Positions 1-45,509 of a stretch of DNA of 45,509 bases are shown here, piece by piece (within the stretch, counting starts at the first letter, position 1; the number at the start of each line of letters is the position of its first letter). The DNA comes from Mariniphaga sp. (lineage in GTDB: Bacteria; Bacteroidota; Bacteroidia; Bacteroidales; Prolixibacteraceae): positions 1 to 45,509 of the forward strand of contig JAGXGA010000006.1 of the NCBI GenBank assembly GCA_024636975.1, given 5' to 3'. The notes beneath the pieces are model-generated. The model had not been told where the DNA came from, searched no databases, and saw only the letters and a list, made by a program, of their open reading frames with translations. The position numbers were made by a program, and so were the translations under genes.

Positions 1-228
1 AGGAATCATACAATAAGACTTATAGTGTGGTTACTAAAAAAATCTTAAAGTATTGGTTTCTAAGGTTATATTTAATTACTTTAATTATAAATTATTGACA
101 ATCATTTGTGTATAACAATTTAAATTCAACTCTTAATTCGCATGATTAATATAACCATATCAAAACCTGGGGAAAGTTAGATATAGTATAAAATGGTCCT
201 GATGAACTGAGCTGCTGAATTTATAAAT
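1..228. other. AT-rich left edge, no gene seen
   Basis: AT-rich sequence at the left edge of the window. I see no convincing open reading frame, RNA gene or strong terminator hairpin in it. It lies downstream of the minus-strand aldo/keto reductase, so it is probably that gene's 3' region plus intergenic DNA. Confidence 0.5.
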
Positions 229-1413
229 TCAACCCGGCTGCAACTCTACCTTTTTACCAACTACCGAAAGGTTTTCATTCACATGTTGTTCATCCCAGAG
301 ATTAGAAATTACAGCTGATATGTTTGGATTCTGTAATACCCACAAATAGGCTTTTACAGGAGGTTTCATATCCCCCGGCACAATTCGTTGTACTTTTTGA
401 ATTCGCCACTCTGGTATTGGTTGCAGCTCTTTGTGCTGGGTAGCCACAGCCATAGCGGCTTTCATGGCGATGATGCCCATTCCGCTTTCTTTGGCCAGTT
501 CAATTTCTCTTTCCATGTAACCGCCATTGATAATGTTATAGGCTACCATTGCTACCTGATAAAGACCGGTCTCACGGGCTGCCCTTAAAACGCCGGCCGG
601 GTCATTGTGGGTCGATACTCCCAGGAAACGTACTTTCCCGTCTTTTTTTAGCTGTTCAAACGTAGTAAAGGTTTCTTCTAGTTGTACTTCTTCATAGGAT
701 CCTGCTCCATGCGGACACATCAGAATATCAAAATAGTCGGTACCAACACGCTTCAGGCTGTCTTCAACCGACTGCACTATATATTCCTTAAATTTCGGAC
801 TTCCTTCCACCTTATGCGCATAATCAGCAGCCATGGCATTGCTCAGGTAGGTTCCTTCAAAGGAACGCGGTTGTCCGGGCCAATAGGTAATAAAGTAACC
901 TGGCTTGTCCACATTGCGGGCAGCACGCATTTCCTTTGCTTTATTTTGATAATGTTCCTGTTTGCTCCCCGGCAGGCTGTCAAAAATTTCCCGGTACAAT
1001 CTGTCTCTTACACTTGTATATCCGCTTACTTTGGTTGTCATGAACACCTTTTCACGTTTGGCACTGTTGTCGATGATCTTACCATAACTTGTTTCACATT
1101 CACCACGACCATAAGCAGGCGCCATATCCAGGTAGTTAAGTCCACGTTCCATTGCGATTTCGGTTGTGCGCAGGTTATCTTGTCTGACAGGATCGCCACC
1201 ATTGACAATTTCAGATATCATCAGGCCGGTACTTCCCAACAGGCGATAAGCCATACCTGCCTGCCTGTTGCGCCATTCCGGTTTAACATCCGGTTGCAGG
1301 TCCGGAGCCGGTATGACTGATGCATTTGCTTTCCCCAGAAAAGGAATGCCCAAACTTAATGTGGCACCTGTTGAAATAAATTTTCTGCGATTGATATTGA
1401 AACTATCCTTCAT
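229..1413 (-). CDS. Tat-exported aldo/keto reductase
   Basis: A 394-residue aldo/keto reductase, an NAD(P)H-dependent carbonyl or sugar oxidoreductase. The N-terminus carries a twin-arginine signal (NRRKF near residue 8, then a hydrophobic stretch ending around GKANA), so the folded enzyme is probably sent to the periplasm, as in many Bacteroidota paralogues. The barrel starts near residue 55. The usual AKR catalytic set is visible: D96 and Y101 in LDMAPAYGRG, K128 in MTTKVSG, and the His of LMCPHGA. The C-terminal part (VLQNPNISAVISN) matches the cofactor-proximal end of the fold. It is transcribed divergently from the response regulator across a 142-bp gap and has no operon partner in the window. 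The substrate cannot be told from sequence. The family is sure, the physiological role unknown. Confidence 0.9.
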   Translation of the reverse strand: MKDSFNINRRKFISTGATLSLGIPFLGKANASVIPAPDLQPDVKPEWRNRQAGMAYRLLGSTGLMISEIVNGGDPVRQDNLRTTEIAMERGLNYLDMAPAYGRGECETSYGKIIDNSAKREKVFMTTKVSGYTSVRDRLYREIFDSLPGSKQEHYQNKAKEMRAARNVDKPGYFITYWPGQPRSFEGTYLSNAMAADYAHKVEGSPKFKEYIVQSVEDSLKRVGTDYFDILMCPHGAGSYEEVQLEETFTTFEQLKKDGKVRFLGVSTHNDPAGVLRAARETGLYQVAMVAYNIINGGYMEREIELAKESGMGIIAMKAAMAVATQHKELQPIPEWRIQKVQRIVPGDMKPPVKAYLWVLQNPNISAVISNLWDEQHVNENLSVVGKKVELQPG

Positions 1414-1512
1414 TAATTTCTGATTTTTATATATTTATCAATTATATTCATAACAATTTTTATAAATTTATGTTTCCTGTGGTTCAATTACAAAATAAAA
1501 TTTTATCATTCT

Positions 1513-1529
1513 GTGATACTTTCGTGATA
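1513..1529 (+). promoter_or_regulatory. Direct-repeat candidate binding site, response regulator gene
   Basis: Two GTGATA half-sites start at 1513 and 1524, an 11-bp spacing typical of head-to-tail OmpR/PhoB-family binding. They sit 27-43 bp upstream of the response regulator ATG. The same arrangement occurs before the spondin gene (3907-3923), which suggests autoregulation plus control of that target. Binding is inferred from the repeat alone. Confidence 0.55.
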
Positions 1530-1555
1530 AACAGAAACTACCTTCGGGTGTTTCA

Positions 1556-2266
1556 ATGAGAAAAATTACTATGGAAAGGGCCTTAATTATAGAAGACGAC
1601 AAAGATATTTCGGAACTGATTTCGATTCATTTGTCGGACATGGATTTGGAAGTTGATAAATCCTACGACGGACAGGATGGACTGATGAAAGCGCTTAACA
1701 ACAATTACCGTTTTATTTTGCTTGATTTGCGCCTGCCAAAAATGGACGGAATTGAAGTGTGCAGAAAATTAAGGATTGAAAAGAACAACACCCCCATTTT
1801 AATGCTCACTTCAAAATCAGAAGAAATAGATAAGGTGCTGGGCTTGGAGATGGGAGCCGACGATTACATTTCAAAACCTTTTGGAATACGTGAACTTATC
1901 GCCCGGATCAAAGCTGTTTTACGGCGATACGATCTGAGTAAGAGCAATGGTGAGGAAAATGAAAAAGAACTGCGATGCGAAAAACTTTATATAAATGTGG
2001 GAATGCGGATTGTGGAACTGGACGGAAACCGGATTGAATTGTCGCCCAAAGAATTCGATTTGCTGGTTCACCTGGCATCCAACCCCGGGAAAACCTATTC
2101 GCGTATGCAACTGCTTAATAAAGTTTGGGGGTACGAATTTGAGGGTTTCGAACATACTGTCAATTCGCATATTAACAGGCTGCGTTCAAAAATTGAAAAG
2201 AATATGAGCCAACCGGAGTACATTTTAACCACCTGGGGGGTTGGATATAAATTCAGGGAAAATTAA
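1556..2266 (+). CDS. OmpR-family DNA-binding response regulator
   Basis: A 236-residue two-component response regulator. The receiver domain (about residues 7-120) shows the acidic pocket E13-D14-D15, the phosphoacceptor D57 in LLDLRLPKMDG, a conserved Thr in LMLTSK and the Lys of SKPFG. A winged-helix effector domain (about 140-234) ends in TVNSHINRLRSKIE and TTWGVGYKF, diagnostic of OmpR/PhoB proteins. Start choice: the first ATG (1556) is used here; an ATG five codons later (1571) gives a more usual N-terminus (MERALIIEDD), and neither has a strong ribosome binding site. The kinase gene follows directly, so the pair is one operon. A GTGATA direct repeat upstream suggests autoregulation. 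The signal sensed is unknown. Confidence 0.95.
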   Translation: MRKITMERALIIEDDKDISELISIHLSDMDLEVDKSYDGQDGLMKALNNNYRFILLDLRLPKMDGIEVCRKLRIEKNNTPILMLTSKSEEIDKVLGLEMGADDYISKPFGIRELIARIKAVLRRYDLSKSNGEENEKELRCEKLYINVGMRIVELDGNRIELSPKEFDLLVHLASNPGKTYSRMQLLNKVWGYEFEGFEHTVNSHINRLRSKIEKNMSQPEYILTTWGVGYKFREN

Positions 2267-2279
2267 ATTGCAAAAATCA

Positions 2280-3752
2280 ATGGCAAAATTAAAATTGTTT
2301 AATAAATTTTATATTCAGGTTTCGGCTATTTTTTTGCTGGTGCTTATGTTTTTTGCTGTTATCACATTGTACATTTCAGTACGTTCGGCAACAAAATATT
2401 CCATCGAGGTAAATCAGCGCTTAAACCGGGAACTGGCCTCCAATATGATCGATGTAATTCAGCCGCTGATGAAAAACGGGATAATCAGCGAAGAAGGAAT
2501 GGCGGACATTATGCACTCCATGATGGTAATCAATCCGATTGTAGAAGTTTATGTACTTGATCCGCAGGGAAAAATACTAAAATATGTAGCGCCCGATAAA
2601 GTGGTAAAACTTGAAAAAGTAGACCTTCAACCTATAAATGAGTTTCTGGATGATCCGGAACATGGCATTATCTATGCCGATGATCCGAGAAACCCGGGGG
2701 AGTATAAAACCTTTTCGGCGGTAAGGGTGATGGAAAACGGCCAGCTTACAGGTTACATTTATATTGTTTTAGCAAGCCAGGAATATGTGTCGGCTTCGCA
2801 AGCTGTGCTCGGCAGTTACATTCTGGGGCTTTCCATCCGTACAATAATAATTATTTTGATTATTTCGGCTTTGGTTGGTTTGATGGCTATCTGGTTCATA
2901 ACCCGAAAGCTGAATCCGGTTTTTAAAGGTATTACTGAATTCAGAAACGGAAATTTAACGGCCCGCATTCCTGTTCACGGCGACAATGAAATTGAAAAAA
3001 TCGGTGTGGTGTTTAATCAAATGGCTGATACAATCGAACACAACATCGAAGAATTGAAAGGAGTGGACAATCTCAGGCGTGAACTTATAAGTAATGTTTC
3101 ACACGATTTACGCACACCGGTGGCTTCCATCCAGGGTTACGCCGAAACTCTTATGCTTAAAAAGAACGATTTAACAAGTGATGAACAGACAAAATACCTC
3201 GAAATTATTTACAAAAGCTGTGGCCGGCTGAAAAAACAGGTAGAAGAATTGTTTGAACTGTCGAAACTTCAGTCCAATCAAATAAGGCCGCACACTGAAC
3301 CATTCTCCATATCGGAGCTGGTACACGATATTGCCAACAAATACCGCTTTCTCTCGCAAAAAAAAGGAGTCAGCATTAACACGGTAATCGATAAAAATGT
3401 TCCGCTGGTGAAAGCCGATATTTCGATGATAAACCGCGTGTTACAGAATTTGATTGACAATGCAATGAAGTTTTGTGATGAAGGCGACACCATCAATATT
3501 GAAATTGATCCAAAAAAAGACGAATGGGTGGAAGTACGCGTGGCAGACTCCGGAAAGGGAATTAAACAGGAAGAACTACCCCACTTGTTTCAACGCTACT
3601 ACAAGGGTCGTGACGATAACCAAAGCACCGGCCTGGGCCTTGCTATCGTAAAAAAAATAATCGATCTGCACAATTCTCAAATTAATGTTTTCAGTCAGCT
3701 AGGGAAAGGAACTACATTTGTTTTCGACCTTCCCGTGGCAAATGTAAACTGA
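2280..3752 (+). CDS. Sensor histidine kinase (HAMP, HisKA, HATPase)
   Basis: Transmembrane sensor kinase partner of the preceding response regulator. I take the ATG at 2280 (490 aa), which begins right before the first membrane segment; an in-frame ATG at 2241 would overlap the regulator gene. Order of parts: TM1 near residues 12-34, a periplasmic sensor of about 150 residues, TM2 near 180-205, a HAMP linker, the dimerisation helix with phospho-acceptor H275 in NVSHDLRTPVAS, then the ATPase with N box (NLIDNAMKF), G1 (DSGKGI) and G2 (GLGLAIV). All kinase motifs look intact. The periplasmic domain has no motif I can name. Its likely output is the tandem spondin protein gene just downstream. 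Confidence 0.95.
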   Translation: MAKLKLFNKFYIQVSAIFLLVLMFFAVITLYISVRSATKYSIEVNQRLNRELASNMIDVIQPLMKNGIISEEGMADIMHSMMVINPIVEVYVLDPQGKILKYVAPDKVVKLEKVDLQPINEFLDDPEHGIIYADDPRNPGEYKTFSAVRVMENGQLTGYIYIVLASQEYVSASQAVLGSYILGLSIRTIIIILIISALVGLMAIWFITRKLNPVFKGITEFRNGNLTARIPVHGDNEIEKIGVVFNQMADTIEHNIEELKGVDNLRRELISNVSHDLRTPVASIQGYAETLMLKKNDLTSDEQTKYLEIIYKSCGRLKKQVEELFELSKLQSNQIRPHTEPFSISELVHDIANKYRFLSQKKGVSINTVIDKNVPLVKADISMINRVLQNLIDNAMKFCDEGDTINIEIDPKKDEWVEVRVADSGKGIKQEELPHLFQRYYKGRDDNQSTGLGLAIVKKIIDLHNSQINVFSQLGKGTTFVFDLPVANVN

Positions 3753-3906
3753 ATGATTAATAGCCCGTACCGCTGATTTCCGGAAGGCGCAGAAATACCA
3801 CAAGTATTAATACCTAATTATAGGTGGAACTCCATGTAGTTACTTGCTTAACGATATTAAAAAGAATGTGTTACGGAGTAAAATGTTATAAAACCTTCAG
3901 TTTTAT

Positions 3907-3923
3907 GTGACTCTTTTGTGATA
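3907..3923 (+). promoter_or_regulatory. Direct-repeat candidate binding site, spondin gene
   Basis: GTGACT at 3907 and GTGATA at 3918 form a direct repeat with 11-bp spacing, as upstream of the response regulator (1513-1529). A CCTTCGG string follows both copies, at different distances. It lies 48-64 bp upstream of the spondin ATG, a position suitable for activation by an OmpR-type regulator. Inferred from sequence similarity between the two sites only. Confidence 0.5.
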
Positions 3924-3970
3924 CTTCCTTCGGAACTTTGAAATATCTTAACATTTAAATATTCAAAGTT

Positions 3971-5254
3971 ATGAAAGCATTAAAATCAGTATTGAGTTTA
4001 GCACTGGTAGCATTTGTTTTTACGCAGTGCCAAAAAGATGAAATGACGGATGTTATTCCGGATGAATTGTTAAAAAAGGGTAAAGTTCCCGAAAGTAGTT
4101 ATACCATAACGGTTGAAAATGTTTCTACGCCTTACGATTATTTTGAGGCCGGAGCAAAGTTTATTCCTGAAGGTGCAACTGAAGCCGGGCCTGCACATCC
4201 GGGAGAGTCATTTACATTTGGGTTCCATGCCGGGCCAAACCATAAATTGTCGATTGCAACCATGTATGGATTATCGAACGATGGATTTTATGCATTTGAC
4301 GAAGACGGGATAAATCTTTACAGTGGTGGTTCGCCAATCGACGGTGACATCACATCCGAAATTATGCTTTGGGATGCCGGAACGCAGGTTAACCAAATGC
4401 CTGGCCCCGGCAATCCGCACAGTGGTGCAGATGAAGGTAGCGTGGTAATGAAAATGAGTGATGTTGGTGACGGATATGATTACGGAACTGTTGCATCAAA
4501 CCTGCATGCTATAATTGAATACCATGGTAACAGTTGGTATACCGTTACCATCGAGGTTTTGGCGGGAAGTACAACTGCGATTTCTCCTGTGGCCTGGGTA
4601 GTTCATTACGAAAATCAGACTCCGATTTTTGAGGAAGGCGAAATGGCCAGCCAAGAATTGGAAATGATAGCCGAAACAGGAAATGCAGGGCCATTGGCAC
4701 ATCAACTTTCCCTAAACAGCGGCTATGTTTCTCCGGTAGCACCTGTACTATGGGTACTGCACGATAAAAAAGATAAGCCCTTATTTACTGAGGGCATGGC
4801 CGATTACGGAGATGGATTAGAAACCCTGGCCGAAACAGGAAATCCCGGCCCGCTGCATTCATCTTTAATAGCGGCTGGTTACGAAACCGGAGCCCAGGCC
4901 ATGCGCACAGATGGAACAGAAGGTCCGCTTTTCCCCGGACAGAAGTATGAAATTCATCTCGATGGTAAAGTGGGGCAATCGTTGAGTTTCGCAAGTATGT
5001 TAGGTGCTTCAAATGACATTTTCTTTAGCACCGGAGATGAAGGTATCAAGCTTTCGAATGGTGTGGCTGAAAAAGTTTTGACTCACTTTTTTGAGTTGTA
5101 CGATGCCGGTACCGAAGTAAACGAATATCCGGGCGCCCAGACTTCTGCTGATACCGAAGAAGGTGGCGTTGTGCGCCTGGTTAAAGATGTAGACGATGGA
5201 TACATGTGGCCCCAGGCTTCGCAGGTAATTAAAGTAACCATCAAAAAAAATTAG
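3971..5254 (+). CDS. Tandem spondin-domain lipoprotein
   Basis: A 427-residue exported protein. The N-terminal signal ends at FTQC, a plausible Bacteroidota lipobox with Cys20, so it is probably membrane-anchored. Two spondin_N-like domains are visible: residues about 40-200 and 290-425, each with a hydrophobic core ending in the signature (F/W)-(E/D)-x-(Y/D)AGT-(Q/E)-VN-(Q/E)-x-PG, as in LWDAGTQVNQMPG and LYDAGTEVNEYPG. Between them are two copies of a shorter motif ending in AETGN(A/P)GPL. Spondin domains are extracellular-matrix modules in animals; bacterial members are poorly characterised. A strong terminator follows. Shared upstream repeats with the two-component operon suggest it is that system's target. 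Function (adhesion, cation binding or envelope stress) is unknown. Confidence 0.85.
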   Translation: MKALKSVLSLALVAFVFTQCQKDEMTDVIPDELLKKGKVPESSYTITVENVSTPYDYFEAGAKFIPEGATEAGPAHPGESFTFGFHAGPNHKLSIATMYGLSNDGFYAFDEDGINLYSGGSPIDGDITSEIMLWDAGTQVNQMPGPGNPHSGADEGSVVMKMSDVGDGYDYGTVASNLHAIIEYHGNSWYTVTIEVLAGSTTAISPVAWVVHYENQTPIFEEGEMASQELEMIAETGNAGPLAHQLSLNSGYVSPVAPVLWVLHDKKDKPLFTEGMADYGDGLETLAETGNPGPLHSSLIAAGYETGAQAMRTDGTEGPLFPGQKYEIHLDGKVGQSLSFASMLGASNDIFFSTGDEGIKLSNGVAEKVLTHFFELYDAGTEVNEYPGAQTSADTEEGGVVRLVKDVDDGYMWPQASQVIKVTIKKN

Positions 5255-5281
5255 TAGGGTAAGTTTTATTTGACAGATAGC

Positions 5282-5324
5282 AATCCGTTGGTACTGAATT
5301 TTTCAGACCGACGGATTTTTTTTT
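5282..5324 (+). terminator. Rho-independent terminator after spondin gene
   Basis: A long stem pairs AATCCGTTGGT (from 5282) with ACCGACGGATT, with one G-T wobble, plus an inner CTGA/TCAG pairing, followed directly by a run of T residues ending at 5324. It is 28 bp after the spondin stop codon and is the best terminator in the window. Confidence 0.9.
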
Positions 5325-5540
5325 CTTATTTCAGTTAAAAAGAAAAACCATTTGAAATTTTTTCGTGGCTCTCATAAGGTTTTCATTTTGCGTTTCACAA
5401 TTTAAAATCTCATTTGCAATACATATTAACCGGGAGAGAAATCCCGTTTTTCTTTGCTCACATGCCTTAATATTCGCTAAGCAAAATAGTGTTACCCTAT
5501 TCTTCATACAAGTAGATAAATAATACCTGCTCCTAACCAA
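5325..5540. other. Non-coding spacer
   Basis: Sequence between the spondin terminator and the 11-bp repeat array. A minus-strand reading frame of 71 codons crosses it (to 5546) but shows no recognisable motif or signal peptide and runs into the terminator stem, so I treat it as non-coding. No clear promoter seen. Confidence 0.45.
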
Positions 5541-5650
5541 ATTCAATGTAAACTCAATACAAACTCAATATTAACTCAATGTAAATTCAATTATAATTGA
5601 ATTTACATTGAGTTAATATTGAATGTACACTGAATTAATATTGAGTTTAG
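5541..5650. repeat. Ten-unit 11-bp repeat array folded into a palindrome
   Basis: Exactly 110 bp. Five units of the form A(C/T)TCAATnnnA occupy 5541-5595, followed by five units of the inverted form A(T/C)TGA(A/G)Tnnn at 5596-5650. The centre (5565-5622) is a perfect palindrome with 29-bp arms and no spacer. The 11-bp period is close to one DNA helical turn, so equivalent bases face the same side. It sits about 60 bp upstream of the LacI operator. It could be a multimeric protein-binding site, a cruciform-forming element or a decayed small mobile element; there is no T tract typical of a terminator. Confidence 0.9.
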
Positions 5651-5711
5651 TCCGTTCCAGGTCTGGTTTTGGTCAGTGATTAACAGGGAGAATGATTTTT
5701 TTAAAATTATC

Positions 5712-5729
5712 TGCACAAACGTTTGCGCA
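5712..5729. promoter_or_regulatory. LacI-family operator
   Basis: TGCACAAACGTTTGCGCA is an 18-bp palindrome with one mismatched base pair and a central CpG, the classic layout of LacI/PurR-family operators. It lies 36-53 bp upstream of the LacI gene's chosen ATG, so it most likely mediates autoregulation and control of the permease-ribokinase genes. Specific binding is inferred. Confidence 0.8.
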
Positions 5730-5764
5730 AATTCCAGAAAATGTGCAATTTTGTTTTGCAGCCT

Positions 5765-6793
5765 ATGAACAGAAAGGTCAATAATATTAAGGAGCTGGCC
5801 GATCAGCTAAAATTATCTCCCACAACGGTTTCGCGCGTTCTAAACGGGAAGTCGGAAATTTACCGTATTAGTGAAACCACCAGTAAAAAAGTCATTGCAG
5901 CTGCACGTAAATTTCATTATTACCCCAATCGCATAGCCCGCGGGTTAAAGCTGGAAAAAACGGAAACCCTTGGGTTGATCATTCCCGATATTGCTAACCC
6001 GTATTTTGGGTCGATTGCTAAAACCATTGAGGTGGAGGCGCATCAAAAAGGGTATTCTATTATTCTTTGCGACAGCCTTGATGATGTTGAAACAGAAACG
6101 GAGCTGTTGTACCTGCTGGCAGGCCGAAAGGTTGATGGTATTATAATCGCTCCCACAGGAAAGAGCAATGAGCACGTGGTGGAGCTTCAGCAGCAGGGAA
6201 TACCCATTGTGGTTATTGACCGTTATTTGCCCGGAACATCACTGCCTTTTATTACCACCGATAATTATGCGGGGGCATTGATGGCTGTGAAACATCTGTT
6301 GGAAAAAGGGCATCAACAAATTGCCTGCATACAGGGAAACCAGGGAATTTCTGCCAACTCCGACCGGGTGAAAGGGTATGTGGATGCTATACATACTAAA
6401 GGAATCGGGTTAAATGAGGATTGGATCTTAGGGGATGATTTTGGCGAGGAAAACGGGTACCTCCAAACCAAAAACCTTATGGCGCTGGCTGATAAGCCTA
6501 CAGCCATTTTTGCTTTAAGCAATCTTATCTCATTAGGAATACTGCGTGCACTGAAAGAGCTGGGATTAACAGTGCCCGATGATGTGTCGGTGGTTTCATT
6601 CGATGAGCAACCTTATTCGGCTTTCCTGGCATGTCCGATGACTACTGTAGAACAACCCCGCGAAGAAATAGGGAACATGGCGATTAATCTTTTGCTTAAA
6701 AATATAAGTGAAGGAAATGCTGTAAATTTAAACAGTGCAATGTTGCAGCCAAGGCTTATTGTAAGAGAATCAGTAAAAAATATTAATATTTAA
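5765..6793 (+). CDS. LacI-family transcriptional regulator
   Basis: A 342-residue repressor. The N-terminal helix-turn-helix (NIKELADQLKLSPTTVSRVLNG) is followed by the hinge helix (YYPNRIARGL) and a periplasmic-binding-protein-like sensor (about residues 60-340: LGLIIPDIANPYF, VDGIIIAPTG, DRVKGYVDA, VSVVSFDEQPYS). Start: I use the ATG at 5765, which puts the helix-turn-helix at the usual distance; upstream in-frame TTG (5723) and ATG (5741) would lie in or beside the operator. A palindromic operator at 5712-5729 fits autorepression. The permease ORF begins 11 bp downstream, so regulator, permease and ribokinase probably share a transcript. The effector is presumably ribose or a related pentose, by context only. 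Confidence 0.95.
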   Translation: MNRKVNNIKELADQLKLSPTTVSRVLNGKSEIYRISETTSKKVIAAARKFHYYPNRIARGLKLEKTETLGLIIPDIANPYFGSIAKTIEVEAHQKGYSIILCDSLDDVETETELLYLLAGRKVDGIIIAPTGKSNEHVVELQQQGIPIVVIDRYLPGTSLPFITTDNYAGALMAVKHLLEKGHQQIACIQGNQGISANSDRVKGYVDAIHTKGIGLNEDWILGDDFGEENGYLQTKNLMALADKPTAIFALSNLISLGILRALKELGLTVPDDVSVVSFDEQPYSAFLACPMTTVEQPREEIGNMAINLLLKNISEGNAVNLNSAMLQPRLIVRESVKNINI

Positions 6794-6804
6794 ATCATGA
6801 AACT

Positions 6805-7806
6805 ATGGTAGTTATACATTCTTATGGTTGGGCAGTAGTTCTTGCCTTTATTACAATGTTGTGCTGGGGCTCGTGGGCCAATACCCAGAAGATGGCACAA
6901 AAGCACTGGCCGTTTCAGCTGTTTTACTGGGATTATGCCATTGGTGTTTTGTTGCTGGCGCTTGTTCTGGCATTCACTGCAGGCAGCACAGGAACTGAAG
7001 GACGGAACTTTTTAGCCGATTTGGCACAGGCCAACGGCAGGTCGATTTTTATGGCATTTCTGGGAGGCGTAATATTTAACCTTGCAAATATTCTGCTTGT
7101 TGCGGCGATTGCCATTGCAGGTATGGCTGTGGCTTTTCCTATTGGCATTGGGCTGGCTTTAGTGTTAGGGGTTATCACCAATTATGTTGCCACTCCGGTG
7201 GGCAACCCCACAATTCTTTTTCTTGGGGTTGCTATGGTGGTTGTTGCCATCGTATTGGATGCAAGGGCTTATCAGAAGCTTACTGTTCCAGGCTCAGTGA
7301 AAACTGCCAAAGGGATTATGGTTTCCCTGATTGCCGGCTTCCTTATGGGATTTTTCTACCGGTTTGTGGCAGAATCAATGGCTACCGATTTTGTGAACCC
7401 CATGGAGGGAAAACTCACTCCTTATACCGCTTCCGTGGTTTTTGCCGTCGGTTTGCTGGTTTCAAATTTTTTATGGAACAGCGTTTTTATGTACAAACCA
7501 CTGGCAGGGGAGAAAGTTACCTATAAAGACTACTTTGTGAAAGGCGATATGAAGCTTCACCTGATTGGTATATTGGGAGGTGCTATCTGGAGCCTTGGAA
7601 TGACATTAAATATTTTAGCTGCCGAACAGGCAGGCTTTGCAATATCTTATGGTCTGGGGCAGGGCGCTACCCTTATAGCAGCCCTTTGGGGTGTGTTCAT
7701 CTGGAAAGAATTTAGGGGAGCAAAAGGGGTTACCGGATTGCTTACTGCCATGTTCCTGTTTTTTGTGGTTGGACTTGGGTTGATCATTGTTTCACGGTTT
7801 TATTAA
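6805..7806 (+). CDS. DMT-superfamily sugar permease (GRP/ureide-permease-like)
   Basis: A 333-residue inner-membrane protein with about ten hydrophobic segments. The N-terminal CWGSWANTQK and LFYWDYAIG signatures and the internal AFPIGIGLALVLGV and GLGQGATLIAALWGVF blocks fit the GRP/RhaT/ureide-permease branch of the drug/metabolite transporter superfamily. It lies between the LacI gene (11 bp) and ribokinase (6 bp), the order expected of a ribose or pentose uptake operon; Bacteroides ribose loci use a permease of this general type. Substrate (ribose, nucleoside or another pentose) is inferred from the neighbours. No outer-membrane TonB transporter is encoded nearby, so the substrate is probably small enough for passive entry. 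Confidence 0.85.
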   Translation: MVVIHSYGWAVVLAFITMLCWGSWANTQKMAQKHWPFQLFYWDYAIGVLLLALVLAFTAGSTGTEGRNFLADLAQANGRSIFMAFLGGVIFNLANILLVAAIAIAGMAVAFPIGIGLALVLGVITNYVATPVGNPTILFLGVAMVVVAIVLDARAYQKLTVPGSVKTAKGIMVSLIAGFLMGFFYRFVAESMATDFVNPMEGKLTPYTASVVFAVGLLVSNFLWNSVFMYKPLAGEKVTYKDYFVKGDMKLHLIGILGGAIWSLGMTLNILAAEQAGFAISYGLGQGATLIAALWGVFIWKEFRGAKGVTGLLTAMFLFFVVGLGLIIVSRFY

Positions 7807-7812
7807 AGGGAT

Positions 7813-8727
7813 ATGAAGAAGAAGATCGTAGTAATTGGCAGTTCAAATACCGATATGGTGGTGAAGGTACCCCATATTCCGGCACGCGGGGAAACCATCA
7901 TGGGTACCGATTTCATGACTATCGCCGGAGGAAAGGGAGCAAACCAGGCGGTTGCTGCTACCCGTGCCGGAGCTGATGTTACATTCATTGCCTGTGTTTC
8001 CGACGATGCATTCGGAGTACAGTCAGTGGAAAATTATCAGAACGATGGGATCGACACCTCATGCATTAAGGTTCAGCCGGGAACGCATTCGGGCATTGCA
8101 TTGATTAATGTAGCGGCTGACGGTGAAAACAGCATAGCCGTTGCGCCGGGTGCAAACGCCCATTTACTTCCGGAAGACATCCGCAGGTTTGAACATGCAT
8201 TTGAGGGAGCCCAACTGGTTTTGGCACAACTTGAAATTCCAATGGCAACAGTTGAGGCAGCAGCTGAAATTGCCCGTTCAAAAGGAATTCCATTTATTCT
8301 AAATCCTGCTCCCGGTGCTGAAATTCCGAACGGACTGCTTGAAAAAATTACCATTATTACACCCAATGAAACAGAAGCAGCAATTCTGACTTCACGGAAA
8401 AAATTCACAGAAAATGAAATCCCCTTAATGGCGGGTGAACTTTATAAAGTTGGGATAAAAACAGTTATGATTACATTGGGGAGTAAAGGAGTTTACTTAA
8501 AGACGGAGGATTTTGAAGGCATGATTCCGGGATATAAGGTGCAGGCAGTGGATACAACTGCTGCAGGTGATGTATTCAATGGGGCACTGGCCTCTGCATT
8601 GGCCGGTGGAATGGAAGTGCAAAAGGCGGTTGATTTTGCCCAAAAGGCTGCTGCCATTTCGGTTACCCGGATGGGAGCCCAGCCGTCGGCACCCACTATA
8701 AATGAAATTGATACATATAAATTCTGA
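7813..8727 (+). CDS. rbsK: Ribokinase
   Basis: A 304-residue PfkB-family kinase converting ribose plus ATP to ribose 5-phosphate in the cytoplasm. The N-terminal GSSNTDMVV and the GGKGANQAVAATRAGADV signature are typical of ribokinase rather than fructokinase or adenosine kinase. The second PfkB signature DTTAAGDVFNGALA carries catalytic base D253. TPNETEA is also conserved. It starts 6 bp after the permease stop, a tight operon. It provides the intracellular end of the pathway suggested for this locus: ribose released outside by hydrolases, imported by the permease, phosphorylated here. Other pentoses cannot be excluded. Confidence 0.93.
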   Translation: MKKKIVVIGSSNTDMVVKVPHIPARGETIMGTDFMTIAGGKGANQAVAATRAGADVTFIACVSDDAFGVQSVENYQNDGIDTSCIKVQPGTHSGIALINVAADGENSIAVAPGANAHLLPEDIRRFEHAFEGAQLVLAQLEIPMATVEAAAEIARSKGIPFILNPAPGAEIPNGLLEKITIITPNETEAAILTSRKKFTENEIPLMAGELYKVGIKTVMITLGSKGVYLKTEDFEGMIPGYKVQAVDTTAAGDVFNGALASALAGGMEVQKAVDFAQKAAAISVTRMGAQPSAPTINEIDTYKF

Positions 8728-8797
8728 CAGTATTATAACTTTAATTGAAGTTTATCTGGCAGATGATAAGAAAGGACAATGTTACATTAAAAGAAGT

Positions 8798-10819
8798 ATG
8801 AAGTTTATTGCCGGAATAGCATTTTTACTTACTGTAGGTTGGGTTACATCAGTAGCACAAAATAATGGCCAGACCGGCAGTGAGAATTTTTTCTGGAAGA
8901 TTTCTCCCGGCCAGAACGCCATCGTTTGGGATGTGACTGATGGTGGTAATCTTCCTCATGCCGATGATATTGAAATGTCGGGTGATCGGGTTTCAGCTAT
9001 TGTCAGTTATGCGGTGGATCAGAATAATTACCTGTCAATTAACAGGGATGTTATTTTTCCGCAACTGCGACGTTTTATAAGCACATCAGAACCCGAATGG
9101 CAAACATACAGGGCCTATCTCCGCAAGAATTTCGACGATGCTTTTATACCAACAATAGTATATGAAGAAGTGGTTTTACATCCCAAACTGGATTCGGTAA
9201 GGATAGATGGAAAGCTGACCTTTTTTCATTCCCCGCTTGAAGGGGTAATCATTGAACGTAGTTTTTTCCCATCTACAACCGAAAGGCAGTTGGTTGAGAA
9301 ATGGACAATTAAAAATGTTTCCGATGAAATTAAGAACCTGCATATTGGTCACAAAACATTTACGCACCAGGAGAAAGGAATGCACGGTATATATAATATC
9401 CGTATTCATTGCGATTCAAATCCTGAGGTAAATCTGAAACCAAGTGAAGAATACTCCTTTGGCATCTATTATTCGGCTCATACAAATGAGGAACCGGAAG
9501 TTTCAGAAACATATGATATGGCAGAAGCAGGCAGAGATGCCTTTCTTCAGGAAATGAAAAATAACCTGGTTTTAGAAACCCCGGAACCCATTTTAAATAC
9601 CTTATTTTATTTTTCAAAAATCAGGGCCTCCGAAAGCATTTTTGAATCGAAAATGGGTCTTGTGCATTCACCGGGAGGAGGTAATTACTATGCGGGAATC
9701 TGGGCAAACGACCAGGTCGAATACAGCGGTCCGTTTTTTCCTTACCTGGGTTATAAGAAGGGCAATACTGCAGCTTACAATGCATATATGCATTTCTTAA
9801 AGAATATTCCTGAAGATGGGGAATTCATAAAATCATCGTTCGAAATGGAAGGCGATTTGCCATGTTGCTCAAAAGACCGCGGTGATGCAGCAATGATCAG
9901 TTATGGTACCTCGCAGTTTGTACTTGCCATGGGTAATATACAGGTTGCAGAAGATTTGTGGCCGCTGATTGAGTGGAGCATTGCCTACTGCAACAGCAAA
10001 CTGAATGAGCACGGCGTAGTTATGTCGGACACCGATGAGATGGAAGGTCGCATACCTACAGGCGATGCCAACTTATCTACGTCTTCACTTTATTACGGAG
10101 GCCTTATTCAGGCAGCAAGAATAGCTGAAATGCTTGGAAAGAAACCTGTTGTTTCAAAGGACTTGAAAAAAAAAGCTGAAGCTTTGAAAAAGTCCATTGA
10201 AAAGCATTTCGGAGCAACCATTAATGGCATCGAAACATACCGGTATTATGATGGGCATACGGCTTTTCGTCATTGGATTTGTTTGCCGCTTGTGGTGGAT
10301 ATTCACACCCGGAAGGAAGGTACCCTGAAAGCACTTTTTGAAGTATTATGGACCGATCAGGGTGTGCTGGTTCAGCCGGGAGAGGAAGTTTTTTGGGACA
10401 GGGGAACCCTGTATGCATTCAGGGGGGCCTTTATAGCAGGTGCTGCTGATAAGGCTATTAGCCGGCTACTTCCTTATTCAGGTACGCGTCTTTTGGGCTC
10501 CCGTGTGCCTTATGTTGTGGAGGCATACCCTGAGCATGGGATGCGGCATCTGTCGGCTGAGAGTGCACTTTACTGCCGGGTGTTTACAGAAGGTTTACTG
10601 GGAATAGAACCAACAGGATTAAACACGTTTACAATAACTCCGCAAATACCTTCCCATTGGGATGAATTTTCCTTGTCGTCCAGCCGGATACTGAACAGGG
10701 ATTTGGATTTTATTATTTCCAGGGAAGGCAACGATATGAAAATACAAATCACCGATACCGATAAAATGGTGTGGCAGGGAGTCATGAAAAATGGAAAATC
10801 GGTGGAGATAAAGCTTTGA
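8798..10819 (+). CDS. Exported six-hairpin glycosidase-like protein
   Basis: A 673-residue secreted protein from the ATG at 8798, which opens a clear signal peptide ending near TSVAQ; the longer frame from 8702 would overlap ribokinase. Residues about 30-260 look like a beta-sandwich N-domain and about 280-600 like an (alpha/alpha)6 barrel, with runs such as YYAGIWANDQVEYSG, CCSKDRGDAAM, VVMSDTDEMEGR and FWDRGTLYAFRG rich in acidic and aromatic residues, then a small beta C-domain (TFTITPQIPSHW). This matches the six-hairpin glycosidase superfamily, but I cannot assign a GH number. It follows ribokinase and precedes the ADP-ribosylglycohydrolase, so it is probably an extracytoplasmic glycosidase feeding the same pathway. 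Confidence 0.75.
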   Translation: MKFIAGIAFLLTVGWVTSVAQNNGQTGSENFFWKISPGQNAIVWDVTDGGNLPHADDIEMSGDRVSAIVSYAVDQNNYLSINRDVIFPQLRRFISTSEPEWQTYRAYLRKNFDDAFIPTIVYEEVVLHPKLDSVRIDGKLTFFHSPLEGVIIERSFFPSTTERQLVEKWTIKNVSDEIKNLHIGHKTFTHQEKGMHGIYNIRIHCDSNPEVNLKPSEEYSFGIYYSAHTNEEPEVSETYDMAEAGRDAFLQEMKNNLVLETPEPILNTLFYFSKIRASESIFESKMGLVHSPGGGNYYAGIWANDQVEYSGPFFPYLGYKKGNTAAYNAYMHFLKNIPEDGEFIKSSFEMEGDLPCCSKDRGDAAMISYGTSQFVLAMGNIQVAEDLWPLIEWSIAYCNSKLNEHGVVMSDTDEMEGRIPTGDANLSTSSLYYGGLIQAARIAEMLGKKPVVSKDLKKKAEALKKSIEKHFGATINGIETYRYYDGHTAFRHWICLPLVVDIHTRKEGTLKALFEVLWTDQGVLVQPGEEVFWDRGTLYAFRGAFIAGAADKAISRLLPYSGTRLLGSRVPYVVEAYPEHGMRHLSAESALYCRVFTEGLLGIEPTGLNTFTITPQIPSHWDEFSLSSSRILNRDLDFIISREGNDMKIQITDTDKMVWQGVMKNGKSVEIKL

Positions 10820-10871
10820 TAAGTATGTCTATAAATAATTTTTTAGCAGCAGTAATTCAAATTTTAAAAAA

Positions 10872-12443
10872 ATGAAAGCAATTGTATTTCTTTTATTAGC
10901 TCTGGCAGCCTTTGCTGGATGTCAGATTTCTGCAGGGGAAAAAGGCAAAAAATCTTTTTCCGAAGGAGAAACAGTCAGAATTTCCAGGTCCGGACTGCAG
11001 GATAAAATCAAAGGTGGATGGGCCGGTCAGGTGATTGGCTGCACCTATGGCGGGCCAACAGAATTTCATTGGAACGGTACCATGATCGGCGATCATGTAC
11101 CCATTCCGTGGGACGAAACCCGCATGTTGTGGTATTATGAAAATTCACCTGGACTTTACGACGATGTGTACATGGATCTCACCTTTGTTGATGTATTTGA
11201 AAAATACGGACTGGATGCTCCTGATTCACTTCATGCACTGGCCTTTGCCCGGGCAGAATATCCGCTGTGGCATGCCAACCAGGCAGCACGGTACAATATC
11301 CTGAATGGCATTATGCCGCCCGAATCGGGGTATTGGAAAAACAATCCGCATGCCGATGATATCGATTTTCAGATAGAGGCTGATTTTGCAGGATTGATGG
11401 CTCCCGGCATGGTGAACTCTGCTGCTGATATTGGCTGGCGCATCGGTCATGTCATGAACTATGGCGACGGAGTGTATGGCGGAGTTTACGTGGCTGCTAT
11501 GTATGCATTGGCCTTTGTTAATGACGATATGGAGTTTGTGGTGGAGGAAGCCTTGAAAACCGTACCGCCCGAAAGTGAATTTCATCAGTGCATTGCCGAC
11601 GTAATAAAGTGGTACAGGCAAAATCCGGACGACTGGAAATCGGCATGGTTTGAAGCGCAGAAGAAATGGACTTACGATAAAGGTTGTCCGGATGGTGTTT
11701 ACCGGCCGTTTAATATCGATGCCAAAATCAATGCAGCCTACATTGTCATCGGATTGCTTTACGGCAAAGGTGACTTTGGTGCTACAGTTGACATCAGTAC
11801 CCGCTGCGGATACGATTCGGATTGCAATCCGGCCAATGCCGCCGGTATTCTGGGTGCAATGATTGGCTACAGCAATATTCCGGATTACTGGAAACAGGGA
11901 ATTGATAAAGTGGAGAATATGAATTTTCAGTATACCGATATGTCGCTAAATAAGGTATATGAGATTGGGTTTGAGCATGCATCGGAATTGATACAGCAAA
12001 ACGGCGGCAGCATGGAAGGAGATGAGGTTTTGATTAAGTACCAGGTTCCGGAAACTGTGCCGCTTGAGGTTGGATTTGAAGGGCTTTACCCTACTGTTCG
12101 CAGAAGGATTGGTGATCAGCTTTCAAAAGATAATCCGGAAATTTCATTCGAAATCGATGGAAGCGGATTTGTAGTTGGAGGTCGTGCTGCAAAGGATGAT
12201 CGCCTACCTGAAGCTATACTGGAGGTAGAGGTATATGTCGATGGACAATTGGTTGAAACAGCTAAACTTCCAACCAATTGGACAGTGCGCCGCCATGAAG
12301 TTAGCTGGAATTATGATTTGCCTGAAGGAAAACATACAATTACTCTTAAAGCAAAAAAAATCCCCGATGGTTACCGTGTTGAGGCAGGCGATTTATTGGT
12401 TTACTCTACTGTTGATCCAGGCACAAGAATTTATTTTCAGTAA
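10872..12443 (+). CDS. ADP-ribosylglycohydrolase-family lipoprotein
   Basis: A 523-residue protein with a lipoprotein signal (AAFAGC, lipidated Cys17), so it acts in the periplasm or at the cell surface, unusual for this mostly cytosolic fold. The all-helical ADP-ribosylglycohydrolase domain spans about residues 38-380: KIKGGWAGQVIGCTYG at the start, D97-D98 in YDDVYMDLTF, and a GYDSDCNPANAAGILG block whose D315 and D317 correspond to the metal-binding aspartates of the DraG/ARH family. The metal-binding acids appear to be present. Residues about 400-523 form a beta-rich C-terminal domain. Likely role: hydrolysis of N- or O-glycosidic bonds to ribose. True ADP-ribose substrates are not proven; the domain could act on other ribosides. 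Confidence 0.85.
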   Translation: MKAIVFLLLALAAFAGCQISAGEKGKKSFSEGETVRISRSGLQDKIKGGWAGQVIGCTYGGPTEFHWNGTMIGDHVPIPWDETRMLWYYENSPGLYDDVYMDLTFVDVFEKYGLDAPDSLHALAFARAEYPLWHANQAARYNILNGIMPPESGYWKNNPHADDIDFQIEADFAGLMAPGMVNSAADIGWRIGHVMNYGDGVYGGVYVAAMYALAFVNDDMEFVVEEALKTVPPESEFHQCIADVIKWYRQNPDDWKSAWFEAQKKWTYDKGCPDGVYRPFNIDAKINAAYIVIGLLYGKGDFGATVDISTRCGYDSDCNPANAAGILGAMIGYSNIPDYWKQGIDKVENMNFQYTDMSLNKVYEIGFEHASELIQQNGGSMEGDEVLIKYQVPETVPLEVGFEGLYPTVRRRIGDQLSKDNPEISFEIDGSGFVVGGRAAKDDRLPEAILEVEVYVDGQLVETAKLPTNWTVRRHEVSWNYDLPEGKHTITLKAKKIPDGYRVEAGDLLVYSTVDPGTRIYFQ

Positions 12444-12460
12444 TGTGATAAAAGGAATAT

Positions 12461-13444
12461 ATGAAAAAGATTATTTATATGCTATTGATTGTTTTGGCTG
12501 CATCGGTATGTAACGGGCAGACGAAAATAATTTTTGATACCGATTTTGGAGGCGATGCCGATGACCTGGGAGCACTGGCTATGCTGCATAATTTTCATAA
12601 CAGGGGTGAATGTGAATTGCTGGGCATTGCAAGCTGGTCGACAGAGCAGTATGTCATTCCCGCCATGGATGCAGTTAACAGGTTTTACAACAATCAAGGT
12701 ATCCCCATGGGAATACGTTCAAAAAATTCACATTTCTCCGGTGAGAACTACAACAAACCCATCGCCGATGCCCTGCCGCATAAATTGACCAACCAGGATG
12801 TCCCACTGGCACTTGATTTATACCGAAAATTATTGTCGGAAGAGGACGATAAAAGCGTGACCATTGTAACAGTGGGGCCGCTGAAAAACATCATGGATCT
12901 GATCCAATCGGAAGGCGATAGCCATTCCCCGTTAAAGGGTAATGAGCTGATTGAAAAAAAAGTGAAGCAGTTTGTGATTATGGGAGGCCATTTTCCGCAA
13001 GGTAAGAATGAATGGAATTTCAACGGTAATATGCCAGGGGTTACAAGGTTTGTACTGGAAAATCTTACAGTACCAGTTGTTTTTTCAGGGTTTGAAGTTG
13101 GTGTGGCCATCCAGTCAGGGGCTGTTTTTGAGAATCTTGATAAGTCGCATCCGCTTTATGTGGGGTTTAAACATTTCAGCCAAAATGCATCATGGATGAA
13201 GGACCGGTATAAAGGAAAAATCCTTAATAACTCCACCTACGATCAGACTGCCGTATTATATGCTGTGAGAGGTGGTGAAGGTAAATACTGGGATATTGTT
13301 GATAACGGGTATTGTGTGGCAGAAGAAAACGGCGACAATTATTGGGTTGAGGGCGATAAATTCAATCATGCATACCTGGTGTTGAAAAAGAAACCTGGAG
13401 AAATGGTACAGTTAATTGAGGGCATGATGCTGAATGAGTTTTAA
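12461..13444 (+). CDS. Exported nucleoside hydrolase (IUNH family), copy A
   Basis: A 327-residue inosine-uridine-preferring nucleoside hydrolase homologue with a signal peptide ending near NGQ. The calcium/ribose-binding motif is FDTDFGGDADDLGALAML, with D26, D28, D34 and D35. VTVGPLKNIMDLI and the FVIMGGHFPQGKNEWNFNGN block (equivalent to the metal-binding loop and nucleoside-binding Asn of the family) are present. It is exported, unlike cytosolic RihA/B/C. Its motif resembles the C-terminal half of the GH5 fusion (21398-23398) more than copy B (18936), which suggests a distinct subfamily. Likely activity: release of ribose from nucleosides or another riboside outside the cytoplasm. Gap to the ADP-ribosylglycohydrolase is 17 bp. 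Confidence 0.9.
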   Translation: MKKIIYMLLIVLAASVCNGQTKIIFDTDFGGDADDLGALAMLHNFHNRGECELLGIASWSTEQYVIPAMDAVNRFYNNQGIPMGIRSKNSHFSGENYNKPIADALPHKLTNQDVPLALDLYRKLLSEEDDKSVTIVTVGPLKNIMDLIQSEGDSHSPLKGNELIEKKVKQFVIMGGHFPQGKNEWNFNGNMPGVTRFVLENLTVPVVFSGFEVGVAIQSGAVFENLDKSHPLYVGFKHFSQNASWMKDRYKGKILNNSTYDQTAVLYAVRGGEGKYWDIVDNGYCVAEENGDNYWVEGDKFNHAYLVLKKKPGEMVQLIEGMMLNEF

Positions 13445-13566
13445 AATGAAAAGTGCAAAGCAAAAATTGGTTGCTATTGTATGTCAGGGCATTGAACCAA
13501 AGGTATTTATTGTAATTTCAGTAATATGTATTAAGAGAACTTTAACGTCGATTTAAAACTTTAAAA

Positions 13567-14901
13567 ATGGAATATAAAAGCAGAAGAACATTTCTGAAAA
13601 ATTCAGCAATTGCAATGGCCGGGTCAGGAGTTTACACATCAATTCCCAAAAGCCTGTTTGCATCTACACAACCTTCTGATCGCATCAATATTGGAGTAAT
13701 AGGTGTAAACTGGTGGGGCACTGAAAATATGCAGCACCTGCTGAGGGCAGATTCCGCGGCGCATTGTGTTGCCATGTGCGATGTGGATCAGGTTCGGCTG
13801 AAGGAGCAGGCTGCTGTGCTAAAAGATGAATTTCCGGATAGGACAGGCAGCATAAAGTTTTATGACGATTTTCGCAAACTTCTCGGTGATAAGAATATCG
13901 ACGGAGTTATTATTGCAACTCCCGACCACTGGCACACTTATATGTTTGCGGAAGCATGTAAGGCCGGAAAGGCAATATATGTTGAGAAACCAACCGGACA
14001 CAGCATTGCGGAGTGCAGGATAATGGTGGATTTGCAACGAAAATACCAGAATGTGGTAACTACGGGGTTGTGGCAAGTTAGTCTTGGGTATTTTGTTGAT
14101 GCATTCAATATATTAAAAACAGGTGTGCTGGGCGACGTTTATAAAGTGCATTGCTGGATTCCAACCAACACCGATCCGGTGATTTATGACCCTGCTCCAC
14201 AACCGGTCCCCGAAACACTGGATTACGAAATGTGGATTGGTCCCGCACCATTCAGGCCATACAACAGCAACCGCCTTCACAGACAATGGAGGAACTATTG
14301 GGACTTTGGCGGAGGACAACAGACCGACTGGGTGCACTACCTGGACTCTGCATTCGACGGACTACTTGCATTAGGATTTCCGAGAACTTATCCTAAAACA
14401 GTGTTCTCTGCCGGTTACAGGCATCCGGAAACGATGACAGAAACACCAAGGGTGCAAACTTCTGTATTTCAATTCGACAAGTATCATGTTGTATGGGAAC
14501 AACAGGCTGCCAGTTTGTATAACCGGGTGGATGGTGTTGCATGGATCGGGAGTAAGGGGACATTGGTATGCAACCGCACAGGATATGAAATCATTCCCAG
14601 GAACGGCAACGATGGAAAACCCCTTATTGAGGCTAAAAAAGTGGATGGCCCTTATGGGAACCAGCACAGTCATATGATCAACTGGGCAAAATGTATTCGT
14701 GAAAAAAATCAAAAGACAAACGGCACAATTGAAAAAGGAAGCTATGCAACAGAAGTCGCATGGATAGCTAATATTTCACACAGGTTGGGCGGTGAAAGTC
14801 TCGAATACCTGCCCGAAGAGATGAAGTTCAGGAATAACCCTGAAGCGGATGCTTACATTCATCCCAACTACCAGAACGGATGGAAGTTCCCGGAATTATG
14901 A
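13567..14901 (+). CDS. Tat-exported Gfo/Idh/MocA oxidoreductase
   Basis: A 444-residue NAD(P)-dependent sugar oxidoreductase-like protein. A twin-arginine signal (SRRTFLKNSAIAMAG) precedes a Rossmann domain starting INIGVIGVNWWG, with VIIATPDHWH and the catalytic-lysine motif EKPTGHS near residue 140. The C-terminal part (DFGGGQQTDWVHYLDSAF, GYRHPETMTETP) matches the large exported Bacteroidota branch. Some relatives carry a tightly bound cofactor and act on glycosides by oxidation-elimination; whether this one does is unknown. A 122-bp gap separates it from the nucleoside hydrolase, so a new transcript could start here, though I see no clear promoter. Confidence 0.9.
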   Translation: MEYKSRRTFLKNSAIAMAGSGVYTSIPKSLFASTQPSDRINIGVIGVNWWGTENMQHLLRADSAAHCVAMCDVDQVRLKEQAAVLKDEFPDRTGSIKFYDDFRKLLGDKNIDGVIIATPDHWHTYMFAEACKAGKAIYVEKPTGHSIAECRIMVDLQRKYQNVVTTGLWQVSLGYFVDAFNILKTGVLGDVYKVHCWIPTNTDPVIYDPAPQPVPETLDYEMWIGPAPFRPYNSNRLHRQWRNYWDFGGGQQTDWVHYLDSAFDGLLALGFPRTYPKTVFSAGYRHPETMTETPRVQTSVFQFDKYHVVWEQQAASLYNRVDGVAWIGSKGTLVCNRTGYEIIPRNGNDGKPLIEAKKVDGPYGNQHSHMINWAKCIREKNQKTNGTIEKGSYATEVAWIANISHRLGGESLEYLPEEMKFRNNPEADAYIHPNYQNGWKFPEL

Positions 14902-14947
14902 GATGCAATATCAATGGAGGTAGTACGGCAAACATAGAATTGATTTT

Positions 14948-15841
14948 ATGAATACATTAAGAGAAAATATATTGTTCTTATGTTTTATGGTATTTGCTAC
15001 AAACATTTTTGCTGCTGCCGGCGATACCGCTACCATCGAGAAAAGACTTGCTATGAGGGATGATGTGGAATTCTTCGGAGGATTTGAACAAGGATACAAT
15101 GATGCATCATGGAAAAGCCGTTGGGGCATTCCATGGATGGAACGTGCAACGGAGAATGAAGTGGTGGGCAACGGCTTTAAAGGCGGAAAATCCCTTCGTG
15201 TTAAATATCCCAAAGGTGGGGTAGGGCCCTCTGAAACGGGTGGCCAATTTCCAATTGTTTTCCGAAATATGGATGGCATTCAGGAAGGTCTGTACCATGA
15301 GTTGTACCTCCGGTATTACCTGAAATTTGAAGAAGGTTTTGATTTTAACCGCGGCGGAAAGCTTCCGGGCCTTATGGGAGGGGGTGATTCGTGGGGACGC
15401 TCTGGTGGGCATCAGCCCGATGGTACAAATGGCTGGACCTTAAGGTTTATGTGGCGAAGTGAAGGTAGGCTGGTGGTATATGCCTATGTTCCAAAAAGCG
15501 GAAACGGCAAATGGGGAAACGATAAATGGGGACAGGATATCGCTTGTGATTTCAAGGCTGAGCAAGGCAAATGGCATTGCATCGAGCAATATGTGAATGT
15601 CGGTACCCCTGGGAATGATGATGGAATTTTAAAGGTTTGGATTGATGGGAAAGAAAGGCTGAACATTACAGATATGCGCTTCTGGAATGTAGAAAATGAT
15701 TATGGCCCCGTGGGAGGCATATGTTTTTCTACCTTCCATGGTGGAAATACTGCCGATTGGGCTCCGCGGATTGATTCGTATGCACAGTTTGACGGTTTTG
15801 TGACAGCTAAAAAGAGGGTAGGGGAGTTCTGTGTCGAATAG
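14948..15841 (+). CDS. Secreted polysaccharide lyase-like protein (PL14-type)
   Basis: A 297-residue protein with a signal peptide ending near FAAAG and one beta-jelly-roll domain. The pattern YLRYYLKFEEGFDFNRGGKLPGLMGG, the Trp-rich WTLRFMWRSEGRLVVYAYVP, GKWHCIEQYVNVGTPG and a C-terminal PVGGICFSTFHGGNTADW followed by a Tyr/Asp strand (SYAQFDGF) fits the polysaccharide lyase 14-like (alginate/glucuronan lyase-like) jelly-roll family. The role would be eliminative cleavage of a uronic-acid-containing polymer outside the cell. The exact substrate is not predictable, and some jelly-roll members are non-catalytic binders. It lies 46 bp after the Gfo/Idh gene and is followed by a broken glycosidase gene. 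Confidence 0.75.
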   Translation: MNTLRENILFLCFMVFATNIFAAAGDTATIEKRLAMRDDVEFFGGFEQGYNDASWKSRWGIPWMERATENEVVGNGFKGGKSLRVKYPKGGVGPSETGGQFPIVFRNMDGIQEGLYHELYLRYYLKFEEGFDFNRGGKLPGLMGGGDSWGRSGGHQPDGTNGWTLRFMWRSEGRLVVYAYVPKSGNGKWGNDKWGQDIACDFKAEQGKWHCIEQYVNVGTPGNDDGILKVWIDGKERLNITDMRFWNVENDYGPVGGICFSTFHGGNTADWAPRIDSYAQFDGFVTAKKRVGEFCVE

Positions 15842-15866
15842 AATTTTCATCGGTTGAAATAAAATA

Positions 15867-17307
15867 ATGATTATGAGAAATGTATTACTGGTTTTATTGA
15901 TTTCCCTTTTGGGGATGTCTTGCCAAAACACCAAACAAATACCAGGAACGGAATCAAGTCCTGTCTCTGTTTCTGACGAAAACCCTTATTACTGGCAGTA
16001 TAACGGCAAAACAGTTTTACTGCTTGGTGGAACCTGGCAGGATAATTTATTTAATCACCCTGCAGGCTTGGCTGAACATCTTGATTTGCTGAAATCGGCA
16101 GGTGGAAATTATGTGCGAAATACAATGAGCCACCGAAATGAAGGGAATGTTTTTGCCTTTAAACGGGAAGAAGATGGTCGTTTTAACCTGAATCAATTTA
16201 ATGAGGAATACTGGCAACGGCTAAAGAACTTTCTGGATTTATGTTACGAACGCGATATCATTGTACAGATAGAAATCTGGGATCCGTGGGATCATTATGA
16301 AGATCATCAATCGTATGGTGGCTGGTCGCACCATCCTTTTAATCCTGCGAACAATGTAAACTATACAGCAGAGGAGTCGGGTTTGCCAACAAAAATTGAT
16401 TACGCACCACGTGGTGAGCCAACCGAACATCCGTTTTTTCGTACAGTACCTGCATTGGCAAATAATAAAACCATCCTTGAAAATCAGTGTTCATTCGTGG
16501 ATAAACTACTGGCAATAACTTTGGAGCATCCAAATGTACTTTATTGCGTAAACAACGAAAGTGGCGAGCAAATTGAGTGGAGCGATTACTGGGCCGATTA
16601 TGTAAATAAGACAGCTGAGAAAATTGGTGTAAAGGCAAATATAACAGAAATGCGACGTAATGAAGATGTTCGTGCGCAGGATCACCATCGGGTGTATAAT
16701 CATCCCGATCGTTATACTTATCTTGAATAATGCATGGTCGGGCCTTGGCCAAAAACACTATGATAATATTATGTATGTACGTGATCTGATTTCAGATAAT
16801 CCGCGCCCTATAAATAACATCAAGAATTATGGTGCAGTCAGGCACGGAGAAGATGAATCTGTAGCCCGATTTTGCCGCATTGTTTTTGCCGGATGTGCCA
16901 GTTCCCGTTTTCACCGGCCACATCCTCTGGAAGATCCAACCCAACATGAAGCAGCATCGGAATTCGGCCTTGGGCTAAGCCCTCTCGCTCAAAGGGTAAT
17001 TCAATCCTTACGTTGGGTGGTCGGGGAAATAGATATTGCTTCATCCTATCCTCAAAACGATCTTCTTTCCGAAAGGCAGGAGAATGAAGCTTATGTACTG
17101 GCTGATTCAGAGCAACAGTATGCAGTATATTTCCCAAAAGGTGGTGAAGTTGTTTTACATTTAAACAAAACCAATAATAAATGGGAGGTTGTTTGGCTTA
17201 ATGTTATAACAGGGGACAAAATTGAAACGGTTGCAGAAGCTGGCAATAAAACTCTTTTGCTCAGAACACCGGAAATAGGGCATTGGGTTGCTGTAATAAA
17301 ACCATAA
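15867..17307 (+). pseudogene. Frameshifted DUF4038-type glycosidase lipoprotein
   Basis: One gene split by a +1 frameshift (or 2-nt loss) near 16715-16730. The first part (lipoprotein signal ending GMSC) encodes a cellulase-superfamily TIM barrel: GGNYVRNTMSHRNEGN, VQIEIWDPWDHYEDH, HPNVLYCVNNESGEQ, and stops at TYLE. The second frame resumes at once with NNAWSGLGQKHYDNI and ends in a beta domain (AVYFPKGGEVVLHL to HWVAVIKP) matching the PF12904-type C-terminal module. DUF4038 plus this module is the architecture of GH140 (apiosidase)-like enzymes. The total span, 1441 nt, is three times 480 plus one base, consistent with one extra nucleotide. No obvious slippery heptamer is seen, so mutation or sequencing error is likelier than programmed frameshifting. 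Confidence 0.85.
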
Positions 17308-17329
17308 CAGTTATAAACAGAAGGGAACT

Positions 17330-18784
17330 ATGAGATTAAACACGTTTTGCTATTTACTGCTCGTGGTACTTGCGTTTAATTCATGTAAAAATGAGGTGCC
17401 AGTTGAAAAACATCGTGTAGTTATCCTTACCGATATGACACATGATGACGGCAATTCTTTCATCCGATACCTTTATTATGCTCCCTGGTTCGATCTGGAG
17501 GCGTTGATTATAACCAACCAGTTGCCCGATTTTAACTACAATGATGAAGGGCCATGGAAGAAGGCCACAGGCATACTTGATGCCTATAAGCAGGAATTGC
17601 CTCAATTGCGAAAACATGACCCGGATTTTCCGGATTATGAAGATTTAAAGGCTGTTACAAAAAGGGGAAGGGGAACTATCCCCATTATCTGGCTTACCAA
17701 TTCTTTGGAGTTTAAAAACCATATAGCCGATCGTTATGTGGAAAGTTCCTGGGATTCTGTGTATTTTCACGACTGGATAGGTGAAGGGTTGAATCCTCAT
17801 GGAGAAACAAAAGATTCGGAGGGAAGCGAATATTTGCAGGAAGTTTTCGATAAGGACGATGACCGGCCGATTTATGTACAGGCCTGGGGCGGGCCCATTA
17901 CCTTTATTCAGGCGCTTTACAGGTACAGGCAACGGCAGGGGCCGGAGAAGTTTGAAAAGCTGTTGTCGAAACTGCATGTATACGGTATCCTTTTCCAGGA
18001 CATCACCTTTGATTACCTGATTGATCTGCAAAAAGTGAAAGAGCTGGACTGCACAAATTTCGGAACTGCAACCTTTACGTACGAAGGCGAAAGAGCCACT
18101 CCGCGTTGGTTACTGCATGATGGAGGTCATTTCTGGCGTTATGTGGGTGGTTCAGACCCTGTGATGCTGCGCAGCGAAGTGAATGGTCACGGGCCTATGT
18201 CGGATATATACGATAACGGAGGTGAAGGCGACACTCCTTCTTTTCTTTACCTGTTAAGTTCAGCATTGGGATTAAATAACCCTGAAGATCCCGGACAAGG
18301 AAGCTGGGGTAATATGTTTTACCCGATGGGCAACGATTTTCCGGAAGGTTATTACCATACCTGCTTTCACGACAGGGGTGAGCTTGAACGATGGATTCCC
18401 GATGCGAAAAAAAGTTTTCAGAACCGGCTCCAATGGTCGGTAAAAGAACCGTTAGAGGTGAATCATGAACCGGTAGCAGCTATTAATGGTGATAAAAGTA
18501 ATCGTATATTGTCATTGAATGTACAACCGGGAGAAGAAGTGAAGTTGGATGCATCCAAATCTTTTGATCCCGATGGTGATGAAATACATTATAATTGGTT
18601 TCGCTATGATGAGGCGGATTCATACCTGGGCAGCTTTGAAATCAGTAATCCGGAAGATGCTTTACAGGCCTTTATTGTTCCTGACGATATCGCTTCTGGT
18701 AACATTCACCTGGTGCTGGAAGTACATGATGCAGGGTCACCCGATTTGGTGGCTTACCGGAGGGTAATTTTAAAAACAAAATAA
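17330..18784 (+). CDS. DUF1593 nucleoside-hydrolase-like lipoprotein, copy A
   Basis: A 484-residue lipoprotein (AFNSC, Cys19). Residues about 28-330 are a DUF1593 (PF07632) domain with a nucleoside-hydrolase-like fold: VVILTDMTHDDGNSFIRYLYY keeps D35, D39 and D40 of the metal site, followed by LEALIITN and PIYVQAWGGPITFIQALY. The C-terminal residues about 370-484 form a beta-sandwich with a PKD-like start (VKLDASKSFDPDGDEIHYNW), as usual in this family. Family members are annotated as cellulose-binding or nucleoside-hydrolase-like with no settled reaction. It pairs with copy B at 20085; copy A has TDMTHDD where copy B has TDGESDD, so the two may differ in activity. Confidence 0.88.
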   Translation: MRLNTFCYLLLVVLAFNSCKNEVPVEKHRVVILTDMTHDDGNSFIRYLYYAPWFDLEALIITNQLPDFNYNDEGPWKKATGILDAYKQELPQLRKHDPDFPDYEDLKAVTKRGRGTIPIIWLTNSLEFKNHIADRYVESSWDSVYFHDWIGEGLNPHGETKDSEGSEYLQEVFDKDDDRPIYVQAWGGPITFIQALYRYRQRQGPEKFEKLLSKLHVYGILFQDITFDYLIDLQKVKELDCTNFGTATFTYEGERATPRWLLHDGGHFWRYVGGSDPVMLRSEVNGHGPMSDIYDNGGEGDTPSFLYLLSSALGLNNPEDPGQGSWGNMFYPMGNDFPEGYYHTCFHDRGELERWIPDAKKSFQNRLQWSVKEPLEVNHEPVAAINGDKSNRILSLNVQPGEEVKLDASKSFDPDGDEIHYNWFRYDEADSYLGSFEISNPEDALQAFIVPDDIASGNIHLVLEVHDAGSPDLVAYRRVILKTK

Positions 18785-18794
18785 AACAATGATT

Positions 18795-18882
18795 GCCACA
18801 GATTCACAAATTCAAAAAATAGGAGAAGAGATAATGATTTCAAAACAAATTTTATCAATCTTATACTCTGTGAATCTGTGGC
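18795..18882. repeat. Inverted repeat with CCACAGATTCACA ends
   Basis: GCCACAGATTCACA at 18795-18808 is perfectly complementary to TGTGAATCTGTGGC at 18869-18882, separated by 60 bp of AT-rich DNA. It fills most of the 151-bp gap between DUF1593 copy A and nucleoside hydrolase B. I recall CCACAGATT-type inverted repeats as dispersed elements in many bacterial genomes, so this is probably a small non-coding interspersed element rather than an operon-specific site. It could form a stem in the transcript. Confidence 0.75.
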
Positions 18883-18935
18883 TATCAATCTTTAATTTAA
18901 GTATGTGTGGCTTTAAAAAAAATTAAATTTAATGT

Positions 18936-19982
18936 ATGAAAAGAATGACAAATAATTATGTAAGGGCAAACAGAATATTTCTGCTGTTATTATTGCCTGC
19001 AGTTTTCTTTTATTCCTGTAACCTGATAGAAGGATCAAAGATTCCGGTGGTGTTTGATACCGATGCCAACAACGAGGTGGATGATCAGCATGCACTGGCA
19101 TACCTGCTGTTTAATGGCGATCACTTTGATGTGGAAGGGGTGACAGTGAATGCTACAAGTGCTCCTACAGGCTATTCCGATGAATCGGATGTGAGCGATC
19201 ACTATGAAGAAGCTAAACGGGTGATGCAGCTTTGCGGGGAACTTTACGGGAAAATTCCCCTGTTGACCGGTGCCGACGGATCGTATGAGGAAATAAAGGA
19301 CAAAATTGGATTACCCTCTTTTGATGGCCATGAGGCAGTTGATTTTATTATTGAGCAGGCAATGAAGGAAAGAAGTCAGAAATTGGTTTTGCTCCCTGTA
19401 GGAAAGCTTACCAATATTGCCCTGGCATTAAGAAAAGAACCTGCAATTGCCGACAGAATAAGGATTGTATGGCTGGGGTCCAATTATCCTGATCCGGGGG
19501 AGCACAACCAGGACTGGGACATCGAATCGATGAATTTTATCCTGGATGTGGATGTACCTTTTGAAATGGTTACTGTACGAAGTGGACAACCATCGGGAAC
19601 TGCTGCTGTTATGGTTTCGAAAGCGCAAATTATGCATCGTATGCCGGGTAAGGGTCCTGAAATTTCAGTATCGGTAACGGGCCGCAATGGTGGCGAATTC
19701 AACAATTTTGGTGATTATTCAGCCAATCTGTTTGAAACTTATGGCATGTGGGGAAATCCTCCGGGGCGTGCCTTGTTTGATCTGGCTGCTGTTGCCATTG
19801 TAAAGAATGGCGCCTGGGCTGAGCACAAAGAAATACCCGCTCCGGTATATGTGAACGGTAATTGGGTGGAACGTCCAAATAACCCAAGGAAAATTATCGT
19901 TTGGGAATGGTTCGATGTTTATGGAATCATTAACGATTTTTTTGTTACAATGGATGATTACGAACTCGTGAAAGTGGATTAA
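18936..19982 (+). CDS. Nucleoside hydrolase lipoprotein, copy B
   Basis: A 348-residue IUNH-family protein with a lipoprotein signal (VFFYSC, Cys28). The metal/ribose site is VVFDTDANNEVDDQHALAYL, with D41, D43, D49 and D50. LVLLPVGKLTNIALAL and the VWLGSNYPDPGEHNQDWDIESMNF block follow in the expected order, and the C-terminal FDLAAVAIV supplies the late metal-site Asp of the family. Its DTDANNEVDD motif differs from the DTDxGxDxDD of copies A and C, so it is a separate subfamily rather than a recent duplicate. Start: the first ATG is used; in-frame ATG at 18945 is possible. Likely an envelope riboside hydrolase. Confidence 0.9.
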   Translation: MKRMTNNYVRANRIFLLLLLPAVFFYSCNLIEGSKIPVVFDTDANNEVDDQHALAYLLFNGDHFDVEGVTVNATSAPTGYSDESDVSDHYEEAKRVMQLCGELYGKIPLLTGADGSYEEIKDKIGLPSFDGHEAVDFIIEQAMKERSQKLVLLPVGKLTNIALALRKEPAIADRIRIVWLGSNYPDPGEHNQDWDIESMNFILDVDVPFEMVTVRSGQPSGTAAVMVSKAQIMHRMPGKGPEISVSVTGRNGGEFNNFGDYSANLFETYGMWGNPPGRALFDLAAVAIVKNGAWAEHKEIPAPVYVNGNWVERPNNPRKIIVWEWFDVYGIINDFFVTMDDYELVKVD

Positions 19983-20030
19983 ACAGCTTTTATTGCTGCT
20001 TGCCGGTATACTTAATTAACGGACTGGCTT

Positions 20031-20038
20031 TATATTTG
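20031..20038 (+). promoter_or_regulatory. Possible internal -7 element
   Basis: TATATTTG matches the Bacteroidota -7 consensus TAnnTTTG exactly, 47 bp before the DUF1593 copy B start. I find no TTTG at the expected 19-21 nt upstream, so it may need an activator or be chance. It would give copy B, the GH5 fusion and GH9 their own transcript. Confidence 0.35.
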
Positions 20039-20084
20039 CAGCAGAAAGCTTTTAGAATTGACTGAAATTAAAATTTGTATTTAA

Positions 20085-21398
20085 ATGAAAATCAGTTGGC
20101 GTGTTTTATTATTTGTTTTGTTTTGGGGAAGTAGTGTATTTTCAGAAGGTTTTGCTGCGAAGGCGCAGGAAGTTGTAAAGCCAAGAACAATTGTTACCAC
20201 AGATGGGGAAAGTGATGATAAATGCTCATTCGTACGGTTTATGCTTTACACTACCGATTTTGATGTGGAGGGATTAATTTACACCAATTCGATGTGGCAC
20301 CTCAAAGGCAACGGTACACAATGGATGCACAATTATATTGATGAGTATTCCAAAGTATATAATAATTTGATGGTTCATCATTCCGGCTATCCGACTGCTG
20401 ACTTCCTGAAATCACGCCTGTACGTTGGGCAAATGGATGAAGTTGGGCTGGCTTCAGTTGGAGAAGGAAAGGATACTCCCGGTTCCGATCGTATTGTGGA
20501 AGTGTTGCTTGACGATGATCCGCGACCGATATGGCTGCAAGCCTGGGGTGGATTGAACAATATTTGCCAGGCCTTTTACCGCATTAAAACCTCCCATCCC
20601 GACCAGGTTGAAAAGGTCAGTCAAAAGGCCCGGGTATATGCCATTGCTGAGCAGGATGATTTGAAAGAGTGGCTGCAAAGAGAAATGCCTGATGTGATGT
20701 ATATTCTGAACGGAGTGCAGTTCTGGCGTGTAATTGCCTATTCATGGGACAGGAGGAATCCGATGCAGGAGCATGAAATTTATACAGAGAAGTGGCTGAA
20801 GGAAAATATAAAATCAAAAGGACCGCTGGGGCGTTTGTATGAACGGCAGCTGATGGAAGAAGGCGATTCCCCGGCATTTTTTCATTTAATGAAAACTGGC
20901 CTGCGCAGTCATGAGAATCCGGCATGGGGAGGCTGGGGTGGCCGGTTTGAACAACATGGACCTGGAAATTTCTGGCGCGATGCAAAGGACGACGGCGATA
21001 ATACAAAACCTTTATGGCGTTTTATTGTGCCTATTTCTGAAGATTTTGCCGCACGTATGGACTGGTCGGTAAATGATGAATATGATGACGCAAATCATCC
21101 CCCTGTTGTTAAGATTAAGCAAGGTGAAGAATTTATTGTAAAAGCCGGTTCCAAAGTAAAACTGAAGGCTTCTGCCACCGATCCTGATGATGATGAACTG
21201 ACAACCAGGTGGTGGCAGTATCACGAGGCAGGAAGTTATGAAGGTAAAGTTGAAATAGATAAGCCTGAAAAAGGAAAAATCAAGTTGAGCATCCCGCAGG
21301 ATGCATCAGGAAAAACAATTCATTTGATTTTTGAAGTAAAGGATAATGCAATTCATCCTTTTACAAGATATAAACGAATTGTATTGAATGTTGAATAA
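20085..21398 (+). CDS. DUF1593 nucleoside-hydrolase-like protein, copy B
   Basis: A 437-residue secreted protein with a signal peptide ending near AAKAQ. DUF1593 domain at about residues 32-320: RTIVTTDGESDDKCSFVRFMLY keeps D40, D44 and D45; then FDVEGLIYTNSMWHLKGNG, RPIWLQAWGGLNNICQAFYR and VMYILNGVQFWRVIA. Residues about 345-437 form the beta-sandwich C-domain (KVKLKASATDPDDDELTTRWWQYHEAGSYEG). This is closer to the family consensus than copy A. Its stop codon overlaps the start codon of the GH5-nucleoside hydrolase fusion by one base (TAATG), so the two are translationally coupled and probably work together. Confidence 0.9.
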   Translation: MKISWRVLLFVLFWGSSVFSEGFAAKAQEVVKPRTIVTTDGESDDKCSFVRFMLYTTDFDVEGLIYTNSMWHLKGNGTQWMHNYIDEYSKVYNNLMVHHSGYPTADFLKSRLYVGQMDEVGLASVGEGKDTPGSDRIVEVLLDDDPRPIWLQAWGGLNNICQAFYRIKTSHPDQVEKVSQKARVYAIAEQDDLKEWLQREMPDVMYILNGVQFWRVIAYSWDRRNPMQEHEIYTEKWLKENIKSKGPLGRLYERQLMEEGDSPAFFHLMKTGLRSHENPAWGGWGGRFEQHGPGNFWRDAKDDGDNTKPLWRFIVPISEDFAARMDWSVNDEYDDANHPPVVKIKQGEEFIVKAGSKVKLKASATDPDDDELTTRWWQYHEAGSYEGKVEIDKPEKGKIKLSIPQDASGKTIHLIFEVKDNAIHPFTRYKRIVLNVE

Positions 21399-23398
21399 TG
21401 ATTTATATAATTGATAGCACATTTAAGCCGCTACTGAAGATCATTTGTTTTTTTTTATTGCTGTTTGCATCTGAGGTTGCATTCACTCAGGAAGTGATGC
21501 ATGTTAAAGGAAAGAATTTGTATGATCCCTGTGGAGAACATGTTGTTTTACGCGGAGTAAATGAAATGTTCATCTGGGCAGATGATATTACAGGTCAGCA
21601 AATCCTGCCTGAAATTTCAAAATCAGGGGCCAATGTGGTGCGGATTGTCTGGTTAAGTAACAGGGAAAATGAAAAGGCCACTCCGGCAGACCTCGATAAG
21701 GTTATTTCAGAATGCATCCGGAACAAAATGTTACCCATGCCCGAATTGCATGGAGCAACCGGAAAATGGGACAAACTTCAGGAGCAGGTTGATTACTGGA
21801 CAGACCCGGAAGTGGTCAGGGTTTTAAAAAAGCACGAACCCTATCTGCTTTTGAATATTGCCAACGAAGTGGGTGACCATTCCATTGATACGAAAACTTT
21901 TTTGGAAGGGTACAATGAGGCTGTAAATAAAATTAGAGCTACAGGTTTACGTTGCCCTTTAATTATTGATGCGTCCGGTTGGGGTCAGGATTTGAACATT
22001 TTAATGGAGACAGGACCCAGCCTGATTGAAAACGATCCGCTAAATAATCTCATGCTTTCGGTTCATATGTGGTGGCCGGCCGATGATGGTTCAACCGGAA
22101 GGATTGTGAAAGGGATTGAAGAAGCTGTGAAGATGGACCTGCCACTTTTAATTGGAGAGTTTGCTCCTATGGGTGTGGGATGCAAACAATCCATTGATTA
22201 CAGAACCATTATGGAAATGTCACAGAAACACGAAATCGGATGGCTGGCATGGTCATGGGGAGCAGTTCGCAATGGCGATTGTCATGAAATGGATATGACT
22301 GCCGGAGAAAAGCGGGGCATGTTCGATGGTTTGCATGGTTGGGGTAGGGAAGTGGCCGTTACTGATCCAAACAGCATTGCCAATACATCTAAAAAGACGT
22401 ATTTTCTTGAAAATCTAATGTGTCCGGCAGATGGGCATACTGAAAAAATAATATTTGATACCGACATGGGCTCCGATTGCGACGATGTGGGCGCACTGGC
22501 ATTGCTTCATCATTATGCTGATTTGGGAAAGGTTGAGATTTTGGGGTGCATTTACAGTTCGGGAAAAGTTCCATTTGGCGCAGGAATAGTTGAAGCCATT
22601 AACATTTGGTACGGGCGGCCCCGGATTCCTGTAGGGGCATATCATGGAATCGAAGTGGGCGATCCTATTGATAAAATGCTGGCAGAAAAATTGGTGAAGG
22701 ACAGAACCAGCTTCAAAAACAGAATAATACACAATTCAGATGCGATTGAACAAACACTTGTCAACCGTCTCATACTTGCCAGCCAGGAAGACCACAGTGT
22801 AACCTACATCACGGTTGGCCACACAAAAGGTCTTTATGAACTGCTGGTTTCCGAATCTGACGAGATTTCACCTCTTACCGGAGCTGAACTTGTCGAAAAG
22901 AAAATAAAACGCTGGGTGGCGCTTGGTGCCTTGAATGCAAATAATAAAGAAAGACATTACACCAGAGACTGGAATTTCTTTTTTAACGAAACGGCTACTT
23001 ATTCAAAATACCTGGTGGAAAATTTCCCCCGTCCGGTTTTCTATGTTGATGGCGGTTCGGAGGTACATACTGGCAAAACGCTTAAATATACTAGTCCCGG
23101 AAATATCGTACGCACGGCTTACCGCGATTGGTTGTGGAATGTAGAGAAAAAGACCCTTGATGATCAGCGTCCAAGCTGGGATTTGGTAACTGTGTATTTT
23201 GCAGTTGAAGGTATGGGCGAATTTATGGAAAGTGCAGGCAATGGCTGGCTCGATTTTGATATCGAAAAAGGATGCCTCTGGAATTCAGGAGAAAACCATC
23301 TTGAGCAAACCTTCATTCAGCAGAAGGAAGGGACAAATGAGCGCTTTGCAGATTACCTGAATGAATTGATTTCAACAGAACCTAAATTAAAAAGATAA
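21398..23398 (+). CDS. GH5 glycosidase-nucleoside hydrolase fusion, exported
   Basis: A 666-residue secreted two-domain enzyme. After a signal peptide (residues about 12-31), residues 32-335 are a GH5-type (cellulase/mannanase) TIM barrel with acid/base E157 in LLNIANEVGD and nucleophile E254 in LLIGEFAPMG; VVRIVW, SVHMWWP and GWLAWSWG fit the beta-strands. A short linker with PADGHTEK leads to a complete nucleoside hydrolase domain (about 349-666): IIFDTDMGSDCDDVGALALL with D354, D356, D362 and D363, VTYITVGHTKGLYELL and WVALGALNANN. The frame is continuous, with no stop or shift at the junction. Catalytic residues of both halves look intact. Fusion implies that a glycan cut and ribosyl (or similar furanosyl) hydrolysis act on the same substrate. 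Coupled to DUF1593 copy B by a TAATG overlap. Confidence 0.9.
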   Translation: MIYIIDSTFKPLLKIICFFLLLFASEVAFTQEVMHVKGKNLYDPCGEHVVLRGVNEMFIWADDITGQQILPEISKSGANVVRIVWLSNRENEKATPADLDKVISECIRNKMLPMPELHGATGKWDKLQEQVDYWTDPEVVRVLKKHEPYLLLNIANEVGDHSIDTKTFLEGYNEAVNKIRATGLRCPLIIDASGWGQDLNILMETGPSLIENDPLNNLMLSVHMWWPADDGSTGRIVKGIEEAVKMDLPLLIGEFAPMGVGCKQSIDYRTIMEMSQKHEIGWLAWSWGAVRNGDCHEMDMTAGEKRGMFDGLHGWGREVAVTDPNSIANTSKKTYFLENLMCPADGHTEKIIFDTDMGSDCDDVGALALLHHYADLGKVEILGCIYSSGKVPFGAGIVEAINIWYGRPRIPVGAYHGIEVGDPIDKMLAEKLVKDRTSFKNRIIHNSDAIEQTLVNRLILASQEDHSVTYITVGHTKGLYELLVSESDEISPLTGAELVEKKIKRWVALGALNANNKERHYTRDWNFFFNETATYSKYLVENFPRPVFYVDGGSEVHTGKTLKYTSPGNIVRTAYRDWLWNVEKKTLDDQRPSWDLVTVYFAVEGMGEFMESAGNGWLDFDIEKGCLWNSGENHLEQTFIQQKEGTNERFADYLNELISTEPKLKR

Positions 23399-23400
23399 CT

Positions 23401-26103
23401 ATGAAACAAACCGCTGCAATAGCATTGATATTCGTTATTTCTCTTAGCAGGACATTCGCAGATGCCGGTGGAGGCGGAGATCTAATAAAGGTTTCACCGG
23501 TAACTGATAAAATATTGATGCTTCACCTGAAAGATGGCCACATAGATACATACGGTACCTGGGAATCGGTGCAGGATAATGTGCTTTACCACGATCCGAC
23601 AGATTTGGAAGAAGTGACCCAAATGAAGAATTATTTGCTGACCAGCCCGGATGATAAAAATTATTCTTCCAACAGGAATCCGGTAAACATTGGGCGAAAA
23701 TCGAAAGGACTGGAATATCAGGGCGGAGACATTGATCCGCCATACATATGGCAACACTGGATTTACATTGAATTGTCCCATGCATTGCAACAGGGGAAAA
23801 CATATACTTTAAAACTCAGGAACATTGGCGGTAATAGTTCAGTTACCTTCACTTACGATGTGGACCAACTTCATTCGGAAACAGTGCATGTGAATATGGT
23901 GGGATTTCCCGAACAAGGACCAAAGTTTGCCTACCTTTCACATTGGATGGGTGAATTTAATACACCAGTGCATGTTGGCGGTGGACTTAACCTTGATGAT
24001 AAAGCCGGTGCTGAATTCCGAATTATTGAATATAACTCGGGTGAGACAGCCTTCTCAGGAACCATTGCCAAAAGAATGGACAAAACCTTTAAGGAAACAA
24101 ATAGTGATGATTTTCCGGGCGGAAATTATACCAATGCCGATGTGTGGGAATGCGATTTCAGTGCGTTTACCAAACCGGGAGAATACATTGTTGCGGTAGA
24201 TGGAATTGGTTGTTCGTTTCCTTTTGAAATAGGAAATGATGTAACTCGTGAAGCATTCTATTACGCCATGAAAGGCCTCTTTTGGCAGCGGCAGGGTATT
24301 GTAAAGGAGATTGAACCCGATTCGGTATACCCGAGAGCTCATCATCCTGACGACATTGTGTGGCTTTTTGATAAGAAATGGATAATGGATACCGGTTACG
24401 ACGAATCAAAATTTGATACCGCATCACCACGGATAAGAGGCGTATGGGGGCACTATTATGATGCGGGCGACTGGGATGGTTATACCCATCATAACCGGGT
24501 TCCTGCTCACCTGTTGCTTCTTTATGATTTGGCACCCTCTAAATTTTTGGATGGGGATGTAAATAACCGTTACAAATTGCATAAAGATGATGAATGGATT
24601 AAAGAGGGAAGGAATGGGATACCTGATTTGCTCGATGAAGCTTCATGGCTTGTTAATTTTCATCGCAGGGCCCGTCAGGTCATTATGGAACGAGGTGGCT
24701 CCGGCGGTGTTCCGGGATATGTAGGTCGCGATGCCATACCTCACAGCAACCGTATACCTGCATGGGAAGATACGCGTAAATGGTATTTGTCGGGCGAAAA
24801 CCCATTGGCTACTTTTTGGTATGCTGGTCATGCTGCGTATCTTGCTGTCAATTTAAACCAGTGGTATAAGGCAAATGGCAAAAGTGGAAACCATAGGGAG
24901 TCGGCAGATTGGTTGGCTGAAGCACTAGAAGCCTGGAAATGGGCCAATTCCAAAACAATTGAATCCAACGAAGGCAGGAGAGTAAAAGGTTATGCAGCTG
25001 CCTGCCTTTACCGGGCCACCGGAGATGTTAAATACCAGAAAATGTTTGAAGAATACTGGAAATGGGAACCCAACAAGTCGGATGGTGAAATAGCAGGGGT
25101 AAACATCTGGGATGTATCAGCAGCAGTAATCGCTTTAATTCCATCGGAGACTCCGGATTTAAATAAAGAATTACAGGCAGGTTGCAGGGCACATATAGTG
25201 GACAGGGCTGATGAGCGTGCTGCCGAAGTACTTGCGAACGGATACCGTAATGGGATGACCGATAATCAGTTTTTGCAGCTGGGGGCCTTCTCTACTGCAA
25301 GAACAACTACGCTGGCAGTGGCTCATAAGCTTACCGGGAATGCTAATTATTTGAATACCATACAGAATATTGTGAATTATGTTTTGGGTGGCAATCAGCT
25401 CAATATGACATATCTTTCAGGATTGGGCGAGCGGTCGGATAACTGGCTTTTTCAACCCAGTGCATATTTGGTAAGCAATAAAAACAGCATGGTTTATACT
25501 CCGGAAAACTATCCGGGGCAAACCAGTTACTTTGGCGGTACCGGACTGGCAAGTCAATACTGGCAGAACAAGGGAACATGGAAGTGGTCGGAATATTTTT
25601 CCCGGCTTGCTGCTTATCCTCAGGCTGCTGAACCACCAAGTGTCTGGCCCGGCGCTGAGCAGAAATTCGAAAACCGTTACAGTATACAGGGGGGAGAATT
25701 TACCATCCATCAGCAAATGAACCACATGATTTTCTCAATGGGTTACCTCAAAGCAATGAACAGTGAAGCCAGTGATGAATTCACACTGGACGCAAGACCT
25801 GAGGTAGAATTGAACCTGGTTGATGGACATCTTTTTGCAAATTCGGGTTGCTGGCTGTCAGCAAATGCCTCTGATAATACGCGCAGAGTGGAATATTATT
25901 ATGATTGGCGTTTCATTGGAGAAAGCATTGATAAAGAAAATAATTTCCTGCTTTTTTGGACGCCCGGGTTGAACGATGAAACAAAAGTGCTTATAACTGC
26001 TGTTGCTTATAGTAATAAAGGGCGGAAATCAGTTCCTGCAACAGATGGTGAAAAACATATAATGGTTTCGTCATATGAAGAATGTGGTGCAGAACAGGAA
26101 TAG
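23401..26103 (+). CDS. GH9 endoglucanase-type glycosidase
   Basis: A 900-residue secreted protein (signal peptide ends near TFADA). About residues 30-150 is a beta domain; 155-280 is the CelD N-terminal Ig-like domain (VHVNMVGFPEQGPKFAYLS to GEYIVAVDG). The GH9 (alpha/alpha)6 catalytic domain covers about 285-780: YYDAGDWDGY with D354 and D357 as catalytic-base aspartates, IPDLLDEASWLVNF, VLGGNQLNMTYLSGLG, and a late GGEFTIHQQMNHMIFSMGYL where E766 is the probable general acid. The C-terminus is another Ig-like module. It starts 2 bp after the fusion gene, so they are cotranscribed. GH9 enzymes cut beta-1,4-glucans and related chains; the real substrate may differ. Confidence 0.88.
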   Translation: MKQTAAIALIFVISLSRTFADAGGGGDLIKVSPVTDKILMLHLKDGHIDTYGTWESVQDNVLYHDPTDLEEVTQMKNYLLTSPDDKNYSSNRNPVNIGRKSKGLEYQGGDIDPPYIWQHWIYIELSHALQQGKTYTLKLRNIGGNSSVTFTYDVDQLHSETVHVNMVGFPEQGPKFAYLSHWMGEFNTPVHVGGGLNLDDKAGAEFRIIEYNSGETAFSGTIAKRMDKTFKETNSDDFPGGNYTNADVWECDFSAFTKPGEYIVAVDGIGCSFPFEIGNDVTREAFYYAMKGLFWQRQGIVKEIEPDSVYPRAHHPDDIVWLFDKKWIMDTGYDESKFDTASPRIRGVWGHYYDAGDWDGYTHHNRVPAHLLLLYDLAPSKFLDGDVNNRYKLHKDDEWIKEGRNGIPDLLDEASWLVNFHRRARQVIMERGGSGGVPGYVGRDAIPHSNRIPAWEDTRKWYLSGENPLATFWYAGHAAYLAVNLNQWYKANGKSGNHRESADWLAEALEAWKWANSKTIESNEGRRVKGYAAACLYRATGDVKYQKMFEEYWKWEPNKSDGEIAGVNIWDVSAAVIALIPSETPDLNKELQAGCRAHIVDRADERAAEVLANGYRNGMTDNQFLQLGAFSTARTTTLAVAHKLTGNANYLNTIQNIVNYVLGGNQLNMTYLSGLGERSDNWLFQPSAYLVSNKNSMVYTPENYPGQTSYFGGTGLASQYWQNKGTWKWSEYFSRLAAYPQAAEPPSVWPGAEQKFENRYSIQGGEFTIHQQMNHMIFSMGYLKAMNSEASDEFTLDARPEVELNLVDGHLFANSGCWLSANASDNTRRVEYYYDWRFIGESIDKENNFLLFWTPGLNDETKVLITAVAYSNKGRKSVPATDGEKHIMVSSYEECGAEQE

Positions 26104-26195
26104 GCTAACCCGCTGGGTTATTAATATGCAGATTTCTTTTTTTTATGAAGGAAGAAGATGTTAAAGAGCAAAACTTTATTTTTAAATACAGATAA

Positions 26196-27470
26196 ATGAA
26201 TAGAATAATGAATCTACTAAATCAAGTAAAAAGAATTAAATCAGTTGTTTATGTGTTTTCTTTAATGGCCTTTTTATTTTCTGCAGTAGTGAATGCTCAG
26301 AATGTAGAACTGGAAAAATCAATTGCTGAGCATCGGAAGGGAGAAATTGTAGTAAAAGCAAAAAAAGGGGCTAAAGTAAGCATTGAACAACAGAAGCATG
26401 AGTTTTGGTTTGGATGCGCAATCAGCGATGGTATTTTTAACGGAAGGGCTTCAGAGGCTGACATTAAGATGTACAAGGAGAAATTCCTCGAAAATTTTAA
26501 TTCGGCGGTTACTGAAAATGCGGTTAAATGGCCAGGAATGGAAAGAAGAAAAGGTGAAGTGGACTATTCACTTGTAGATGCCATGCTGGAATGGACTGAT
26601 GAAAATGAAATGCCGCTCAGGGCTCACAACCTGTTTTGGGGAATAGAGCAATTTATTCAGCCATGGGTGAAGGAACTTTCCGACGACGAACTGGAAGAAA
26701 CTCTTCAGAACCGGGCTGAAACTGTTACCGCCCGATATAAAGGGCGCTTTACTGAATACGATCTGAACAATGAAATGATACACGGTAACTACTATGAAGA
26801 ACGTCTCGGACCCGATATTACCAAAAAAATGGCGCAGTGGGCTCATAACGGTGACCCTGGTATAAAACTTTACCTGAACGATTACGATATTCTTACCGGT
26901 AATAAGTTAAATGAATACATGGCCCACATCCGTTTGATTCTGGCGCAGGGGGTAAAGATCGACGGCATTGGTGTTCAGGGTCACCTGCATGCCGAATCAT
27001 TCGATCGTGATGAACTCAAACGGTCGCTTGACTCAATTGCTTTATTTAATCTGCCCATAAAAATTACTGAATTCAACATGCCGGGGCAGCGTTCAGAATA
27101 TTATCAGAACAGGGATTTGAAACTGACACCGGAAGAAGAAAAGCAGAAAGCTGCCAACCTGGTTGATTACTACAAAATCTGCTTTGCCCATCCGGCTGTT
27201 GATGGTATACTGATGTGGGGGTTTTGGGAAGGCGCTAACTGGATTCCACAGTCGTCGCTGTATAAACGTGACTGGACACCCACCCCTGCTGCAGATGCCT
27301 ACCAGAACCTGATATTTTCAGAATGGTGGACCAGTGAATCCGGAAAAACTGACCGTAAAGGGGAATTATCTGTGCCTGCTTTTTTTGGAACGTATAAAGT
27401 TACCGTTGACGGCGAAACCAGGGAGGTTGATCTAAAAAAAGATGACGGACGTGTAGTCGTTGAATTTTGA
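26196..27470 (+). CDS. GH10 xylanase-like protein
   Basis: A 424-residue secreted GH10 protein with a signal peptide ending near VVNAQ. A short beta segment (EIVVKAKKGAKVSI) leads into the TIM barrel: FNSAVTENAVKWPGME, RAHNLFWG, acid/base E193 in YDLNNEMIHG and nucleophile E292 in IKITEFNM. GH10 usually has TELD at the nucleophile strand; here it is TEFN, a divergent but conservative form seen in non-canonical members. The C-terminus (GTYKVTVDGETREVDLKKDDG) is a small beta module. The 92-bp gap from GH9 contains a weak hairpin, so readthrough or a separate transcript are both possible. Likely activity: endo-cleavage of xylan or a related beta-linked polymer. Confidence 0.88.
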   Translation: MNRIMNLLNQVKRIKSVVYVFSLMAFLFSAVVNAQNVELEKSIAEHRKGEIVVKAKKGAKVSIEQQKHEFWFGCAISDGIFNGRASEADIKMYKEKFLENFNSAVTENAVKWPGMERRKGEVDYSLVDAMLEWTDENEMPLRAHNLFWGIEQFIQPWVKELSDDELEETLQNRAETVTARYKGRFTEYDLNNEMIHGNYYEERLGPDITKKMAQWAHNGDPGIKLYLNDYDILTGNKLNEYMAHIRLILAQGVKIDGIGVQGHLHAESFDRDELKRSLDSIALFNLPIKITEFNMPGQRSEYYQNRDLKLTPEEEKQKAANLVDYYKICFAHPAVDGILMWGFWEGANWIPQSSLYKRDWTPTPAADAYQNLIFSEWWTSESGKTDRKGELSVPAFFGTYKVTVDGETREVDLKKDDGRVVVEF

Positions 27471-27574
27471 AATGAAACTATTGAGGCTTAAAAATAAGAT
27501 CTTGTACTGGTTGTATTAGAACTTTCATTTAGAACAGCACACTATTTTTTTGTAACTTTTAAAAAAAGTTCGTA

Positions 27575-28369
27575 ATGAAACAGATAGTCTTGCTGATATT
27601 GAACAGTATTACCCTGGTCTTGGTGCTTTTAGTAAACTATTTGTCCAATAGTGGAGCTTTTGGCAGCGCCACAGTTGGAGAAATAAGTGCACGGTATGAT
27701 AATCTTTTTACACCTGCAGGGTATGCATTTGTAATTTGGGGAGTAATTTACCTGCTCCTCATTTTTTTTGTTGGATACCAGTGGTATGAATGGATTAAGA
27801 ACCGGAGCGATGAATACCTGAAACGGACAGGCATCTGGTTTATACTGAGTAACCTGGCAAATGGCTTTTGGATCCTTGCCTGGACCAGCGACAGGATAGG
27901 CCTGTCATTTATGTTATTAGTTGCTTTACTGATTACTTTAATGATACTGATGTTCAGGCTCCGGTTGGAAATCTGGGATGCCCCGGTTCGCATAATTGCC
28001 TTCGTTTGGTGGCCAATATGTATATACCTTGGATGGATTATAGTGGCAACATTAGCCAACTTGTCGGCCTTTTCTGTCAGCTTAAACCCTGACAATGCAT
28101 TTGCGCTGAATTACCTTTGGGTGGTTATCCTTATAATTAGTGCTATGGTAGTATATTTATTGCTCATTTTTTATCGAAATATGCGTGAAGCAGCTTTTGT
28201 TGGTATCTGGGCATTGGTGGCCATTGCAGTAAAACAGTGGCAGGCATCTGAAATTGTAGCGTATGCTGCCCTGCTTGCATCAGCAGTTTTATTTGTCACT
28301 TCTTTATGGCAAGCTTCAAGAAACATGCATACTATGCCTTTCGAAAAGATGAAAAGAGGGGAGTTTTAA
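27575..28369 (+). CDS. TspO/MBR-like tryptophan-rich membrane protein
   Basis: A 264-residue inner-membrane protein with about seven to eight hydrophobic segments, more than the five of classical TspO. The block FTPAGYAFVIWGVIYLLL, the WFILSNLANGFWILAW segment and WWPICIYLGWIIVATLAN match the TspO/MBR (translocator/benzodiazepine-receptor-like) fold, with the Pro-Ala-Gly-Tyr loop typical of extended bacterial members. TspO proteins bind porphyrins and hydrophobic ligands; the role of the extended form is unknown. It lies beyond the glycosidase genes and convergently faces the CBM9-like gene, ending 8 bp before that gene's stop. Probably not part of the upstream pathway. Confidence 0.8.
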   Translation: MKQIVLLILNSITLVLVLLVNYLSNSGAFGSATVGEISARYDNLFTPAGYAFVIWGVIYLLLIFFVGYQWYEWIKNRSDEYLKRTGIWFILSNLANGFWILAWTSDRIGLSFMLLVALLITLMILMFRLRLEIWDAPVRIIAFVWWPICIYLGWIIVATLANLSAFSVSLNPDNAFALNYLWVVILIISAMVVYLLLIFYRNMREAAFVGIWALVAIAVKQWQASEIVAYAALLASAVLFVTSLWQASRNMHTMPFEKMKRGEF

Positions 28370-28377
28370 GGAGAAAT

Positions 28378-29025
28378 TTATTCAAATTGTACTTTTCCAA
28401 AAAATTCAGGACGGTGGTAATCGGCATTTTCTGTTCCAATGGGATTCCATGTAACATAATGTGTGATGGCAGTTTCCTCACCACACTTATAAAAATTTGC
28501 TGCAGCTTTTAAGTTCTGAAACGAATTCAGCTCACTGTAAGCAAAACATTCCACTGGTATGCGAATCATCATTTCCCAGTTATAATCACCTGATCTGGCT
28601 TCGAAAGGCTCGTTGCCCAATGATGATTTGATGGCTATCTTTTCAACTATCTTCGGATCAACAAACTTCCTGTTGTGACGGCCTGCCCCCCATGCAAGAT
28701 GAATGGTGCCAATGCAGCTGAATTCAAAATTATAATAGTTCACCTTGTCGTGTGATATAAAAAACTCCACACAACTGTCTTTATATACTTCACCGTTTGT
28801 CCGGGTTTCCTTAGCACGCAGGTGGTTTTCACTTACATAATATTTTAACCAGATTTCATTGCCAATATGACCAATCCGGAACTGAACCTTTGGCTTGTAA
28901 CTGAATTCTTCCCAGTTAATTATCTGAATACTATTTGTGATGGTTTGATTTTCAAGAAGGTGTTCTGCCTCGGAGAAGGAAACCGGTTTTTCAACCTTAA
29001 TTTTTTTGATGAAAAGCTGATTCAT
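28378..29025 (-). CDS. CBM9-like carbohydrate-binding protein
   Basis: A 215-residue protein with no signal peptide that I can see. VQFRIGHIGNEIWLKYYVSE, the SCVEFFIS motif, NYYNFEFSCIGTIHLAWGAGR and YNWEMMIRIPVECF are the hallmarks of the CBM9_2 (PF16011) family, related to the xylanase-type carbohydrate-binding module 9. Stand-alone members are common in Bacteroidota but their ligands are undefined. Lack of a signal would place it in the cytoplasm unless exported by another route. Transcribed alone, converging on the TspO-like gene. Its closeness to the GH10 gene may or may not be functional. Confidence 0.85.
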   Translation of the reverse strand: MNQLFIKKIKVEKPVSFSEAEHLLENQTITNSIQIINWEEFSYKPKVQFRIGHIGNEIWLKYYVSENHLRAKETRTNGEVYKDSCVEFFISHDKVNYYNFEFSCIGTIHLAWGAGRHNRKFVDPKIVEKIAIKSSLGNEPFEARSGDYNWEMMIRIPVECFAYSELNSFQNLKAAANFYKCGEETAITHYVTWNPIGTENADYHRPEFFGKVQFE

Positions 29026-29195
29026 AATTACTCTGTTTATGTTGTGATAAAGGTAAAGGTAGCAAATCTTTTTTGTTGAAATTTATACCTTATGATTTTT
29101 AAACATCTTTTCCAAAAACACTTTCCTAAACTAACCTGAGGTTGTTTTCAAACTGAATCTTTAAATGTTTAATACCTGGTTTTTATCCTGTGTCG
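29026..29195. other. Divergent intergenic region
   Basis: AT-rich intergenic DNA between the CBM9-like gene (minus) and the SNF2 gene (plus). No open reading frame or RNA gene is recognisable. It must contain the CBM9 promoter, for which I see no good consensus; the SNF2 promoter is at its right edge. Confidence 0.5.
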
Positions 29196-29226
29196 TTTGC
29201 CTTTTACCTTTCACTGTGTATATTTG
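29196..29226 (+). promoter_or_regulatory. Bacteroidota-type promoter for the SNF2 gene
   Basis: TTTG at 29196-29199 is followed after exactly 19 nt by TATATTTG at 29219-29226, a full match to the Bacteroidota -33/-7 promoter. The start codon is 17 bp beyond the -7 box, so the leader would be very short, roughly a dozen bases. Confidence 0.7.
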
Positions 29227-29243
29227 ATGTTCTTTTGTTGTAA

Positions 29244-32195
29244 ATGTCTTATCATGGTATGACTGATCAGGAGTTTGTAATTGTTTTAACACAGCATCGT
29301 TTTCTGGGAAATATTTTCCTTCCTTACCTTATAGGGAAGGAGGATAAATTCTATACAACAATCAAACTGGTTAAGCCAACCGACATCGGAAGCTTCGATT
29401 ACAAATTCCAGCCCTACGAAAAAGAGTTGGTGGAATTGATTGATAAGTACAGTGATGAACGTTTGATGAAACGTTTCTCCCGTGCAGCAAATGTATCGGA
29501 GTTTTATTCCAGGATGGAAACATCAAAGTTCCAGAAACAGGTATCGCCTCACCTGGAACATTATATGTGGAAGGTAGCACACATTCTTATGCTGAGCCCT
29601 GTTCGCCTTTTAAATAAAGAAGTAAAATATGCCAATCTTTACGATGAGGATGAAATAGATGTGCCTCCTTACTTTGCCAAACCGGTATTTTATTTTGAAC
29701 GTACTTCATCTGAAACGCGGTACAGGTTAAAAATTTTTTTAGATGAAAAGGAGATTCCTTTGCTTAACCGGAATATTAAAGTGGTTACAAATTCTCCCTG
29801 CCTGCTGGTTAACCGACGTCAATTGGTAGTATTTGAAAAGCTTGAGGGTAAAAAGTTGTTGCCATTTTTTTCCAGGGAGTATATTTCTGTGCCTCATGCT
29901 ATTGAAGAGAAGTATTATTCAGGTTTCGTAAGAAAAACTATCCGCGATTTCGATGTTGTGGCTGAAGGTTTCCAGTTGCAGGAAGGGGAGGTGGAAAAAA
30001 AGGCAGTGCTGTCGCTTGATTACAATTTAAAATACGAGCCCTGCCTGAATCTTCGCTTTCGTTACGGTGATGAGTTTTTCTTGCCTAATGCCTCGCGTGA
30101 AGTGGCAGTCCATTATAAAAAAGCCGGCAATGCAGTGCAATTCAAAAAGATAAAGCGTGACAAAGAATGGGAAAATTCGGTACTGGAAAAATTACTATCG
30201 ATTGGACTGGAAGAAAAGGATGGATTTTTTTTACCACGCTTCATAAACTTTGCCGGTAAGGATGATCAGTTATATGTTTTGATAAACTGGCTGAACAGGA
30301 ATAAACAGGAACTCGGGGACAAGAATATTATAATTGACCAGGGAAACCTCGAAAAGAAGTATTTTACCGGGGAGCAAAGCCTGGAGGTGAAAACAACTGC
30401 AACAGGCGATTGGTTTGATGTACATGCAACTGTCACATTTGGTCCATTCAGCTTTCCGTTTATTAAACTGAAGAATCTCATTTTGAATGATATACGTGAG
30501 TTTGAATTACCCAATGGCGAAGTAGCAATAATTCCCGAAGAGTGGTTTGCCAGGTATAAGAGCCTGATGCCGTTTGCACGGCAAAAAGAGGATAGGATGC
30601 AGTTTAGTAAGCACCATTTTTCCCTTATAAGTAAAATTTTACAGCCTGATGATGATTCAATTATAGAAAAGATTCGAAAACTTTCGGGAGTAAGGCGAAA
30701 GATTTCTGTTCCTGATGGGTTGAATGCTGAAATGCGCAGTTATCAAAAAGCCGGGTTTGAATGGATGTACAGCCTTCACCTTAATGGCTTCGGAGGCTGC
30801 CTGGCCGATGATATGGGGCTGGGTAAGACTTTGCAGACACTGACTTTACTTTTAAAGTTAAAGCGGCAGGAAACCACCCAGGTTGATGTTCGCAGACAGG
30901 AAAAATTTGGTCAGCTCGATCTTTTTGCCACTCCCATGACCGGTGGGAATGAACAGCCGGCAAATCTTATTGTATTGCCAACTTCGCTTGTTCATAACTG
31001 GGAAGCAGAAATTCAGAAGTTTACTCCTGCAGTAAAAGTGTACAAACATATAGGGCAACAACGCAAAACAGCAACCGACCTGGAAAATGCAGTTTTCTTT
31101 TTCGACATTATCCTTACAACATACGGCACTGTTCGTAATGATGTGGAGGAATTTTCCCGGTTTAAATTCTTTTACCTGATACTTGATGAAAGCCAGTATG
31201 TTAAAAATCCCTCATCAAAAACGTACAAGGCCATAATGAAACTTCACAGTGAGCACCGGATGACGCTTACGGGAACACCTATAGAAAATTCGTTGTCCGA
31301 TTTATGGGCTCAGATGAATTTCCTGAATAAGGGCATGCTGGGGAACCTTGCCTTTTTCAGGCGCTATTTTTTAACACCCATTGAGAAACACAATAATGCT
31401 GACCAGCAGGAGAAGCTGCAGATTTTGATCCGGCCTTTTGTTTTACGACGCACAAAGAATGAAGTGGCCAAAGACCTTCCACCCGTTATGGAGCAGGTAA
31501 TAATGTGTGATATGGTGGATGAACAACACCGTACCTATGAAACGGAGAAATCAATTATTCGTAATTCCATATTGGCAGGCATTGAGCAGGAAGGTGTAAA
31601 AAATTCGTCTATTATAATTTTACAGGGACTTACACGCCTCAGGCAGTTGGCAAACCATCCCAATATGCTTGAGGATATGGAGGAATCAGGGTCGGGAAAG
31701 TTTGAAGAGATCATCAGGATGATTGAGAATGTGGTTACAGAAAAACATAAGGTGCTTGTTTTTTCATCATTTGTAAAACATCTTGAACTTATCAGAAAAA
31801 AGATAGAAAAGGAAGGATGGAAGTACAGCCTGTTAACCGGTCAAACCAGCAAACGTGGAGAAGTAATCAAGCAGTTTCAGGATGACCCTGAGAACAGGAT
31901 CTTCCTGATTTCGCTTAAAGCAGGTGGAGTAGGGTTGAACCTTACCAGCGCCGATTATGTGTTTATTATTGATCCCTGGTGGAACCCCGCAGCAGAAAAC
32001 CAGGCCATAAGCCGTGCTCACCGTATCGGGCAGAACAAGCATGTATTTGTTTACCGGTTCATTACACAAGACTCAATAGAAGAAAAAATATTGCAGCTGC
32101 AAAACCGTAAAAGCTCACTGGCCGATAAATTTATTAATTCAAATAACCCGTTACAGGAAATTACCAAAGAAGAAGTGATGAGCCTTTTTAAGTAA
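29244..32195 (+). CDS. SNF2-family DEAD/DEAH-box ATPase
   Basis: A 983-residue SNF2-type DNA translocase. N-terminal residues 1-480 are a poorly conserved, beta-rich region found in bacterial SNF2 proteins. The two RecA-like lobes follow: Walker A in CLADDMGLGKTLQTL (about 517-531), LPTSLVHNWEAEI, the DEAH-equivalent LDESQYVKN (about 645), TGTPIENSLSDLWAQM, then lobe 2 with VFSSFVKHLELI, LTGQTSKRGE, LISLKAGGVGLNLTSADYV, and motif VI in ISRAHRIGQ (about 925). All ATPase motifs are intact. It is monocistronic, with a good promoter and a stop 9 bp from the convergent pfkA stop. No methyltransferase or nuclease lies alongside, so an anti-phage system is not indicated; a role in transcription recycling or repair is possible. 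Confidence 0.92.
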   Translation: MSYHGMTDQEFVIVLTQHRFLGNIFLPYLIGKEDKFYTTIKLVKPTDIGSFDYKFQPYEKELVELIDKYSDERLMKRFSRAANVSEFYSRMETSKFQKQVSPHLEHYMWKVAHILMLSPVRLLNKEVKYANLYDEDEIDVPPYFAKPVFYFERTSSETRYRLKIFLDEKEIPLLNRNIKVVTNSPCLLVNRRQLVVFEKLEGKKLLPFFSREYISVPHAIEEKYYSGFVRKTIRDFDVVAEGFQLQEGEVEKKAVLSLDYNLKYEPCLNLRFRYGDEFFLPNASREVAVHYKKAGNAVQFKKIKRDKEWENSVLEKLLSIGLEEKDGFFLPRFINFAGKDDQLYVLINWLNRNKQELGDKNIIIDQGNLEKKYFTGEQSLEVKTTATGDWFDVHATVTFGPFSFPFIKLKNLILNDIREFELPNGEVAIIPEEWFARYKSLMPFARQKEDRMQFSKHHFSLISKILQPDDDSIIEKIRKLSGVRRKISVPDGLNAEMRSYQKAGFEWMYSLHLNGFGGCLADDMGLGKTLQTLTLLLKLKRQETTQVDVRRQEKFGQLDLFATPMTGGNEQPANLIVLPTSLVHNWEAEIQKFTPAVKVYKHIGQQRKTATDLENAVFFFDIILTTYGTVRNDVEEFSRFKFFYLILDESQYVKNPSSKTYKAIMKLHSEHRMTLTGTPIENSLSDLWAQMNFLNKGMLGNLAFFRRYFLTPIEKHNNADQQEKLQILIRPFVLRRTKNEVAKDLPPVMEQVIMCDMVDEQHRTYETEKSIIRNSILAGIEQEGVKNSSIIILQGLTRLRQLANHPNMLEDMEESGSGKFEEIIRMIENVVTEKHKVLVFSSFVKHLELIRKKIEKEGWKYSLLTGQTSKRGEVIKQFQDDPENRIFLISLKAGGVGLNLTSADYVFIIDPWWNPAAENQAISRAHRIGQNKHVFVYRFITQDSIEEKILQLQNRKSSLADKFINSNNPLQEITKEEVMSLFK

Positions 32196-32204
32196 CAGGC
32201 GACG

Positions 32205-33206
32205 TTAAATTGATATGATCTGACTAATGCTAATCCAGCTTTTGTCGATTACATCATGCTTTGAGGAGGCTTCTTCTAAGGACACATAAACTATTTGCTT
32301 ATGTTCCCTGCCAATCATCACTCCAGACCTTCCCTCAATAAGTGAGCATACACATTCGTGCCCAAGGAGGCTGGCCAGCACCCTGTCGTTGCATGTTGGT
32401 GATCCTCCCCGCTGAACATGACCAAGAGTGGAAACTCTTGTTTCATAATCGGGAAGTTGGGTTCTTACCTTTTTTGCAATATCCTCTGCTCCTCCTTCAT
32501 CATCGCCTTCGGCTACTATTATGATTCCGGATGTTTTGTTTTTTCGCCGTTCACTAACCAGATAATTACATAACTTTTCAATGCTGGTAGGAGTTTCCGG
32601 AATTAAAGTAGCTTCAGCTCCGGTGGCAATCGCTGTGTGAAGTGCAATGAACCCTGAATGGCGTCCCATTACCTCCACAAAAAACAGTATGTTGTGTGAA
32701 TCGGCTGTGTCCCGTATATTGTCAATTGCTGTGACTGCCGTGTTAACGGCTGTATCGAACCCAATTGTAAAATCAGTGCCGTAAATATCGTTATCAATGG
32801 TGCATGGTGCCCCCACTACAGGAAATCCGAACTCTTTCCAAAGATCATTCGCTCCCCTGAAGGAGCCGTCACCACCAAGTACAACCAAACCGTCAATTCC
32901 ATTATCGTGCATGTTTTTCACTGCTTGTTCTCTGGCGTCTTTATGGTGGAATTCAGGACAACGTGAAGACTTAAGTATAGTACCCCCCCTGGAGATTATT
33001 TTTGATACCGAATGCGATTGCATTTCAACAAAATTATTGTTCAATAAACCGGAGAAACCGTTCATTACCCCTGCAACCTCTAAATTTCTATATATAGCGC
33101 TTCTCACAACCGCTCGGATAGCAGCGTTCATACCTGGAGAATCGCCTCCTGAGGTGAGTACGGCAATTTTCTTTAACTCTTTTTTTCCTGATGGAGTGTC
33201 TGTCAT
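32205..33206 (-). CDS. pfkA: 6-phosphofructokinase
   Basis: A 333-residue cytoplasmic glycolytic kinase (fructose 6-phosphate plus ATP to fructose 1,6-bisphosphate). Visible motifs: ATP-binding AVLTSGGDSPGMNAAIRAVVR, GGDGSFRGA, the catalytic TIDNDIYGTDFTIGFDTAVN, VEVMGRHSGFIAL with the substrate-binding residues, and LGHVQRGGSPTCNDRVLA. The Gly following the GGDGS loop favours ATP rather than pyrophosphate as phosphoryl donor. Length is typical of the bacterial ATP-dependent enzyme. Monocistronic on the minus strand, converging on the SNF2 gene. No clear promoter consensus seen upstream. Confidence 0.96.
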   Translation of the reverse strand: MTDTPSGKKELKKIAVLTSGGDSPGMNAAIRAVVRSAIYRNLEVAGVMNGFSGLLNNNFVEMQSHSVSKIISRGGTILKSSRCPEFHHKDAREQAVKNMHDNGIDGLVVLGGDGSFRGANDLWKEFGFPVVGAPCTIDNDIYGTDFTIGFDTAVNTAVTAIDNIRDTADSHNILFFVEVMGRHSGFIALHTAIATGAEATLIPETPTSIEKLCNYLVSERRKNKTSGIIIVAEGDDEGGAEDIAKKVRTQLPDYETRVSTLGHVQRGGSPTCNDRVLASLLGHECVCSLIEGRSGVMIGREHKQIVYVSLEEASSKHDVIDKSWISISQIISI

Positions 33207-33355
33207 TCTTGTTTATTTTTCTAATCAGTGAGGAATTTACAAAAAAAATGAAAAGCATGGAAATGGGGCAGGGTCAGAGGATGAATTTATTTATGATTTA
33301 TCTATAAATTGTTATTATAGCAATTCCCCAGTTTATTAAGTTTAAGTAAGTTGTT

Positions 33356-35359
33356 TCATTGCTCGGGATAGATAATAATGATGTTGTTGTTGTTAAATAT
33401 CCCAATGCTGTTGTTCATAAAATGTTCGTACTTTCTGCTGTAGGAGATTGTTTTTTTACGCGAATGAACAAAAATCAGAAGGTCAGACGGTGAATTTTTA
33501 ATCGGGATATTGCTATCCTTTTCATTTTCATTAAACTCGAAATATTTTATTAAATTATTTTTCTGGTTAAAGGATTTGATGGCTTCAAGGGTGTGTTCCG
33601 ATTCACTCCGTAATATCAATTTGAGCTGTAATTTCTGTGCCAGTATTACCAGGGTTTCCATCCATAAGTAAAAGCCGTGTTCATATTGGGTATTTTCAGG
33701 GCAATAAAGAAATATTTTGCTTACCTTACGAAATGCCGAAGGGGTTTTTAACACCAATACCATCCGTTGGGTTTTTTCGAGCAGGTTATCAAGGATGTTT
33801 CCAAACAGGATATGTAGAGGCATGGTCCGGTTATTCCACCCAATAATAATGGTGGTTGCCACAACCTCCTCGGCAGCTCTGACAATTCCGTTTGTTATAT
33901 TATTGTCAATACGTGAACTGGTTTCAAAAAATACCTCTGTCTGAAGTGAATCAATTACTTTCTGAACTTTCTCCTGACTGCTGTTTATTTTATTTCTGAC
34001 ATTATCGCCCTGTGTGATTACTGTTAGCGGATATACCGGAATGCTGCTATCGCTATCATTTATAAGAATTGCGAAATCAAGTAAATTTTCCATATTGGCC
34101 GGATTAGCAACCGGAACCAGAAACTTTTGCTTTATTCTTGTTTTATTACTTATTGTATTATTCTCTTCCAGTAAGATTTTTTTTCCGGCTTGCTGCGTCA
34201 GATAAGAACTTACAATGCAGGTGACTAAAATTAAGATAACGGTGCTGTTCAAAATGGATTCGCTGACAATACCCAGATTAAATCCAATAAGTATGATGGC
34301 AATGGCAGAGGCTGCACGTGATAGGCTGAGTCCAAATATCAGATTGCCCTCCGGGGCCGAAAGGCGCAGAACAATTTTGGGAATAATGGCAGCCAGGTAT
34401 TTACCGAAAAAAGCAGTGGCAATTAATATTAAGACCGGCCCTATTTCACCCGGATTCTCAAAATAAACTTTAAAGTTGGCAAGCAATCCTATAGAAATCA
34501 GAAAGAAAGGTATAAATAGATTATTTCCAATAAATTCAATCCGTTTATAAAGAGGTGAGCTGTTTATTATCTGTCTGTTAAGTACCAGTCCACTGAAAAA
34601 TGCCCCTATTATTGGTTCTATATCAAGTAACAGCGCAATTAATGAAGAGCAAAAAAGTATAACAAGTACAAAAATATACTGCACCCCAAGTTCACCCTCA
34701 TATCTGCTGAGAAAAAGCCTTGAAAACCTTGGAACAACAACAAATATTATAAAAAAAAGTAGCAGGAAATGAAGTATAAACAACAAAAGGCTGCTCATTT
34801 CAAAACCTTCAATGGCAACATTTGTAATCAGCTCCATTGCAAGAAGGGCTAGTATATCGGCAATTATTGTTCCTCCGACAGTTATGGTTACGATGGATTT
34901 GTTTACAATTCCAAGTCTTCCGAGCAGAGGGTAAGAGATAAGCGTGTGTGATGAAAGCATGGCCCCGATAAGCAGGGAGGCATTCATGCTCAGGTTTAAA
35001 AACGTGTGGCAAACAAAATAACCAACTACAAAAGGTAAAATAAAGGAAAGCAAACCAACAAATATACTCTTGGCCCTATTTTCAATAAAATCGATCAGGT
35101 CGATCTCAAGACCTGCAAGAAACATTAAATAAAGTAACCCCATTGTTCCCAGCAAGCTGAATTCCAGGTCAGAGGGTACCAGGTTAAATCCGTGAGGCCC
35201 GATTAAGGCTCCGCTTAAAAGAAGCCCAACAATTGACGGAATACGTATACGTTCAAAGAAAACCGGCCCAATGAGCAGGATTACCAATACCAGGGCAATA
35301 ATTATTACAGGCTCATTAAATGGAATGGCAAAACCTAAAATATATGATGCTGATTTCAT
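33356..35359 (-). CDS. CPA2-family cation:proton antiporter
   Basis: A 667-residue inner-membrane antiporter (Na+ or K+/H+ exchange). Residues about 15-400 hold some twelve hydrophobic segments, with IPSIVGLLLSGALIGPHGF, FLAGLEIDL, AMLSSHTLISYPLLGRLGI and LDIEPIIGAFFSGLVLNR typical of the KefB/GerN/NhaS branch. The C-terminal part (about 410-667) has two weak UspA-like units (VPVANPANMENLLDFAIL and IIGWNNRTMPLHILFGNILDNLLEKT), a common cytoplasmic sensor in this branch, in place of a TrkA-N domain. Monocistronic; the NYN gene ends 48 bp upstream. Role in pH or sodium homeostasis fits a marine organism, by inference. Confidence 0.92.
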   Translation of the reverse strand: MKSASYILGFAIPFNEPVIIIALVLVILLIGPVFFERIRIPSIVGLLLSGALIGPHGFNLVPSDLEFSLLGTMGLLYLMFLAGLEIDLIDFIENRAKSIFVGLLSFILPFVVGYFVCHTFLNLSMNASLLIGAMLSSHTLISYPLLGRLGIVNKSIVTITVGGTIIADILALLAMELITNVAIEGFEMSSLLLFILHFLLLFFIIFVVVPRFSRLFLSRYEGELGVQYIFVLVILFCSSLIALLLDIEPIIGAFFSGLVLNRQIINSSPLYKRIEFIGNNLFIPFFLISIGLLANFKVYFENPGEIGPVLILIATAFFGKYLAAIIPKIVLRLSAPEGNLIFGLSLSRAASAIAIILIGFNLGIVSESILNSTVILILVTCIVSSYLTQQAGKKILLEENNTISNKTRIKQKFLVPVANPANMENLLDFAILINDSDSSIPVYPLTVITQGDNVRNKINSSQEKVQKVIDSLQTEVFFETSSRIDNNITNGIVRAAEEVVATTIIIGWNNRTMPLHILFGNILDNLLEKTQRMVLVLKTPSAFRKVSKIFLYCPENTQYEHGFYLWMETLVILAQKLQLKLILRSESEHTLEAIKSFNQKNNLIKYFEFNENEKDSNIPIKNSPSDLLIFVHSRKKTISYSRKYEHFMNNSIGIFNNNNIIIIYPEQ

Positions 35360-35406
35360 AATATCTGTAAACCTGTAACTAATATTTCAATTTCAAGAAA
35401 AAAAAC

Positions 35407-36153
35407 TTACCTTTTTTTATTCCTCACAAAGATTAATTTAAACTTCCCTTTATAGTTGTCACGCTGATCGATTTCAAATTTGCCAGTTGAATTGATAAGC
35501 GGGGTAAGTTTTTCAAATCCATAGTTTCGTGAGTCGAAGTTAGGTTGTTTTTTTTGCAACAGACTGCCTACATCACCAAGGAAAGCCCAGCCATCGTCAT
35601 CAGCCAGATCGGAAATTGTGGAAGCAATCAGTTTTACTACTTTGGGCGTAATTTTATCTACCTGACTTTTCTTTTCCGGCTTATCAGGTGTAGCATTGCT
35701 TTCTGTTTCTTTTACCCGGTTTTGAAGGATTTCCACGTAAATGAACTTGTCGCATGCCACAATAAACGGGTCAGGTGTTTTCTTTTCACCAATACCGTAA
35801 ACTTTCATTCCTGCCTCGCGTAACCGTGTTGCCAGCCGGGTGAAATCGCTGTCGCTTGAAACAAGGCAAAAACCATTTACCTTTTCACTGTAAAGTATAT
35901 CCATGGCATCAATAATCATGGCCGAATCGGTGGCATTCTTACCTGTTGTATAGCCATACTGCTGTATAGGTGTAATGGCATTTTCGAGCAACAAGTTTTT
36001 CCATTTGGTAAGCGTTGGCTTTGTCCAGTCGCCATAAATGCGTTTGATGGTGGGATTACCATACTTGGCTATCTCTTCCATCATTTCCTTTACATTTGCC
36101 GAAGGGATGTTATCTCCGTCGATAAGAACTGCCAGTTTTATGTCGTTTTCCAT
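35407..36153 (-). CDS. NYN-domain, LOTUS/OST-HTH protein
   Basis: A 248-residue cytoplasmic protein. Residues about 6-145 are a NYN (PIN-like) nuclease domain: AVLIDGDNIPSANV, the NATDSAMIIDAMD block and VSSDSDFTRLATRLREAGM supply the four acidic metal-site residues. Residues about 165-245 form an OST-HTH/LOTUS module (VVKLIASTISDLADDDGWAFLGDVGSLLQ, GFEKLTPLINSTGKFEI), an RNA-binding winged helix. Together this is the LabA/MARF1-like arrangement, probably an RNase. Not toxin-sized and without an antitoxin partner, so a housekeeping RNA role is likelier. A TACTTTTG element at 36184-36191 could be its -7 box. Confidence 0.88.
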   Translation of the reverse strand: MENDIKLAVLIDGDNIPSANVKEMMEEIAKYGNPTIKRIYGDWTKPTLTKWKNLLLENAITPIQQYGYTTGKNATDSAMIIDAMDILYSEKVNGFCLVSSDSDFTRLATRLREAGMKVYGIGEKKTPDPFIVACDKFIYVEILQNRVKETESNATPDKPEKKSQVDKITPKVVKLIASTISDLADDDGWAFLGDVGSLLQKKQPNFDSRNYGFEKLTPLINSTGKFEIDQRDNYKGKFKLIFVRNKKR

Positions 36154-36183
36154 AGTTTATTTCATTGAACCATTTTCTTTATT

Positions 36184-36191
36184 CAAAAGTA
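36184..36191 (-). promoter_or_regulatory. Possible -7 element for the NYN gene
   Basis: Read on the minus strand this is TACTTTTG, an exact TAnnTTTG match about 30 bp before the NYN start codon. No TTTG is present at the expected distance upstream, so the call is tentative. Confidence 0.35.
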
Positions 36192-36220
36192 GTAATTCAA
36201 TGACGATTGAAAGAGAAAAT

Positions 36221-36254
36221 ACTATTTAATGTTGAGGTGATATGATTAAATAGT
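36221..36254. repeat. AT-rich hairpin between bat operon and NYN gene
   Basis: ACTATTTAAT (36221-36230) and ATTAAATAGT (36245-36254) are perfect 10-bp complements with a 14-nt loop. It lies just after the BatE stop on the minus strand and is followed by a pyrimidine-rich stretch, so it may act as a weak terminator of the bat operon or as an mRNA end stabiliser. Confidence 0.45.
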
Positions 36255-36266
36255 ACAATCTGATCA

Positions 36267-37040
36267 TTAAATTCTGACAATACATGAATCGGGAAGCCAG
36301 CCAACATTTCCATCGGGGAGCTTGATTTCTTTCCAGGTGTTGACACTATCGGAAACTTCAACTTTAACTCCTTCATACAACAGGAACAAATCGGTGCTGG
36401 TTTCGGCAGGAGCACTTTTTACAGTTATGCGGGGACAAAAAACAATGGCATGCTTCCTTTGGTTGATTTTTTCTTTCTGACGGGCAGCAAATGAAAACGT
36501 AAAACCTGAAACAACAATAGCTAAAATTCCAAACCAGAAAGAAATCTTTTTTATAAAGGAGCTACGGCTGAATATAAACAATCCAAGTAGTCCAAGGAAA
36601 AAGATAAAAGCGCCGATACTGATTCCTGCCCATGCATCAGCAGGATACAGATTTATAATCCTGTTGCGCCAGCGTAAAAAAAAGGGTTGGGGCAAAGCCT
36701 CTATTTCAGTAACTACATGTTGGTTGGCCAGCTCAAGGTTGAAATTAATATCCGGGTCCTGGGGCGCTAAAAGCTTTGCCCGTTCATAATTTAGTATTGC
36801 ATTGTTAATGTCGCCAGTTTTATAATAGGCATTCCCAAGGTTATAGTATAGCCTGGTCGATTCCTGTCCTGACTCCCGGATTTGTTCATAGGCGGAAAGT
36901 GCTTTTTGATATTCTTCGGTGGTGTAAAAGGCATTGGCCCGCTCCCAAAGCACCTGAATAGAATCCTGCGCAGAAATATGCAGGAATGAAACGAACCCTA
37001 TCAGGAACAAACCATATTTTTTTAAATGCATTGCCATCAT
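36267..37040 (-). CDS. batE: BatE-like TPR/SH3 protein
   Basis: A 257-residue protein with a signal sequence (ending near HISAQ), two or three tetratricopeptide repeats at about residues 28-105 (LWERANAFYTTEEYQKALSAY, YYNLGNAYYKTGDINNAILNY), two membrane segments at about 133-150 and 160-178, and a C-terminal SH3-like domain (VKSAPAETSTDLFLLYEGVKVEV to GWLPDSCIVRI). This is the standard BatE architecture and the last gene of the operon. The family is linked to aerotolerance in Bacteroides, probably through envelope protein quality control; the molecular role is unsettled. A 102-bp gap with a hexamer repeat separates it from batD. Confidence 0.9.
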   Translation of the reverse strand: MMAMHLKKYGLFLIGFVSFLHISAQDSIQVLWERANAFYTTEEYQKALSAYEQIRESGQESTRLYYNLGNAYYKTGDINNAILNYERAKLLAPQDPDINFNLELANQHVVTEIEALPQPFFLRWRNRIINLYPADAWAGISIGAFIFFLGLLGLFIFSRSSFIKKISFWFGILAIVVSGFTFSFAARQKEKINQRKHAIVFCPRITVKSAPAETSTDLFLLYEGVKVEVSDSVNTWKEIKLPDGNVGWLPDSCIVRI

Positions 37041-37105
37041 CTCTCGCTAATTAATTTAATCTAATTCCTCAACCAAAAGTCTGGTATTCTAATTCTTATT
37101 TCTTT

Positions 37106-37129
37106 CTTCGCCTTCGCCTTCGCCTTCGT
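37106..37129. repeat. Hexanucleotide tandem repeat downstream of batD
   Basis: Four units of CTTCGC (the last CTTCGT) lie in the batD-batE gap. On the minus strand they would encode alternating Glu-Gly if translation continued in frame past the batD stop; the next in-frame stop is about 50 bp on. A simple repeat that can change length by replication slippage. Confidence 0.8.
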
Positions 37130-37142
37130 TTTCACCTGTACC

Positions 37143-38969
37143 TTATTTTTTTATCTGCTTCTCAATTCTGCTCATAGTGGAAGCTGCTTTTTTGTATAGC
37201 TCACTGCGTGCTTCAGATCCTCCTGCAGGCGCATAACGTGCAAATTCGCAACGCTCTATTATTTCCACAAAATCGTTAATCAAATCTTCATTCACATTTC
37301 TTTCCCTCAAGTTTGCAACCGCATTTTCACGGTTTAGCGTTGCAACTGGGATACTTAATTTATCGCTCAGGTAACCCCAGAATGCTTTCAGGATTGCATC
37401 ATGAAAAGCTTCATTCTGGTTGTTACGCATATATCCTGCAGCCGCTTTTAACCGTTTTGATGCCAGGCGGTTGGCCTTCTTGTTACGCATCAGCGCAGCA
37501 TTGGCATTTTCCTTTGCTTTTTTACGGTATACAACTATCAATATCAGGAAAAGTAATGTGCTTCCTCCGTATATGGAATAGAAGACCGGAGTGCCATAAA
37601 ATGTGGTTCCTGTTATGCGTAGCATAGAGTTACCCTGCCTAATATATCGGATATCCTGGCCAATTAACTGCAGGTCCTCTCTTTGCCGCGAACTTATTAC
37701 AGTAGCTGCCTGATCACCCTCACCCTTCTCAACACTTAAAGTATATTCGGGAGTCGACCTGGTAACATAGGATGCTGTTGCCGGATTGAAATAGGTGAAT
37801 TGAATGGAAGGTATTGTATAGACTCCTTCGAACCGGGGCTGGAAGAGGTATTCGATTGTTTTTGTACCTGTAACTCCATTGTCGGTGGTGCGGATATTCT
37901 CAGTAGCCCGCGGATCGTAAACTTCAAAGTCGGTTGGTAATTCCAGAACGGGATTTCCTATTAACCTCAGATTACCGGTGCCACTTATTGTCATTTTCAA
38001 TGTAACGGCATCATTTGTTGTTACATTTTCGGAACTTAAATTTGAATTAACAGTGAAATTGCCAACACCGCCATAATAATGTTCCGGCTGAGGGGGCAGA
38101 TCTTTTACATTTACAGATATGGGTGAACTTGTAATCCTGGTTTTCATGGTTTGTATCCCACTGAAAAAATCATCGAAGAAACTTCGTGGCCTGACTCGCT
38201 GCTGTACCAGCAGAGACATGTTAAAAGGGTTAATAGTTATTTTGCCATTCTGCTGGGGAATAAGAACCGTTTTTTTTAGAACGCCCACCTGGTAAATACG
38301 ATCGTTGTATACTTCGCGTGTAAAATTTATCTGCTTTGGAATCTCAATGTCCTGTGTGTAAAATCCTTCATAAGTAGGCAGATTAACTTCATCGAAACCT
38401 GAAATGGGAATATCCGGATCGGCATAAAGTTTCACAGTTGCAACCAACTGTTCTCCTCTGAAAACATTTTGTTTGCTCAGATCTACCCGTAAAAATAAAT
38501 TATCGCCTCCAAGTTCTGTTGGAGTTGCACTTTCAGTGGTTTCTCCATTCTGTGGTTGCTGTTGTTGCTGCTGACGGGCCTGCTCCTTAACAACCTGCAG
38601 TTTCAATGAATTTGATTCAATTACCTTTCCATCCACTTCAATGGAAGCAGGCCGTATTTCAAACGAACCTTCATTTTTTGCTCTGAGTATATAAGTGAAT
38701 GAATAAGTTACTTCTGTTGTTGTTCTCCCGTTTATTGAACTGATACTTGTTGATTGTCCGGTGCTGGGGCCCATTAAAATATCAAAATTATTGCTTAACC
38801 CGGGAGGCAATTGCAGGTTGCTCCCCCTGTCGTTCAGGGTAAAGGTAAGCCTGAATTGCTGTCCCATTTCAACAGCATTGGGTGCCGACATTACAAACTT
38901 CGTTTGCTCGGCTTTTGCTCCCGCAACTGCGAAAACCAACAAACAATATACAATCAGTTTTTTTATCAT
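37143..38969 (-). CDS. batD: BatD-like membrane protein
   Basis: A 608-residue BatD (oxygen tolerance) protein. Signal peptide ending near AGAKA, then several Ig-like beta domains (residues about 22-450: RLTFTLNDRGSNLQLPPGLSNNF, GSFEIRPASIEVDGK, FRGEQLVATVKLYADPDIPISGF), one membrane segment near 466-485 (FYSIYGGSTLLFLILIVVY) and a cytoplasmic C-terminal region (MRNNQNEAFHDAILKAFWGYLSDKLSIP). A short Gln run at about 134-139 and Q-rich linker are noted. It is thought to scaffold the BatA-BatB VWA pair. Order and spacing in the operon are typical. The region after its stop stays open in frame for another 17 codons. Confidence 0.92.
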   Translation of the reverse strand: MIKKLIVYCLLVFAVAGAKAEQTKFVMSAPNAVEMGQQFRLTFTLNDRGSNLQLPPGLSNNFDILMGPSTGQSTSISSINGRTTTEVTYSFTYILRAKNEGSFEIRPASIEVDGKVIESNSLKLQVVKEQARQQQQQQPQNGETTESATPTELGGDNLFLRVDLSKQNVFRGEQLVATVKLYADPDIPISGFDEVNLPTYEGFYTQDIEIPKQINFTREVYNDRIYQVGVLKKTVLIPQQNGKITINPFNMSLLVQQRVRPRSFFDDFFSGIQTMKTRITSSPISVNVKDLPPQPEHYYGGVGNFTVNSNLSSENVTTNDAVTLKMTISGTGNLRLIGNPVLELPTDFEVYDPRATENIRTTDNGVTGTKTIEYLFQPRFEGVYTIPSIQFTYFNPATASYVTRSTPEYTLSVEKGEGDQAATVISSRQREDLQLIGQDIRYIRQGNSMLRITGTTFYGTPVFYSIYGGSTLLFLILIVVYRKKAKENANAALMRNKKANRLASKRLKAAAGYMRNNQNEAFHDAILKAFWGYLSDKLSIPVATLNRENAVANLRERNVNEDLINDFVEIIERCEFARYAPAGGSEARSELYKKAASTMSRIEKQIKK

Positions 38970-39002
38970 TGTTCCTGTCTAACCTTTTTCATTTTATTTT
39001 GC

Positions 39003-39731
39003 CTACCATTCCTTCTCGGTTCTCACCGGTCTGGCACTTTTTGCTTTTTCCGCATTTACCTTTTCCTGTATCTCCCGTTCATCATTTTGCAGTGCCTGTA
39101 AAAGTTGCTCAGCATCCTGCTTTGAAATTTTTGTCTGTTGTGGCTGTTGTTGTTGCTGTTGCTGCTGATCTTGTTGTTGCTGTTGCTGCTGATCCTGCTG
39201 CTGGTCCTGATTTTGCTCCTGGTCCTGATCCTGTTGCTGATCCTGATTTTGTTGATCCTGTTGCTGTTGTTCCTGTTGTTGTTTTAACATTTGGGCATAA
39301 GCCAGATTGTATTTTGTATCTAAATCATTGGGATTCCTGCGCAAAGCTTTTTTATATGATTCAATGCTTTCATCAATCTGTTGCTGCATAAGCTGGCTGT
39401 TTCCAAGGTTATGCAAAGCACGGGCCTGTTCCTCAGGGGATTCCAGTTTTTGTGACAGCTCTTCAAATTTTCGCCCTGCCTCTTCAAATTGCATTTGTTT
39501 GTAGAGCGCATCAGCCAGGTTAAAATCCCACTGTTCATGGCCTGGTCTTTTTTCCAGAGCCTTACGGTATTCGGCTTCTGCTTTGCCGAACATTGAAGTG
39601 TCAAGTCGTGTAGTATCTTTAATTGCCTCCATAAACAGCTGGTTCCCGCTTCGGACAAACTTTCGTTCATTCTGTCCCGAAGCTGCAACTGCAACTGTTA
39701 ATGTAAAAAGCAATAGAAATAGTTGTTTCAT
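39003..39731 (-). CDS. batC: BatC-like TPR protein with Q-rich tract
   Basis: A 242-residue periplasmic protein. Signal peptide ends near AAASGQ. Tetratricopeptide repeats run from about residue 25 to 148 (AEAEYRKALEKRPGHEQWDFNLADALYKQ, ALHNLGNSQLMQQQIDESIESYKKALRRNP). Residues 151-199 are almost entirely Gln and Asp/Asn, then a short helical tail ends in VRTEKEW. BatC normally has a charged low-complexity segment, but the Gln content here is extreme. It starts 9 bp after the batB stop. The tract is encoded by CAG/CAA/GAT codons and produces spurious plus-strand reading frames. Confidence 0.9.
   Translation of the reverse strand: MKQLFLLLFTLTVAVAASGQNERKFVRSGNQLFMEAIKDTTRLDTSMFGKAEAEYRKALEKRPGHEQWDFNLADALYKQMQFEEAGRKFEELSQKLESPEEQARALHNLGNSQLMQQQIDESIESYKKALRRNPNDLDTKYNLAYAQMLKQQQEQQQQDQQNQDQQQDQDQEQNQDQQQDQQQQQQQDQQQQQQQQPQQTKISKQDAEQLLQALQNDEREIQEKVNAEKAKSARPVRTEKEW
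39135..39281. repeat. CAG/CAA-type low-complexity tract in batC
   Basis: About 147 bp of near-repetitive trinucleotides coding for the Gln/Asp-rich segment of BatC. Codons for Gln alternate between CAG and CAA, so it is not a pure microsatellite, but length variation by slippage is plausible. Confidence 0.85.
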
Positions 39732-39740
39732 AATTTCAAA

Positions 39741-40778
39741 TTATTTTGCTGAAAACAATTTTACCTTCATCAGATGCCTGTTCTTCCTCTCAAGAATAAC
39801 AAACTCTAACAATAACAATAAAATACCTATACCGAAAAAGTACTGGAACTGATCATCATACTCCGAATAAACCAATGTATCTATCTCTTCTTTTTCAAGC
39901 TTATTTATTTCATCGAAAAGAACATTTAAACCGACCTGTGCATTGTTTGCCCGCACATAAATCCCATTTCCAGCTGCTGAGATCTGTTCGAGCATTGTTT
40001 CATCCAAACGGGTGATTATAACCTCGCCCTCTTTATCACGCAGGTATTCGATCTGACTGCCGCGCTGTACCGGGATGGGTGAACCCTGGGGCAAGCCCAT
40101 ACCGATTGTATGAACAATGATGCCATTCTCAACCGCTCCTTTGGCTGCAGCAACCGGATCGTCTTCATGGTTCTCCCCGTCGGTAATAACAATGATGGCT
40201 TTATTTGCAATTTCCCCGGGTGTAAATGATCGCATGGCAAGATTTATTGCTGCCCCGATAGCTGTTCCCTGCCGGGGAACAATATTGGTATTTATGGCTT
40301 CCAGGAAAAGTTTGGCTGAATTGTAATCGGTTGTTATTGGAAGCTGTATGTAGGCTTCTCCTGCAAATACAATAAGCCCGATTTTATCTTCACTTAGCCT
40401 GTCTATTAATCTTGAGATAGCACGTTTAGCCCTCTCAAGACGATTTGGCTGAATATCTTCTGCCATCATGCTGTTTGAAACATCCAATGCAATAATAATT
40501 TCCACCCCTTCACGCTGTACTTTTTTTAGCTTGCTGCCAAATTGTGGGCGGGCTGCGCCAACAATAAAGAATGCGAGTGCAAGCATGAGCAGAATGAATT
40601 TAAATGCCGGCCGGTTTTTAGAAGCTTGTGGCATAAGTTCCTGAAGGATTTTCTGATTTCCAAACCGACGCAATGCCCGTTTCCTTGCAAAACGTGCCCA
40701 TATGAAAAATAGAGCCAACAGAGGGATTATTGCCAATCCCCATAAATATTCTATATGTGCAAACCTGAACATTTCCAT
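39741..40778 (-). CDS. batB: BatB-like VWA membrane protein
   Basis: A 345-residue inner-membrane protein with two N-terminal hydrophobic segments (about 10-28 and 58-77), a von Willebrand factor A domain (about 88-290) and a C-terminal membrane helix (about 313-332). The metal-ion-dependent adhesion site is visible: D-x-S-x-S in ALDVSNSMMAED, the Thr of QGTAIGAA and the Asp of VITDGENHEDD. This matches BatB, partner of BatA. Ten to twelve bases separate it from its neighbours, so the operon is tightly packed. The pair is believed to act with the MoxR ATPase as a membrane chaperone complex. Confidence 0.93.
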   Translation of the reverse strand: MEMFRFAHIEYLWGLAIIPLLALFFIWARFARKRALRRFGNQKILQELMPQASKNRPAFKFILLMLALAFFIVGAARPQFGSKLKKVQREGVEIIIALDVSNSMMAEDIQPNRLERAKRAISRLIDRLSEDKIGLIVFAGEAYIQLPITTDYNSAKLFLEAINTNIVPRQGTAIGAAINLAMRSFTPGEIANKAIIVITDGENHEDDPVAAAKGAVENGIIVHTIGMGLPQGSPIPVQRGSQIEYLRDKEGEVIITRLDETMLEQISAAGNGIYVRANNAQVGLNVLFDEINKLEKEEIDTLVYSEYDDQFQYFFGIGILLLLLEFVILERKNRHLMKVKLFSAK

Positions 40779-40789
40779 TTTCTTGATTT

Positions 40790-41785
40790 TTAGGGAACCG
40801 TCCTGAAAACAGTGGTTCGCAATAAAAAACCCATCACCAGTAACAAAATTCCTGCCAGTGCAAAAGGTAGAAATTCTTCCGAACGACGACTGAATTCACG
40901 TACATCGATTTTCGACTTTTCCAGTTCATCGATCTCCTCGTAAATTTCCTGTAATTTGGTGTTGCTTGTTGCCCTGAAATACCTTCCGCCTGTTATGTTT
41001 GATATTTCCTGCAGCATCTCTTCGTCAATTTTCACCTCAACATCACGCAGTTGTGTGCCGTAAGGAGTTTGTACCGGATAAGGAGCTGTTCCTACCGTAC
41101 CCACTCCAATAGTATATACCCTTATTCCAAATGTACGGGCGATCTCAGCAGCAGTAAGCGGGGCAATTTCGCCTGAATTGTTTTCTCCATCGGTTAATAA
41201 GATTACCACACGACTTATAGCATCGCTGTCTTTAAGTCGTGCAACCGATGTTGCCAGTCCATTCCCAATTGCCGTACCATCCTCAATCATGCCGGTTTCA
41301 ATGTCTTTAAACAGATTGAGCAGCACTGCCCTGTCGGTTGTTAAAGGTACCTGGGTAAATGCTTCACCGGCAAATACCACCAACCCCAGCCTGTCGTATT
41401 GCCTTCCTGAGATGAATTCCATGGCTACATTTTTGGCCGCTTCAAGCCTGTTGGGCGAAAAATCCATTGCCAGCATACTGGTTGAAATGTCCAAAGAAAT
41501 AACTATATCAATTCCTTCTGTGGTAACATTTTCCCAGTTGCTTGAAGATTGCGGACGGGCAAGCACAGCTGTAAATGCAGCGAAAGCCAGCACCTGAAGC
41601 AGAAAAACAAGGTGCCGCAGGTAATACCTTATGGTTTTTGGCGCCTTCAGTACCGGAGCCGCAGACGAAACACGGATGCTTGCTGCATTTTTATACTGGC
41701 TGAAAAAATACCAGGCTGCCATTGGCAGTATCAACAGCAGTAAATAAAAAAACTCCGGGTTTCTAAATGTCAGTCCTTCAAACAT
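40790..41785 (-). CDS. batA: BatA-like VWA membrane protein
   Basis: A 331-residue inner-membrane protein with the same layout as BatB: hydrophobic segments at about 12-28 and 55-75, a VWA domain (about 88-285) and a C-terminal membrane helix (about 305-325). The MIDAS residues are intact in SLDISTSMLAMD, EDGTAIGNG and LLTDGENNSGE. VFAGEAFTQVPLTTDRAVLL is shared with BatB, which shows the two arose by duplication. It follows the DUF4381-like protein by 6 bp. Role: with BatB, part of the MoxR-Bat envelope complex. Confidence 0.93.
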   Translation of the reverse strand: MFEGLTFRNPEFFYLLLLILPMAAWYFFSQYKNAASIRVSSAAPVLKAPKTIRYYLRHLVFLLQVLAFAAFTAVLARPQSSSNWENVTTEGIDIVISLDISTSMLAMDFSPNRLEAAKNVAMEFISGRQYDRLGLVVFAGEAFTQVPLTTDRAVLLNLFKDIETGMIEDGTAIGNGLATSVARLKDSDAISRVVILLTDGENNSGEIAPLTAAEIARTFGIRVYTIGVGTVGTAPYPVQTPYGTQLRDVEVKIDEEMLQEISNITGGRYFRATSNTKLQEIYEEIDELEKSKIDVREFSRRSEEFLPFALAGILLLVMGFLLRTTVFRTVP

Positions 41786-41791
41786 TCTTTT

Positions 41792-42787
41792 CTATTTTAT
41801 TTCAACGTCTTCACCTTCATCATCCTTTTTGTTTCCAGGAGTATCAGCTTTCTTCTCTTCAATTTTTGTAGCGTTTACAAAAAAGTATGCGTTTACTAAA
41901 GTCATATTATCATCATCGGGCATTGGCGTATACTTTGCAAATTTCACCAGGTCGGCCAGTTTTAAAAGCTGTCTGAGGTTATTAAAAGTTTTATCTTTTA
42001 ATAAATCTCGCCGGATTTTAAAACTTTCAATGGTTTCATCTGACGTTTGCTCCATAGCAGGAATATTAAACCGGTCTTCAATGTATTTTCGCAACGCCTC
42101 AGTAACATCACTGTAATACTGTTTTGTTTTTCCCTGCTGCCATATCTTTTCATTTTTAATTCGGTCGAGTTCGCGCAATGCTACAACATGGGCAGGTTCT
42201 TTTGGTTTTTTAGGCATTACAAATATCGGTTGGTTGTTTTTCTTTCTTTTAATAGCATATAAAATGAAAAACAAAATTGCACCAATCAGAATTATCCCAA
42301 GAATATAGGGAACAACTTCCTTTAATGTCACCGGTGCATCGTAAGGCAATTTAATATCGGTAGGGCCGCGGGTTGTGTCAATAGGAATCGTATGTACGTT
42401 CAATGTCACCCCATTGGTTGGAATGGAATCAAGCCTGCCATCAAGGTCGATCTTAAACCAAAAAGGAGGTATGCGGTACGAACCACTGTCGAAAGAAGTT
42501 ATCAGATACGAGCGGATTTGTTTTTGAAATTCTTCATTATCCATTTCAAATGTATCCGTTTCAAACCGGCTTATGACTTCAACATTTCCGGCAATGGTAT
42601 CAGGTACATGCGGAAATTCAACCTGTATATTTTTCGGATGGTCAATTTCAAGGAACAGTCTTACCTGATCGCCGAGCAATATGTTTGTGGAATCGATGCT
42701 GGCAGTGGCTTTGATTCGCTGCGCATAAGATGTTACAGTACCAGTGACCAGAACAAATATAAAGAGTATCGTTAATTTCAGCTTCAT
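41792..42787 (-). CDS. BatD-like/DUF4381-type membrane protein of the bat operon
   Basis: A 331-residue protein found between DUF58 and BatA genes in many Bacteroidota. Signal peptide ends near TSYAQ; residues about 25-150 form a BatD-like beta domain (ASIDSTNILLGDQVRLFLEIDHP, SGSYRIPPFWFKID); a membrane helix at about 160-182 leads into a cytoplasmic helical domain (HVVALRELDRIKNEKIW, TEALRKYIEDRFNIPAMEQTSDE) and an acidic tail. The cytoplasmic part resembles that of BatD and DUF4381 proteins. No enzymatic motif. Probably an extra scaffold subunit of the MoxR-Bat complex. It starts 5 bp after the DUF58 stop. Confidence 0.8.
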   Translation of the reverse strand: MKLKLTILFIFVLVTGTVTSYAQRIKATASIDSTNILLGDQVRLFLEIDHPKNIQVEFPHVPDTIAGNVEVISRFETDTFEMDNEEFQKQIRSYLITSFDSGSYRIPPFWFKIDLDGRLDSIPTNGVTLNVHTIPIDTTRGPTDIKLPYDAPVTLKEVVPYILGIILIGAILFFILYAIKRKKNNQPIFVMPKKPKEPAHVVALRELDRIKNEKIWQQGKTKQYYSDVTEALRKYIEDRFNIPAMEQTSDETIESFKIRRDLLKDKTFNNLRQLLKLADLVKFAKYTPMPDDDNMTLVNAYFFVNATKIEEKKADTPGNKKDDEGEDVEIK

Positions 42788-42792
42788 TCGTA

Positions 42793-43674
42793 TTATTGTT
42801 TAACAGCCCTCTTTTTGAAAAGGGTCATTAAAGATTTCACATAGTCCTCCTGAGTATTAATAGAGGCATAATCGATGTTGCTCTTTTTAAAAAGCGTATC
42901 CAGGCGGGTGATATGACGGTTCCAGTAATCGGAGTACATTTGTCTCACTTTCCGGGAACTGCTGTCTACCCAAATATTCTTTCCTGTTTCTGCATCCCTG
43001 AGCATAACCATTCCAATGGGGGGCAATTCCCTCTCGCGGTTGTCATAAATTTTTAAAGCCACCACATCGTGCTTGTTGTTGGCTACTGAAAGCGCCATCT
43101 CAAGACGGGGGCTATCATCCATGAAGTCGGAAATTATAAATGCAGTGCATTTCTTTTTAATTGCGTTGGTAAGGTAACGCACTGCTTCGGTGATGTCGGT
43201 ACCAGTATGCTGAGGGTGAAAATCTATCAATTCCCTGATGATTCTAAGTATATGGCTTTTGCCCTTTTTAGGAGGTATGAATTTTTCGATGGTATCGGAA
43301 AAGAAAATCACCCCGATTTTATCGTTGTTTTGAATGGCTGAAAACGAAAGGATGGCAGAGATTTCAGTAATTACATTCTTCTTCATCTTTTCAAAAGTAC
43401 CAAAATCCCGGGAGCCACTTACATCAATCAAAAGCATTACGGTTAATTCCCTTTCTTCCTCGAATATTTTAACATATGGGTGGTTGTACCTGGCTGTAAC
43501 ATTCCAGTCGATGCTACGAATATCGTCACCATACTGGTATTCACGCACCTCTGAAAAGGCCATGCCTCTTCCTTTAAACGCACTGTGATACTCGCCGGCA
43601 AATATATTCCGCGACAATCCCCGTGTCTTAATCTCAATCTTTCGTACTCTTTTTAATAGTTCACTCGTCTCCAT
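42793..43674 (-). CDS. DUF58 (VWA-like) protein
   Basis: A 293-residue cytoplasmic DUF58 protein. FAGEYHSAFKGRGMAFSEVREYQYGDDIRSIDWNVTAR is the family signature (about residues 26-65), followed by a VWA-like domain with D-x-S-x-S in LLIDVSGSRDFGT and the acidic ISDFMDDSP. DUF58 proteins nearly always accompany a MoxR ATPase and are thought to be its adaptor. Intact and of typical length. It begins 75 bp after the MoxR stop and is separated by 5 bp from the next gene. Confidence 0.93.
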   Translation of the reverse strand: METSELLKRVRKIEIKTRGLSRNIFAGEYHSAFKGRGMAFSEVREYQYGDDIRSIDWNVTARYNHPYVKIFEEERELTVMLLIDVSGSRDFGTFEKMKKNVITEISAILSFSAIQNNDKIGVIFFSDTIEKFIPPKKGKSHILRIIRELIDFHPQHTGTDITEAVRYLTNAIKKKCTAFIISDFMDDSPRLEMALSVANNKHDVVALKIYDNRERELPPIGMVMLRDAETGKNIWVDSSSRKVRQMYSDYWNRHITRLDTLFKKSNIDYASINTQEDYVKSLMTLFKKRAVKQ

Positions 43675-43749
43675 GAGAGCGATTTCTGTTTAATATTTAC
43701 AAGTTGAAGCACTTAATTGCATGTTGATCATTTGATTTCTTAGCTCTTG

Positions 43750-44745
43750 CTATGGTACCTCTACCTTATTCAGGATATCGGTAATTATTTCTTCAGAAGT
43801 GATGTTGTTGGCTTCTGCTTCATAGCTCAATCCAATTCTGTGCCTTAAAACTTCAGGACAAACAGCCCTCACGTCTTCAGGAATAACATATCCGCGGCGT
43901 TTAATAAATGCAAAAGCCTTGGCTGCCTGGGCAAGACTGATTCCGGCCCTGGGCGATGCGCCGTATGAAATCATTTCCTGGTACTTTGCCAGTTGATAAT
44001 TTTGCGGTTCGCGTGTTGCAAAAACAATATCAACAATGTATTTCTGAATCTTTTCATCCATATAAACATCTTTCACCACCTGTCGCGCATTTAATATATC
44101 GGCAGTTTGCAAGATGGGTGAAGTTTCAGGGAACTGTTTCAGCAGGTTTTGGTTAATAATCATCCTTTCTTCTTCCCTGTTCGGGTAATTAATTACTACT
44201 TTTAACATAAAGCGGTCAACCTGAGCTTCAGGTAGCGGATAAGTTCCTTCCTGCTCAATTGGGTTTTGGGTTGCCATCACCAAAAAAGGCTCTTCCAGTT
44301 TGAAGGTGGTATCGCTGATCGTGATCTGACGCTCCTGCATGGCTTCGAGCAATGCCGATTGTACTTTTGCAGGTGCACGGTTTATCTCGTCAGCCAAAAT
44401 GAAGTTGGCAAAAATGGGCCCTTTTTTAATTGAAAACTCTTCCTTTTTCTGACTATAAATCATTGTCCCCAGTAAGTCGGCAGGCAGAAGGTCGGGTGTG
44501 AACTGTATGCGGGCAAATTTTGCACTAATGGTGTTGGCCAGTGATTTTATGGCCAGGGTCTTTGCAAGCCCCGGTACCCCTTCAAGGAGTATATGCCCGT
44601 TTGATAATAACCCGATTAACAGGCTTTCCACCAAATGTTTCTGTCCAACAATTACCTTGTTCATTTCAAGGGTAACCAAATCAACAAACGAGCTTTCTTT
44701 CTGAATCCGCTCGTTCAGTTCTTTTATATCTACAGTTTGAATCAT
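43750..44745 (-). CDS. MoxR-family AAA ATPase
   Basis: A 331-residue cytoplasmic AAA+ ATPase heading the bat operon. Walker A is GVPGLAKTLAIKSLA (about residues 55-69), Walker B LADEINRAPAKVQSALLEAMQE (about 117-138), with sensor 1 in LVMATQNPIEQEGTYPLPEAQ and sensor 2 in GASPRAGISLAQAAKAFAF. All key ATPase residues are present. MoxR proteins act as chaperones that help assemble or activate partners bearing VWA domains, here BatA, BatB and DUF58. A candidate promoter lies at 44837-44867, giving a leader of about 85 bases. Confidence 0.95.
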   Translation of the reverse strand: MIQTVDIKELNERIQKESSFVDLVTLEMNKVIVGQKHLVESLLIGLLSNGHILLEGVPGLAKTLAIKSLANTISAKFARIQFTPDLLPADLLGTMIYSQKKEEFSIKKGPIFANFILADEINRAPAKVQSALLEAMQERQITISDTTFKLEEPFLVMATQNPIEQEGTYPLPEAQVDRFMLKVVINYPNREEERMIINQNLLKQFPETSPILQTADILNARQVVKDVYMDEKIQKYIVDIVFATREPQNYQLAKYQEMISYGASPRAGISLAQAAKAFAFIKRRGYVIPEDVRAVCPEVLRHRIGLSYEAEANNITSEEIITDILNKVEVP

Positions 44746-44836
44746 ATCCTGTTTGTTCTTTTAAATACTCTGTTTTGGTTTAATGTTCTTTAATAGAAAG
44801 ATGTTTGATTTAAAAAGGCACGAATTTAAACGTTTG

Positions 44837-44867
44837 CAAAGATAAAAATCCATCTGTTAAGTTAAAA
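44837..44867 (-). promoter_or_regulatory. Candidate promoter of the moxR-bat operon
   Basis: On the minus strand, TATCTTTG (44837-44844) matches the Bacteroidota -7 box exactly. Nineteen nt upstream is TTTT (44864-44867), three of four bases of the -33 TTTG. Position and orientation fit transcription of the MoxR gene. Confidence 0.55.
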
Positions 44868-44902
44868 TATATTAAGTGTCATTGCAGTAAAGAATGTTTA
44901 TG

Positions 44903-44930
44903 AAAAAGGCAGGATTTATTTCCTGCCTGA
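44903..44930 (-). terminator. Rho-independent terminator of the hsp20 gene
   Basis: AGGCAGGA and TCCTGCCT form an 8-bp stem with a 6-nt loop; read on the minus strand the stem is followed by a run of T. It begins right after the Hsp20 stop codon, so it ends that transcript. Confidence 0.85.
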
Positions 44931-44937
44931 TTTCCAC

Positions 44938-45348
44938 TTAAGCAATTTTAATTTCTCTTGCCGGTTTGGGTTTCACTTCTTCACGTTTAGGAATCTTTAC
45001 GATAAGAATACCATCGGCATAGGATGCAGTTATTTTATCACTGTCAACTTCATGTGCGGGAACTGTAAATGAACGCTGGAACGATGTATAACTGAATTCT
45101 CTCCGGGAATAACCATTGCTATTGTCTTCTGATTTTTCATCTTTCTCAGATGAGATGGTCAGTAGATTGTTCTGGAAATTGATTTTAAAATCTTTTTTGC
45201 TCATTCCCGGAGCTGCCAGTTCAAGAATGAAATCATCATCTGTTTCTTTTACGTTAACTGCCGGTAGAGTACTGTTGGGACCGGAAAAATTTGACGTGCC
45301 CCAATCCATCAGATCACTGTTGAAAATTCTGTCAAACAGTGTCGGCAT
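44938..45348 (-). CDS. Hsp20/alpha-crystallin small heat-shock protein
   Basis: A 136-residue cytoplasmic holdase chaperone. The alpha-crystallin domain (about residues 28-120) includes LPAVNVKETDDDFILELAAPGMSKKDFKINFQNNLLTI, the SRREFSYTSFQRSFTVP strand and the conserved ASYADGILIVKIPK near the C-terminus. The final PAREIKI supplies the I-x-I-type tail used for oligomer assembly (EIKIA). Start is fixed by an in-frame stop seven codons upstream; AGGA just before the ATG is a usable ribosome binding site. Monocistronic, with its own terminator. It probably protects proteins during heat or oxidative stress. Confidence 0.95.
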   Translation of the reverse strand: MPTLFDRIFNSDLMDWGTSNFSGPNSTLPAVNVKETDDDFILELAAPGMSKKDFKINFQNNLLTISSEKDEKSEDNSNGYSRREFSYTSFQRSFTVPAHEVDSDKITASYADGILIVKIPKREEVKPKPAREIKIA

Positions 45349-45463
45349 TCCTGTGTCTGATCTTCTAGCTAGTGTCTGTCAATAAACAATAAAATGTTGA
45401 TAACTAGCACTCTATTTGCTTCTTAAAAAGTCTTTTCCTTTGTAAATTTAGGAAAAAATACCA

Positions 45464-45509
45464 ATGAAACTATTTGAAGATTTTAAAATAAAGTTTGAGA
45501 AGCCTGACT
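45464..45509 (+). CDS. Start of a plus-strand gene cut by the window edge
   Basis: An ATG at 45464 opens a frame (MKLFEDFKIKFEKPD) that stays open to the window end. It faces away from hsp20 across about 115 bp. TTCCTTTG at 45435-45442 is one base from a -7 box, with TTTG 16 nt upstream. Only 15 codons are visible, so no product can be named, and the start itself is tentative. Confidence 0.45.
   Translation, partial: MKLFEDFKIKFEKPD

Follow-up and report, generated by a model that had tools for sequence, protein, structure and literature searches.

A gene of Mariniphaga sp. encodes, in one frame, a signal-peptide-like N-terminus, a mannanase-like glycoside hydrolase family 5 (GH5) barrel and a nucleoside hydrolase (NH) fold, with conserved residues present in both halves, and NH domains recur in or beside glycan-degrading proteins in other genomes. 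The window, the whole stretch of DNA analysed (45,509 nucleotides), is an entire contig of a draft genome of 67 contigs (Table 1). We put at a little under one in two the probability that the product is an exported two-catalyst enzyme, of which the NH half would take off a ribose- or apiose-like pentofuranose with a cis-diol as plant glycans are degraded, activities and sugar alike being predicted. The GH5 barrel would cut the backbone of beta-1,4-mannan or glucomannan, and the NH-fold domain, which belongs to an apparently exported clade distant from the salvage NHs of E. coli, would hydrolyse the pentofuranoside by means of a putative Ca2+-bound Asp pocket. The target sugar may sit on, or come off with, the same plant material as the mannan, and the freed pentose may enter through the permease of the locus and then be phosphorylated by the PfkB kinase. 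Direct evidence for ribose in particular was sought, and none was found.

Table 1. Features of the window, in order of position
Feature	Position	Strand	Evidence
LacI-family regulator	5723..6793	+	domain scan
Sugar/ureide-type permease	6805..7806	+	domain scan
PfkB-family sugar kinase	7813..8727	+	domain scan
ADP-ribosylglycohydrolase family protein (ADPRGH)	10872..12443	+	domain scan
NH-family protein of rare type (NH12461)	12461..13444	+	domain scan
GFO/IDH/MocA oxidoreductase	13567..14901	+	domain scan
Polysaccharide lyase 14 family protein	14948..15841	+	Pfam
Two ORFs that overlap in different frames, one DUF6298-like (under the Pfam cut-off), the other Collagen_bind_2	15867..17307	+	Pfam
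Second Sde182-type NH-like protein	17330..18784	+	Pfam
Further NH-family protein (NH18936)	18936..19982	+	PF01156, 76.3 bits
Sde182-type NH-like protein, sequence relative of 2YHG	20085..21398	+	Pfam, PDB relative
Fused gene, 666 aa (signal-peptide-like N-terminus, GH5 barrel, NH-fold domain)	21398..23398	+	ORF, Pfam, phmmer, fold, Foldseek
Signal-peptide-like N-terminus, residues 1-31	21398..21490	+	hydropathy peak; boundary by eye
GH5 barrel, residues 34-334	21497..22399	+	phmmer to beta-mannanase structures; PF00150
E157, predicted acid/base	21866..21868	+	aligned NIANE segment
E254, predicted nucleophile	22157..22159	+	aligned LIGEF segment
Junction, residues 335-349, including Cys343	22400..22444	+	hydropathy comparison with relatives
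NH-fold domain, residues 350-666	22445..23395	+	Pfam, 13-row alignment, predicted fold, Foldseek
Asp cluster DTDMGSDCDD (D354, D356, D360, D362, D363)	22457..22486	+	13-row alignment; RihA/B/C alignment
D524-W525-N526, opposite RihC E163-F164-N165	22967..22975	+	alignment to RihC
W594-D595, opposite RihC H233-D234	23177..23182	+	alignment to RihC
GH9	23401..26103	+	Pfam
GH10	26196..27470	+	Pfam

The two halves of the fused protein

The frame opens with ATG and runs uninterrupted over exactly the interval tabulated, bearing out the original prediction of a single gene; the predicted export signal is found as an N-terminal hydrophobic stretch (mean hydropathy 2.92 over 12 residues, by hydropathy only). 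The further claim of a GH5 barrel with both catalytic glutamates holds, as residues 46-289 match PF00150 (E = 8.8e-21, 75 bits against a cut-off of 23.5) and the alignment covers E157 in a NIANE segment and E254 in a LIGEF segment, their roles as acid/base and nucleophile being predicted from those usual in GH5 enzymes. A phmmer search of PDB sequences matched eight distinct sequences, all aligned inside residues 33-335 and six of them named mannanase (the other two an endoglucanase and a cellulose-binding family II protein), with the beta-mannanases 2whj and 1bqc as the best matches (E about 1e-39). Being closest to solved beta-mannanases, the GH5 half is beta-mannanase-like and is predicted to hydrolyse mannan.

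The NH half had been described as a complete domain with its Asp cluster, which is correct as to the fold and the Asp residues but not as to the Pfam profile: PF01156 matches residues 351-474 (E = 5.8e-5) but scores 23.3 bits where the curated threshold is 34.2, and its alignment spans just the first 124 residues of the half. The fused protein has no match to PF07632 (Sde182_NH-like) at E 0.01. The full-length predicted fold has a pTM of 0.56, with pLDDT below 50 at residues 288-296 and 299-345, and the NH half modelled alone reaches a pLDDT of 92.6 and a pTM of 0.93. Foldseek against the PDB gave 97 matches for this half at E <= 0.001, and all of the 50 listed are NH-type enzymes, the solved NHs sharing 12-18% identity with it at a TM of about 0.6-0.7. 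The assignment of the fold was settled by structure comparison. PDB sequence searches with the half itself (E 0.48) and with its 13-row profile (E 0.43) returned chance-level matches and no NH; profile comparison with RihA/B/C gave a weak match (probability 9.7%, E 0.0033). Among predicted viral structures, five matched at E <= 0.001; each of the five is a protein of a giant virus, and two carry the name NH.

Alignment with RihC places D354, D356, D362 and D363 opposite D8, D10, D14 and D15, within an Asp motif that has a two-residue insertion relative to RihA/B/C and an extra Asp, D360, absent from the original list. These four residues, together with N526 and D595, represent the sugar and metal site, which is kept; the histidines on the leaving-group side are changed (H81 to V433, H233 to W594), as is E163 (to D524). 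To our knowledge, the Rih-type His residues are not universal among true NHs. The earlier suggestion that the NH half acts on a furanosyl group is a reasonable reading of this pattern of kept sugar-side residues and changed leaving-group histidines, and of the other fusions between NHs and glycan-active enzymes described below.

Relatives, gene neighbourhood and alternative explanations

Phylogenetic analysis joins the NH half and its 12 stand-alone relatives in one clade (support 100/99). NHs had been taken to be normally stand-alone and cytosolic, and this fails here: 12/12 of the stand-alone relatives have an N-terminal hydrophobic stretch, missing at the junction of the fused protein, and a cytosolic salvage role is rejected for the clade on this evidence of hydropathy only. 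A strict lipobox pattern gave only a few matches, and hydropathy was therefore taken as the export criterion instead; by eye, a lipobox-like Cys follows the hydrophobic stretch in several stand-alone relatives, at about the position of Cys343.

NH domains are also fused to glycan-cleaving domains elsewhere. The 80 NH loci examined contain 24 NH ORFs of at least 450 aa, and among the 19 that were domain-scanned seven carry a GH or PL domain (PL11 in four, GH2, GH29 and an apiosidase-like domain in one each) and 12 carry neither; three have a 3-keto-disaccharide hydrolase, four an esterase-type domain, and five none of these types (PA14, ADPRGH, a permease, a second NH, or nothing). The fusions to PL11, GH2, GH29 or apiosidase-like domains are found in Bacteroidota, Verrucomicrobiota and Kiritimatiellae. 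In the NH tree, 14 of the 23 rows of at least 550 aa share one 20-row branch, and the window's NH half lies on another.

Adjacent genes repeat the association. In a locus of another class (L155), genes for a mannanase-type GH5, a GH9, an NH of the NH12461 type and a DUF6298-like protein are consecutive; in another cluster (G177), which also has permease, PfkB and ADPRGH genes, an NH, a GH5, a stand-alone relative of the NH half and an Sde182 gene are consecutive. An apiosidase-like gene directly adjoins a relative of the NH half in L009 and adjoins a relative of NH12461 in L161. Next to three stand-alone relatives, by contrast, the genes that were scanned are not glycan genes: a T9SS-tailed protein (L007), an amidohydrolase and an erythromycin-esterase family protein (L008), and a MacB-type permease (L012). 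The recurrence of NH domains fused to or beside GH and PL genes speaks for the proposed glycan-directed role of the NH half. The overlapping DUF6298-like and Collagen_bind_2 frames of the window are a single ORF in relatives.

The main rival, possible though on balance doubtful, makes the NH half an ordinary nucleosidase working outside the cytoplasm, where it would release ribose from nucleosides, and gives the fusion no role beyond exporting it together with the mannanase. W594 leaves nucleosides possible as substrates, because the purine-stacking NH of T. vivax has a Trp preceding its metal-binding Asp. The set of kinase, permease and ADPRGH suits ribose from ordinary nucleosides equally well, and sets of PfkB, ADPRGH, NH and permease genes recur in Bacteroidota (L018, L024 and L043, for example), but in the tree the NHs of those three cassettes and the fused NH half belong to different branches. 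The corresponding genes of the window also resemble the BT2804 group of B. thetaiotaomicron as it appears in a passage of PMC10434189; against this, the fusions to PL11, GH2, GH29 and apiosidase-like domains and the GH and PL neighbours would be unexpected for a mere nucleoside scavenger.

Improbable, in our judgement, is a non-hydrolytic carbohydrate-binding or scaffold domain, to which the deposition of 2YHG, the solved relative of the neighbouring protein 20085..21398, as a cellulose-binding protein would lend itself: such a domain would hardly need the Asp cluster, Asn and distal Asp, which never vary within the 13-row clade and which 87-92 of 92 NH-like rows retain. Still less credence is due to two real enzymes with unrelated substrates, joined in one lineage by an accident without selective effect. 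Among the 140, 393 and 395 genomes searched, the source genome alone has this exact GH5-NH pair, as do 0/80 NH loci, and the join may therefore mean little for function; NH and endo-glycanase genes nevertheless adjoin in other lineages. The literature searched, which excluded most subscription journals, yielded no description of an NH joined to a glycoside hydrolase. That assembly or sequencing wrongly joined two genes is conceivable, the genome being a draft and both halves being separate genes in other genomes, but very unlikely: the reading frame continues through the junction, which lies where a GH5 protein would naturally end and deletes only the NH signal peptide, in a gene that overlaps its upstream neighbour by 1 nt and lies 2 nt from the GH9 gene, with related gene sets present in other genomes.

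On the preferred reading of an exported two-catalyst enzyme, the fusion probably came about when a GH5 gene lost its stop codon and an NH gene next to it lost its signal peptide. More speculatively, exported NH-fold proteins of this kind may form an unrecognised group of glycoside hydrolases, namely furanosidases that depend on Ca2+ and recognise apiose- or ribose-type pentofuranoses of plant cell-wall glycans by their 2,3-cis-diol. Their partners would be apiosidase-like, PL11, GH9 and GH5 enzymes, and the present fusion would be the most direct example. NH-fold proteins are by default annotated as nucleotide salvage enzymes; if one branch acts on plant glycans to remove furanoses, the name "nucleoside hydrolase" is wrong for many exported proteins, and candidates for cleaving ribose- or apiose-like furanosidic linkages become open to testing. 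The first substrates to try are indicated by the fused protein itself and by the PL11, GH2, GH29 and apiosidase-like partners that are fused to NHs or adjoin them.

Comparison with known systems

The GH5 half aligns over its whole barrel, including both glutamates, with the beta-mannanases of the 1bqc/2whl/3jug group, which we take to be subfamily GH5_8; the fused protein differs in its additional C-terminal NH-fold domain, and its mannanase activity is a prediction. With the inosine-uridine nucleoside hydrolases (PF01156; E. coli RihA/B/C and the Leishmania and T. vivax enzymes) the NH half shares the fold, the Asp cluster, the Asn and the distal Asp, but it is fused, apparently exported, below the family cut-off and distant from the solved enzymes, and the Asp-motif insertion and changed histidines set it apart from RihA/B/C.

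The Sde182/Sde0182-type proteins (PF07632, PDB 2YHG) are likewise NH-like, and two are encoded in the locus of the fused gene. By its title, work of Hehemann et al. in 2011 is said to tie proteins of this type to carbohydrate metabolism. That title stands in the reference list of PMC5294722, and the matching passage of PMC2386152 does not concern Sde182-type proteins. Their Pfam family and C-terminal domain differ from those of the fused protein, and the two members in the window have no GH domain.

The gene group around BT2804 is presumably the ribose system rus. The rus system also includes an ADPRGH, and a rus-type locus is defined by kinase, permease, NH and ADPRGH genes. A passage of PMC10434189 places in the BT2804 group a ribokinase, a TonB receptor, SusD, DUF4969, a nucleoside hydrolase and a DMT permease. 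The window resembles this ribose and nucleoside scavenging group of Bacteroides in having kinase, permease, NH and ADPRGH, but it adds several GH and PL genes, and the 30 proteins scanned on this contig include neither a TonB receptor nor SusD. The multidomain NH proteins with PL11, GH2, GH29, apiosidase-like, 3-keto-hydrolase or esterase domains also join an NH to a glycan- or ester-active domain in one chain; they have other partners (a mannanase-type GH5 in 0/19 scanned) and belong to other branches of the NH tree.

Architecture of the fused protein

As originally predicted, a single uninterrupted frame, running from its ATG to a stop codon and encoding 666 aa, joins a GH5 half to a nucleoside hydrolase (NH) half. 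The gene shares 1 nt with its upstream neighbour and is separated from the GH9 gene by 2 nt. Pfam recognizes GH5 (PF00150) on residues 46-289 (E 8.8e-21), and the eight distinct PDB sequences that match the fused protein all do so within residues 33-335; the top matches (2whj, 1bqc, 3jug and 2whl, E ~1e-39) are each named beta-mannanase, and both previously assigned catalytic glutamates fall inside segments aligned with beta-mannanase structures. The domain search upheld the NH half (residues 350-666) less fully: IU_nuc_hydro (PF01156) matches residues 351-474 with 23.3 bits, under the curated cut-off of 34.2, an NCBIfam scan of the fused protein gave zero matches at E 0.01, and PDB sequence searches with the NH half recovered no NH. 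Structure prediction gave this half an NH-type fold (pLDDT 92.6, pTM 0.93), with NH-type enzymes in all of the best 50 of 97 PDB structure matches at E <= 0.001 (TM ~0.6-0.7, identity 12-18%). Because of the open frame, the Pfam and PDB matches and the matches of the NH-fold model, the GH5-NH fusion is real at the sequence level, with a remote NH as its second half.

In an alignment of 100 NH domains (92 NH-like rows; less sure around indels), the proposed Asp cluster holds: D354, D356, D362 and D363 align with D8, D10, D14 and D15 of E. coli RihC, N526 with N165, and D595 with D234, while D524 occupies the position of E163. Asp is present in 87-89 of the 92 NH-like rows (exceptions are gaps, apart from one Glu) and Asn in all 92; the RihC N39 column is a gap in 92 of 92. 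The positions of RihC H81 and H233 are V433 and W594, Trp being found in 69 of 92 rows. Since the Asp and Asn are conserved and the His positions are V433 and W594, the NH half in this alignment retains the sugar/metal side, with a leaving-group side unlike that of the Rih enzymes. The strongest rival explanation is that the NH half is a nucleoside scavenger, and W594 alone would permit nucleosides, because the purine enzyme of T. vivax has Trp at this place.

Occurrence and proposed origin of the fusion

A genome_contigs scan by six peptide patterns, detecting exact peptides only, yielded 150 relatives, and the 80 best loci were taken forward; the GH5 half was present in ORFs of the fetched stretches at 0 of 80 loci. 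When the two-domain architecture was surveyed with the full protein in 140 family, 393 order and 395 phylum genomes (partly overlapping sets, each with the own genome), a match across both halves was seen in the own genome only. Since the order and phylum searches scored no more than three candidates from each genome (E 1e-40) and drafts are common among the genomes, a further case may have escaped. Three same-genus genomes are without a GH5-NH gene.

In genomes G116 (64%) and G281 (66%), the proteins related to the GH5 half stand alone and stop at, or a few residues ahead of, the transition of the fused protein into CPADGHTEKIIFDTDMG. For the NH half, 12 relatives stand alone; in their open frames 33-96 residues precede DTDMG, and all 12 have a strong hydrophobic stretch before it (mean hydropathy 2.38-3.10 over 12 residues); the fused protein has none at the corresponding place (0.23). 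The simplest history would be loss of the GH5 stop together with loss of the NH signal peptide.

In a tree of the 100 NH domains, the NH half and the 12 relatives form one clade (support 100/99), which includes Bacteroidota, KSB1 and Calditrichota, with a further partial gene (L144) inside it; the clade sits in a large group distant from RihA/B/C, the deep part being unsure, with long branches. The state "alone or fused" changes at least 14 times (17 with partner types separate), in a count that omits L032, L046, L055, L057 and L144, takes permease, ADP-ribosylglycohydrolase (ADPRGH) and tandem-NH proteins as fused and, like the count of long rows, is rough owing to gene ends in draft genomes. 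Many independent fusion origins are less likely because 14 of 23 NH rows of at least 550 aa share one branch of 20 rows.

PF01156 matches occur in 113 of 140 family genomes, most listed frames having 300-400 aa, so that NHs mostly stand alone and fusions form a minority. The 80 loci hold 24 NH ORFs of at least 450 aa, of which 19 were Pfam-scanned (all except L046, L055, L057, L073 and L078; see table). Fusions with 3-keto-disaccharide hydrolase hint that the NH fold may be connected with oxidative cleavage of glycosides. Separately, the first 119 residues of a 421-aa protein (L029), in which Pfam detects NH only, match two separate pieces of the window GH10 (24 and 82 bits, phmmer).

Features, NH partner domains and neighbours of NH-half relatives
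Feature	Locus	Coordinates	Count or basis
Fused GH5-NH gene	window	21398..23398 (+)	
Rare-type NH (NH12461)	window	12461..13444	
Further NH (NH18936)	window	18936..19982	
705-aa protein	window	8702-10819	
DUF6298-like, Collagen_bind_2 ORFs	window	15867-17307	
172-aa ORF	L157	8541-9056	
421-aa NH protein	L029	1301-2563	phmmer, Pfam
Same-genus cluster	L154	450-5303	
NH12461-type gene, neighbours	L161	10683-17338	
Partner PL11	L021, L025, L037, L077		4/19, Pfam
Partner GH2	L039		1/19, Pfam
Partner GH29	L084		1/19, Pfam
Partner apiosidase-like PF13204	L070, Parabacteroides acidifaciens		1/19, Pfam
Partner 3-keto-disaccharide hydrolase	L016, L051, L061, Verrucomicrobiota	2955-5408, 9803-12334, 2965-4770	3/19, Pfam
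Partner GDSL	L042, L053		2/19, Pfam
Partner alpha/beta-hydrolase	L028, L082		2/19, Pfam
Partner PA14	L075		1/19, Pfam
Partner ADPRGH	L062		1/19, Pfam
Partner permease	L074		1/19, Pfam
Partner second NH	L071		1/19, Pfam
No partner domain	L032		1/19, Pfam
NH-Sde182 fusion (two NH-type domains, one chain)	L138 (G177)	3785-6019	
NH-ADPRGH fusion	L149, outside 80 loci		Pfam
NH with sub-threshold GH5, apiosidase-like matches	L150, outside 80 loci		Pfam
NH-FmdE fusion	L151, outside 80 loci		Pfam
Neighbour Sde182	L005		
Neighbour apiosidase-like	L009		
Neighbour glucuronyl esterase	L006		
Neighbour GDSL with CBM9	L140		
Neighbours MFS sugar transporter, sub-threshold GH5, GH42 at limit	L010		
Neighbours GH127, DUF5695	L017		
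Neighbour rhamnosidase	L141		
Neighbours GFO oxidoreductase, sulfatases	L011		

Gene neighbourhoods

The window reads LacI, permease, PfkB, 705-aa protein, ADPRGH, NH12461, GFO oxidoreductase, PL14, DUF6298-like, Collagen_bind_2, Sde182 (an NH-like type, PF07632), NH, Sde182, fused gene, GH9, GH10. The 705-aa protein, amid sugar-utilisation genes, has zero Pfam matches. The DUF6298-like and Collagen_bind_2 ORFs overlap in different frames here and lie within a single ORF in four relatives (L138, L141, L155, L165); the overlap reflects either gene breakage or a sequencing error. In a same-genus genome (L154), relatives of NH18936 and of the CBM9 gene stand together with a 984-aa ORF, like the window's 983-aa SNF2 gene by size and order alone; the locus seems variable within the genus, since these flanking genes are kept with the intervening glycan genes absent. 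On another contig of the own genome, the beginning of a 172-aa ORF resembles the NH half, at 55-68% over 41-62 residues, and the similarity largely ends thereafter.

Genome G177, of a different family in the same order, has a cluster of permease, ADPRGH-family protein, PfkB, NH-Sde182 fusion, NH12461, a GH5 closest to endoglucanases 5ihs and 6gjf, a stand-alone NH-half relative, Sde182, a protein with a sub-threshold GH5 match, a DUF6298-like/CelD_N protein, GH47 and ADPRGH. In G861, of another class, a stand-alone mannanase-type GH5, GH9 (1359 bits to the window GH9), NH12461 and a DUF6298-like gene are consecutive. G646 has GH9 and NH12461 together with a mannanase-type GH5 on the same contig, and on another contig an NH-half relative with a DUF6298-like gene and rhamnosidase.

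NH12461-type genes are uncommon: at E 1e-70 they occur in 5 of 393 and 4 of 395 genomes, with the own genome included in both counts. They adjoin a DUF6298-like, apiosidase-like or DUF5060/Collagen_bind_2 gene in 4 of 7 other genomes (G861, G381, G440, G604) and share a cluster with a gene of these types in G177; none was seen beside NH12461 in G646 and G281, where neighbours were scanned in part. At L161, an NH12461-type gene has an apiosidase-like gene on one side and an FAD oxidoreductase on the other; a GMC oxidoreductase lies further along. The neighbours of NH-half relatives (table) are chosen genes only, and those at L007, L008 and L012 run counter to the glycan-gene pattern.

Proposed function and relation to known proteins

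Most likely, the GH5 half would work outside the inner membrane, cleaving a mannan-type backbone, and the NH half would hydrolyse a furanoside, its 2,3-cis-diol bound by Ca2+ together with the Asp cluster; D356 would be the likely water activator, as known NHs suggest. Ribose suits the NH pocket as well as the genes for the kinase, permease and ADPRGH; apiose, which also carries a 2,3-cis-diol, suits the apiosidase-like and PL11 partners, and either may be the sugar of the NH half.

Our literature search, in a collection without most subscription journals, did not find a paper on NH-glycosidase fusions, and we know of no earlier example of the exact GH5-NH pair. More important than this pair is the wider pattern in which NH domains occur within glycan-degrading proteins or next to them. 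A link between an NH-related protein and carbohydrate metabolism is already on record for 2YHG, as indicated by the title of Hehemann et al. 2011.
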